From contig NC_049990.1 in NCBI RefSeq assembly GCF_000003815.2, positions 20,474,015-20,538,014 on the forward strand: 64,000 nucleotides of DNA. The letters run 5' to 3'. The translations under genes were made by a program, and so were the position numbers. Origin of the DNA: Branchiostoma floridae. Taxonomy: Eukaryota; Chordata; Leptocardii; Amphioxiformes; Branchiostomatidae. Position 1 is the stretch's first letter. Each line of letters starts with the position of its first letter. Below are positions 1-64,000 of this stretch, in pieces. The notes under the pieces were generated by a model, which searched no databases, had not been told where the DNA came from, and was given only the letters and a program-made list of their open reading frames with translations.

Positions 1-921
1 CATTCAGTTTGCTTCGATCACAAAGTCGGACTGACTGAACCACATGAGACTGGTTGATAAATCTGATAGCTGATGAGGAGAACAACAAAGAGAGGACACT
101 CTCTGAAGAAACATCTAAAACATTTCCGTCAAAGACAGATTCAATACAAGGATACAAACTCTGTACATGATTTGTCTCTGCCAATGCTATCAAGCAAGTC
201 TCTATCTTCTCAAAGGGGCTACTAAACTCGCCATCATTTACCAAAGCTGACAGAGAGTCACCAGCCCTGTCACTGAAAAGCCCACTCACGAAGAAACAAA
301 CAAGAGGCATCCTACCTGCGTTCTGTACCAGTTGCTTAAGTACAGCCGTGTCTGTCATTCTTTCTAAAGCATTCTTGATGTACAGTGCTACACAGTAGTC
401 ATGTAGGAACGTGTTGACAAAGGTGTACATTTTAGTTTCAGTCAGTTTGAGCAGGCCAAAAACTTCACGGTCAAGGTTATTTCTGTCATCTGCACTAAGA
501 TCTATCTCTCTGCAGTTCCTTTCCACAATGCTGCCCAGCCCCTTTGATCCTAACGATATCAGGGATTCAGCTATTGTTTCAGAAAAAGAAGTACATTCTT
601 GTTCTGAAACAATACCAGTTTGCATTGCAAAATGTTTGCAAAGAGAATACTGCAAGAGCTCTGTGAGGGTTAGGGGGAATATATGATTTCTCTCTAGCCA
701 ATAGGTGATAATATGTGGCCAGAAGAAAGGGATCAGTACAACAAGCTCTACTACAGGATCTCTCCATGCGCTGTCTAACAGTAGTTTAACCTGCTCAGTG
801 TCATCAGGTAGGTACTCTTCCGCATAGCTTTCCCACGTGGTAGCGCTCACAGCAGGGGGTGTCCAGGAAGCTGCAGGTGTCATGGTGAGACTCTGAAACT
901 CCTGGACTGTCTGTGCCATGT
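1..921 (-). CDS. copy 1 exon 4 (partial): NLR-type post-ATPase helical region
   Basis: Open from the acceptor to the window edge (about 306 codons). It aligns residue by residue with the first third of copy 2 exon 4: DPVVELVVLIPFFWP, TLTELLQYSLCKHFA and FVNTFLHDYC are recognisable NLR helical or winged-helix motifs. The end of this exon, and any LRRs, lie left of the window. Confidence 0.8.
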
Positions 922-3900
922 CTGTAACCATTAAAATTGTGTTAACATTGACTAGTATGTACCTTGTGTCATTTAAATATAATTGATATGGAATGTAAGT
1001 TCATCTGTGACGGTAGTCAACATTATGTTGGCGGGATCTTCCCCCAACAGAGACGGGGGCATGGAAAAGGTTGGTGGACCCTTCCCTCAACAGAGACAGG
1101 GGCCGATACCGACTGCCAAGCACCTTTGACCCTTTGCTGACGTCACACTTCCGTTTCGGATGTGTGACTCAGGCTCTGGGTCATTTCAACTTGAGAAGGA
1201 TCAGAGGACTGATCGAAAGCTTGTTGGTAAGCGCTTTATTTTGTGCACGGATATATGGCCTTACAATTGTATCATAATAATTGATATGGGTTTGTTTATC
1301 GACACCATTTGAGCTGATATATTATCAACGTCAGAAACCATTTCTACAGAGTAGCCTACATATACATGTATGTTGTTCACCTTCTATACTCTTGTAACTT
1401 TAATTTCAGGTATGCTTACCTCCTGCTTTGAAATATTCTGACCACTGTCGATACTGCTCTTCCAGCATGATGACCCGTATTGCCAAGTCTTGGCCGGCAA
1501 GTTTTTGCATCTCGTCAGTGATGAGGCGGCCTGTAAAGACGGCACTGAGCTGTCCAGACCTGTAAGCTGTCCAGAACGAGTCCAAAGATGATTGACTAAT
1601 TGGAAGCAGATGAAGGATTGCACAACCCATCTTGGTTTCAAGAATATTTATCCCTGATTTAAATAACTGTGACAGAACCTCTTTCGTCTGCTTTTCTGTC
1701 TCTTCCCTGGACAGAAGGCCTTCTGCTTTCTTTAACAAATCTAGTTGGATGCTTCCCAATTTGCCGAGCAAATCTAACTGCCTCGCCTTTTCAGCCTTGA
1801 GTCTGTCCTCTACCCATTGTTCGTCACTGACACCTGTCGCTTGCATGTCTTGGTCTGTGGTTCTGGTTTCTTCGTCCGATGATCCAGAGAAGGATCTTCA
1901 TAGGGAATTCGAGGGTGTCAAGTACACAAGTGTTTGGATCGCTGTATTGAAGGGGCAAAACCAGAGATAGATATTAGACAATAATAATTTTGATACAATA
2001 TTTTCTGTTACACTTACAGTTTCACTGGACAGACTCACATCATTTCAAGTCAACACTGAAAAAACAAATAGCTTTTGATTAATACTGTCATCTTTTCTAA
2101 TATTTTTATCTATAATTCAAAGAAATATATCATGCATCCAATGCCGTGACTAACCTGCAGGCTGAGGTGTGCCAGTTCTCAACGTAGAAAGTCGCTGAAC
2201 GACTTCTGTAGCGATGTTTGTCAATTCGTCAGTAACATCATCTCTCTGTACATGTCTTGCACTCATCTGTTTCAGTGTGGGAGAGTATTTCCCGACTAAC
2301 TCACTAAACGCCTTGAAGCTGTCCTCGTTAGCATCGACCCAAATGGGGAATATCCGTTTGTTATTTTTCAGACACGTTTCGTACTCCAGTCTAGGCCAGT
2401 AGGGTTTGTTCAGGAATGCTGTGCTTACGACAACGACAGCAAGTTCTAAACTTTGACTTGATAAGGTCGAAATTATTCTGTCCCTAATAACTTCGCCCGG
2501 TTTGATGGAAACGTCGTCGAAAAATATGTCCTTCTCCGCCAACCCTTGTTGTTGTAGCGTGGCGACCAAAGGGCGGACAACTGATTCTTTGTCTTCGCCT
2601 GCGTGGATGATGAATACACGGGGCGCTGTGAAGAGGATGAAAATATAAAACTATATAATAATGAAATCTTTATTGACACAACAAAGTACGGCGACTTTCG
2701 TAAGGTCTTTAACAACTCCTGGCAGTACATATATAAACAGACATATATGGAAATCTATTGAGTCTAGCGTGTCATTTATACTTTTGGTTCTATGGTAAAA
2801 AATATTATATATTTGCCTTTATATATTCGCCTATTTGTACACAGTAAGGCTTATCGAAGAAAATCTTTGGGATAACTTATCTGGACCACATTACAAACTA
2901 GAGTTCCACGACCCCATACCTTCGCCAAATGATCCTACCTTTCTTTACAACTGCTGTGTTAGTTGTGTTTGTCATTAATTATGCAAATAAGGTTCTCAAA
3001 TGAGGATCTCATTTGCATAGTTAATGTTCAACGATGTTCACCTGTACATAATTTCCAAATGCTACAAGTAAGAAGTTCATGTAATCTATCACAATGAAAT
3101 TATAGCATTTTCTCATTAATTATGCAAATTAGGTCTTATTTTGCATAATATATATCAATCAATATTCTTCTGCTTCTCAGTTACAAATGTCACATGTTCC
3201 AATGGTCCCATAATGGAACTGAGCGTGTTCACAAGATTTTCTAATTAATTATGCAAATTAGTTACCAATTTGCATAATTAATATGTCATAATATGAAGCA
3301 TCACTTAATCTATCTTCATACCAAAAATCATAACAATCCGTTAACCCCTTCTTCAGTTATTCCCTTTTAAAGTCTGACACTAAACCTGCCCTGCAGTTCC
3401 AAAACAAGCCGCTAGGGGGCCCAAACCTACACCACGCACTCTCGGCATCAAGAGCTGTCTACCACTCAAAAATAATAGCCGCAGCATGTTCAGAACTTGA
3501 GATATCAAACCAGAAAGTTTCGCTGCAGTACCGTAACAGGCTGCTAGGAGGCCCAAAATCTAATCGTTTTTAGGTCTTATCAAGACCTACCCGCATACTA
3601 AATATCAATACAATCCATCTAGGCGTTCTTGAGATATTCTGGTCTTCTACATACATACATACATACATACATACATACAAACAAACGCTACCCAAAATAT
3701 AACCTTCTCGGCGAAGGTAATGAAGAAGTTATAAACAACATAATGCAATACGGCCACTATGAAAGACTCCTAACAGTAGTGAAGAGAAGGAAACTAAAGT
3801 GGTATGGAAACGTAATGAGGTCAAACGGACTGTCCAAAGTCATCCTTCAAGGAACTGTGAAGGGAGCAAGAAGAAGGGGAAGGCAAAAGAAAAATGGACA

Positions 3901-4723
3901 GACAACATTAAGGAATGGACGGGAAAGAGCTTTGCAGTGTCCCTCCCGCTGACGCAGGAACGAATGGAGTGGAGGAACCTAATTCACAGCGACACCATGC
4001 AGCGCCCCCACGACCCGGGAATACTGGGCTAAGGGACCAAAGTACAAAGTACAAAGTACAAGGGTTATCGCCTCCCAGAATGTAGTTGAATTTGTCTGTC
4101 GAACGGAAAGTAGCAAATTCTTTAGATCAAGCGGAAAGAAATCGTGAACAGTCTTCGATCCTATTTAATAACTACATGTGTGCGAACAAACATCATATTT
4201 CAAGTGAAAGAGGGGCTCGCTAATTAAGCGCTCATGTCAATGGACTAATAATGGCGTCAAAAATTATCGAAGATCGAATCAAGCGAGTCAGGCCTAAGTG
4301 ACAGCGGGACATGTCAGCTTATTATATACAATGATTCAGATGAGAACATCCATTCGTTTGTTATCGAAATATGAAATATGATAAGTCCAACCTGAACACA
4401 ATAACGTCCTACATGTAGATACTGTTGTACATACCTTCAGGTGGTCCCTGCTGGCCTTCATCCTTCAGTATCAGTGCTAAATGCGGATAACGGTGCTTCA
4501 GAGCATCTCGAAACACTGCAAATGCATTCGGTCCTCTGGTAGGAAGAATGTCTAACAAGGCTTTAGCTTGGTCTTCACGACTTTGCTGATTCTCAATCTC
4601 ATCAAGGTTCTCACCATTGAGAATTCCGCTGTCCAACAGGCGTCGCCGAATGTCCCTAAACCGCAGATCACTTGTAATCTCCAGGCGTTTGACATGGAGC
4701 AGAACTTTATGTTTTTCCTCCAT
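1..4723 (-). CDS. CARD-TIR-TRADD-N-like-LRR receptor gene, copy 1 (3' end outside window; in-frame stop)
   Basis: Spliced minus-strand gene with exons 4435-4723, 2155-2625, 1420-1941 and 1-921 (open at the window edge). Junction phases agree with copy 2, and the first two exons have exactly the same lengths (289 and 471 nt). The domain order is CARD, TIR, an acidic linker with a TRADD-N-like domain, then an NLR-type helical region; the LRRs would lie beyond position 1. CARD and TIR are adaptor domains of cytoplasmic death and immune signalling. The reading frame holds a TGA at 1898-1900, 14 codons into exon 3, after which the frame is open again. It is therefore either a pseudogene, a gene making a 267-residue CARD-TIR product, or an allele with a nonsense change. 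Product function is inferred from domains. Confidence 0.75.
920..1419 (-). other. copy 1 intron 3 with private insertion
   Basis: Separates exons 4 and 3. Parts match copy 2 intron 3 (both have ATAATTGATATGG). A GC-richer stretch near 1010-1280, with a direct repeat of the type CAACAGAGACAGGGGC, is absent from copy 2, which carries a different insertion at this place. No coding signal seen. Confidence 0.5.
1420..1941 (-). CDS. copy 1 exon 3: linker plus TRADD-N-like domain, with in-frame TGA
   Basis: 522 nt between a tacag acceptor and a gtaagc donor. Entering in the frame set by the TIR exon gives IQTLVYLTPSNSL and then TGA at 1898-1900. Past the stop the frame continues, from MQATGVSDEQ to the end of the exon, and matches copy 2 (MGCAILHLLPISQ, then RVIMLEEQYRQWSEYFKAGG). 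Copy 2 has a serine- and aspartate-rich linker at the position of the stop. Confidence 0.75.
2155..2625 (-). CDS. copy 1 exon 2: TIR domain
   Basis: Opens APRVFIIHAGEDKESVVRPL after a cag acceptor; the split codon joins the G left by the CARD exon. It includes box-2-like FFDDVSIKPGEVI, the strand LELAVVVVS and the helix YWPRLEYETC, with Glu four residues after Trp. Donor is gttagt. The frame is open throughout at 471 nt, the same length as copy 2. Confidence 0.88.
2898..3720. mobile_element. non-autonomous insertion in copy 1 intron 1
   Basis: Copy 2 keeps the uninterrupted site: ACCACATTACAAATGAAGAA near 16050-16065. In copy 1 about 820 bp intervene between the two halves. The insertion begins CTAGAGTTCCACGACCCC and has ACCTTCGCC near its left end and GGCGAAGGT at its right end, an inverted pair. 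It contains several ATTATGCAAAT motifs and ends in a CATA microsatellite. A second copy of its left end sits at 28272-28360. Confidence 0.7.
3649..3684. repeat. (CATA)n microsatellite
   Basis: About eight tandem CATA units followed by CAAACAAACG. It forms the tail of the inserted repeat before its terminal hairpin. Confidence 0.85.
3712..4032 (+). mobile_element. 3' end of a non-LTR retrotransposon (reverse transcriptase tail), decayed
   Basis: Translates as YGHYERLLTVVKRRKLKWYG, then RRRGRQKKK, then WTDNIKEWTGKS and a TAA at 4030-4032. This basic R-G-R-x-K pattern is typical of the C-terminal tail of LINE ORF2. One frameshift lies in the lysine run near 3888. A paralogous tail lies at 16060-16330 in the same intron of copy 2, so the insertion predates the gene duplication. 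Confidence 0.7.
4435..4723 (-). CDS. copy 1 exon 1: CARD
   Basis: Encodes 96 residues starting MEEKHKVLLHVKRLEITSDL. The helical pattern and the segments LDEIENQQSREDQAKALLDI and RGPNAFAVFRDALKHRYPHL are typical of a CARD. The start is the ATG at 4721-4723 in a good context; an upstream out-of-frame ATG lies 16 nt before it. The donor is gtatgt after CCACCTGAAG. It differs from copy 2 by only a few substitutions. Confidence 0.85.
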
Positions 4724-5512
4724 GACTGCCCACAATTCATGAACACTTAGCTTTTAGCTTTTGCTGACGATGCAAAGGCTTTACTCAGTGATATACATGT
4801 TGATATCACACATATTTCAAAATAAGACGTCTTTATGTTTCGTTATCTTCACGCATCCTGTGGGACAAAGGAACATAAAGGATCATTTCGTTGCTGTTCT
4901 TCTTCAGTTTACTCTTCCATTGTTCACTAATCGTTACCACCGTAATTAAGTCTGTACATGATCATGCTAGTCGTCGATAATTGGAGAAAAAAATCGTGCT
5001 TGCCGTTCAGAGAGTCACCTTTATTTTACTTCCGCATTGCCCTCGTTACACTTAAATCTAAAACATCGAGCAGAATTTGACATGTATAGCCAGTATCTGA
5101 TGACGGTATAAAGGACAGAGTTCCGAATGAAATAAATGTTCTTACCTTGATATTTCTTGACTCTCCTCTTGGAGGGAATTTACATGGGGGCAGGCACGGC
5201 CTGTCTTAACTACCTTTACCTGAGAACAGGTGAAAACCTCGCATCAAAACGAGGCTGTGTAGAGTTTCCGATAACACCTCGAGCGGACAAAGGTTATTCA
5301 TGTCTCGGTTCGGATTTTTTTTACGATTGGGGGCCGGTCTGACTCTTTCTACGATAGGTGCTAGCGCTTTTCCTTTAATACATTTTTTTCCGGAATTGAA
5401 TTTTTCCGGTGAAAATCGGTGCCTTGCCACTGATCGACACGTTCATGTGATATCTTCTGTGGAGACATTATTTTAGGTTTTAAAAAGCTGAGATTTTGGG
5501 GGTATGGAAAAG
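4724..5512. promoter_or_regulatory. 5' flank and putative promoter of copy 1, duplicated at 17735-18530
   Basis: Near-identical blocks precede both CARD exons, including CGCATCCTGTGGGACAAAGG and a small palindrome CCTCGCATCAAAACGAGG. Similarity with the copy 2 flank ends near 5512 and 18530, marking the edge of the duplicated unit. Conservation of the flank suggests it carries the promoter; no clear TATA box was placed. Confidence 0.5.
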
Positions 5513-5740
5513 ATGAATATTACACTGAAAGACCTGTGACACCCAACCATTGCACGTCTGGCTGGAAGTGTTCTTTAAAGCTGTATGAGGAATGATCATC
5601 GGCCCCTACAGTACTTTGCGACAACAGGTTTTACTCTACCATTGTCCTATTAATGTCATTAATTGAAATACCCTGAGACTTTTAGATAGGCAGGAGTTTC
5701 AAACTCAAATACAGGGCAATTGCTATAATGCGGTTTTATC

Positions 5741-5791
5741 TAATCTCCAAGCAGATCTTGCTGTGGCAAATGGGAAAGAGTGTAGAGATTA
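5741..5791. mobile_element. 51-bp MITE remnant with target-site duplication
   Basis: Starts TAATCTCCAAGCAGATC and ends GAGATTA, ends shared with other copies in the window. The 8-bp GTTTTATC flanks it on both sides (5733-5740 and 5792-5799). It lies 16 bp upstream of the TPI exon acceptor. Confidence 0.7.
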
Positions 5792-5792
5792 G

Positions 5793-5930
<138 letters not shown>

Positions 5931-6380
5931 GTAGCAAGAAATTGTTGTTGAAGAACAGAAAACTGCATCCCTAACTATCAACTTCATAACAAGCGAGACA
6001 AAAAGTGCACTCTAAAACTAGTGTAGGGCATTGGTGGCGCTCAGATATTATCTGTTGTATTGTGGTCCATTTGTAGTACAATTAAAAAGACATGTTGGAC
6101 ACAGAGGTGTAAATTAAACTGCTACATGTAGGCTTGCCCAATCATATTGTCCAATTTGATATCTGTAAGGTGTTGAAACATTAAGGTTTGTTAAGTACCT
6201 GAGGTACATATGTATGTAAAGTAAAAGGATGAACAAGTAAAGAAAAAGAATGAAGAAATCGATACACATTAGTGTTTTTTTGTCATTAAAGAGGTCCTAA
6301 AAATTTGGATCAAGGAAACTTTTACTCTGTCATCACGTTTGACATTGTGAGCAATAAATGGTCATGTAAATGATTTTGTA
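5931..6380 (+). other. putative TPI 3' UTR with poly(A) signal
   Basis: AT-rich sequence after the TPI stop codon. A canonical AATAAA lies at 6353-6358, so the exon may still be a functional mRNA 3' end. Confidence 0.5.
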
Positions 6381-6900
6381 TGCCATTTTCTACTTTGTTT
6401 GAGGAATCGAAGATCTGTATACAGTGTAAGTGAAACTAAATATTATTTCCTCTCTATAGATGTACATTGCATAACACATAGCACTATGGGGTATATCGTC
6501 ACAAGTAAAGCAAACCATTTTTAATCTTTCATTATATGTTCAAAAACTTCCATTTGACATTGTTGTTCATTGATGTCCTAAAAACATCAATCTTCTAAAG
6601 GAAAACTAGACATTCCATTGAAAATATACTTGATCAGTGATTTGAAATCCAATATCTACAAGGCAGTTTTTATAAACATGATTTTACTATTGACATAATA
6701 TGTATGTATAATTTACAAATTTGTATAATAAGAATATCACAAAATGAGCTGCATATACATACAGATGCAATACATAGTTACCTACAAAAGTATGTACATC
6801 ATACAAACAAGAGGACATTCGTTCAGAAAGTATTTGCACAGTCAACAATGTTACTCATACTTGTAACTTATATCCTTCTCCATTCCAGTTGTCTTTGTAC
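6381..6900. other. spacer; likely 3' UTR of CARD-TIR copy 2 on the minus strand
   Basis: AT-rich, no open reading frame of note. An ATTAAA-type signal in minus orientation occurs near 6520. Assignment as UTR is inferred only from its position directly after the copy 2 stop codon. Confidence 0.35.
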
Positions 6901-9839
6901 TTAACTTTTAGTGCTCTGACTTGTCTCAGCTACTTCAGCCTCTTCTTGCATAGATCCTTCAGGATCTACAGTATGGAATTCATGTTTACCTTTGATCACT
7001 TTAGATCTGCTCTCTACTCCATGTGGTGCAAAGGGCTTGGATAATCTACTTGTCTGACCCTCAGTCCCCTTATAAAACAGTGTCCTTCTCTCTAGTGGAT
7101 TTAGCCTGCGTAAGTAACGTTCTGGATGTTGATAATCACACCGAATGTGATCACATTGTTTCAGTATCTCAACACCCTCATCACTAAAGCAATTGTAGCT
7201 GAGATCAACATCCCATAGCCGTCCCATTCCCTTCACAGTATCAACTACAAGCTGAGCAACAGCATCAGCCATCCTATTGCCATGCAAGTCTATCCGATGT
7301 AAGTTTGTGAGGAAACTTATCTTCCCCATCAGAACTGTACCACCTCTATCAGAGATATCATTGGAAGACAGATCGATGTATCTCACTGACCTCATCTTGT
7401 GAAAAGCCTCTGCAATCAAAATGACACCATCATCTGAAAACTTGTTGGTACTCAGATCAAGGTCTTCCAAACAGACCAGATGACCAACATGGGCTGCAAA
7501 TGATTTTGCACCAGATATAGAAATATTGTTCCACCTTAGGCGCAAACGTTTGATTGACCTCATCTTGTGAAAAGCTTCTGCAATCAAAATGACACCATCA
7601 TCTGAAAATTTGTTCAGACTCAGATGAAGGTCTTCCAAACAGACCAGATGACCAACATGGGCTGCAAATGATTTTGCACCAGATACAGAAATGTAGTTGC
7701 CACCTAGGTGCAAACGTTTGATTGACCTCAACTTGTGAAAAGCCTCTGTAATCACAATGACCCCATCATCTGACAATTTGTTAAAACTCAGATCAAGGTA
7801 TTCCAAACAGACCAGATTACCAACATGGGCTGCGAATGATTTTGCACCAGATACAGAAATGCTGTTGCTATCTAGGCGCAAACGTTTAATTGACCTCATC
7901 TTGTGAAAAGCCTCTGTAATCACAATACATGCATCATCTGGCAACTTGTTACAACTCATATCAAGGTCTTCCAAACAGGACAGATGACCAACATGGGCTG
8001 CAAATGATTTTGCACCAAACAAAGAAATTGGGTTTAAACATAGATTTAGTGTTTTCAGTGACCCCATGTTTACAAATGCCTCTGCTATGGCAGTGCATCT
8101 TGTGTCGTTTATTCCACAGTTAAACAACTTAAACTCCTCAAGACATTCTGAATGTTGAAGACTGACGGCGAGTGCCTTTGCCTCATCATCTGACATTTTT
8201 ACATTTATTTCTAGTTTTTGTAACTTTCTGAGTGCACCAAGGTGCGTCACAGCATGAGAAAGAGCTGTGCCTGATTCACGAAAACCATTACTAATCACAA
8301 GGTCCTTTAGATTAGGTAGCCTGAGGAAGAGCTTTCCTATTGCAGCACCCATCATATCATTCCAATCAGCCGGCAGCACAGTTATACGGAGCTTAACCAA
8401 CGACCATGAGCCCTTAATGCTGTCACACATGATACTGACTTCAGTAGCTGATAGAAAAGTACAATCATCAAATTCTAGATCTTGTAATCGGGCAAGACGG
8501 GGCAGGCTTGACATTAGCATCATTACTGGACTAGTTGTAAGTTTGGATGTACTGCAGTATTTTGTACTTGGAGAAATGTGGTGGACAACATCATCATGAA
8601 CATGGTTACACCTCCTCAGGTCCAGATCCGTGAGAGAAACCATATGCTTCATAGCTTGTATCAGCTGAAACAGCTGATTATCGTTGATTGTGCCCTGTAA
8701 AAACATTTCAATGATAAGTCTTTGTAGAGGGATTTTAGACATAATCGGTTCTTCACTTTGACTTCCTGCTTTCTTCACTGCAGATAACAGAGGAATACAC
8801 TGCAGGAGTAACAGAATGAACTTTCTGTCAGAGACATCAGACCATACATCACTGGACAACCAAACATACTTTTCATCTGGATTAGCTTCCAATTTGCTCA
8901 AAATCTTTGACTCCTGTTCCTTCAGTTTGCTTCGATCACAAAGGCGAACAGACTGAACCACATGAGACTGATTGATAAATCTGATAGCTGCTGAGGAGAA
9001 CAACAAAGAGAGGACACTCTCTGAAGAAACATCTAAAACGTTTCCGCCAAAGACAGATTCAATACACGGATACAAACTATGCACAAGATTTGTCTCTGCC
9101 AGTGCTATCAAGCAAGTCTCTACCTTCTCAAATGGGCTACTAAACTCGCCATCATTTACCAAAGCTGACAGAAAGTCACCAGCCCTGTCACTGAAAAGCC
9201 CACTCACGAAGAAACAAACAAGTGGCATCCTGCCTGCATTCTGTACCAGTTGCTGAAGTACAGCCGTGGCTGTCATTCTGTCTACAGCATTCTTTATGTG
9301 CAGTGCTACACAGTAGTCATGTAGGAACGTGTTAACAAAGGTGAACATTTTAGTTTCAGTCAGTTTGAGCAGGCCAAAGACTTCACGGTCAAGGTTATTT
9401 CTGTCATCTGCACTAAGATTTATCTCTCTGCAATTTCTTTCCACAATGCTGCCCAGCCCTTTTGATCCTAACAATATCAGGGATTTAGCTATTGTTTCAG
9501 AAAAAGAGGCACATTGTTGTTCTGAAACAATACCAATTTGTCTTGCAAAATGTTTGCATAGAGAATACTGCAAGAGCTCTGTGAGGGTTCGGGGGAATGC
9601 TTGGTTTCTCTCTAACCAATAGGTGATAATATGTGGCCAGAAGAAAGGGATCAATACAACGAGTTCTACTACAGGATCTCTCCATGCACTGTCTAACAGT
9701 AGTTTGACCTGTTCAGGGTCGGCAGCTAGATACTCTTCCGCATAGCTTTCCCACGTGGTAGCGCTCATAGCAGTGGGCGTCCGCGAAGCTGCAGGTGTCA
9801 TGGTGAGACTCTGAAACTCCTGGACGGTCTCTGTCATGT
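6901..9839 (-). CDS. copy 2 exon 4: NLR helical region and leucine-rich repeats
   Basis: Residues 427-1405, ending in TAA at 6901-6903. The first part (DPVVELVVLIPFFWP, TLTELLQYSLCKHFARQ, FTFVNTFLHDYCVALHI) resembles the winged-helix and helical segments after the ATPase of NLRs. Ribonuclease-inhibitor-type LRRs follow, including four nearly identical 56-residue units with GAKSFAAHVGHLVCLEDL. The tail is basic and acidic without recognisable motif. Confidence 0.88.
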
Positions 9840-12800
9840 CTGTAACCAGTAAAATTGCGTAAACATCGGGTAGTATGTACCTTTTGTCCTTTAACCCTGT
9901 CCAGACTGGGCTTTTTTGGCATTCCCTGGACCTTTGTATTTTCAAAACGGCTTACTGTACGATCACCAAATTTGCTCGTCGTGTTTCATAATTCCTAAAA
10001 TTTTTATAGCATTATGACGTAATATGACGTAATTATCACGTCATTAATTGATTTTTTTGGCTAAACCAAAATTAGTGATTTTTGTAACATTTGCCTTTCA
10101 GAAACCCGTTGCCATGGAACACGAAAAATTCTAAACTTACTTTTTTTATAACTTGTTGCTGACCATATTCTAGGAAAAGTCACCAAGTTTTGTTGTTCTA
10201 GCACAAACCGTTTGGGAGCTATACGACGTCAAAGTTGGCGTGGTTACTTTTAGCACCCCCCCCCCCACACACACACGCAAGTCTGGATAGGGTAAAACAT
10301 AATTGATATGGGTTTGTTTGTCGACACCATTTGAGCTAATATATCATCAACGACAGAAACCATTTCTACAGAGGAAGTAGCCTCCATGTAAAGTGTCCAC
10401 ATTCTATACTCTTGGAACTTTAATTTCAGGTATACTTACCTCCTGCTTTGAAATATTCAGACCACTGTCGGTACTGCTCTTCCAGCATGATGACCCGTAT
10501 TGCCAAGTCTTGGCCGGCAAGTGTTCGCATCTCATCAGTGACAAGACAGTCGGAGAAACCGCTACTCAGCTTCCCAGTCTTATAGTCACCCCAAAATCTC
10601 TTCAAAGCATGTAGCCTTTGGGGGACTATGTGGATGATGGCGCATCCCATTTTGACCTTAAGGATCTGCAAACTTGATTGATAAAGGTGATCTAACATTT
10701 CCTCTGTCTTTTGTTCAATCTTCTCTCTAGACAGAAGACCTTCTGCCTTCTTCAATAGTGCTATATTATGTTCTCCTACTTGTCTTATCAGTTCTAGCTG
10801 CTGCTTTGCCTTTTCATCCTTGAGTTTATCTTCTATCTGCTGTTCGTCACTGGCGCCTGTCGCTTGCGTGTCTTGGCCTTTGCTACTGGTTTCGTCATCT
10901 GACGATCCAGCATCGCTCGAGGATGGAGAGGGTGTCAAGTACAAAAGGGTTTGGATAGCTGTAAAAAAAATCAATGCTAGCGTTGAAAATAGCGTTTCTA
11001 ATGTTGGTCTCGAAAAACAGCAAAACTCACATGATCTTTTCCAAATAATTTTCTATGATAAGTTAGCCCATGGATTTCGCTACTCTACTAATGTCGATCC
11101 ACAACGGAATTTTTTTTAGAATCATTGATTCATTCTATCTTAATATTGTGCATATAATTCAATCTAGCAATTATTAAACGCCATTACAAACCTGCAGGCT
11201 GAGGCGTGCCACTTCTTAATGTAGAAAGTCGCTGAACGACTTCTGCAGCGATGTTTGTCAGCTCGTCAGTAACATCATCTCTCTGTACACGTCTTGCACT
11301 CATCTGTTTCAGTGTGGGAGAGTATTTCCCAACTAACTCACTGAAGGCCTTGAATTTGTCCTCGTTAGCATCTACCCAAATTGGGAATATCCGTTTGTTG
11401 TTTTTCAGACACGTTTCGTATTCCAGTTTAGGCCAGTAGGGTTTGTTTAGGAATGATGTGCTGACGACAACGACAGCAAGTTCTAAACTTTGACTCGATA
11501 AGGTCGAAATTATTCTGTCCCTAATGACTTCGCCTGGTCTGATGGAAACGTCATCGAAAAATATGTCCTTCTCCGCCAACCCCTGTTGTTGTAGCGTGGC
11601 GACCAAAGGGCGGACAACTGATTCTTTGTCTTCGCCTGCGTGGATGATGAATACACGGGGCGCTGTGAAAAGGACGAAAAAAATAATATATAATAAGGAA
11701 ATCTTTATTGAAACAACAATTTACGGCGACTTTCGTAAGGTCTATAGCAACCACGGCACGAAAAACGGTATTTAAGGATGCTGAAACCATGCGTAATGTT
11801 CACGTATTTTCCTCCTTTACGGATATATACACCACTTATACGAGTACGTAAATATTGCCTTTAAGTGGTCTTTCTGTAGGTCCGTGTTAGTCCTTATTTT
11901 CCGGATTTCCCGTTGTCTTTCAGCAGCTTAAAGATGTCGTAAATGATTTTTAAAACCCCATTAAAACTTGTTGAAAGTTCACGTTTATTTGATCTAAATC
12001 CTCTTTACGTCTCATATACAATTGCATTAAGTGGATTATAACGTGTGTTTTAGTGCCTTTTCAGCAGCTTAAAGTTGCCATAAATACTTATTAAAACGCC
12101 CTTAAGACATGTTTAAACTGCACGTTTATTTGATCTAAAGCCTCTTTACGTCTCATATACGTGTGCATTAAGAGGATTATAACGTGTGTTTAGGTGCCTT
12201 TTCAGCAGTTTAAAGTTGCCATAAATATCTATTAAAACGCCCTTAAGACATGTTTAAAATTCACGTATATTTGATCTAAAGCCTATTTACGTCTCATATA
12301 CGTGTGCATTAAGTGGATTATAACGTGTGTTTAGGTGGCTTTTCAGCAGCTTAAATTTGCCATAAATACCTATTTTAACGCCCTTAAGACTTGTTTAAAC
12401 TTCACGTTTATTTGATCTAAAGCCTGTTTAGGTCTCATATACGTGTGCATTAAGTGGATTATAACGTGTGTTTAAGTGCCTTTTCAGAAGCTTAAAGTTG
12501 CCATAAATACCTATTATAACGCCCTTAAGACTTGTTTAAACTTCACGTTTATTTGATCTAAAGCCTATTTACGTCTCATATACGTGTGCATTAAGTGGAT
12601 TCTAACGTGTGTTTAGGTGCCTTTTCAGCAGCTTAAATTTGCCATAAATACTTATTAAAACGCCCTTAAGACATGTTTAAACTTCACGTTTATTTGATCT
12701 AAAGCCTATTTACGTCTCATATACGTGTGAATTAAGAGGATTTAATGTGTCTATATTTTTCTTTTTAGCAGCTTAAAATTGTCATAAATACGTACTAAAA

Positions 12801-15800
12801 CACTCTTAAGACATGTTTAAAGTTCCCTCTGTACGTCTCATATACGTGTGCATTAAGTTGATTATAAGGTGTGGATAAGTGCCATTTTAGCAGAATAATC
12901 ATTAGCACATTTCAAAGCAAGAAAATACAATGGATGAAACTTTGAAATTTTATTGAATTACGAGAAAATATTACATGGAAAGGTAAAAAAAAACCTACAG
13001 CCTACTAGGTATTTGTGGCCTTTCATTCTGATGTAGTCGGCAGTTGAAACAATCACAACGGTTGCGCAATTCCGTGCAGCAGTCCACAGTCCCATTTCCA
13101 GTGTCGGGTGAAGCGTCTCGGCGTAAGTTAAAAAGAGCACACATGTACAGTTCCATCTGGTCACCACAGGAATAAGAATCCGGTAAGATCTAGAGTAGTG
13201 GCCGATATGACTCGTGCTGTTGGATGGTCCTGGATTCTGTGAACGCGAAACATGTTCAGCTTGCAGTGTCGGCCTCTATTAATCCGGATGGTACAAGGGC
13301 CGTGATTTCCATTCTGTGTCGATTTCCAACAACAACAGCTTGTACAGAATGATAGCCACCTCGTATATTTGAGTCAAATTCCGTCACCGGGGGTCCTAGG
13401 CGGTAAAAGCGGTGTCGCGGCCACAACTTGCGGGCTAGAACAGGCCCAAACTTTCTTCAATACTTCTCTTCAAAAATGAACGCCTGGAAAATAACCGCTC
13501 CTTGTCGTACGTATGGCCCGTAAATTTGAACCCCCCACCCTTTTCTGCCATTGGATACATCCTATCACATGACACAGCTGTGCCACAGACGGACCAAGGA
13601 AGTTCAACCTCCTTGGACGGACGGAGGCGTGCGCCCCATGGCGAGTACGAAATAACGCTGAATAAATTTACATCTTGCCTGCCCACGCATATCACCATAA
13701 TTAACCCAAACAAACACGAGCAACACGAGAAGACACCGCCTGTGTGCACAAACTGTTCTTTCTCGACGCTTGCTTGTAGATTAAGAAATAAACATATTTC
13801 GTACATTTACCTGTAGTAAGAACTGCTTGCCGTTTTATAGAGAAAACACAACTTACTACACAAAACACTATACCTACTACATCCTTATTCTTCAAGCAGA
13901 GGTTGAGTCGCGGAGATATTCATAGCAGTAGTCGGGATTTCTACCGTCTCTTAGCTCGAGTGTCAACTTGCCACAAAGAAAACGGCCTCACCCTGATTTA
14001 GACCCTGGAATTTCATAACATATATGCGGTATAAAATAAAAAGGAAAGGGTCTGCTCCTGTTCGCATAAACTGCGCTTCAAACATGCCGTATGTTTAGCA
14101 GAAAAAGGCAACGCTTCATAAAACCTTTGAGACGGTATTAGCCACTAGATAAAACGGGGGTAGTGCCCCCAAGTTTGCTAAAGCTACGCGGATTCAAAGA
14201 TTAAACATGTCGTATGTTCAACAGAAATACGAAACATTTCATATACGTCTTGGCAACATATAAGGTAAACGGGGGAGGTCTCCCCTAGTTCGCTTAAACT
14301 GCGCGGATTCAAAGATTAAACTTGTTGTATGTTCAACAGAAATAGGCAACATTTCATATACGTCTTGACAACATAAAAGCTAAACGGGGGAGGTCTCCCC
14401 TAGTTCGCTTAAACTGCGCGGATTCAAAGATTAAACATGTCGTATGTTCAACAGAAATAGGCAACATTTCATATACGTCTTGGCAACATATAAGCTAAAC
14501 AAGGGAGGTCTCCCCTAGTTCGCTTAAACTGCGCGGATTCAAAGATTAAACATGTCGTATGTTCAACAGAAATACGCAACATTTCATATACGTTTTGGCA
14601 GCATATAAGCTAAACTGGGGAGGTCTCCCCTAGTTCGCTTAAACTGCGCGGATTCAAAGATTAAACATGTCGTATGTTTTACAGAAATACGCAACATTTC
14701 ATATACGTTTTGGCAGCATATAAGCTAAACTGGGGAGGTCTCCCCTAGTTCGCTTAAACTGCGCGGATTCAAAGATTAAACATGTCGTATGTTTTACAGA
14801 AATACGCAACATTTCATATACGTTTTGGCAACATATAAGCTAAACAAGGGAGATCTCCCCTAGTTCGCTTAAACTGCGCGGATTCAAAGATTAAACATGT
14901 CGTATGTTTTACAGAAATACGCAACATTTCATATACGTTTTGGCAGCATAAAAGCTAAACGGGGGAGGTCTCCCCTAGTTCGCTTAAACTGCGCGGATTC
15001 AAAGATTAAACATGTCGTATGTTCAAATGAAATACGCAACATTTCATATACGTTTGGCAACATATAAGCTAAACAAGGGAGGTCTCACCTAGTTCGCTTA
15101 AACTGCGCGGATTCAAAGAATAAACATGTCGTATGTTCAAATGAAATACGCAACATTTCATATACGTCTTGGCAAATATATTAACAGGGGAGGTCTTCCC
15201 TTCTTTGTATAAATGACGGTTCGAAATAAATTATATATATGGCATCCTTCGGTCAATATTGACCATGGTATACGCAACATTTCATCTAACGTAAAAGAGC
15301 GCATATAAGCTAACCGTGAGAGGTTCTCCCCTGTTCGAATTAAACCTTGCGCACAGAAAGTTTGAATACGTCAAATGCTTTCGGAATAGCTAAAAAAACA
15401 CAGAAGATTATTGTATTTGACTTTGTATTGTATTGTATTTGTATTTGCTGAGGTATAAACATAACATTTTGTACCAGAAAGCGCAATAATTTTCAGTTTT
15501 GACTGTAAATCTTGCCACTGTTATAAAACAGATGACGCAATGTTTTATCTTACACCAGACAAAGGCTTACTACATTTGACTTAGCCGGTTAACATGTATT
15601 TTGTAACAGATCTAGAGAAACGGTATTTGTCCGTTTTGACAGAAAATATTTTTGAGACATTTAAGTTGTCTTTTCGGCATACTAAAATACATGTAAAATT
15701 CACGTAAAGAAACACAACAGATTAAGTTAGATTTACAAACGCTGAAATCTTGCCAAATGTATGTTTCCGATGCCTTTGATAGATCTTAAAATCTGCTGAA

Positions 15801-17734
15801 ATATTTCTCCGCCTTTAAGGGCTTTATACGTATCTCTGAAACTTTGCTTAAAAAGTTGTTTTCGTGCTGTGAACTACTTGCAGTACATATATAAACAGAC
15901 ATATATGGAAATCTATAGATATGAATACGTCAACATATTGAGTCTAGCGTGTCATTTACACTGTTGGTTCTACGGTAAAAACATTATATATTTGCCTATT
16001 TGTACACAGTAAGGCTTATCGAAGAAAATCCTTTGGATAACTTATCTGGACCACATTACAAATGAAGAAGTTATAAACAACATAATACAATACGGCCACT
16101 ATGAAAGACTCCTAACAGTAGTGAAGAGAAGGAAGCTAAAGTGGTATGAACACGTAATGAGGTCAAACGGACTGTCCAAAGTCATCCTTCAAGGAACTGT
16201 GAAGGGAGCAAGAAGAAGGGGAAGGCAAAAGAAAAATGGGCAGACAACATTAAGGAATGGACGGGAAAGAGCTTTGCAGCGTCCCTCCCGCTAACGCAGG
16301 ATCGAATGGAGTGGAGGAACCTGATTCACAAATGTCTACAGGAACCATTGTAGAAATGTGTAGGATTTCTACAAAACTACACTGCCTACATGTCAAACTT
16401 GGATGGTCCGCTTCCTGTGTCCCTCTCTACAAATATCTACAGTGACAAGTGTAGAAATGTGTAGGATTTCTACATCACTACAAATGTCTACAGATACCAT
16501 TGTAGAAATGTGTAGAATTTCTACAAAACTACACTGCCTACATGTCAATCTTTGATGGTCCGCTTCCTGTGTCCCTCTCTACAGATATCTACAGTGACAA
16601 GTGTAGAAATGTGTAGGATTTCTAAATCACTACAAATGTCTACAGGAACCATTGTAGAAATGTGTAGAATTTCTACAAAACTACACTGCGCGTTTAATCT
16701 GTGATCTATTACATGGTACATCACGAAATCTCAGACGGCAATATGCCTGGCACGGCTACGGCGAGGGTGTTGGTGAATCTGTGATCTCTTACATGGAACA
16801 TCACGAAATTTCTTACGGCGAAATGCCTGACACGGCTACGGCGAGGGTTTCGCAGCGACACCGCACGGCTAGCTGCATTTCGCGGCGAACATGGAACATC
16901 ACGAAATTTCTTACGGCGAAATGCCTAACACGGCTACGGCGAGTGTGTCGCAACGACACCGCACGGCTAGCTACATTTCGCGGCGATTTCGTGATGTGGT
17001 ACATGGAACATCTGCCGGGTTAAAGGACCAAAGTACAAGGTACAAAGTACAAGGGTTATCGCCTCCCAGAAGGTAGTTGAATTTGTCTGTCGAACGGAAA
17101 GTAGCAAATTCTTTAGATCAAGCGGAAAGAAATGTGAACACTTTGTGCGTTTATCATTATATCGTGAACAGTCTTCGATCCCATTTAATAACTACATTTG
17201 TGCGAACAAACATCATATTTCAAGTGAAAGAGGGGCTCGCTAATTAAGCGCTCATGTCAATGGACTAATAATGGCGTCAAAAATTATCGAAGATCGAATC
17301 AAGCGAGTCAGGCCTAAGTGACAGCGGGACATGTCAGCTTATATACAATGATTCAGATGAGAACATCCATTCGTTGTTTATCGAAATGTAAAATATGATA
17401 AGTCCAACCTGAACATAATAACGTCCTAGATACTGATGTACATACCTTCAGGTGGTCCCTGTTGGCCTTCGTCGTTCAATATCCGTGCTAAATGCGGATA
17501 ACGGTGCTTCAGAGCATCTCGAAACACACCAAATGCATTCGGTCCTCTGGTAGGAAGAATGTCTAACAAGGCTTTAGCTTGGTCTTCACGACTTTGCTGA
17601 TTCTCAATCTCATCAAGGTTCTCGCCATTGAGGATTCCGCTGTCCAATAGGCGTCGCCGAATGTCCTTAAACCGCAGATCACTTGTAATCTCCATGCGTT
17701 TCGCATGGAGCAGGACTTTATGTTTTTCCTCCAT
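6901..17734 (-). CDS. CARD-TIR-TRADD-N-like-LRR receptor gene, copy 2 (complete model)
   Basis: Exons 17446-17734, 11192-11662, 10440-10958 and 6901-9839. All junctions have GT-AG signals and compatible phases, giving 1405 residues. Order: CARD (1-96), TIR (about 97-235), acidic Ser/Asp-rich linker, TRADD-N-like domain (about 330-425), NLR-type helical/winged-helix region (about 430-800), LRRs (about 830-1320), charged tail. This is a cytoplasmic innate-immune or cell-death sensor by domain content. The helical region resembles what follows the NACHT ATPase in NLRs, yet no exon with a Walker A or B motif is present. Intron 1 (5.8 kb) is swollen by satellites and a large element. It is paralogous to copy 1. 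Ligand and partners unknown. Confidence 0.82.
9890..10297. mobile_element. MITE-like insertion in copy 2 intron 3
   Basis: Ends are inverted: TTTAACCCTGTCCAGACT at the left and AGTCTGGATAGGGTAAAA at the right (16 of 18 matching). It is absent from the matching intron of copy 1. It includes a C-run/CA microsatellite near 10257-10276. Confidence 0.6.
10440..10958 (-). CDS. copy 2 exon 3: acidic linker and TRADD-N-like domain
   Basis: Residues 254-426. After a Ser/Asp-rich linker (SPSSSDAGSSDDETSS) comes a charged helix with LLKKAEGLLSREKIEQK. An alpha/beta unit follows: LQILKVKMGCAIIHIVP, then RFWGDYKTGKLS, then LAIRVIMLEEQY. The pattern strand-strand-helix, with a conserved aromatic/YxxGxL turn, then a further strand parallels the N-terminal domain of TRADD. 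The assignment is by pattern only. It is present in both copies and therefore old. Confidence 0.6.
11192..11662 (-). CDS. copy 2 exon 2: TIR domain
   Basis: Residues 97-253. Box 1 is RVFIIHAGED and the BB-loop region is FFDDVSIRPGEVI. The helix PYWPKLEYETCLKN has Glu177 four residues after Trp173, the spacing of the catalytic Glu in SARM1-type NADase TIRs but also of non-enzymatic TLR TIRs. It ends in a gtttgt donor. Confidence 0.88.
11917..12893. repeat. 141-bp tandem satellite, about 7 units
   Basis: Units start at TTTTCAGCAGCTTAAAG near 12058, 12199, 12340, 12481 and 12622, a 141-bp period. Each carries CTCATATACGTGTGCATT and the block CGCCCTTAAGACATG. Edge units are more diverged. Confidence 0.92.
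12958..13450 (-). pseudogene. coding-like decayed segments in the core of the 4.1-kb element
   Basis: Three consecutive minus-strand pieces look protein-like but are broken. The first is LWPRHRFYRLGPPVTEF...GGYHSVQAVVV, ending at a stop. The second is shifted: KLNMFRVHRIQDHPTARVIS. The third is a cysteine-rich piece with VDCCTELRNRCDCFNCRLHQ. Family not recognised. They could be remnants of the element's own gene or of a host exon. Confidence 0.35.
13451..14049. other. unique sequence between the satellites
   Basis: A 123-codon minus-strand frame (13435-13806) overlaps it but lacks family resemblance. The sequence is less AT-rich than the satellites. Nothing else is identifiable. Confidence 0.3.
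14055..15195. repeat. 115-bp tandem satellite, about 10 units
   Basis: GTTCGCTTAAACTGCGCGG recurs at 14288, 14403, 14518, 14633, 14748, 14863 and onward, a 115-bp period. Each unit holds CATTTCATATACGT and a short inverted motif GGGGAGGTCTCCCC. Degenerate copies extend to about 15350. Confidence 0.93.
16060..16330 (+). mobile_element. LINE reverse transcriptase tail in copy 2 intron 1
   Basis: Same ORF2 tail as at 3712-4032 (ERLLTVVKRRKLKWYEHVMR, RRRGRQKKK). Its last part is replaced by minisatellites after GAACCTGATTCACA, removing the final 14 residues and the stop seen in copy 1. Confidence 0.65.
16329..16690. repeat. 152-bp minisatellite, about 2.4 units
   Basis: AAATGTCTACAG recurs at 16329, 16481 and 16634. 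Units contain the inverted pair TGTAGAAAT and ATTTCTACA. Confidence 0.85.
16712..17012. repeat. GC-rich tandem repeat, about 3 units
   Basis: The unit includes ATCACGAAATTTCTTACGGC and CGACACCGCACGGCTAGC. The first copy is partial. Absent from copy 1. Confidence 0.85.
17446..17734 (-). CDS. copy 2 exon 1: CARD
   Basis: 96 residues from MEEKHKVLLHAKRMEITSDL to the gtatgt donor. The CARD core (LDILPTRGPNAFGVF, then LKHRYPHLARIL) resembles RAIDD- and caspase-9-type CARDs. The ATG at 17732-17734 is chosen because the CARD begins there and the copy 1 equivalent aligns. An out-of-frame upstream ATG at 17748-17750 could modulate translation. Confidence 0.85.
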
Positions 17735-18530
17735 GACTGCCCACAATTCATGAACACTTAGTTTTTAGTTTTTGCTGACAGTGCAAAGGCTTTACTCAGT
17801 GATATACATGTTGGTGGCACACATGTTTCAAAAGTAGTATTTCTGTTTCGTTAACTTCACGCATCCTGTGGGACAAAGGAACATAAAGGATCATTTTGTT
17901 GTTGTTGCTCTTTTTCAGTTTACCCTTCCATTGTTCACTAATCGTTACCACCGTAAAAGTGTGTATATGATCATTCTAGTGGAGAAAACATTCGTTGCTT
18001 GCCGTTCAGAGAGTCACCATTATTTTACTTCCGCATTGCCCTCGTCACACTTAAATCTAGAGCATCGAGCAGAATTCGACATGTATAGGCTTACAGCCAG
18101 TATCTGATGACAGTATAAAGGACAAAGTTCCGAATGACATACATGTTCTTACCTTGATATTTCTAGAACTTTCCTCTTGGAGGGAATTTACATGGGGGCA
18201 GGCACAGTCTGACCTAACCGTTACCTGGGAACAGGTGAAAGCCTCGCATCAAAACGAGGCTGTGTAGAGTATCCAATATTTTACACTTTGAGCGGACAAA
18301 GGTTATTTAGGTCTCGGTTCGGAGTTTTTCGAAGATTGTGGGCCGGTAGTTTACTCTTTCTTAGAAAGGTGCTAGCGCTTTTCCTTACATTGTTTTTCAA
18401 TTTTGAATTAATGTTTCCAGTGGAAATCGGTGCCTTGCCACTGATCGACAAGCTCAGGTGATATATTCTGTGGAGACGTTATTTTAGGCTTTAAAAAAAG
18501 CTGATATTTTTGGGGCATGGAAAAGACGAG
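17735..18530. promoter_or_regulatory. 5' flank and putative promoter of copy 2
   Basis: Matches 4724-5512 almost throughout, with small indels. Divergence begins just after the GGCATGGAAAAGACGA segment. The same CCTCGCATCAAAACGAGG palindrome is kept. Confidence 0.5.
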
Positions 18531-19037
18531 TTTTCCTAGAATAATGACTGACACGGCAACAACATTTATAAATCTGTTTGTATGATGAAGAAAAATAAAA
18601 CACGTAAGGATCCATTCCAAAATCCCCGATGGCGTAAAACCACATCGTCTCATAGAACGCACAATTTGGGTAACCATGCGACACGGTCGCAAATACCGTT
18701 ATTATGCACCAATACCGGGATGTGATCAATTGCCAAATCTGCGCGACCGAAAAACGTTACAAGGAACGGGCTTTTTTAGAAAATCTAAAACATCATAGAT
18801 TGCTGTAGCCATGGCCGAACAATCTGGAGCCAAACAATCGAGAAAACATATGATCTGCGTCTTATTATTAGGCATTATTTGGCCACTTAAGTCCAATTTG
18901 GAACCTTTATCAGGTTGTTTAACTTAAGAACAGCGGCTTCAGGTATCGCCACCATTTTGTAATCCATATCAACGACCACTTACATTTTGATTAATTTTAG
19001 TGTGTCAACATATTCAAAGATATTATGACCCCCTCCA
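18531..19037. other. gene-free stretch with a short unassigned plus-strand ORF
   Basis: An ATG at 18811 in a strong context (agccATGGcc) opens a 38-codon frame with a hydrophobic stretch, MICVLLLGIIWPL, ending in TAA. No family is recognised and no donor was placed, so it is not called as a gene. Confidence 0.2.
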
Positions 19038-19280
19038 GGGTTTGATGAAAGAGCTGGGCTGTCTACCTGGGCTGTCTACCTGGCCTGGCTATCACGTCAG
19101 GCTACTCAGATCCCCCCATTCATAGCCCCATCATATTGCACTCAGCTGATTGACAGGCATAGTAATTGCTAATCTCCAACCTGCCAGTGACCTGAGGCTG
19201 GCCTGTCCATGTGCACCACTGGCTGGGCCCTTCGGGAATGTGTCTGGGAGGCATTCCTTGCAGGAACACAAGTACCAGCA

Positions 19281-19347
19281 CTGTGTGTGTGTGTGTGTGT
19301 GTCAGCGCGCGCGCGCGCCCGCGTGTGTGTGTGTGTGTGTGTGTATG
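19281..19347. repeat. (GT)n(GC)n(GT)n alternating purine-pyrimidine tract
   Basis: TGTGTG runs flank a CGCGCGCGCG core. Such tracts can adopt Z-DNA. It sits at the inner end of the fold-back arm. Confidence 0.9.
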
Positions 19348-20029
19348 TGTGAAATTTGTTTCTTTATTGAATATCTATCTTCTAGGAGAGAAAATCTCAG
19401 CTCGTACAACAAGAAAGACGAGCATAAATCACTGTAAAGCTAAAGTTGGACTGACCAAGGGGGTATAATTACATGTACCTCCTTTTTTCTCTATACTAGT
19501 ATGCCATATTGACATATAATATCTCGGTCAGGTTTCTCCCCAGAATTTTTAGTATATAGTGGAGAGACTGGCAAAAATAACCTGACGATAAGATGACTAT
19601 TTTTCGGAAAACCTAATCTTATTTTCTGACAAGTTGAGATTGTAAAGTGTAAAGATTGTGAAGCAAACACGTTTGCACTGTTTAAGTGTTTTCATTAAAA
19701 TGGGATCATTTTGCAATGACAGAAGGTGTCAAGTTCTCCAAGAATAATAGCAATTCCTTTAGCAATAGTGAAACGACTATTGTTTTGATCATCGCCCATT
19801 AACAAGTTTTTGCAGCCAATGCTGATTGGAAAAGTGACACCGCTTGGCACAAAATCTGTGAATTGTCATGAATTTTAGCAAACCTAACCGGGAAAATAGG
19901 AAGAAACACACTAAATTTTAAAAGTAGTAACGTTATAGTGGTGCTGGGCCAAGAACATAATGGAGGGCCGCCCTTGTTCCATCCTCTGGGGAGGACCCTG
20001 TCGGTAGTCACATAGCCTTTTAGAGGCTG

Positions 20030-20240
20030 TGGATTGTTATCCACTGTACAATTTTTGTGTCCAGGACAGAGCCCAATCCTCTCCTTCCACTGCAAATAAT
20101 CTCTCCAACCCCCTTGTACAATTGGATGGAGTCCATGGGAAAGTTCTGTATTACCAGCACAGCTTTTGTGACATGTCAAAGGATATGAACCCAGGACCTC
20201 TGTTTTCTAGGTCAAACATTTACCCAACACAACAAGGTAG
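20030..20240 (-). mobile_element. possible tRNA-derived SINE
   Basis: On the minus strand a box-B-like GGTCCTGGGTTCATATCC follows a T-rich leader. CCTCTCCTTCCATTGC near 44571 resembles a segment of this unit (CTCTCCTTCCACTGC near 20079). Weak call. Confidence 0.3.
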
Positions 20241-20879
20241 GAGTCCGAGAAGATTGGCCAGGCAAGATCGCACCACAGGGGCATATATGAACATACAAAA
20301 TACTAAGTAATTACTAGCTTGCAATTTTCAGACCAATCTAGTACATATACTAGTAATGCCATATTGCCAGAATAACAAGAAAACCTTACCGTTATATGAT
20401 CTTTTTACAAAATCGAATGATAAAGGAGTATCTTCTAGACTAGGTTTTATATAACATGTGAAATCGGAGTCATTTGTTGCTTTGCAAATACTTCATTTTA
20501 GGAATTGTCCTGACTAACAGCTTTTAGGAATACATGTAGTCCTGAAATGCAAGACTAAACAGCTTCAAAATTAGGATCTGGGACACGTCCCCATAATTAT
20601 TACTACACACACACAGTGCTGGTACTTGTGTTCCTGCAAGGAATGCCTCCCAGACACATTCCCGAAGGGCCCAGCCAGTGGTGCACATGGACAGGCCAGC
20701 CTAGGTCACTGGCAGGTTGGAGATTAGCAATTACTATGCCTGTCAATCAGCTGAGTGCCATATGATGGGGCTATGAATGGGGGGATCTGAGTAGCCTGAC
20801 GTGATAGCCAGGCCAGGTAGACAGCCCAGGTAGACAGCCCAGGTAGACAGCCCAGCTCTTTCATCGAACCCCCCTCTCC

Positions 20880-21780
20880 ATTCTGTGTAAGATACTAAAG
20901 GTAGCCACGTACAGAAAGCTCATAGAAAAGAGTTCCAGAAGAGTCACTTGACAATTTACCGCCACACCACGAAAACGTTGTGCAGGCTCAATCTACTCAA
21001 ATGCAACAAGACTGGCAATAAAAATATTATTGCCATGACGACGATTGAGGGGAACAACAATACAGCTCAAATCAGAAATAGACTGGAAAGTTTCCCTGTC
21101 GCACTATCCCTGGCACAATATACGAGCCCACCTGTAATATAAACCTACAGCCAGCAGAAATGTACTATCACTGGTACAGCACAATGGTCTGCCAGTAACC
21201 CAAACCTACAGCTGAGCACTACAGTGTGTACTGGAGATTTAAAAAAATAAGGAAGAACCAACTGTTTCCAGCACTTCCGTCCTTGAATGACTTTCTTGCA
21301 TCTAACCCACATGGCTGTCCTACTTCGTAATATTCCAGTCCTTGGATAGTATAATAGGCCTTGAACAATTATATTTGGCTCTGAATATGATAACCATTTG
21401 GATGCCATCATTCAAGATCATGACCTCTATATGAAGTATTTCCTGTCTGCCTGTGGCATATGGCTTGAACAAGCTCTAGAAAAGAAAATGTATCCTTCAT
21501 AACATAACATAACAACCAAGACAACGTGATCCATTGTGCAGAGTTTCCCTGCCTAGTTTCAAAGGACAAATTCCTCCAGGGAGCAAGTGTGACCTATATT
21601 CCACCATTGCATACCAGAGATACATCTGGAACAAATTTGGGGGGGGGGGGGGGGGTCTTGCATACCCAGCATACTGCATTCCGTGGAAAAATGCCTGTGC
21701 AATTTAGAATTTAGACTTTGGAAGATTGAATGCAATATATACCACTTGACGACTCCCCTGAGGCGTCGTCAAAAAAGGTC
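20880..21780. other. gene-free stretch
   Basis: No supported coding exon. A 16-base G run lies at 21642-21657. The rest is unique sequence without recognisable family. Confidence 0.4.
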
Positions 21781-21785
21781 ATGTC

Positions 21786-21966
21786 CAGAACACGAAATAT
21801 CAAAAATTGAGGTTCCATTGCAGTAATTTTCTTCTACCCTAGCAAGCCGCTAGGGGGCCGATTATCGAACTTGACCTTCGTTTTCGTGACCCCTACCCAC
21901 CTACCAAATATCATCAGTATCCATCCAAGGGTTCTTGAGTTACTAATGCTGTTAACAGACGGACAG

Positions 21967-21997
<31 letters not shown>

Positions 21998-22076
21998 TAG
22001 ACACGCACACAGAGCAGAGAGAGAGAGAGAGACAAACACGCTCAAAACATAACCTTCTAGCGAAGGTAATGTTAAA
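21786..22076. repeat. microsatellite-tailed dispersed repeat
   Basis: Shares the blocks AGCCGCTAGGGGGCC and ATCCATCCAAGGGTTCTTGA, then (CA)n, (GA)n and a terminal hairpin ACCTTCTAGCGAAGGT, with the copies ending at 3720 and 62937. Confidence 0.7.
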
Positions 22077-22870
22077 GAGGGGGGCGTTAAACCTGGAGTC
22101 CAGTCTTTTCGTGGCTTGGCCTACGCAAGGACCTTGGCCTACGTAATGCAGTCTCTCTGTGGGGAAGATGAAGCTCTCTACCGCCTGGGAAATCGTTTGC
22201 GCCCGGTAGGATTTTCACGCGGTATGTGAGTTTTACCCAGTGGAAGTAATTTTCCGTCGCGAAATAGACTCCCGTGGATGGCTCATGCCGTGCAAAACTT
22301 CTACCGGGTGCGAAAGATCAACCCGGCGGCAGAAAGATTCTCCTGTCCCGAAGGGGGCCTGGCCAACCCACGGTAGACTGGATTCCAAGTCGGTCTGTAA
22401 CGGCAGAGGTTAGGGTACCACTTCTTCCCTTTCGGGCTTGTGACACTGGTCCAGTTTTGAAATTGTTCTACCCAGCATCCTAATGGAGATTCAAATCTCC
22501 TGCAAATCTCTTGTATGTGTACAAAGTTATGATCTCCAAGCAGACGTGAGGCGCTTTCCAGCTCCCCGTGCCTTTGAAAGACATCTGCCCGAAGGTTTGA
22601 GACGTCAGACCGTACAATTTCAACATATCTTAGGTCCTAACTACCTTCAAAGGTGACATAGACTAAAAATGTAACCTCTAATTGATCTCATCTATTAATA
22701 ACCAGATCATTTCTACCTCGCGCCAATATAACGTTACGAAAATTCACAAGTCAACTCCTGCTATTTTAGTCAGAACCTGTCTACACATGTATGCAGTGAA
22801 AAAAAAAGTACTATATAGTGCGAGAACCTGATACTTCTTGTTTATGTGCCCAAGAGCAATATATCCAGAC

Positions 22871-23246
22871 TAGGGCTGGGTATCGGTACAGCATACCGGT
22901 ACAAAACTGTTTTTTCATATTGGACCGGTCCAGAAAAACCGGACCTGAAAAAATCGGTGGACTGTTTGTTGGACAGTTTAGAAAATTAACAGATTATTTT
23001 ATCAGACATTCACACGTTTTGGCGCTTGCAGGTGGAAGAAAATAACAAGAGTGAAGTAGAGTTTATAGTAACTTCTACCAAGTTTTACAGCCAATCGTAC
23101 ATTCGTACAGGTGCAGTTAGCGTTGTAGGATTTTAAAACGCCAGCGTAAGTCTAATACTCCACCAAACAGATTTATGAGTCATACTGAATCAGGTCCGGA
23201 CCTGATCCTTTGGACCTGAATTTTCTGTACCGGTACCCACCCCTCG
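22871..23246. mobile_element. hAT-like MITE
   Basis: Ends are TAGGGCTGGGTATCGGTACA and, inverted, GTACCGGTACCCACCCCTCG. TCCAGAC directly repeats on both sides (22864-22870 and 23247-23253), extending to 8 bp with one mismatch, the hAT target size. Confidence 0.75.
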
Positions 23247-23249
23247 TCC

Positions 23250-25300
23250 AGACCATAACATACAAGTCTAAAATATACCATCTATGCTATGATACTTTGT
23301 CAGTACACAAGAAAACGAGACACAAGCAGAAAAAAAGATTCTCATGTTTAATTTAGGACACATCATCTTCAGTGGGTACAGTGGGTATAAATACAAAATC
23401 CTGCAATGCACCATGGGACAGCAAACGGAAAAGCACTCTGGGTAGTTAAATCTGCCGACATTTTCAACTTAGAAAAACGACACAGCAAACGAGAAAGTAA
23501 AAGCAAAAAACTCAAAAACATGTGTAAACCAAGGACACAAGTTGTAGGAATGACTTCCAAATAAGACCAACAAAAGGCTAAACATGTCTAAAAATAAGAT
23601 GCAAGACAAATCTGAGTTACAAATGACACATCTTACGACAAAAGTGCAAGATGTGACAAAATTTTGTGCTGATTTAGGTGATGCCACAACTCGGGTTGTT
23701 TCTGGACCAATCATGAGCCAGCAATTACCATGTGTACAATCAACTGACCAATTACAGGAGAGCATCCTACAGTGCTATCATGCATACATTACACTCTGCT
23801 GACCAATAGGAAGCTAGCATGTCCCTAAATCCCTTCCCTGTGTAATACAGGGACATTTAGCCATAAAATAGCATGTACATTTGAGTGTCAAGGTGTTCTA
23901 GATGTCAGTATTTCACTCCATTTGGTTCTTGTAGGCTTTTTTAGGTTCCAAAGCAATCATCTCTAAGTTGTGGTATAATGTTATCAGTTTCATTTTTGTT
24001 TTAAATTTGTACAGATAGGCCTTATACTTGCTTGTTTCAGCCGAGTACATAGGAAACCAACAACTGAACTCTATAGTAAGTCTTCTTGAAGCATATGTGA
24101 GGGAACATACACTTCAAATGTTTATATGGAATGAACTGAATTGACTAGTAAAGTGAATACATCTCTGATAAAAGTTGTGTTGTTTTTAAGTAGCAAAGTG
24201 GTTTGCCGAGTGTTTCACACTGATTCAGAGCCAGAGTTTCTGACGGAACAATATAGCGTTTTAAGGACAAGCTTTCACTAGCATTCTAGCCAAGAACGTT
24301 ACAGGACAACACAAGGAAAAATAAATGCTCTTTGTACAAGTATTACAGTGGAATTGGGTGACTGTAACAATTGGTAGTTTTAATAGAAAGTTCAGGTTTT
24401 ATGTGGATTGTAAGATTACTCAGTAAGACCACATAAACCAAGACTTCCTTTCCAATTAAGTTATGTTAATTAAGTGTAAGTTGAGTCATCCACATCAAAA
24501 AGATGGGCTATACCATGTGGAGGACGGGGGTGAGCAGGTTCAGATAGGGGACAGGGGTGCTGAATTCCACAAAATACAAACTGCTAGTACCAAACACACT
24601 CACTGATACTCCTAACTACTTAACCGTCCCCCTACCGAGGTTGCCATATGGCACCATACCTGTACCAGTTACAAGGTACCTCGGCAAGGGAAGGGTTAAC
24701 TTAACCCTACCACCTTTCATATGCCTACCACTGATACAAAATCAAACAACTTTGAACACCATGTTCCATGCAATTATTTTTTCTTTTAACACGTCCATTT
24801 AGGAAGCTATTTACCATTACTACATAACTCCCAATTACACAATGGCACGACCCACAATTCTGTCCAAAATTGTTTGATTCTGGATCAGTACACTATTCGG
24901 TAGGGGTGGTCAGGCTAGTATCCTGGGAACACAGTGAGCATGACAACAACACAGATAAATTACAAATTAGGATTAGTGCCTATTTTAAGTGCCCTCATTT
25001 ACAAAGGTTCTCTTTGGAAAGATTGGTTTTAAACATGTCTGCAATTCAACAAGCAAATCCACTAATTAAATGCTGTCATAATCTTTCTATCCACCTCCAT
25101 TTTGACTACAAAAAAATACCTCTCTTTCTTCAATCACGAAGTGTTCCAATGTCTTAAAAACAGGTCTTTCAACTGTTTATTTTTTAGTAACTTTTTTTCT
25201 CTCTCTACTCTGACTTTGACCCAGCCTAGGTGAAACTACTTCACAACTTTGTACACCCCCCCCCCCCCTGCAAGAGTGGTTCTGTCCGACATCTCTACAT
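23250..25300. other. intergenic DNA downstream of TFDP
   Basis: AT-rich, with no supported exon on either strand. A minus-strand ATTAAA near 23348 could serve a longer TFDP 3' UTR. Confidence 0.35.
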
Positions 25301-25325
25301 TACAGTACACCATACCAGTGGCATA

Positions 25326-26082
25326 TTTATTACAGGTTCCCTCCATACGTAAAGTCTCACCCCGGAATTAACTACAATCTGTACAGGTTCATTTTGATTT
25401 CATCAAAAACTTCTCAAGTATGGTTCTTCTTCTTTTTATCTAAACCTTAAATGTCGATTCACAAAAATCCACACACTACCAGACAATAGATTTTCCTGCG
25501 GTGTCTTTTTTTTTAATCTTGAAAGGCCTTCCCTTGTGTTAGACCCCTTTTATGTTGCTCTAGGCATTTTAAGGTAAAATACCAGAGCACTGTAATTAAC
25601 AAGAAGTGTGTGGATTTCTGCTTGCATTGGGCAAACAAACATGAAGAGTTCAAGTTCAAGTCTGTTATTCTCATCTGATAACTGCATTTTCATACAACAC
25701 AGTACAAATCGTCTAAAATATCTACGTATACAATCTACAAAAATGCTTGTAGAAACCCATCCACCGCCGATCGGGTGGCATGCCGTTGCCTCGGCAACAA
25801 CAATCACTTGTCATGACAAGGCCCGTGGGAATAAGTGGGGTCGTTACCATGGTGATGACCCTAAGTAGCCTTGTTTCTGACAAACAAGAAAAACACGCTG
25901 TTGCTATATTACCATAGCAACCGAATACCCCCTAAACTGACCCATTTCAATGAAAGTCCCATTCATTTCCCCTCAACCTGAGTGACATATAGAATTGACA
26001 ACGAACAAATCACCATGACAACCAAAACTAGTTTCCATGGCAACAGTGTACACTGTCTCCATGGCAACCCCAAACAGCGGTC
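25326..26082 (-). other. putative TFDP 3' UTR with poly(A) signals
   Basis: Follows the TFDP stop codon. AATAAA in minus orientation occurs at 25326-25331 and again at 25176-25181. The exact cleavage site is not known. Confidence 0.45.
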
Positions 26083-26224
26083 TTAGTTGTCGTCTTCGTA
26101 GTCGTCATCGTCATCGTCCGAGTATGGCGTCTCGCCTCTCGAAGACCCGATGCTCGACTGGCGCGATACGGCCCGTCCGCCCGCCGTTGCCATGGCAACT
26201 TCTTGGTCAACATTTACTGGCAAC
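26083..26224 (-). CDS. TFDP: TFDP exon 13: acidic C terminus
   Basis: Reads [20 protein letters not shown], then [20 protein letters not shown] and TAA at 26083-26085. The acidic end and ETPxS motif correspond to VETPVS...DEDD of DP1. Confidence 0.92.
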
Positions 26225-29200
26225 CTAGAGAGAACAGGTAGCAACAATTAAATCCTGATCACAACACAAACTAGCCTGGATACATTACAGATAATAGTTC
26301 ACTCCGACATTTATCATACACTACATACAGTTGCCTCTCTGCTATTCTATTTGGGAACCTTGACATCTCTAACGTCTGGAATCATCCAAATTTTGGACGA
26401 GGGTGCTGATTGGTCCCTACACATGAGAGAATTCAGGAATTAGTTCAAGGGCGAGGAACAGGCATTCCAACACCCAAAACACCCTCTGTCCGCTTGCAGG
26501 AGGGTCTGTTATCATGAAACGAGCGATCAAGAACCCATTCCTTCATTTGCTCATTAAATGAAAAAGACTTGAATATACAGTAACCATTCCCAAATGGGTA
26601 GCAGAAGCAAACATAGGAGTGGTACCCAGGCTACACACAAACAACTTTCTCTTCTCTCTTACAAAGCCAGACAGCACTAAAATTTCTGTTTATTCCTCAA
26701 AATTCATCACGATAGAAATATCTGTAATAAAACCTGAAAGAAGAATGCATCATACGCATCTTCCAATGTCTTTAGGCACATAGGGTGGTGCCTATATTCT
26801 ATAGCCCTTAGGCCACACAGTTGTCAAAGCACTTCTTGTGGGTACTTTTTCTTCTCAGTGCTGAGTACTAAGCAGAGAAAGCAGTAAAACTGTGTATTGT
26901 CACATAATAATTAATACCATCAGCACAGAAAACTTCAAAACGAGATTTACCAGATTGAAAAAGAGACAGAGTTTGTCTCAATACTGTGGTGGTGGGGTGT
27001 GACGAAAGCTGTAAATAATTGGATTTTGGGCCCCATGGCTGTTTCCCTTGGTACTGCAGTGGAACTTCATGTTTTGATATCTTGCGTTCTGAACAAGCTA
27101 TGGATTTTTGGGTGTCAGATAGCTCTTGTGCTTGTGAAGAAGGACATAAGTTTGGGCGACTTGCGACTAGGTTTGAAATTGCAGGGGTATTTTTGTAAAA
27201 AGAGGGTAACTCAAGAAAGAAATAACGGATTTTCATGATTTTTGGTATCTAGTCTACCGTATATCAATTATCATATGCTAACCTGGACAAAGCTGACGAT
27301 GCAGCTGCTGCAGATGGGAGTGGCTTCACGGTTGTTGCCATGGTAGCCGTTGCCGTGGTGAACTGTGTGGTGGACGCCCCCGCCTTGATACCGCTGGGAC
27401 CGGCGATTATGGAGGTACTGGTACTGGCTCCTCTGGCCATCTCTGGGTGGGAGAAAAAGAAAGCAAGAGCTGAAATCTCTTTTGTATATGTCACAGTAGA
27501 GATCACGATCCAGTAGAATCGCCGATTCTCCTAGGAGAGATCACGATCGGAGTTTGTCCTAGGAGAATNNNNNNNNNNNNNNNNNNNNNNNNNNNNNNNN
27601 NNNNNNNNNNNNNNNNNNNNNNNNNNNNNNNNNNNNNNNNNNNNNNNNNNNNNNNNNNNNNNNNNNNNNNNNNNNNNNNNNNNNNNNNNNNNNNNNNNNN
27701 NNNNNNNNNNNNNNNNNNNNNNNNNNNNNNNNNNNNNNNNNNNNNNNNNNNNNNNNNNNNNNNNNNNNNNNNNNNNNNNNNNNNNNNNNNNNNNNNNNNN
27801 NNNNNNNNNNNNNNNNNNNNNNNNNNNNNNNNNNNNNNNNNNNNNNNNNNNNNNNNNNNNNNNNNNNNNNNNNNNNNNNNNNNNNNNNNNNNNNNNNNNN
27901 NNNNNNNNNNNNNNNNNNNNNNNNNNNNNNNNNNNNNNNNNNNNNNNNNNNNNNNNNNNNNNNNNNNNNNNNNNNNNNNNNNNNNNNNNNNNNNNNNNNN
28001 NNNNNNNNNNNNNNNNNNNNNNNNNNNNNNNNNNNNNNNNNNNNNNNNNNNNNNNNNNNNNNNNNNNNNNNNNNNNNNNNNNNNNNNNNNNNNNNNNNNN
28101 NNNNNNNNNNNNNNNNNNNNNNNNNNNNNNNNNNNNNNNNNNNNNNNNNNNNNNTCTCCTAGGACAAACTCCGATCCAATCTCAAATGATGCTAAGCTAT
28201 AGGAAACAGCAATACTGTTTTGATAAACAATATTATTTAGTATCAATGCAAACCTACTAACTCATTACCAACTAGAGTTCCACGACCCCATACCTTCGCC
28301 AAATGATTCTATCTTTTACAACTGCTGTATTAGTTGTGTTTGTCATTAATTATGCAAATAAAGTTATATATAAAGAGTACAACAAGGGGTATTCTGTATC
28401 GTCCAAGGTGCAGCCCGACTCGCGGAAGGGCCAGGACCGAGGGCGGTGCACAATACACTGTGCTGTATTTTATTCATATCATGCCAACCCGAGGAAACTC
28501 AAGTTTATCGAAAGAAAAGAGCAAAAGACGTGACATTGACTAACATCACGGGAACAAATTTACATTTGAATTCAATTGAATACAAAAGAACCGATGACAT
28601 GACAGTTTGGTGTAAGAACATTCGTACAAATTTTTGCCAGCTGCACACGCTAGCAGGTTCGAATCGATCTGTGTAGCCCAGGGCCATACGGTAAAATACG
28701 GACCAGTTGGAACACCGATATCAAATGATATACAGTCCTGATAAATTTTCAAGAGGGATTCCCCCAGACTCAATACATTATAGTCCACATACTCAATACC
28801 CAGACTCAATGTATTCTAGTCTACATTGTCATTGTCCTTGCGTAGTGTCATAGTCTGCATCAGGGCTCTAGCCAGCGTCCGTTTTTCCGTTAATTGATGG
28901 AAATTTGCTGCGTGTGACGGAAAATTTTTTAAACCAATCCGTCAACCTTGACGGACAAAAATTCTTGGTGGAAGCTACAAGCGGCTTGGGGACACACACT
29001 GTTTGTCTTGCTATTGTTATGATTGTTGACTTGAGTGTGTCGGTGCCCTTTCGCATACGATAATCTCATTAAAAACCCGCTTTTCAAGGTCTCAGTTCCG
29101 TCTTTCTAACTTAATTTTTGCGGTTTTCGTGACAATGAGAATTGGCTGACGGAAAAAAATTTCGAGCTGGCTAGAGCCCTGGTCTGCATAGACTGACTGA

Positions 29201-32200
29201 CAGTAGTAGGTGGCAAGACTTACCTTCAACATAAGGCTCCAGCGCCCTGGGAACCAGCGTCTTGGCGATTTTCAGGTTCTCTGGGGCACACTTTCCCGAC
29301 TCCAGCCCGTACGCCATACCCATCCGCTTCAACACCTCGATGTCATCGTGGATCTCAAACGTGTTATCGAAGTTAAACAAATATTCATACCTGGGAGGGA
29401 GAAATGTCTGTGTTAGTGTCTTCTTTTAACATCCACAGCTGTAAGTAAGCAGCTAGTTAGAGCATGTCTTATCATTCAAAATATAGGACTTAAATTTAAA
29501 CTTTTAGTTAGAATTGTGTCCCGTGAGGTCTAGCAATTATTGGACTTCATATACACATACCATACCTTATATCTTACAACTTTGCAATATTCATAACCGC
29601 GAACACAGATAGGCTAAGACCGAACACAATACCTCCGTTTATATAATAGGTAATGACAATCAGATGACCTATTGTTGGGATGCTACAGTTAATAACTGTT
29701 TTCTTGCTGGTGTTACCTACTGTTTGTGGACTAAGACTTACTTGTCGTTGGAGATGCTACAGTCGATGACTGTTTTCTTGCTGGTGTTACCTACTGTTTG
29801 TGGACTAAGACTTACTTGTCGTTGGAGATGCTACAGTCGATGACTGTTTTCTTACTGGTGTTACCCACTGTTTGTGGACTAAGACTTACTTGTCGTTTGA
29901 GATGCTACAGTCGATGACTGTTTTCTTGCTGGTGTAACCTACTGTTTGTGGACTTACTTGTCGTTGGAGATGCTACAGTCGATGACTGTTTTCTTGCTGG
30001 TGTTACCTACTGTTTGTGGACTAAGACTTACTTGTCGTTGGAGATGCTACAGTCGATGACTGTTTTCTTGCTGGTGTTACCTATTGTTTGTGGACTAAGA
30101 CTTACTTGTCGTTTGAGATGCTACAGTCGATGACTGTTTTCTTGCTGGTGTAACCTACTGTTTGTGAACTTACTTGTCGTTGGAGATGCTACAGTCGATG
30201 ACTGTTTTCTTGCTGGTGTTACCTATTGTTTGTGGACTAAGACTTACTTGTCGTTTGAGATGCTACAGTCAATGACTGTTTTCTTGCTGGTGTTACCTAT
30301 TGTTTGTGGACTATGACTTACTTGTCGTTGGAGATGCTACAGTCAATGACTGTTTTCTTGCTGGTGTTACCTACTGTTTGTGGACTTACTTGTCGTTGGA
30401 GATGCTACAGTCGATGACTGTTTTCTTGCTGGTGTTGACGATGATGAAGGGCAGCTGGATGGCAGAGTTCTGGTTGGGCGGCCCCGTGCCCGCCTGTTCC
30501 ATGCGCTTGTTCCTCTGCACCAGGTTTTTGAAGGCGATTTGCTGTAGTATAAGCTCTTGTAGCTGCTGCTGCTTCTGCTTGATCCTGTCTATCCGCCGCT
30601 GCTTTTCAAGCTGTAGGGTCAACACAACAACAAACTTTCAACAACAACGTTCTCCTTACATTTTCATTGGCAGAAGTTAGTAAATAAATATGGCAGGGTT
30701 GGACCAAGTCCACTAGCCCTATTGTCCCGGGCAAGTGAAATTACTGATCGGGCAAGTGCATGTCTTACCCCACTTGTCCGATCAGGCAAGTAAGATTTTT
30801 CCATCAGAGAGATTTTGATATACTTGTTACTTTTCACAGTCAAAGCAGCAAGCATTGTTCAACACATAAAAATAGAGCCATCAATAAAAGAATTCCATTG
30901 ATGGAATTGAAAGAATTCCACTGATGGAATTGAAAACACTTAAGTGAAAAAGTTAGTTCAGACAAGTAAATTTACTTGCCTGATAGGAGAAGTGAATTTC
31001 AGAAAACTTTTTCCAACGATGCATCATGGCATCCAATTTAGAACCTGGCACTACTATCTGGATGGTACCCAGGCTAATGATATGTAAGATTGATGTTCAA
31101 TAACATCAGAGGGGTGTATATTCTATTTTCATTGAATGATATCTATGATAGTTGCTTGTAATCAGAAACTGTTGTATGTTAGAGTCATTGGCAACATAAG
31201 CAATGTATAGGTAGGAATGTCACAGTTGCACTGCCTGACCTCTAGGTTCTGACACTCCTGTGCAGAGTTGGTGGGCAGGCCGATCCACTTGATCTCTTTC
31301 TTCTCCTTGGAGATGATGTTCATGGCCATCAGCACGTTCAGGGCGTCGTACACGCGTCTTCGGATGTTCTTCTGGTCATACGCCTGGAGGGAAACACGAT
31401 ATACACGTTAAAATACTTCCCAAACCATCTCCTTTTCTCTGGCCATAGGCCACACAAGTTTTGCCCAAACACTGCAGCAGTCCACTTGTCACTTTATCAA
31501 TTACCATGCACTTTCCCAAATGCTGAGTTGACAAAAGCAGTGTATACCATCTTTCAAAAAGCTTTTTGTATGATTAGGATGGTAATTGAACTCATGACCT
31601 ACAGCATACTAGGCGAGTTTTAAATCTCAACACACTGCAGCACCATAAATTATTGCCATCCTCCAATCTCCTGCGACATTGGATTTTTGCGCCATGGTCA
31701 TAATACATCTTGTTAAATGAAATACACATTGTTCATAACTAGAAAGGCCACATTGGCAAGCAAATGCACAATATTTCCCTCTGAACGATCCCATATGCAA
31801 GAATAGCCTGATTAAATCTCGCTTATAGCCGCCCGGCAAACATCCGCCGGCCGGGAGGGGCCAGTTACAGCCCTGGACAGCGGAGTTTGTGTTACACAGA
31901 CTAATGCGAAAATCGATTTGAAAATAAAATGCCAAAAGCACCCTTGGCAAGTAAATGATCCCCGTAACAAGTGTGTACTGTTCCAAAGGAAAATGGACTC
32001 TTCAATATTCCTAAAAAAGGAGGAGAGAGCAAACTACTCACATTTCCTATCTGGTCGGAGGGCGACAGGTGCCTCTGGGGGTCGCTGAACTCCGCCACTA
32101 ACTCGTCCGCGACCTCGTTGTACGATGTGGTGCCTTTCCTCTGGACCTTCTCACACACCTTCATGGAGAAATGTCGCAGACCCTTCCCTCCCTTTTCTCC

Positions 32201-35200
32201 CTTCTTCCTTTTGCTGTAAAACAACACAACACTTATTACACCAACATCATTGAAGAGGTTCATCAGCAGGGCTCAAAATTCATTTTTGATATTAGGTGCA
32301 CTGGTGCACCCAGCTTAAAAAATTGGGTGCACCAAAAAATATTTGGGTGCACCACTTGAACAGGGGGGAACAGCATGGTAGACAACTCAGAAACTCGTGT
32401 CTGTACCCTCAACCCAAGGGCACAAGGCGATACACGACGAGCGCCAAGCCTACACTGGCTAAACTACTCAGTGAGGACCTAAAGAACTGATCTACTATGT
32501 GTACTGGACAGTACTAGTAAACTTGTTCAGAGACCGACTTGTACATAAATTGTAATAGCAATAGTCCGAAAACACCATATTTTGTGTTAATTAGTAGATG
32601 TCATTTGTAAATATTGTGATCCTGTGAACCGTTATATGTATTATTGATAACGTTGTGCTAATTTTACTGTATGAGTCGGCGCAATTCAGTTGTTACTGCC
32701 AAGCCGATGTTGTTTTTTATCAATAATAAACCATTTACTACTTGAATTTAAGTAGAATGTCAGAAAAACCTAGCAACAAAACTTAGTTACAAGCTATCAG
32801 ATTCTTAAACAAGCACTATGACAGACATTTTTATCATCTTTATCATCTGGATGTCAAGAATATAATGTATACTAGTATACTTATATATTTACATAAATAA
32901 ACGTAAGAAAACATTTGAGTGCACCCTGTGCACCCACAGAAAATAATTGGGTGCACAGCTCCAGTTTTGGGTGCACCTGGGTGCACATGCACACAGTATT
33001 TCGAACCCTGATCAGTCACGTATGCAAACAGTTACAACTGAGAACTGAGACTAGGTCATTCCCCTGACGATGATGTGCTGGTAGACATCGAAAATTTAGG
33101 AGGTATGTACTGTACCTTTACAAAAACAGTCATTGATTGATGAAAATTATTATACCAACAACTCAAAGATACAGTCAAACCTGGCCAAGAAGACCACTCA
33201 GGGGAAAAAAATAGAATCTGGTCTATGTAGACAGGTGGTCACTACAAACAGCATTCCTAAAGCTTGTGTCAAATGGAAAAAAAAGTCATCTAAGGGACCA
33301 GCAAAATTGGCCAGGTGGTCCTTTTGTGGAGGTGGCCACTTGTACGGAATTGACTGAATCAAAATATTCAGCTAGTTTAACATGTCAAGACCTGACGGAG
33401 AATATAGTTGAGCAGAAACTTGTACATGCAGTAAAAGTCCCATGAATAAGACCATGGCTATGATGTTACCAGACGCGACTTCAGCTTTAAACGGTTTCCA
33501 CCCCCCTTATTGTTTGTGACCCATTGTCGTTAATCTTTTGTTGTTGAATCTGTCATTTTCGTCTTCAGGTCATGGATTTGTTTTCACAGACAGGACGGCA
33601 TTTCTTAATGCCCCAACAAGCAACAAATTTCGTTCCCAGACAGAGAAATTGGTCCTGGAGACAGCACTTGATTTAATATATTATATTGTCTAATTGGTTC
33701 TAATACATTAGAATCTTTGATTGAAAACACAGCACTAATGGTTGATATACTGACCTTTCCGAGAAGTCTGCTTCTATGAAGTCATGAGTTCTCTTTCTCA
33801 CCTGGCCCCTGAAAAAAGGTCAAAGCAAGGTCAAAACTGATCAAATAGAAACATGATAAACAAGATGTTAGTGCTATCTGAAGAAGTCTAGAAGTCCTGC
33901 TGCAGTACAATTGAAAGCCGCTGGGGGCCCATAATAAGGCCAGGCATGATGAAATGTAAAATCTTGACTGGTCAGGAATACCGGTATTCACCATTATCAC
34001 AGCCCAGGTATGACATAAATATTACACTACCATCCCACTAATTCTTAGTCTGGGTACCATCCGGAAAGAAGTTCGCGGGCGTTTATATACAGTCGCTTCT
34101 CCCTCTGACATTCATTATTTTCTGTTGTTCCGTCTGGGATCCTTGACCACGTTAACATCTGGAATCGTCAAAATTTTGGACGAGGGCCCTGATTGGTCCC
34201 TTCACATAAGCGAATTAAGAAATGTGTTCACGTGCTAGTTCGAACAGGCGTTCCAATACACGAACACCCTTCGTCCGCTTGCAGGACGGACTGTTGTCAT
34301 CGAACAAGCACGCTAGAATCAATTCCTTAATTTGCTCATTAACTGACGTTACAAACAAACGGTTTGAATGTGCAGGTCTCCAGACGGATAGCAGAAGCGA
34401 ACATAGGATTGAACAACTACCTGGTGGTACCCAGGCTAGCTAATTCTTAGGGTACAAATATATCATAGGCCTTGCCCGAGTTGTATGATGTTTGGGTCTG
34501 TAATGACTGTACAGTTACACTACAGTCCTGCTATAGCGAGGTACATATAATAAAGGCCTTACCCGACTTGTATGAGGTTGGGGTCCGTAACAACAGTTGT
34601 GTACGTTGTCTGCTGCGCTCTGGCGGGACTCTGTTGTACTTGGACCAGCTGTGCCACGGGCGTCGGCCGCGCAGGGCTCTGCTGCAGGATCTGAAAAATT
34701 TTTTGCTGTTTTAAAGGGGATAAAAGGTTAAAACTAGAGTCTATAACATGTCATGTCAAGCAGTGTGGAGCATTCATTGAAAATTACAGCAGCAGTTTTT
34801 TACAATGACAGTTTGGAAAGATAGAAGCAATAAAACTTGTGTTATAATTGCAGATTTTAATGTACCTCATCATGTTACACTTATTACAAGTCTACAGTTT
34901 TTCAAATCTATGAAGATGAATATTATGATAAAGATACCTGGCGCCATGCAAAATTTATTTATTTATTTCAAATATTGCTGAACTTAAGGTTGGGAGGAAA
35001 GTTTACATTGCTGTCTCAGTTCATGGAGTAAATTTTTGACATTCAAGTTTTCCAAAAACCCTTTGCTTCTACGCCCCCAACACCTTGGCTGGAACCTCAT
35101 CGCCACAAGTTTCCAAACAAAAAAAAATCCTTCCACGTCTATGTTTGAGAGCCAATGGGAATACATAACTGTCATTATTGTAGCCTAAGACATGGCATGT

Positions 35201-38200
35201 AGCCTAAGACACTATTAGGAAGTAGTTGGAAAAGGCAGAGATGTCCTTACCTGTGGTTGGACTGTTTGTTGCGGTGTTCGGTTGACAGCAACCATTCGGA
35301 GCTGCAAGACAAATAAAGGTTAAATTTCATCCAGTATACAAGATTTATATACATAAGTATATGGAAAAATGCATACTATCTTATAGAAATGATATCGGTC
35401 AAAGAATAACGAGACTCTTTTTACACAACCAATGCTTTATTCTCACTGACGTTTTGGTGACTGTCTGTCACCTTCTTCAGGGCAATTCTGACTGGTTCAC
35501 ATTGTACTGCAGGACAGGTGTCGCTGCTCACAGTTCATGCAGATGCGGTCACAAAATGCAAAGTATTTACATATGTACAGGCAGCTTTATGCCAAATATT
35601 TACAGTTCCGACCGCACTGTAACGCTGCCAAAACTAACGGTTTGGGCTGAGGTAAAAAAAAAGCCTGTACAGTTTAAGGCACACCAAGAGAATGTCTGTA
35701 ACTTACCATAGGAGAGGCAGGCGTGTTTGCTGGCCCCAGGGTCTTGGGTAGAATTATGGTCTCTCCGATCTTCATGGGAGATGACTTCATGGGAGACACC
35801 GCCGTAATCATCGGGATGGTTGTCGTGTTTGACAGCGTCACATTCGCGACTGCGAAAGTACACATCGTTCTTGTTAACAACTCAACAGGGCATTGAAAAC
35901 TTGAAAGCAACTTTCTGAAAAATGACACTCAGAGGGAATGAATTTCAAAATATACAGTTAATCTACTGTAAATCTTGAAACTTTTGTGGTGGTCTTATTC
36001 TAAGGTTTTGTATGGACTTGACATTATGTGTTTCTAATGTATTGCTAATGTACTAAAGAATTGTAGCAATCACAACAAATTTTAAACACTGCAAAAAACT
36101 CCTTTTCCCTCCTTCATGAAACAGTGAAAGAAAACTAGAAAGGCAACATCTTCAAGAAAATGCAAGATGTTTCCCTCTCAGTAATTTGCCACAATTGTAC
36201 ACAATACTTTACTAGGCTCTGAGGCGTTGCCAAAAAAAAAACAAAGGTGAGGTGTCGCCAAAATGACAAAGCAAGAAGAAGAACACTCTAGCAAAAACAG
36301 TATGTATTCTCGAAGGGAAACATAATAACTGTACAGTACCTTTTGTTGGTGAAGTGTTTTGGTCCTGGTGAGACCTGACAAACCCAGCCAGTTCACCATT
36401 GGTGTCTATCAGCCCAACCTATAGGAACAATGCAAGGAAATATCTGTCAGCATTCACATCGTTTACCAATAACAAATTCACTCATCATTCAGATAAGTCA
36501 TCTTCATATGACATTTATGACTACTCAAAAGCATAGTAGGTGAAGTACACGTATTCGCAAGAGTTGCAATTCTACACATGAATATTTCCATGTATGAATT
36601 TAAGGATTCTAAAATAATCCAAAATCTTTTGAGCACCTTAGCCTCTTAATACATTATTGAAGCGAAACATTGCCAGTACAGATATATAGCAGAACTGCAG
36701 CTCAAGTTTCAGGTCCACCTCTGGACCTATTCCCAAAATGGATTTCAAGCCCTGGCATGTGTTTTGGCCCTGAAAGCTGAGGACAGGTCACCAATCACTG
36801 TAAGCCAAACATTAGGCAGGCATACCTCCAACCACCAAGGTTAACTTCCTTATTAGCATGTATTACACAATATTCTCTGTATCAAAGGGCTGCACTATAC
36901 ATGTACATGCATATGTTACTGTACGCAGCACACTGTAAAATATGCAGTAAGGCTCCACTTAGAGCTCATTCAAAAGAAACCAACCACATGTAAAAGTACT
37001 GACCAAATCAAAAACTAATCAGAAATGACTACCAAGCTTGTGTGCCCTGAAAATAAAATTCTATGTACGGTACGATGTATAGAAAATGATTTTAATGAAG
37101 TCTACATACTCACATATACCATGGCAACACGCTGTACCCTTTAAACTGGGCTGGGTTAAACTCATTACCATGGATCGTACCATTCATTACCCTGGATTGT
37201 ACCATTCATTGGAAAGCCCAAATCTTTAGAGCCCTATCAATTCTTTACCATTGCTAAGTGGGCTTTCCTTTCTTTACTAAAATGTTTTGGATTGGTAAAG
37301 CATTTGTGTGATTTTTTTTCGGATGCAGTCTTTCCGAGAATGGTTGGTCCTAGTTGCAACGGTCGCTCCACTGCTAAGTGGAACTCGACACCGCGTACAT
37401 GGCGGGCGGATCGGCGTTACCTGGCCAGCTTTGTCAGCGGACAAACGAACCTGATCCAGGGGTATCCCATAAACCCAGCTTAGGCTACTCAACAAACATT
37501 CATTAAGAACAAGCATGGCCGGAAGGGTGGCCTGATACTAGACACTACTAGGACACACACTGTAAAGTTGTAAAATATTCACAGTAGTTATATGTTCACC
37601 AGGGCTCAAAAAATTCATTTTTGGGATTAGGTGCACTGGTGCACCCAACCCAAAAAATTTGTTGTACCAAAAACAAAGTACCTCTTCTGAGCTTGAATCT
37701 GAAATGGGTGTTGGTACGGCACACCCAGTTTTGGAGCATCCAAAATTTTGATGAACCCAAATTCAAACTTCAAATTCTTAAAACAAGTAGTATGACATTT
37801 AATATATTTCTAACACTAAGATTTTGAGAATACGGTGAATGCTAGTATACTATGACATCCTTACATACGTAAACCTACAAAAATATTTGGGTGCACCCTG
37901 TGTACCCACAGAAAAAACAATGGGTGCACAGCTCAAATTTGGACGCACCAAGATGCACATGCACCAAGTATTTCGAGCCCTGCAGTGGTTAAATGTTCAA
38001 AAATTTTAATCAACTGTTTTGAGCAATATCTAGATTTTGTTTGACTTTCTAAATATTTCTACCATATACTAACAAACAGCTATCAAAAATAGAAATTAGA
38101 CAGATTTTCCCAAAATGTCCCACCAACTTTTTTGCTACTTTAACTTGCTTATACTCTTTATCTATTCATGATATTACAAAAGACTACAATATTTTCCCAC

Positions 38201-41200
38201 CTTCCACAAAACCTTTCTCTGCGATTATTTCTCATGTTCCGATGGGAAAGGCCATTACCCAGGGTTCACCTGGGGGGCAATGGCCCCATGGGATAGGTGT
38301 GGGGGGGGGGCAGAAAACCAGCCAACCAGCAAGGTCCTTCTATTTCACCTTTTCAGAATTCTGTCTTTCAACCTCAAACTACAAAACAGAGACATAAATT
38401 ATAATGCCCTTGTCATACAAAAACAAATACCTTTATACTTTTTGAAGAATACGGATGAAATAGAGTTAATCAGTTAACTATGACACAATGAAACAATGTT
38501 AGATACACAGATTTTGGATAAAAAATCATTCTTGCAAAAGACTTCTAAAACCACAGTAAGAACTAAGATTTTTCTTCCAAACAACTCATGGACAAGGAGC
38601 AAGATACAATACAATGTAAAAAGTTTACAAATTACCAAATACCCTGTATTTGCCCGAATCTATATGACCTTCTGTTTACCCTAAATGCAAAACTAATTGT
38701 ATCATACCTTACAGTTTTCACAGGAAAAGACAAGATTTCTTTAAAGCTTCTTCGAGCATGTGTTTGGGTCACTATTGCTAACAAATGTGGATGCTATAAT
38801 TCAAATGGTTTAAATCCCACCACCCAGCCATGTGCTATTTATCAACCACAGACTCGCGTATTCGTCTGCAACAATACAACAGTAAATTTCACCACTGTGC
38901 CCTTTTCTTTGCCAAGACCATTTCACAAACACACACCGAAGATACACATTAACGACAAGAACAGCTGTGAAGCCAACAAAAAAGGGCTAATCGCAAAATA
39001 CTTCAAGTTCAACAGTCAAGGATAGGAACACGAAAAATCAGACCTTACCTCTGCTACGTTTTTAAAGGTACAGAAAGGACCTCTGTGAGAAGAACAAACG
39101 TGAGGCCAGACTGGTCAGTGCCCTTGTCCCTAGCCAACACAATGGCAAGCTTACACATTGATGGAACAGTCTGGGACGACCGTGTATGGGAAGAATGGTC
39201 GTTCGCGGCATTGTGCCCTCCGCTATTTGTATTTCTAAGCGTTGAGAATTGACAGCCACTCTGTTATCAATGATCCTTTCCCGTTTTTACAATTCCCAAA
39301 GATTCGAACTAGCATCTATTTCAATCAGGAAAATATACAGAAAGATACGTCTACAATTTTCAGTAGAAATGTTATTTAGCAAACTTGAAACAGAGTAACA
39401 CACGGCGCATGCTGTTGATGATTTCAATTAGTTCTTTGATTTATTTCGTCTGTTACTTCTGTCTGTTCAAGATGTATTCTGGCTGCTTCTGATTTTTTAA
39501 CAGAAAAGAAAGAAATTCAAACCAATGTCCCTTTTACAGTTGTACTAACTACTTTACTTCATAATGTTTTTGTCAAAGGCTTGGCAAAAAAACGAAGCTA
39601 TCCCTATACACTGTACCAGTCAACACTTGATAGCTACCTTTGTAGCCAGGCCGACTCTATTGTTCTACTGACCCCCGCTGAAAGAGTAGCTCCACCGAAA
39701 GGAGGGAACAAAAGAGGGTGGAGAGGAGGGCAGGGGGTATCCAGCCAGGGGAGTCATGCATAACAGCCGGGACAAAAAGTTCAAGGACATCATAACTGCC
39801 ATAATTTAAATTTTCTCAGTCTTTTTAAACTGCTGTTTATTTTCTATAGCCATTTCAAATCCAAGTGTTATGAGTGTAATAGATGAAATCAAAAGTTCAA
39901 ACATGATCATATTTACATGAAACTTAAAAAAGCTACATAAACTTTACCATTAGCTAAATCGGCACATAAAACTTTACCATTAGTTTAGTATACTGTCATC
40001 AAATTAGGCTTTTTTTTTAAGGAGTGAAAAAAAATACTAGTCCCATAGTATATGGTACTACTTATTTCAGGTAGAAAAGTTTCTTTTCGACCGTTAGCGT
40101 GAAGAATTTACAGTTAAGTTTTCCTGATGTTGCAGCCACGTTGCCACAGTAACATATGTTATGGGTTTTTTAAAAATCTACTGGTCACTACAGCTCTGTC
40201 CCTACATAAACAACAAACCTTAGGGGTCACTCAGTGTCCACTTCTTTCAATGGGTCAAAGTCCGTCAACTGCTCCGAGCTGCTGTGAACTTCCTGGGTTA
40301 TTTTTTTTGTTTCTTTCGTTTTTTTTGTTCAGGGTCTGATTTTTGTCTGTCCGTACAAAAGGGCTGTTTCCTGTTGTCTCTGAGTTGATGGATCTGTCCA
40401 ACATGACCTCTGACCTCCCGCAACATCTCGGGTCACCAGAGGTCACGGCATGGCCCCATTATCTACATGTCTCGCTGAACAACAAATCTGAACGATTTTC
40501 TGTGAAATTCTCCGTAAAAGCTGTTAGCCAAATGTAAGATGTTACCAAAATCTGTTTCTAAATCAAGTGGCTGTAGTTGGAGTCTCTGTAAGGTTAATCC
40601 CCCCCTCCCCCCCCTGTGAATGTATAGTAATAGTAAGGTCTGTTTGAAGAAACACACAACAAAGGCATGTCTGGACACATACTTTGAGAATCACATGACT
40701 CAAGCAATAGGAGGCACAACAAGGAGGTCCTTGGGACATCTTATGTTTTTCCGTACTGTAAATTTGGAAATTTTTGTTGTGCTTTTGAACTCGTCAATGC
40801 AAAACCAAAGTGTACTCGATATCTTTCTGGCACTAACTGGAAACGAAAATTCCGACTTACCCTCTACCCTACTCTATAGTATCTTCTGTTTGTCTAACTC
40901 CAGAATACTGAAAAACTCTTGGCTTTTTTTCAGTACTAGTACCATGAAATACAGGTGACGCAAACTTACAGTAGCATTCTAGTTTCTAGCCAACTGGGCT
41001 TTCCTGTGTATCTTCTGAAAGCTCTTTCACATTGGAGACATGCAACACTTAAAACTTACACTGGATTGGTATTTTAAAATACACAGTGGTTTTATGATCA
41101 CCGTTTTCGCGACGACTGTTTCATCGCAAACTCAACACTACTGCAAACATTTTTCCATGGTATGTGGCTGCGGTATATGGCACTACTGCCTTGAAGTCAT

Positions 41201-44200
41201 AACATGAATTTTCACGCTATCGCGGAATTACATCGTCACAAAATACATTTAAATACATAGTTTGAGGAATTACTTGCCAGTTTTTTAGCACTGAAAGAGT
41301 TTGAGTGACACCGAAAGACTGGAATTCAAATCAAATCAACCCTAAAAGCATTCAATAATTCCTACCAGTTATAAACTAAAAATAATGAACTTCACATCAA
41401 AAGGCTTTACTGATTCAAGTGCTTGTTCCAGATCAAAGCATTGTCTACTCAGGACCTATTGTTCACCTGAAGAATGGAAAAACAATACAACAACCCTCTA
41501 CATAATGCATCCCCATGTTTCCTATTGTTACACAAATTCTGCTCAAGACAACAACAACAACAACGTGATCAACAAGGATGTGTTTACTTCTAATCCTTCT
41601 CTTCATCAGATGGATTGACGTGAAAATAACGACCTGCTCAAATTTGCATCAAAATAAGATGTACAAGGCTTATGAAAATAATACATAGGAAACAATTATC
41701 ACCATTCCTTATACTTGGAAACCTCTGTTTTGTATTCTAAATGCTGTACTTTGCTATGAGATACAAACCACATTCCGTCAACTTGATATACCTAAAGGCT
41801 AAATAGTGCCTTTAAATAGTTCAATGTTAATGAAGACCTTTATTGCACATTTTTGCTCCACTGGGCTAAGTACAGGTCACATGATGGTAAGAATCACATA
41901 TATGTAACAATGGAAACAACCATACACATCTATGTATGCAGATATGCGTCTAATCTATTCTAGGACATTCGACTTCCTCACAGCGAATAAAGGTTACCCA
42001 GCGGATAAAGGTGAACTAGTGTTACATACATGTACCATCATAATGGCAAAATTCCCTCAGAATCAAAGTCGAAAGTGGCTAGAACAATACACGACCAGTG
42101 TGCTATTGTGGGGCCATATGCCAATACATCCTGAGATGGGTGCTGGCAAGGGCTTGTTTTATTAGTTCTATTACCAGTGACATTGTAGGAAACAGGAAGA
42201 TACATGAATGACATGTAGAATCTACTTTAGTGTATCTGAGGAGGATGTTGACAGAAAGCTGACAATCTAAGGTTAATTACTAACTGGCTACAGAGAAGAA
42301 TTACTCAGTGCTTAGGAGGCTCTCCTTGTGCCTTAATAATTAACAGCATTTCCTTGCACCTTCGTAAGGGAACAAAAGGGCCCATCTGAAAGAAGGGATT
42401 GCGACACAAAAGTTGGACTAAATTATGCAAACAGCTTGTGCAAAGTGAGAAGGGTCGCTCGTTGTTATTTGTAGGGCAAACCTATAGTATAAGGTGTGTG
42501 GTCTCTAGAAGTTTACTGAAATATTTTGCTGTGAAATTTCAGCTTTGTTGTCTTCTGCGCTACCTCTGTATCTGTAAACTGTACAGTAAAGATATAACCC
42601 TTTCCATACTGGCCTATACAACAAGGGCACAGGTGAGCCCATAGTACTGTAAATGCAGAAATGTTCGCGGTGGATTAATGTTCCAGTTTTCGCGGTGACC
42701 ATTTCACCGCAAACTTAAAACCACCGCGAACATTTTTCTATTGTTGTATTAGACTGCAGTCTATGGTGTTACCGCGAACTTAAATCCACCGCTAAAAGGC
42801 CTTTTTCCCGCTACCGCGAACTTAAATGCATTTACAGTAAGTAGAGGCCACCGAGCTGTGCATGTTAGGTACAGGTACTTACCCCCCTCCCAACCCCCTT
42901 TTTGAGCTGCCTTCCATTAGTCTCCAAGCAGACGTTGGGGTAGAAGATGCAACATTTTCCAGTGCTCTAAATATTTTTTTCAGCCAGGTTGCACAGGCGG
43001 CAACCTGTGTCAAAACCCAGGTCCCGCCATCAACATTTCAGGTTGCCCTGCTTTAACGTTATTACTTTCTTCACATCAGGTGGGGGGAAAGTGGTGTCTC
43101 AACTGCAAAATTTCAGGTTGCGCAGTGTACTACCTGGGTTTAAAATTAAGTTGCGCCAAGCAAAATGTGGTTGCATTTGCAAGTGTGCAAGTGGGTATTT
43201 CAAGCACTGTTTTTTGACAGCCGAGTTTCTCTGTCAGATAACCCACCCATGTTTATCAGGAAGAAAGCATTACAATCTTCATCCAAGTATCTGCTTGGAG
43301 AAAGGTTGCAGTGCAACAGTGTCTAAGTCATTGAGTGGGTGGGATAAGACATACCTGTTTGTATAATAAAGTGGACAACATAAAGGAACTGCCAATATGT
43401 CTTGGCTATGTCTTAAGTCTCCCTTTCTTAAATCCTCACTCTATTTGCAATCTTAGTGTCTTCTTAACCCACAAGACACCTGTCTTCAAATCCCTACCAA
43501 ATTTGGAAGATCATCTTGTGTCCTTTTGGTTTGAAGTATTTTACGCCCACAGTTTTTTCAGCAATGACGTAGATACAGTACGTAGGTTTTACAGCCATGC
43601 GCCAAAAAAATGACACACCCCTAGTTGAGGTACCGAGGTTCCAAATTCCTAGATAAATTACCAGAGTATCTTTTTTAGACAACATTCTTATGGCAGACCT
43701 CAAAATTACAATATCGTAAGAGGCAACACAGTACACACAGACAGAGCTTATGTAAAAGTATATAATAACAGTTATCAGGTAAATATATCCCTTCTATTAC
43801 ATAGGAGGATTGGAAAAATACATATCCCAGACACAAAAAATCTTGGGGATGAAAAACAAAGAACAGAAAGTACATTTTCCTCTTTCTACACATATGGAGA
43901 ACTACTCTGCATAAATCTTAAATGGCTTATAAAAAGTCTGCCCAAAGAAATACTACCACGTAACATGATCCTAGAACAGTACCATTGGGTGAATGGCCTC
44001 TGACCGTGCTATACCTTTTTCTTGCCTACCCAAGAATAAGTATACATAAAGCCACAGTCAAACAGATAAACTCAAACACTCCTACACACCGTTATTTGGA
44101 TAAATGGCATATAGAAAGTCTGCCCAAAGAAATACTACCACGTAACATGATCCTAGAACAGTACCAAAGGGTGATTGACCTCTGACCATGCTATATCTTT

Positions 44201-47200
44201 TTCTTGCCTGCCCAACACTAAAGTATACCTATAGCCACAATCAAACAGATACAGTCAAACAGGTACACTCAAACTCCTACACACACTTATTTGGTAGGCT
44301 TTAGTAGTGAGTGGGTGGGTCCCTGAGGGTGAAAGTCTGTGGTTACAACACACCCACTTTCTAACACACCCCCTTCAACCCAATGGTTTTCATAAGGACT
44401 TCCCTTTTCCTTTAGAATGAGGAACAGAAGTATCAGGTATCACAGTCCATATCAGTTCTTTCTCCGTGCTAAAAACACTGCCCCAGTCTTCAAACAAAAA
44501 AGGTAAAGGTCTTTCTAGGTGGCGAATCCATTGTGTCTAACTTAAGAATTGGAAGACAAGAGTCCAACCCTCTCCTTCCATTGCCTTTTTACCTCCCCAA
44601 CCAAAGTCAGGTACCCACTTACACCTCAGTGAGGAGGGGGAAAAATAATGTGAACTAGCCTGCTTCATGGACTTCTGCAATGGAGAACCTTAGCCCATAT
44701 TCGATCTCGGAAGTTAAGCAACGCGCGGTCCGGACAGTGCTTGGATGGGGGACCAACCAAGGATGTCCGGATTGCTGTAGCCTCACGAAGCTTTCCACGA
44801 AATCGTCTTCCGGGAGGGACGTAAAACGGGGGTCCCGTGCTCGGGGAGGTGCCTCGACCACGTTAAAACAGCCTCATTACCCTCACTTTGGGTACCTACT
44901 GGCTGCAAAATACACCCGATATTATTATTATTATATTTAAAATTGCAAAGCCCCCCCCCAAATGAACATTGTTGCTCCAGAAATATGCGAAGGAGGCATC
45001 ACGTGAATTGGCTTTCTCACGGACACAACTTACACATGGCACTACTGGGAATCGAACCAGTGACTTCTCAATCCTGTGTCCACTGGCCGACAAGCTATAT
45101 AACCACTAGGCCACTGACCTCAAACGTTATAAATTACATCATGCCTAATATGATGACAACAGTATCCCCAGAGCATTTGGACTGCTCTAATTAGACCTAA
45201 TTCTTAGACGAGGTCATTGACCCTTGCTGGTGGCATGGCCAAATGTCACATACACAAAACATCATAACTTAAGTCTATAGACTACTATAGGCTAGCTAAA
45301 CAAAGAGGTACAGTTTTATATGGGTAGGGCAAAGGCAACATACTTGAGTCTTGGGCAAATATCAGGTAGCTACTATCTTGTAGTTGCATCAATATTGAAG
45401 TTAATGTTTACTCCTAAGCTAAATTGAATCATTTTACACATGCCAATAACTATATAATGATTTGTAACTTTGTGTAGTTCACTATTATATGCATGCTATT
45501 ACAATGGGCATATTTCACTTTCAGCTTCAAAGTCTATTGCTAAATTAACTATTAATAACTTGTTCAAATAGCTGGAATGGTTAATTTCTACCACTGAAAT
45601 CGTTGTTCTCTTTTCCTCTTTCTTACACTCTAAACCTAAATCTAATGAAGCTTTAGTTCAAGTTGTAGTTTTAACAATATCTTCTAAGATTAACTTCAGG
45701 TTTTTATCATTACATTAAATAAGGTATATTTTTGTCAATCTTGTAAAGAAATTTTACATTTCTTAAGGAATGGCCACCCAGAATGTTTCAGCTGGATGGT
45801 AAGTACCATAAGCACTTGGAAGTGTGTATCTGCTTGAAGGCAGGATATCTTCCCTTCAAGTTTCACACCCTCTGGAATTAGAGGGTACTTGCGAAGGATT
45901 TTACACTTCGTTGATTTAAGATATCCTGGAAAATCTGCATTCTTGGCCATCTTCACATGCAATCCTCACCTCACATGCAATAGTTGTTAGAATATGGGAC
46001 GAGGCCTTCTAAAGGGAAATAGGGTTGCTCAACTCACAAGGTGACGCATGACATGTTTAAATTCAAAATAGGACTGTCTAATTTGAAACGATATAAGGCA
46101 GTCATCCACAAATGACAACTAAAGCGAAGCTTGACGTCATCTAGTAGTTGTTTCAGCTTGCATTTCAGCCATGCACACTGGTTCGTTCCTACTCTTTTTG
46201 ATAAGTGTGTGTTACATTTTGTTCTGCTACTAGACATGAGGCAAAATCTCCAAGCAGATCTTACGGTGGCAGAATATAGCATCAAAAAAGCTGGCAGCGT
46301 AGTGCAGCCGACCAAGGAGTGTCCATTTAACATCGTAGGATCTGCTTGGAGATTATGGGACTAATACCTGAAGCCCTCCCCCACATATACAGTGAAAAAT
46401 TTCAATTCTAGTTCCCCCCCTCAACCTTGAGTCAGTGGTACAGGCGCAGTACAGGCCAAATGCTTGACCACAGGGGAGCAAATGGAGTGGCATACCCATA
46501 ACTCATTCAACGGGTTGCAGTGCCACACCTTAGTCCATAAATTGTCTGTCGTAAATGTCAATTACATGTTCCCATATAGTCATATTAGAGTGGAGCCTCA
46601 AAATCGGTACAGCTATAGAACTTGAGACAATTGTCGAAAAGACTGGAGTTACTCAAGGTGCGTTTCGTTGAAAACACCACCTATAGCAAAGTGGCATAGT
46701 ACTATTACTAGCTATCACTGCACGCAACACAAATTTCCAGGAATTTCTGGATCCTGGAACACCCATGAAACTTGACATGTCCGGGTCATGTCCATGATTA
46801 CACAGAACTTTCAATGATTGGACAAGTCGGACAGGGAAATCTGTGTACACATCCTGGACATGTCAAGTTTAACTGGTTTGTTAGGGCCCATAAATTCCTG
46901 GAAATCTGAGTTTCCATGCAGTGCAGTGCACAGACATAAAGCTTCACCTCAATCAAAGAGGACTGCTGTACTTCAAATTTCCTACTGCCACACCCCCCAC
47001 CCCCTCACAGGCCAGAGTTGACCCCTGACCCCACTACTGTGTGTGTGTTGTAACATGACCCAACCCCTTTCTGGGTTACTCTGACATGGCACCAAAATGT
47101 TGCCCCCCCACCCACATATACATGTTTATGGCATTCTGGTGGTCTCTACCAGCATTCTCAAAAATATGACACTTTGAAACATCCATATTACCAGTTTTGT

Positions 47201-50200
47201 GTATCTTTCACCACTGGTAATGCTAGCGCACCTTTATCCGTGGGGTAACCTATATCTGTTGCTTTTAAAAACAGGGTATTCGGGGATATCACTTCAATGG
47301 ACATTAGTTTCAAATTACAATATTTTCAGGATATTGCAGTTTGAAACTACCACCCATCGACTTGCTGTCCCCAAATACCCTGTTTTGAATAACAACGGAT
47401 ATAGGTTACCCCACAGATAAAGGTGAACTAGCGTAACAAGCAACAATTTTCGACTCAAAAATTGTATGGTGAATACAGACCTCCTTGGCTATCGGCTCCA
47501 GTCCGCAGTCCTTGTAAATCTTTAAGAAGTCCTCCTGTACTTCCTTGTTGCCGTTGGTGACAGACTTGCCTGGGGTGTTGGGGGTGCTTTTCATTGGGCT
47601 TCCCTGGCCTGAAGAAAATATATGTACAACATAGTCATAAGAACAACATGTCAAAGTCTACTACATTAGTGTTGTCCTCTCTTTCAAGTGTCATGCACAT
47701 GAAAGAAGATGGGGGAGGGCTCTTGTCAGTGCAGTTGGGGGGGGGGGGCATATGGTGTGATCTGAATCCCTTACAATAAGATTAGTGTCCGTACGTTGTG
47801 TTTCAACCAGCACAGAGGCTCTTTTGTTTTTTTGAAAAAAAATTTTAAAATGTGGGCTTTTTTGGAAAAAAGTGGGCCCCAAAAAACCGGAAAAGGGTTT
47901 TCTTAGGGGGTATAGTTAAAAAATTTGGGGGGGGGGGCCCAAAGACCCCCCTCGAAAATTATGTTAATCCCTCCCCTCCTTGTCCGGGAAATCCCCCTTA
48001 GGAAAGAACCCCCCCCCCCCCCCCCCCCCAAGCAGCCCCTTCCTTGTAAAAAAGTCCTGGTAAGAACCCTGCTATATTAATTCTATACAACTTCAGGGGT
48101 AGGGCCTCACTTCTAGTACATGGTCAACATTGTCTTTTTTTCTGGATGCATATGTCAACATCTGACAATAGTAAACACAATGTTGACCAGATCGTGAAAC
48201 TAAACATTTTGGCATCTTATTATCTATGCCCAATTCATTAGCATATATCAAACATATATCATATCACCACCGCCCACACTGACATATCAACATCAACATG
48301 CATCGATGGAGTATAAACCAAATCATCAATCAAAAACGAAGTCATGATTGTAAATGCCACAAACAAAAATGGCCCTCACACAACAATTACTGAAATGGAC
48401 CTAGAAGAAATTGGAGGAAACGTTTTTACTATGTCTGTGCTAAGATCTTAGTCTCACAAAAAATTCTTCACAATAGACAGACCAAGGACATGTGGTTAGA
48501 ACAGCCTTGAGGCCACTACAGTGCCAGGTGTGGTGATACCATTGCTGACACACAGACAGACTAGGGGTTGGACACCAAGCCAACTTCTGTACATCAAAAA
48601 CAATACTGTACCTGATACATGAAAAAAAAATGTTTCCTATAGTTATTGATACAGCATAAAAATAACATTCAATATTATAAGACCTATCCTTTTTTGTCCA
48701 GAGTATGCAGGCTGATATTGAGAAAAACCAAATAACTTACAGGGCACACACCTTCATAAATCATTGCTGCTTTCCCGAAAACAACAAAAGGGCCACAGAA
48801 AGAAAGGCCAGAAGCAGAACAATCTCAGTTTTTGTTACAGTAGCATAGTGCGCATGTGCCGACCATGGGCTACGGACACACACACAGACACACTCACAGA
48901 GAGAGAGAGAGAGAGAGAGAGACACACACACACACACACACTCCTCCAACCAAAAAATAGAACAGAACCCAAAATTAGGCCAACAACACATCTGTACCTA
49001 AATGAATGCCGGAATTCTCCGCAAACAATAATGTTATCAACTAATCCTTCCTAACTAACCCACATGTTAAGGCCACCTTATCTCAATCCTTAAATGTCTT
49101 TATAATTGTAACAACCACTGTTGATTTCCATGTCCTGTTAAGTCGTTAAACCCTGCATTTCCTGAGAAAGATAAGAACTTTGTTTTTGCCCAGTGATATA
49201 ATGTTAATCTTTATCTTACATTTCATCCATTGTTACTCCAGAAGAGAGGTCAGCAAAACAACTGACACAAATGGTTAAATTTTTCAGAATTTTCTTATAA
49301 ATTTGTTCGCATATCACCATAACACATTACAGGTGTTAAGTCATGCCTTATGTCTGCTACCACAAGTACAACTACAAATCTCAAGAAACAAGGTAATTAT
49401 AATGGACAAAATCAGTTGTTCTGAACTGCGAAGTCACGAATTGTCAGGGATATTCAGAAACACTGAGGAAAACGATAAAGAGAGCAACGCCCTTCCTAAA
49501 TCTGCTGGTGGTTTCTGTCAAACCAAATGTGACTTAACTGACTTTTATGTAAGTTGCAAGATCACACAACCTTACTTCAGTCACTTACAGAAAGGCTATG
49601 ATTTTTTTGCAACAAACAGACAAAATTCTGTTTACCAGGGCAAAAAAGTGTATCTTGCATCTGTGACGTTTTATATGAATCTAGACCTATAATCTCTAAG
49701 CAGAGGTTTTGAGTGGGAGACAAAATGTCCAACTGTCAGTTTCAGCATTCTATCTATACATCCCGACACCTGTACACAAATTGGACATGACGAAAACGGT
49801 AATTTCTAAATTTAACGTTGCTGTCAGTGTCACATCACCCGGGCAGTCCATCAAAAATGTTGAAACCGTTCCCCCAACATCTGCTTGTGGATTATTTGTG
49901 GGGAATGGAGGGGGCCAGCCTGGCACGCAAACAGGGGACCCCATGGGCTGGAACTGGGGCATGGGTGGGGTGGGTCAACTTTCAACACCAAACACACGCT
50001 ACCAAAATCACTATAACACATTTGTACATGGTTTACATACACAATCATGACTACAGACAGTTAGTGATGCATAGAAGGGATGCTAATTTTGAAGTTAAGT
50101 ACATTGTTTTGATTAAAAACGGTACAATTTGAGGTTTAAGTTTTGTTGCCATGCTAGGAAGGGGGGGGGGGCAATTTAAATGGTCTCCATTCCGGACAAA

Positions 50201-50659
50201 CATAAAAAAAGTAAGTATCCTTCTGGGGCTTGATTTTATCTGCAAAGCTGTTTTTCTGAAGCGAGAAGGATGCAAAATACATTGTTGCTTTGATGTGACT
50301 GTGATTTTTTGCAGATTTTGATCAAATTGACTGAAATTAGAGAACTCTGACTGGAACAACGGTGGTGAAGGCACGTGGCGTGACAGAGAAAGGATCTGAG
50401 GAGAAAATGATCACTGAAAGCTGATAGGGTTTTTACCTAACCAGGGCCTTCTGAATACAAATCAATCAAACAGAATCAATTTTTGCATCTTTCTTGTGAT
50501 CATCACATAGAAAATCGTGAAATCGGAGTTTTGACAGTTAGTTTTTAAAAGCCATGAAATCTGAAGGCGAAAAAAAGTCCCAACCCCAACAACAAAAGAA
50601 GGGAGTTGTTTACCATCGTCCATCCAAAGGCTGGTCAGGGTCGCCCCCGAATTCGCCAT
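26083..50659 (-). CDS. TFDP: transcription factor DP (E2F dimerisation partner)
   Basis: Thirteen coding exons with matching phases give 544 residues, against about 410-446 in human DP1 and DP2. DP binds DNA as a heterodimer with E2F and drives G1/S genes. Winged-helix DNA-binding domain about 217-305 ([25 protein letters not shown] at 276-280). Dimerisation coiled coil about 306-345 ([19 protein letters not shown]). Marked-box-like domain about 345-450 ([40 protein letters not shown]). Acidic tail ([11 protein letters not shown]). The N terminus carries about 58 residues not typical of vertebrate DP. Introns are large; intron 2 is 11 kb. Vertebrates have TFDP1 and TFDP2; this is presumably their single pre-duplication counterpart. 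Confidence 0.93.
26310..26640. repeat. dispersed repeat related to 34045-34440
   Basis: Shares AAATTTTGGACGAGGG, CTGATTGGTCCCT and GGTACCCAGGCTA with the copy in TFDP intron 6. Confidence 0.6.
27283..27442 (-). CDS. TFDP: TFDP exon 12
   Basis: [20 protein letters not shown], then alanine/threonine-rich sequence; EMARG corresponds to EMAQG of DP1. Acceptor ctcccacccag, donor gttagc. Confidence 0.88.
27569..28154. other. assembly gap (586 N)
   Basis: Run of N inside TFDP intron 11. Bases on both sides form an inverted repeat (CGGAGTTTGTCCTAGGAGA on the left; its complement on the right), so the gap probably hides the centre of a palindromic element. Confidence 0.98.
28272..28372. repeat. partial copy of the 2898-3720 insertion
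   Basis: CTAGAGTTCCACGACCCCAT, ACCTTCGCCAAATGAT and CATTAATTATGCAAATAAAG match the left end of that element. Confidence 0.75.
28861..29181. mobile_element. hAT-type MITE with perfect 8-bp target duplication
   Basis: CAGGGCTCTAGCCAGC at the left and GCTGGCTAGAGCCCTG at the right. The 8-bp GTCTGCAT flanks both ends exactly (28853-28860 and 29182-29189). It has no coding capacity and lies in TFDP intron 11. Confidence 0.9.
29224..29390 (-). CDS. TFDP: TFDP exon 11: marked box
   Basis: [20 protein letters not shown], then [20 protein letters not shown] and [15 protein letters not shown], highly conserved with DP1 and DP2. Donor gtaagt. Confidence 0.98.
29670..30383 (-). repeat. tandem repeat carrying nine extra copies of TFDP exon 10's 3' end and donor
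   Basis: The donor motif (acttac on the plus strand) occurs at 29736, 29810, 29884, 29952, 30026, 30100, 30168, 30242 and 30316, plus the real one at 30384. Spacings are 74, 74, 68 repeated three times, a 216-bp higher-order unit. Coding parts differ only by silent changes, except the leftmost truncated copy. Confidence 0.95.
30390..30610 (-). CDS. TFDP: TFDP exon 10: coiled coil and start of marked box
   Basis: [20 protein letters not shown] through [15 protein letters not shown]. Its last 46 nt plus donor gtaagt are amplified in tandem just downstream (29670-30383). Confidence 0.97.
30696..31010. repeat. dispersed repeat with GGGCAAGTGAA motifs
   Basis: GTCCACTAGCCC and GGGCAAGTGAAA also occur inverted at 61394-61490 in STAG, so this is a repeat family. 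Ends not resolved. Confidence 0.5.
31240..31383 (-). CDS. TFDP: TFDP exon 9: RRxYD and E2F contact region
   Basis: [20 protein letters not shown], then [20 protein letters not shown] and AQECQNLE. Acceptor ccctccag, donor gtcagg, phase 0 at both ends. Confidence 0.98.
32042..32213 (-). CDS. TFDP: TFDP exon 8: start of DNA-binding domain
   Basis: [20 protein letters not shown], then [20 protein letters not shown] and [17 protein letters not shown]. Nearly identical to human DP1 across the winged helix. Confidence 0.97.
32267..33010. mobile_element. MITE with CAGGGCTC/CCCTG ends, interrupted by a LINE tail
   Basis: CAGGGCTCAAAATTC at the left and TATTTCGAACCCTG at the right, with internal GGTGCAC repeats. 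A related element occupies 37600-37982. Confidence 0.7.
32360..32750 (+). mobile_element. non-LTR retrotransposon 3' end
   Basis: A short open end (LHWLNYSV) is followed by a UTR ending GTTTTTTATCAATAATAAAC, typical of a LINE 3' terminus. It splits the surrounding MITE. Family not resolved. Confidence 0.4.
33755..33808 (-). CDS. TFDP: TFDP exon 7
   Basis: [17 protein letters not shown] in the only open phase between exons 6 and 8. A basic KR motif precedes the DNA-binding domain. Donor gtcagt. Confidence 0.85.
34045..34440. mobile_element. MITE in TFDP intron 6
   Basis: Ends CTGGGTACCATCCGG and GGTGGTACCCAGGCT are inverted. The related copy at 26310-26640 is more decayed. Confidence 0.6.
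34563..34690 (-). CDS. TFDP: TFDP exon 6
   Basis: Low-complexity Gln/Pro-rich segment ([20 protein letters not shown], then [15 protein letters not shown]). Donor gtaagg. Confidence 0.85.
35251..35301 (-). CDS. TFDP: TFDP exon 5
   Basis: 17 residues, [17 protein letters not shown], phase 0 at both ends, so it could be skipped without a frame change. Acceptor cttgcag, donor gtaagg. Confidence 0.85.
35380..35620. mobile_element. possible retroelement 3' fragment
   Basis: On the minus strand, GAAGAAGGTGACAGACAGTC is followed by CCAAAACGTCAGTGAGAATA, a motif common near 3' ends of Penelope-like and related elements. Recognition is by motif only. Confidence 0.3.
35707..35849 (-). CDS. TFDP: TFDP exon 4
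   Basis: [20 protein letters not shown], then [25 protein letters not shown] corresponds to LLPKTFG of DP1. Donor gtaagt. Confidence 0.9.
36340..36418 (-). CDS. TFDP: TFDP exon 3
   Basis: Reads [20 protein letters not shown] then NTSPTK, matching GLIEANGEL...NLSPGK near the N terminus of DP1. Donor gtactg. Confidence 0.9.
37600..37982. mobile_element. MITE with CAGGGCTC/CCCTG ends
   Basis: Same family as 32267-33010. Similar 17-bp sequences (CAGTAGTTATATGTTCA and CAGTGGTTAAATGTTCA) flank it. Confidence 0.7.
37983..42640. other. TFDP intron 2, unique part
   Basis: AT-rich intronic sequence without supported exons in a compatible phase. A good donor-like GAG/gtaagg at 39046 (minus) lacks a usable coding phase. 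Only simple repeats and decayed fragments seen. Confidence 0.4.
42645..42839. mobile_element. MITE with 13-bp perfect terminal inverted repeats
   Basis: TACTGTAAATGCA and TGCATTTACAGTA, with several internal ACCGCGAAC / GTTCGCGGT motifs in both orientations. A decayed relative lies near 41090-41160. Confidence 0.8.
42900..44640. other. TFDP intron 2, repeat-rich part
   Basis: Contains CAGGTTGC-type repeats near 42980-43140 and a duplicated block (TCTGCCCAAAGAAATACTAC near 43938 and 44120). No exon supported. Confidence 0.4.
44680..44938 (+). mobile_element. 5S rRNA-derived SINE
   Basis: The head matches 5S rRNA (GATCTCGGAAGTTAAGCAAC; TGCTTGGATGGGGGACCAAC; GCTGTAGC). The body has ACGTAAAACGGGGGTCCCGT, and it ends in an (ATT)n tail. 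Truncated at the 5' end relative to 5S rRNA, so this is not a functional rRNA gene. Confidence 0.85.
45037..45118 (-). mobile_element. tRNA-derived SINE head
   Basis: On the minus strand a box A-like TGGCCTAGTGG and a box B-like GGTTCGATTCC stand at normal spacing, without a foldable anticodon arm. It lies directly next to the 5S-derived SINE. Confidence 0.6.
45735..45962 (-). other. unassigned 75-codon ORF in TFDP intron 2
   Basis: ATG at 45945-45947 in good context (GAAGATGGCC) opens [20 protein letters not shown]. No family recognised and no splice junction found. May be chance or an alternative first exon. Confidence 0.2.
46245..46354. mobile_element. MITE of the TAATCTCCAAGCAGATC family
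   Basis: ATCTCCAAGCAGATC at the left and GATCTGCTTGGAGAT at the right. Shares CCAAGGAGTGT with the 59984 copy. Confidence 0.75.
47481..47608 (-). CDS. TFDP: TFDP exon 2
   Basis: Residues 16-58 ([36 protein letters not shown]). Acceptor ttcttcag, donor gtctgt. Two complete CDK consensus motifs (SPMK, TPGK). Phases match exons 1 and 3. Confidence 0.75.
47820..48045. other. probable low-quality or misassembled sequence
   Basis: Homopolymer-stretched sequence (runs of A, G and C, then a run of about 20 C) unlike its surroundings, resembling poor read ends. Treat any feature here with caution. Confidence 0.6.
48884..48943. repeat. (CA)n/(GA)n microsatellite
   Basis: CACACACAGACACACTCACA, then a GA run and a CA run. 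Confidence 0.9.
50614..50659 (-). CDS. TFDP: TFDP exon 1
   Basis: Encodes [15 protein letters not shown] plus one nucleotide; donor gtaaac. The ATG is the first in the CpG-rich promoter region. Membership rests on phase agreement with exon 2. Confidence 0.72.
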
Positions 50660-51140
50660 CCTCGGCCGATCGGACGGTTAACAGTCCTGTGTAGTCTCTG
50701 TATCCCTTGGACCATGTAAATGTCCGAGTTAGAGCCCGAGTTTGTACTTATATCCACAGGTTCTCGACAAACAACTCCCCACCAACAAACAAGGGCTGGG
50801 AAGGTAGAAAAATGGCGACGAGTCGAAGCTAAACTTCCGCGGTTTTTCCGAGCTTCTCTCCCAAGATCTGCGTCAATCCTTTCCGCAGCTGTGACTCGAA
50901 ACAGTCGCTGGTCCTACTTCCACCACCACATGATGAAAAATTTACATATAACCGGAGGAATTCCTGCACAAATCCTGAGGAAAATTCTATCAAATTCCAG
51001 TGTTTTGGAAGTGGATACGAGCTTGGCGGTGGCTAGCGCAGACGAGCGGTGATTGGTTACCGGTAAGTCACGTGGCCAACTCCCAAACTTTTGATTGGTC
51101 GAATTTCATTCATATGACCAAGCTTGGCGCATGCGCAACC
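50660..51140 (-). promoter_or_regulatory. TFDP promoter region
   Basis: CpG-richer than its surroundings. GCGCATGCGC (NRF1 palindrome) at 51127-51136, overlapping an E2F-like TTGGCGC at 51125-51131. CCAAT boxes on the minus strand at 51052-51056 and 51094-51098. CACGTG E-box at 51069-51074. No TATA box. This is a usual set-up for a cell-cycle housekeeping promoter; motif function is inferred. Confidence 0.55.
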
Positions 51141-52290
51141 TGAAGGAATTTGTTTTCCTTTTCCAGTGTTTTGTTTTACCTGTTTACTTTATGCAGATTT
51201 TGTTTATGATAGGCCACTTTGCAATGATACAGGTGTATTTCTAGACTTCTGGCAATTTCAGTGAAAAATTCACAATTTCTGGCAAAGATTACGGTGAAAA
51301 TACCCTGCACAGGGCACTAATAAACAGGTTTATGTTGCAGCCATCAACATACCCAGCATGCATTGCTTGACAAGTTGCCAATCAAAGCTCCCCTCAGTTC
51401 AAAATGAAATAAATGATCTTAAATAACTCTTTAATATTCAAAAGACATAGCCTTACTGAACTTAAAGAAATGTTGGAACTAATTTGCAGGAAAATTCATC
51501 ATTGCAAAAGTAAATTCAAAATAAAATCACCTTTCCCCAAGGCCAATATAAATGTACTCATTTCAACAGTCACCCAAGATAATTGATGAAGTTACCTGGT
51601 CTTTTTTTGGAGGCTATCAATTATTCAAATGGTTAAGAGACGAACATAGGTCAGGTATTAAAAAATCAATGAGATTCTGGCCATATAACTTGTCTAAAAA
51701 CAAGGTTAACTTTCCACATACTGTAGTGTAGCGATCAGTAAACTGCTTTTCCTAAACATTTCAAAAATAAAATTTGTCACACTACGGTAGTCAAATAACT
51801 TAGGAATACTTTCAGCTACGCTAATTGAATCAAGGAAATATCTTGCCAATACTTTTCACAGACCATCAAAGGTTATCGTAATTTCATTCCTCTTTTCACG
51901 AAATAGCACTAGAATCTCATAACCAGGCATTCATATTAGATAGATAATTGGTTATCTTATCTGTATGAAATAAATCTCCCTCCTCTGTATCAATTAAATT
52001 GATTTTTTTCCTAATTATGTCCAAGAAAAAGAAGCAAATTCACTTTCAACATTTCAGACCGGGTCAATCAATCTGATGTCACAATCAATTTTTCAAGAAT
52101 TTACAAAGTCTGTGGAGAAATTGCAAAAAGCCTCATCATAGAACATCATTTCACAGCCCCTTCCAAACACTGATATAGTAAAATCATAAGTGTCCTTTTA
52201 ATATTTGTCAGACATTCTGTCCTTACATTAATTTCAAAAACAGAAAGAAAGCCCAACATTTCCTGGGTGTTTATAAAGAAAAACAAAAAC
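51141..52290. other. intergenic DNA between STAG and TFDP
   Basis: AT-rich, no exon supported on either strand. Confidence 0.45.
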
Positions 52291-52299
52291 ATGAGATAC

Positions 52300-54750
52300 A
52301 AGAAATTGAACAGGTTCTTTATTTGATGGGTACCTTCTATAACAGTCTTGATAATACATGTATAAAGACAAAATACAAAACACGGTATCTTATTTCATGA
52401 CCAACAAACAGCCAAATGACACAACTGGTAGCAGACGACGTTGCATGTGGCTTGTACATTGTGCATCATTTCTATGGAAAACGTTTCAACTACTATAACT
52501 CTAAGTCCAGACGACATGATAGGGTCAAAAACATAATTTCATCTCAACCTGTAACAACCTTAATACCATTATTTAAGACTTCCTTCAAAAATACCTTTCA
52601 GTCCAAGATACACAAGTAGCACCTGAATAGTGATGGGAAGTCAGTCAATCAGTCAAAAGAAGAAAAAATTCTTTAAAAAAAATGAGTGTACAGTTGTTTA
52701 ATTGTCACATTGAATTCAACATATCAACATTACACCACATTGTGGTACCAACCGATTTCATATTGTATTGTGATGTGACTAACTACACACATGTACACAT
52801 ACTAACTTATTCATCACGAAATTCTGCAAATCTACAAGCAGTAGGCAATGTCCTATTTAACATAGCGTCTCAACTGAAGTGTCTTTCATGTTCTTTCAGA
52901 CATAAAACATAGATCAATTTGATCGATCACATAGTACAGACTTTTCAACTCCCTCCGTAAACGCTATTTGATCATTCTAAACTTTTCAGGCCATGTGTCC
53001 TTCGACTCTATATTGTCTTGTACATTCATATTCCAATGACACAGAAGCTACAATTACTTATTCCACCATACATACAGAAAACGTACTGGGGCATAAACTT
53101 TACCTATATCTCTTCTTTTATCATTGTCTAATTTCTTTGACCTCTTCCCTGGTTGGGTCCTGAGATAGGGTTACTAGTACATGCTGTTGTTGCTACTTTT
53201 TCACCCAAAAGTCATTTTTCATTGTAGGTTTTCACATTTAATATCAGCTGTACTTCTTTTGTTAGAGAACTAGAATGTGGTAGCTTGAACATGTTGAAGA
53301 TGGTAATGTTGTGGATCAGTTTGCTATTAAAACAATCTCAATGGTCGAACCTGCACAATATGCAGGCAAAACAAACATTTGCAATGGACAATTACCGAAC
53401 AGCACTTACACAAGATTAGCCCTTAAACCCACAATTATTCAATCAATGCTCTATTCCATCTTAATACAATGTATATTTGTCACGTAGATCATTCCCATCC
53501 TAGCACTAACATGGTTGAATCTGAGCAACTGACAATAATTGTAATATTCATGAGAAGAAAATAAATTTGTTCTAATTTGTACACACATAGTTTAACATTT
53601 TGACAGCATCAGATTTAGCTCTTACTCAGTGTCTTCTGCTTTCAGTACCCTACCTTCACCTCTATAGTTTATTTCAAAATACATGTACTAGTAAGTGTTT
53701 CCCTGACTGCATCAACATGAAAATGTAGGAAATGTTATTTGCAATATGACTAATTAGAAAAGGCTTCTGTTATGTTATCCAACACATGTACAACTTGGGA
53801 ACTGCATCGTAACAACTGCAACTGAAAACAGCATGGAATGACTGAGTTTCTAACGAATCAACAGTTTTGTCCGTTTTAAGAATCATTGTAACCACCAGAA
53901 AGGCCAGATTCTAAAGTCACTATTGTAAGTACAAAAACTCACTAGTCTACTATATACAGTGGTCCACTGGATCTTTGCTTCAGTTGATCCTTTCTTAGCG
54001 TTTCATACATGCATTTCATGTAATGTAGCAATCTATCATGTAATGTAGCAAGTTCTTCATGTCCTAAATCTCAAATGTCCCCTTTTGGTGGATAATGTGT
54101 AATCCTGCTTTAATTCCCTAGTCTGTTGAAGTTCTGTTCTGCCATTGGCTGGAATGATGGAACCAAACCTTTTTGTGATTGGTGGATTTTCAGCTGAAGT
54201 CTTCCTGCTTTGTGATTGGTTGCAGATATTCTCTGGCAGCTTTTTTTTGTTTGTACATTTATACAAAAGGTGGGAGAGAGTGGGACAGTAGATTTAAACT
54301 TTAAGGAAAGGATTAGAGAAGAATTATTTTTCAATAACAGAGATCTATATGAAATGAGGGGCCTGATTGTGATTCTTCATGATTTCCACATGAGTAAAAG
54401 GTAACAAGAATACTGAGTGTGCAGTTGGCTCTTATACAGGATATGTCTAAATTCAGGGTGCACTATCTACAAGCATTTTGCTAATTTCTGTCTATCTGAT
54501 GACACTAGTATATCATAACAACATAGACAAACTGATTCAACTTATATGCTAGGTTTAGAGAAAAGAAACCGCAAAATGCTACACAGATGAGAAACCCTGA
54601 ATGGTAAACTTTGCACATACAAGCAAGAAGATAGCTGGCACTGCCAGTCTAGTTTTCTCTTTATCTCTTTACATAGTTGACTCCGCATTGTTCTTGTGCT
54701 TTCCATTTCTGGGGTCTTCAAGGTTATTTGTTGACATCCCCCTTGAGTCT
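52300..54750 (-). other. putative STAG 3' UTR
   Basis: Follows the STAG stop. A minus-strand AATAAA lies at 52318-52323. AT-rich with no introns or coding exons seen. Length about 2.4 kb, long but normal for STAG genes. Confidence 0.5.
52318..52323 (-). terminator. STAG poly(A) signal
   Basis: Canonical AATAAA on the minus strand, in AATAAAGAACCTG. Confidence 0.5.
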
Positions 54751-54762
54751 TCAAATCCCAGA
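54751..54762 (-). CDS. STAG: STAG last coding exon (3 residues)
   Basis: After a strong pyrimidine tract and acag acceptor the phase gives SGI and TGA at 54751-54753. This is the weakest junction of the model. Another last exon is possible. Confidence 0.5.
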   Translation of the reverse strand, partial: SGI

Positions 54763-57700
54763 CTGTAGCAACAAAAAGAAGAAGAGACATGTTGCAATAT
54801 TCACCAAAAATGACGTAACCAATGAACCAACCAAACAAAAAGAGACAAACAATTTATAATTGTAACAGCCTATTTCTTGTGGATAGCACATATGACTAGC
54901 CAGGTGAGCAGTGGATCATAAGTTGCAGAAAGACTCTAGTATCCTCCATCTCTGCAACTTATGATCCACTGCTCACTGTGCTATCTACATAATGTGATGT
55001 CACAGAAGCACTGTCCATTCCTTGACAAAGACTGGAGCCAATCAGTTAAAAATTTGGGGAAGTCCAATATACTGTGTTGGAAATCACAGTAACTGTTAAA
55101 CTTATTCAAAATGACTTTGCCAACACAGATGAACTTTCAAGTTATGCCAATTCTTTTGTTCAATATTATTCATGTACTTATTAAAACCTCAGAACCTTCT
55201 TGATTAAAAGCAAGCTTCAATTGCTGCTACACCATACTGGTAATAGGACTGGAAAGTTCAACTGCAAAGGATATCTTATTCAAATCACAACAGAAACTCA
55301 TTCCTAAAGTTGATAACATTTGCATTCAAGAATTTATTTCCATTTGAGATATCCATGATATTTTACCTTTTGCAATCAGCCTTTCCAGTTTACCACTACC
55401 AATTGTCAGCACCTAAAAACCCCTAGAACGCTAAAGCCTAGGAGAAATGTCGTGTTTCCTGTAACCACACTGACCCCAGCAAAAACCTGCTGATAGTTCC
55501 CTTTTTTGGTCAGCGGCAAGCACTGGGAATGGACATAAAGTTTTTGAAATTTCTGCATATTGAAAAAGCTGTAGAATCATTTTTCAACATGTTCTCCTCA
55601 TTCTGTTTGAACACAAAATTGCGTTCCTGAAATATATATGTATATATGTATGTCATTAGAATATGATGCTTCTTCTTCATGTGAAGCTGAAAATATATGA
55701 TGCTGAAAATACCAGTGCCCTTATGTATTTCAGTTTTATAATGTTTAACAATATCTTTTTAAAGAAAATGCCTACCAAACGACCCTAATTTTTTTCAGGG
55801 CTGTAAATGGAAACACAACATTCCCAAGGCAAAAAGAGAGCATATTCAATATAATTTCTACAACGTATCACCATAAAACAAAAGGTTAGCATGTCCCAAC
55901 AGGGGAGAAATAAAGAATGAAATCACCAACGTCTTGCCGTCTGAAAATGAAAGAAGAACTGAAGAAAACTCAGGGAAGAAATCAAAAGATTAGAGGGCAA
56001 GTAACCTGATAAACCATTAATTCTGAAAAACAGAACAAAGTGAACCAAGGACAGAACCAGGTGAACCGAACCGTGTCCCCAAAAAACTGTTGGTGTGGGC
56101 TTATATACAGCAAGTTTTCCATCTTTAATTACCAGTTTTGGGCAAAGTATCCAATAAATAGGTGAGTTGTTAGCTTTATCAATTTCAAATCTGAATAGGT
56201 AGATACTGTAGTGGTAGTTTAAGAAGGCACTTGGGGAAACATTCGTTAACATTTATCTATCCTTCTGTTTTTGATTTTTTACAAGAGATTCAAATCAAAA
56301 TTTCATATTACGTCGAAAGTTAGACGTCTGAAATGTATAACAGTTTCCAAAATCATATTCTTTTTTTTTTGCGTAAAATTTCATAATGTACAGGAAAAGT
56401 TGCCGTATACTGCCCACAGTCGACCCTACCACTCACAGAAAAGTCCCCAATATCAGGTGAAGATGTGAACAAGTTGTCGGGGAGGTTCACTATCTGTTGG
56501 GCCATGTCGACGGGGCTGGACTGCAAACAGAGGGTACAAGTTCTGCCGAGTTACTAACTACAGTAGGATGGTCGTAAGGAGGTTTGCATGGAGTAAAAGG
56601 AAGGAGGGGACAAGTGTTGTCATCAGTTGTCTTCAGAGAAAGAGAGAGGTCAGTATAGACACAATGACATGGACTACAGGAGAGGAGCATACACTGAAGG
56701 GGATAGAAGATGGGCAAGGAAGCTGTATATAGAGCGTTTTCACTCCCTTTTCAGGTGTCCCTATTTACAATTCAATGAATTGTATCTCAAGCATATCCTG
56801 CATTTCCATACCAAACAGGCAGGTGCTGACTGCCATATTGGTGCCCCTATTTGCATTTCAACGGATCGTATATCAAGCATACCCTGCATTTTTGTGTTTC
56901 AGGTTCAAAGTATTCTTCTGGTATTCTCTTCAACTGTAGACACTTTACAGTGTTTATTTCAGAAGACCTTTCATTGTTGGAGCTAAGATTCACTGAAATG
57001 CAAATGAAGACACCAAAATGGTAGCAGACATGTCGATGATATCATGTGAAACTGCTCTATAGACACACAACAAGAGAAAACATACAAAGGCAAGGGAAAC
57101 TGGCGCTCATGACAATGAAGCTGGTACACAGGAAATCAGAGGATATGACAACATAATTTTACAGGCAGTGGAGAACTCCACAACACAGACAGGAGATCCC
57201 ATCAGTGTACGTGTAATGATAGGTACAACTACAAAGGTAAGAGTTACCTGTCCGATGTGCATGTCGCTCGTATCGAAGTCTGCAATATCGTCATCATCCC
57301 CGCTGTCATCAGCCTCCTCAGGTTCAGGTTCTATTGGCATCTGTTTACCCCTGTTGGCAAGAAATGGTGGATCTCCATAAATCATTTGATAGATATCATT
57401 TGGGTACCATGCAGCAACACACAATGTTGAAAGTCTCTCTTTACAAGAGCTATATCTTATTCAATGTCTTTTGTTTGTATCCATGGCAAGAGACCATCTA
57501 AATTTGTATAATGCAAAATCTAAATATGCCATTGTATAATGCAAAATGGCATGTAGACTATGATTTATTTGCAACACTAGAAGTGTGGAATATCTGCATT
57601 TAAGTAAGGGAAATATCTGCATTTAAGTAAGGGAAACACATTTCCATGTATGACATGGCTACTCACCCATGGTGTTCTCCACTACATTGCAAGCAGAGAA

Positions 57701-60700
57701 TAGGAAAAACAAGAAATATATGACTACAATGACTGTGAATTGTTCACACTCAATAGCATCTAACATGTTTGTCCTTTTCCTTAACAGACAACCATACATT
57801 AACAGTTGTATAACACATGATCTGTTTCCTTACTTCTACCCCAACATATACAAAAATGTACATGGTTAACACTTCTAGAAGTGATATAATGATCTTTACC
57901 TCCCCCTTCTGCCGTGAGTGGAGTAGCTGATGTTGGCACGACCTTTCCGAGCGACATCGTGGTGTCTGACCTGCGCCCATGAACCCTGCGAGAGCGCTGG
58001 CTTGCCCGTACTGCAAAAACATAGAATACGGTTTAGTCCTTTTAAATATTGCTGATTTACTGTACGACTGTTCTTGTTTACTGAAGACAGACATCATCAT
58101 CTCTTAAATTTACAAAATTAACGAAACACCAAAGTCCAAAGTAAGGGATAGAAGACAAGAATATCAATCCAGCATACTTAAGGCAGATTTAGTCATCAAG
58201 AGACTTTTTCAGCAGTAAAAATGTCCTAAAATTCAAAGTTGGTCATCAATCATGCTTGGTCCTCAGTTTGAGATTCAGCAGTATTTATGTGAAGAATGGG
58301 TACATATAAATTTGCCTTTTAAGGCAATACTATATAGTCATAGACTCATGATAGAGGGTTAGCTGAACATGATACTTTTCAGTGTTGAAAGTTTGTCAAG
58401 ATCCATGCTTGGCCCTCATTCTGCGGTTCAAACCCTTTATTGGCTACAATAAGTGCATGTAAATGTGACATAACATACTGCTCAAATTCTCTTTCCGAGC
58501 CCTGTTCTGATTCGTCCCTCTCCGAGCTCTGTTCCGAGCCCTCCTCTGGATCCATTCTTCTCCTCTTCACTGCTGTGGACGTGTGCAGGGGCTGGCCGGG
58601 GCGGTTGGGGGTCTTGCCGGCAAAGGCTTCATTTGCTGTAAAAACACAACAGGAAAACAAGACATTAAGGGATGTTAACTTTTAAAAGAAGCTGCCTCTT
58701 ATCTGCACCAACAAAGAAAAGAAAACACAACAACGAGGTATCATTTCTTTTCAATCATTCATTATGGTCGGGAAGGAGAAACTGTAAAGTAAGAAAAACA
58801 ATAACGGTTACCATTGTGAGAAAAGAAAATGTACTATCTTTTATCCATGACATAGACTGGAGTAATGTAGATACAATGTATCAAATTCATATTCATTAAT
58901 GAGATGTGTAGAGCATGGATCCTTACAGAGGAACAACGTAACAAATCTGAAAGAGACTATCATTGTAAAGAACAAATCAACAGCTGTTCAACGGAACAGC
59001 TAACAGAACGAAATACCAAAAAGCGGCTATTTCAGGTTATTCCATTTCAAGAGCTTCAGGTTGAGAAGTGCAACCCAAAATTTGGGGCCACAACGACAAC
59101 AATATTAGAGTTTAGGAAGATTTCTGAACATCCCAAACTGAAATTCTTTCTATGGAATAACCCTATAAGGCGGCTACTTTGCATCCAACTGTCATTCTCA
59201 GCATCCCTAAACTCCCAGTCTCTCCTGGAGGTGGTGCGTGGTGGTGCAATCTTACTGGAATTCCTGCCTCTGGCCGGCTTCTGGTCTGAAAATGTTAGTA
59301 CACATGTACAATGTTTGGTGGTCTGAAATTGCTTGGCAGACATCATTCCTTCTTTTTTACTTTATCGCTTAGGCCACACTGACTTAATGATTTTATGGAT
59401 GACATCTGTGAACACCAGTTCTAAAAAAAATGTGGCCACATGTGACCTAATGACATCCCTGGTCAATCAGAGGCCAGAGGATTTGCTCTCCAGGGCGAGG
59501 GGGCACATGGTCAGGGCCCTTATTCCCCTCGTTAAAACAAGAATTGCAATCAAAACATTATTGAAAAGGCGACGTTACTACTAGAGGTGAGCATAGGACA
59601 AATGAAGCCTGGGAAAGAAAGTTTGGCAGAATTTTTTTTCTATTGTATTTTTCTTTTTTTTTTGCCCTTGCAGATTTGTTTTTGGGTATCCAGAGGATGT
59701 GATCCATAAAATTAAGTCAGTGTAGCCTTAAGTTTAAAATATCTATGATCATGAAAAAATTACACTATAGGCTTTCCTTTCTATAGATATCTTAGATGAT
59801 ACATTAATTATTCATATGTTCAATACACCTGGGAACATCTTTGCAAACTTAAGGAAGGCCACCTGGTATTGGAAAACACAGGGCTCAAAATACCTCAAGC
59901 CCCCCTCCCAGTTAGCCTTGGTACCATCCTCCTTAGCGACCAATGGCTCAATCTTTTCGCTCCATCAATAGCAAGGGAAATGATAATCTCGCAGCAGATC
60001 CTACGATGGCATAAGATAGTACTAAACTGGCCAAGGAGTGTAGTCAGCTAAGAGGTGTGCATTACATTTGCATGTAGCAAAACACACGCCTAAGCTAGCT
60101 TCACTCCTCTACCAGCTTTTGATACTATCTTACGCTACCATAGGATCTGCTTGGAGATTAGGGAAATGACTGAGCCAGTGGTTACAACGGAGGATGGCAC
60201 CCAGTCTACCTCCCAGCCAAATAACTCAAAAGAATGCTGTTGAATGAAACAAACTGGAGGTAAAACATTGTTAGTGGTGAAACATGAACTTGAACGGGAA
60301 CAGAACCAAATTAGTAATGAGGCTTTACTGCTAGTCCTTCTATTAATCCCCAGGCTTTGCTTCCGAGTTCGGCTACTGGATGATCGTCGTCTGCCTCTTC
60401 CTCTGAGTGGGGTATCATCCACTGTGGGAATTATCAAGCGATCATATAAACTACACCTGATGGAGAGACGAAGTACTATATGCTTCGAAAATGTATCAAC
60501 AAAAGTCTGTAAGGTTTTTTCTTTGTTCAATTTTGTTACAAGAAATATGTGGGAAGAAAAACTTTAACTTTGAACATTTTAGCAACCAACTAGAAAGTTG
60601 AGCCATTGATGCATGATCTTGAGCTTCCAGAGACGATTTTTTATCAATAAATACTGAAGTCATAGAATCTCAAAAAATATCTACAATCAATTATGACTGG

Positions 60701-62861
60701 TCCCTCATCTACATTCAAATGATGGTACTAGACAGATCTTTAACATATTTTTGGCAGAACAAACTTCGAGGTAATGTTCATGAATCAAAAGAATATGTTA
60801 CACTACCTTCCAGGGATAGTTTCCTCTTGGCTGCCATTTCTGATGGACTCTTGCCTCCCTTCTTCCCATGGCCTCGGATGCCCCTAGCCCCGACGACCTT
60901 CGACCCGTGCTCGCCCTCCAGTAGGCTGTTCCGGTAGGTGAGTAGTGGCAGCCACGGGTCGTCTATTTTGTTGATCATCCCTGGCCTCAGTTTGCTCTCC
61001 AGATAGTTTAAGCTACAGGGAGAGGAAAGTTTTCATCAGTCATTTTATACCAGACAAGTAGTAGCGCGTCTAGAACCCTGAGTTTGAACCCCAGCATTTA
61101 CACCTAAATTGTACACTACTGGAAACTTTTGTTAAGATGTTTAGCAAAGGATCCTGTGTTTGAGGAGAGCCAAACCTTAAGCCCATTAAAATAACACCAT
61201 ATTGATTATTAAAAGAGCCTTCCTGACTCTTACTCGTTGTATCTTAACAAATCCTTTTAAGTATGGTGCCTAAAGAAAGTACTAGGGTATAAGACATAAT
61301 GTATTAACTTCCAGCAATGGAATTCTTTTATTACTGCATCTATTTTTCCATGTAGCCAATGATTGATGCAGATATGAAAATCCCACTCATGAAAAAATCT
61401 TACTTGCCCATTGGGTAGAACATGTGCTTGCCTGATCTACAGTTTCACTTGCCCGTGACAATCGGGCTAGTGGACTTGTCCAAGTTTGATTATAGCTGAC
61501 ATGTGCTTCTATAGTACAAATAGAGCCAGGCACGGCGAGTGTGTACTTACATGGTCTTGCCATCCTGCTTCATGACTTTAGGACTGAACTTGTCCAAGTT
61601 TGATTATAGCTGACATGTGCTTCTATAGTACAAATAGATCCCAGCATGGCGAGTGTGTACTTACATGGTCTTGCCATCCTGCTTCATGACTTTAGGACTG
61701 AACTTGTCCTAGTTTGAATATAGCTGTAATGTACTTCTATGAAAGTACAAATAGAGCCAAGCACGGCGAGTGTGTACTTACATGGTCTTGCGATCCTGCT
61801 TCATGACTTTAGGACTGAACTCAGCCAGGATCTCTAGGAAGCTGAGGAACGGTGGTGGGCCTTCCGGGTCGTCGGGGTCATCTAGCGGGGTGATGGCAAA
61901 CACTATCCCCTCCCTGGGAAATAAGGGATGACAGAGTTAGGTTTGTACTAGATGGTTCACATGTCACGTCAAACATAGATGGAAAATACAACATACAGGG
62001 CTCAAAATACTTTTTTTCTGCACACCTGCACTGGTGCAGGTAACATTGAAAATTACCTCCGTCGTATCCATTGTCGTATCCACCAAACAAATTTTACCTG
62101 CACCACTCAGGAACCATTTCCTTCTATACTTTATAGGTGGTAGAGTCAATGAAGCTAATAACAATCCACATACACCTACACCATATGGCATTCATGTATA
62201 AAACCCAGTACATGGACCAGTGCAGGTTAGGTGCAAGTAGACACCAGAAATACCTGCACAGCTCCAATTTCACCTGCACAAACCTGCATATGCAGGTGGT
62301 ATGGAGGTGGTTGGAGACATAGACATAAGTATAAACAAAGAAGTACATAGAGTAGAAATTTGGCGGAAATTGTTCTACGACAACATGTTTGTAACTACAT
62401 TGTAAAAGAGACTGACTTGTGAATCTCTGCAACGGCCTGCCGTGTCTTGACTGGATCCAAACCAAAGGTCAGGGAGAATCGTCTCGCCAGCTCCTGGAAT
62501 TCAAGTTCAGATTTAAGTTTCATTTCATTAAACATACCAAAAATTATGAAAATTCGTTGTTCCCTTCTTGAGTTATCATCTTCAGAAGTTTTTGACAAAA
62601 ATGCCCCTGCTATCCCAAAATTAGACGCTAGGGGGACCAAACTTATGTCATTTCTTCCTGAGCACAAGAGCTACCTAATACTCAAAAATCGTGGCCATAG
62701 CTTGTTCAGAACACCGAGATAGCAAAACCGGAAGTTGCGCTGCAGTACCAAGGGGAGCCGCTAGGGGGCCCAAAATCTAATCATTTCCAGCTTTCATCAC
62801 ACACTACCAACACACCAAGTATGAAACCAATCCACCCAGCCGTTCTTGAGTTATTTTGTTT

Positions 62862-62892
<31 letters not shown>

Positions 62893-64000
62893 AACGCGGG
62901 GTAAAATATAACCTCCATGAAATCATTTCATGGAGGTAAAAAGCCCTCAGACAGCCAAACCTGCAACAATGTAGCAAAGCTTCTTTATTATATATGCTCT
63001 TACTTCCAATGTTAGTGGTAAAATTTACATTTACATGCTTTTTTTGTCCCCAGGTAACACGCATAAGGTGCATTCTGCCTTGCAAATGAGATTTTTTTGT
63101 CTACTGAATGACAATGTATAGTTGAGCAACATCTCTATGCCTATCCAGTTTTCTTATATGTAAAATACTTTTCACTGCCCCAAAAACCCTGCAAGCCTAT
63201 CTGCAATACCACACATAGAATATGTATTGTATGACCAAAAATGGTACTGTAAATATATTATGTCCCATAAGACAATTTACACATGATACTACTAAAAAGT
63301 CATGCTTGGTATTGCAATTTTAGATGTGAGATTTCATTTTCCTATAAGGCCACATCAAGTAAATTTTATGGATGACATCCTCTGCAGACTGCAAAAATAA
63401 TGAGATAGGGCGAAAAAAAAACAAGATGGGCAAAAAAAAACAAGATGGCAAATTTTCAAAATAGACGTTGTAACAAGACTTGAAGTGACAAAATATGGCA
63501 TCACAGCCAACAAGGCATTCATTCCTGTATTTAAGAAGTGCACCAATGTAGTTAAAGTGACACTAGTATGGTAGACTGGTATCATTAACCAAGTTGGCAA
63601 CTACACTCATAGCTTCCATAGTTCTGCCACTCTTACAACTATCTATCAAGTTTCACTTCTGCAACTACAGTCAATGCTACAGAGTCTCTAGTGTCAATTC
63701 TACATTCAGTGATTAGGTTACAACACAACCTTTACCCATTTTCGTCTATCCGGGCTTCCCTTAAGAAGAAAAAAATCTTGTTTTTTTTTTCTGAAATCAG
63801 GTGAAAATTAATGAGCGCGCGGATGTCATCCATAAAATTTACTTGCTGTGGCCTAAATTAAAGAAGTAAAAAAAGAGGGCATAAAAAAAGATAACCTTGA
63901 TAGACAGGAAAGGCTGTGAAGTCCTATCAAGCGGCTGTTGAGTTCCTTTCACTTCTCTGAAGAGCTGCGTGAGTGCAAGGTTGAGAGTTCTGGCGGTGTT
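54751..64000 (-). CDS. STAG: cohesin subunit SA / stromal antigen, 3' part
   Basis: Eleven coding exons in consistent phase give the C-terminal 395 residues; the 5' part lies right of the window. Diagnostic segments: ELARRFSLTFGLDPVKTRQA (STAG1: ELARRFALTFGLDQVKTREA), PPFLSFLEILAEFSPKVMKQ, and DPWLPLLTYRNSLL (DVWLPLISYRNSL). STAG is a HEAT-repeat subunit binding RAD21 and SMC loaders in sister-chromatid cohesion and looping. Downstream of the conserved core the tail is basic/Ser-rich, then acidic, and diverges from vertebrates. One tandem repeat amplifies an exon end plus donor (61500-61830). MITEs occupy several introns. Confidence 0.93.
54904..54976. repeat. perfect 26-bp inverted repeat hairpin in STAG last intron
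   Basis: Left arm GTGAGCAGTGGATCATAAGT and onward to 54929; loop of 21 nt; right arm 54951-54976 is its exact complement. The size is like a miRNA precursor or a tiny MITE. Confidence 0.9.
56437..56520 (-). CDS. STAG: STAG penultimate exon
   Basis: SSPVDMAQQIVNLPDNLFTS, then SPDIGDFS, phase 0 at both ends. Donor gtgagt. Confidence 0.78.
57248..57350 (-). CDS. STAG: STAG exon: acidic
   Basis: GKQMPIEPEPEEADDSGDDD, then DIADFDTSDMHIGQ. Counterpart of the acidic EEDAEPIFED region of STAG1. Donor gtaact. Confidence 0.82.
57900..58010 (-). CDS. STAG: STAG exon
   Basis: TGKPALSQGSWAQVRHHDVA, then RKGRANISYSTHGRRG. Donor gtaaag. Confidence 0.78.
58479..58635 (-). CDS. STAG: STAG exon: TP-rich and acidic
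   Basis: NEAFAGKTPNRPGQPLHTST, then RRRMDPEEGSEQSSERDESE and QGSEREFE; EQGSEREF parallels EHGSEPDF of STAG1. Donor gtatgt. Confidence 0.8.
59178..59285 (-). CDS. STAG: STAG exon: Arg-rich and NDSWMQ segment
   Basis: QKPARGRNSSKIAPPRTTSR, then RDWEFRDAENDSWMQ, resembling ESLDNTWL of STAG1. Donor gtagcc, phase fits. Confidence 0.75.
59369..59731. mobile_element. MITE with long TIRs in STAG intron
   Basis: TTAGGCCACACTGACTTAAT at the left and ATTAAGTCAGTGTAGCCTTA at the right, with ATTTTATGGATGACATC at the inner end of the TIR. Same family as 63344-63856. Confidence 0.82.
59984..60160. mobile_element. 177-bp MITE with perfect 9-bp target duplication
   Basis: About 38-bp inverted ends beginning TAATCTC and AGCAGATCCTA. 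GGGAAATGA repeats exactly at 59975-59983 and 60161-60169. A 9-bp duplication suggests a Mutator-type mobiliser. Confidence 0.92.
60329..60421 (-). CDS. STAG: STAG exon: basic tail segment
   Basis: VDDTPLRGRGRRRSSSSRTR, then KQSLGINRRTS. Phase fits both neighbours. Donor gtaaag is moderate. Confidence 0.75.
60807..61012 (-). CDS. STAG: STAG exon: WLPLLTYRNSL
   Basis: LNYLESKLRPGMINKIDDPW, then LPLLTYRNSLLEGEHGSK and a basic stretch GHGKKGGKSPSEMAAKRK. Donor gtagtg. Confidence 0.95.
61394..61490. repeat. inverted copy of the 30696 repeat
   Basis: TTTCACTTGCCC and GGGCTAGTGGACTTGTCC in reverse orientation relative to the TFDP copy. Confidence 0.5.
61500..61781 (-). repeat. two extra copies of a STAG exon's 3' end with splice donor
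   Basis: Donor motifs at 61545 and 61659 in addition to the real one at 61776; period 114-117 bp. Each carries the end of the exon (FSPKVMKQDGKT; Gly replaces Arg) and gtaagtacac. Confidence 0.93.
61782..61913 (-). CDS. STAG: STAG exon: SFLEILAEF
   Basis: EGIVFAITPLDDPDDPEGPP, then PFLSFLEILAEFSPKVMKQD and RKT. Donor gtaagt; its 3' part is repeated twice downstream. Confidence 0.96.
61996..62312. repeat. CAGGGCTC-type dispersed repeat
   Basis: Starts CAGGGCTCAAAATAC like the elements at 32267 and 37600, with internal CCTGCAC repeats. The right end is not resolved. Confidence 0.5.
62417..62493 (-). CDS. STAG: STAG exon: conserved ELARRF motif
   Basis: ELARRFSLTFGLDPVKTRQA, then VAEIH. Acceptor attccag, donor gtcagt. 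Confidence 0.97.
62640..62937. repeat. microsatellite-tailed dispersed repeat with terminal hairpin
   Basis: AGCCGCTAGGGGGCCCAAAA, AGCCGTTCTTGAGTTA, then (CA)n and the hairpin ACCTCCATGAAAT/ATTTCATGGAGGT at 62911-62937. Same family as the end of 2898-3720 and 21786-22076. Confidence 0.75.
63344..63856. mobile_element. MITE with about 34-bp TIRs in STAG intron
   Basis: TAAGGCCACATCAAGTAAAT at the left and ATTTACTTGCTGTGGCCTA at the right, both followed inward by ATGGATGACATCC or its complement. Confidence 0.88.
63896..64000 (-). CDS. STAG: STAG exon (5' side cut by window)
   Basis: TARTLNLALTQLFREVKGTQ, then QPLDRTSQPFLSIK. Donor gttatc. Matches the segment before ELARRF in STAG1/2. Confidence 0.85.

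Follow-up and report, generated by a model that had tools for sequence, protein, structure and literature searches.

A lancelet gene family joining CARD, TIR and TRADD-N-like exons to a predicted NLR-like body and leucine-rich repeats, with no detected nucleotide-binding domain

NLR signaling is understood as an ATP-driven switch. In the neighboring TRADD-N field, the text of Kaur 2021 (PMC8195603) reports that TRADD-N proteins have expanded in a lineage-specific manner in Branchiostoma and further marine animals; in these proteins a constant death-fold and TRADD-N part is combined with variable flanks, including a GT4-TRADD-N-LRR form. For amphioxus, the text of Zhang 2008 (PMC2575513) counts 28 TIR domain combinations, 20 of them amphioxus-specific, and names TIR-NACHT hybrids. 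The running text of the literature searched names no CARD-TIR-TRADD-N-LRR protein, describes no TIR between a CARD and a TRADD-N domain, and reports no NACHT-less NLR HD1-WHD-HD2-LRR body as a repeated layout.

The lancelet gene analyzed here combines these elements in four exons. A preliminary description of the window (by which we mean the whole 64-kb stretch of DNA) had proposed four phase-compatible minus-strand exons, and their coordinates, splice sites and phases all hold: 17734-17446, 11662-11192, 10958-10440 and 9839-6901 join into 1405 amino acids with no internal stop, all introns are GT-AG, and all junctions are in phase 1 as judged from exon lengths. We call this gene copy A. A second copy (copy B, 4723-1), cut by the window edge, was absent from that description, as were the wider gene family and the enzyme-like character of the TIR set out below. 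The features of both copies are as follows.

17446..17734, minus strand: copy A exon 1, start codon and CARD (Pfam CARD), with a donor gt at its end
11663..17445, minus strand: copy A intron 1, containing minisatellites
11192..11662, minus strand: copy A exon 2, TIR with WxxxE (WPKLE), from Pfam and TIR structures
10440..10958, minus strand: copy A exon 3, acidic/helical linker and TRADD-N-like domain, from a below-cut-off Pfam match and stronger homologues
9840..10439, minus strand: copy A intron 3, expected place of a nucleotide-binding domain exon, none found
6901..9839, minus strand: copy A exon 4, HD1-WHD-HD2-like helical region (about 9837-8640, from AlphaFold and PDB comparison), LRR array (from LRR families), C-terminal tail and stop
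7387..8028, minus strand: 168-bp tandem repeat, 3.8 copies, within the LRR array of copy A
4435..4723, minus strand: copy B exon 1, CARD
2155..2625, minus strand: copy B exon 2, TIR
1420..1941, minus strand: copy B exon 3, TRADD-N, containing a single in-frame TGA close to the exon start
1..921, minus strand: copy B exon 4, HD1-WHD-HD2-like part; the LRR part would fall outside the window, within or beyond an assembly gap of 6440 bases

The long minisatellites of copy A intron 1 lie at 11918-12825 (141 bp period) and 14167-15201 (115 bp period). Elsewhere in the window, also on the minus strand, a frame at 31904-32272 resembles the DP/E2F family of transcription factors (E2F_TDP, E 1.4e-5, 25.2 bits against a cut-off of 25.7) and 62398-62670 contains a 29-residue match to cohesin subunit SA-1/SA-2 (E 2e-6).

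A profile search of the copy A model placed the CARD, TIR and LRRs over their Pfam cut-offs: CARD (PF00619) in exon 1 at E 8e-16, TIR_2 (PF13676) in exon 2 at E 1e-10, and several LRR families in exon 4, the best being LRR_6 at E 2e-31. All nine of the CARD exons listed have an ATG. The TRADD-N-like domain proposed for exon 3 stays under the cut-off in copy A itself (TRADD-like_N at E 0.09 and 0.07 in two Pfam searches) and in copy B (22.7 bits against 23.7), and is borne out in the homologous exon on contig C215 (29.7 bits, above cut-off). Homologues reach E 6e-7, with all 7 of those aligned at E<=0.1, and a profile built from the aligned homologues found no TRADD structure in the PDB. We take the exon 3 domain as a real TRADD-N, as its homologues suggest, despite the sub-cut-off scores of copies A and B. 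TRADD-N is an alpha/beta domain, and it stands in the chain where the nucleotide-binding domain of an NLR would.

The start of exon 4 had been read as the post-ATPase helical part of an NLR. By sequence it matched no NLR family: Pfam gave chance-level rows only (DUF6463 E 0.075, MASE2 E 0.19), as did PADLOC and NCBIfam, and sequence and profile comparison with the PDB found no NLR. What stands is the predicted structure. When an AlphaFold model of this part (pLDDT 73) was compared with the PDB, in a VIA-align second look at Foldseek's matches, ranks 1-33 were all NLR-family or NLRP-complex chains; a structure prediction from only two sequences had pLDDT 34. The helical part therefore resembles an NLR HD1-WHD-HD2 region by predicted fold, not by sequence.

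No nucleotide-binding domain was detected alongside this body. A six-frame scan of the window for the canonical Walker A pattern GxxxxGK[ST] found none in the copy A gene, in keeping with the earlier claim that the introns hold no P-loop exon; the only occurrence (37350, minus strand) lies in a 59-aa frame far from the gene. Intron 3 (600 bp in copy A, 498 bp in copy B) showed no NACHT-like stretch when its minus-strand frames were read by eye and scanned for Walker A, and a Pfam search of the copy A and copy B exons returned no NACHT. A NACHT exon hidden between exons 3 and 4, which the preliminary description had named as one finding that would overturn it, was thus not seen by scan or eye. 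Within the reach of the Walker A pattern and the open-frame reading, we reject a P-loop exon concealed in this intron.

Genome-wide searches covered an assembly of 513 Mb in 431 contigs. NACHT (PF05729) gave at least 104 matches, a lower bound because 103 of 152 candidates were scored; among those listed, the only ones on contig C12, which carries the window, are at 3.34 and 21.89 Mb, and none of the 104 falls inside the cluster at C12 20.42-20.54 Mb. The helical part matches at least 26 places, including an array on C215, and a C215 relative matches at least 40; by eye, none of these coincides with a listed NACHT place. At the C215 and C3 loci read in detail, the open frame starts 36 and 112 codons ahead of the helical match, which leaves too little room for NACHT in the same exon. 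We also considered whether exon 4 is a recently beheaded NACHT exon of TIR-NACHT genes and rejected this, as no helical place overlaps a listed NACHT place and none of 81 NACHT places has a helical place within 12 kb after it, the 26 and 40 helical and 81 NACHT places being lower bounds. Short matches of the C215 helical body (residues about 10-77) occur on C10, C2, C7, C1, C5 and C4, in frames mostly of 340-370 aa.

A tblastn search with the four exons over C12:20424001-20538014 revealed five tandem copies in one order on one strand.

C12 20443546-20438430: copy c1, with a frame change near the LRR end
C12 20450895-20445650: copy c2
C12 20461869-20453153: copy c3, with a 100-base gap within exon 4
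Copy c4: copy B of the window, meeting the 6440-base assembly gap before its LRR part
Copy c5: copy A of the window

Two further loci, at C12:22.81 Mb and C14:13.12 Mb, have all four exons. At the former the match to exon 4 extends over only about 550 residues, and the CARD exon has a separate LRR block on its upstream side; a LINE-like endonuclease/RT frame (C12:22819932-22821692, by eye) adjoins that block. In copy B exon 3 the in-frame TGA is the 14th codon, which may mean that this copy is broken or that it splices to a different acceptor. Across the seven loci the splice acceptors and donors are kept, with small variants. Because all seven, some of them incomplete, have the same four-exon order, a one-off or chance assembly of exons is rejected. 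The constancy of order, acceptor and phase also bears on the possibility that exons 1-3 and exon 4 belong to separate transcripts, an artefact that an exon model drawn from genomic sequence could harbor and that would fit the ATG found two bases past the exon 4 acceptor in six of seven copies. Given this constancy, the T that c1 carries in place of M at the ATG position, and the homologous exons that likewise lie downstream of the TRADD-N exon at 4 C215 loci, we consider such an artefact highly improbable.

The copies differ in how strongly each exon is constrained. In comparisons with copy A (NG86), which leave out copies c3, C12:22.81 Mb and C4:30.6 Mb and have no usable dS for the CARD against C4:23.40 Mb, the TIR had a dN/dS of 0.02-0.15, the CARD 0.18-0.47, TRADD-N 0.24-0.34, the helical part 0.26-0.50 and the LRRs 0.46-0.69, the copy B LRR value spanning the assembly gap and assuming that the LRR block at C12:20466603-20467553 is the copy B tail. 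All usable values are below 1, and by these estimates the exons are under purifying selection, with constraint highest on the TIR and lowest on the LRRs. This gradient is the profile of a constant signaling end and a variable sensing end. Exon 3 has a history of its own: copy A shares only 60-63% identity with c1, c2 and B (dS 0.88-1.04), amid CARD, TIR and helical parts that are 86-99% identical (dS 0.10-0.20), and the copy A type of exon 3 is also found in c3 and in the C12:22.81 Mb copy. Two exon 3 lineages among otherwise closely similar exons suggest exon exchange or gene conversion between copies.

When the copy A TIR was compared with the PDB, it matched TIR structures including 3h16 (best, E 1e-12), AbTIR (E 2e-11) and TcpB, which are bacterial; no TLR, MyD88 or SARM1 match was among the rows listed at E<=1. 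The copy B TIR exon matched the prokaryotic defence profiles PDC-S66 (2e-19), retron TIR (4e-13) and ThsB (3e-11), in libraries that contain no animal families. A scan of bacterial and archaeal genomes for relatives of this TIR, which reaches close ones only, gave 29 pattern matches, none of them confirmed. In most bacterial TIRs, according to the text of PMC11374754, NADase activity depends on the glutamate of the W-x-x-x-E motif, and this glutamate is kept in all 11 of the lancelet TIR exons listed. The TIR of this family resembles bacterial NADase TIRs and looks like a probable enzyme rather than an adaptor alone. With the bacterial-type matches and the kept WxxxE in view, we prefer with moderate confidence LRR-triggered clustering of the CARD together with a putatively enzymatic TIR over a pure adaptor.

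Loss of the motor from an NLR body would be expected to abolish self-activation. On that ground this NLR-derived LRR protein could serve as a scaffold, as a decoy or to dampen signaling: it would bind ligands or partners and compete for CARD or TIR assembly without initiating it. The TIR, however, is the most constrained exon, and its WxxxE conservation would favor an active enzyme; we regard the scaffold or decoy reading as improbable.

The exon cassette also occurs elsewhere in the genome. For a comparison of neighborhoods, two fragments of 33 residues were set aside from the 29 TRADD-N places and the latter half of one exon from the 26 helical places, which left 27 and 25. Of the 64 places matched by the TIR exon the 32 strongest were taken; the CARD was represented by 21 of its 58 places, and NACHT by 81 of 104 after removal of split pieces and of the array at C11:15.17-15.26 Mb. 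At 11 of the 27 TRADD-N places a helical exon lies downstream within 12 kb, namely at the seven four-exon loci and four on C215, where an array of TRADD-N and NLR-body-LRR genes without detected NACHT is found (one member at C215:588001-594500). One TRADD-N place, C215:717826, is followed by NACHT. Within 12 kb, 12 of the 32 TIR places are followed by TRADD-N and 3 by NACHT, and of the 21 CARD places 13 lie ahead of a TIR. Other cassettes have different neighbors.

C7:5.22 Mb, C223:99 kb and C223:172 kb: TIR-TRADD-N cassettes followed by P-loop frames

Going by motifs read by eye, a presumably GTPase-like frame follows the C223 cassette that has a CARD, and another the C7 cassette, in which no CARD was detected. 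The frame after another C223 cassette (TIR-TRADD-N) is presumably ATPase-like, and those that follow TRADD-N exons on C11 and C15 we take to be ankyrin-like or coiled-coil/NHL-like; splicing of these frames to the cassettes is putative. A helicase-like frame (RIG-I-like by eye) lies at C4:23409977-23410396, upstream of a CARD-TIR-TRADD-N gene. C-termini thus differ among TRADD-N paralogues, with LRR exons at 11 places and other candidate frames elsewhere, and the cassettes with their differing downstream exons look like a shuffled family of constant cassette plus variable sensor, whose LRR branch appears to use an NLR body without the motor.

At C16:15.04 Mb (84% identity), C6:1.84 Mb (81%) and C4:18.63 Mb (45%), a member of the same TIR family is followed by NACHT at a distance of about 1.1-1.5 kb, so TIR-matched NACHT partners exist. 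They raise the main rival to our reading, namely help in trans from a TIR-NACHT protein: the lancelet protein would be a sensor or signaling subunit that joins the wheel of a NACHT paralogue through CARD-CARD, TIR-TIR or TRADD-N contacts. These TIR-NACHT loci are on other contigs and the pairing is hypothetical; we think a motor in trans unlikely.

We favor, at a probability of about 0.5, an intracellular immune receptor in which an NLR sensing body without a nucleotide-binding domain carries a CARD-TIR-TRADD-N cassette encoded by phase-1 exons, is activated by clustering, and has an enzymatic TIR. The analysis shows the exon structure, its order at seven loci, purifying selection, the NLR-like predicted fold of the helical part and the lack of a canonical P-loop. 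For the transcript, cellular location, ligand, NADase activity and order of events, we infer the following scheme. The fast-evolving LRRs would most likely bind or guard a ligand, and binding would cluster or uncover the N-terminal cassette, whereupon CARD and TIR would self-assemble, driven by domain clustering and not by ADP/ATP exchange. The TIR, of bacterial NAD-cleaving type with its glutamate kept, would degrade NAD+ or produce a nucleotide signal, the CARD would recruit a caspase or adaptor, and TRADD-N might bridge partners. More tentatively, the genes at these several loci could make up a lancelet class of NLRs without a motor: the HD1-WHD-HD2-LRR body, which recurs with no NACHT detected in the large C215 array, would have lost its nucleotide-binding domain, have TRADD-N instead, and tie sensing directly to a CARD and a bacterial-type NAD-cleaving TIR. 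If true, an NLR sensing body can operate otherwise than by an ATP-driven motor, and the need of NLR activation for a motor becomes testable.

The layout of CARD, TIR, TRADD-N, helical body and LRRs without an ATPase, as first proposed, is supported by the domain searches, the fold comparison, the seven loci and the genome-wide NACHT search. Compared with NLRs such as NLRC4, NOD2 and NLRP3, the lancelet gene has an N-terminal death-fold and a predicted HD1-WHD-HD2-like fold followed by C-terminal LRRs, but no NACHT or Walker A was detected, and TIR and TRADD-N occupy that position in the chain. Its TIR precedes the LRRs, unlike the Toll-like receptor order of an LRR ectodomain and then a C-terminal TIR. 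As in the amphioxus TIR-NACHT and hybrid genes in the text of Zhang 2008 (PMC2575513), a TIR has been shuffled onto immune domains, here without NACHT and with CARD and TRADD-N. The coral glycosyltransferase-NACHT-LRR genes, as the text of PMC12314368 presents them, likewise combine a shuffled N-terminal domain with LRRs in expanded immune families; the coral LRR forms often keep NACHT, whereas none was found in the lancelet gene.

The LRR genes form a branch within a modular TRADD-N family such as the text of Kaur 2021 (PMC8195603) describes. With the DEDD2 clade of that study they share a death-fold and constant TRADD-N, variable flanks and cephalochordate expansion, the lancelet gene having TRADD-N, an N-terminal death-like domain (the CARD) and varied C-termini, and its phase-1 exons accord with that description. 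They differ, as far as the text of that paper goes, in the TIR between CARD and TRADD-N and in an LRR exon that opens with an NLR HD1-WHD-HD2-like body. With bacterial defence TIRs (Thoeris ThsB, retron TIR) and NADase TIRs (AbTIR) the lancelet TIR has sequence similarity and WxxxE in common, but it sits inside an animal CARD-LRR receptor and its activity is predicted. By combining a CARD with a probable NADase TIR in a single chain, the gene would also tie an animal receptor directly to the NAD-cleaving immunity of bacteria and plants.
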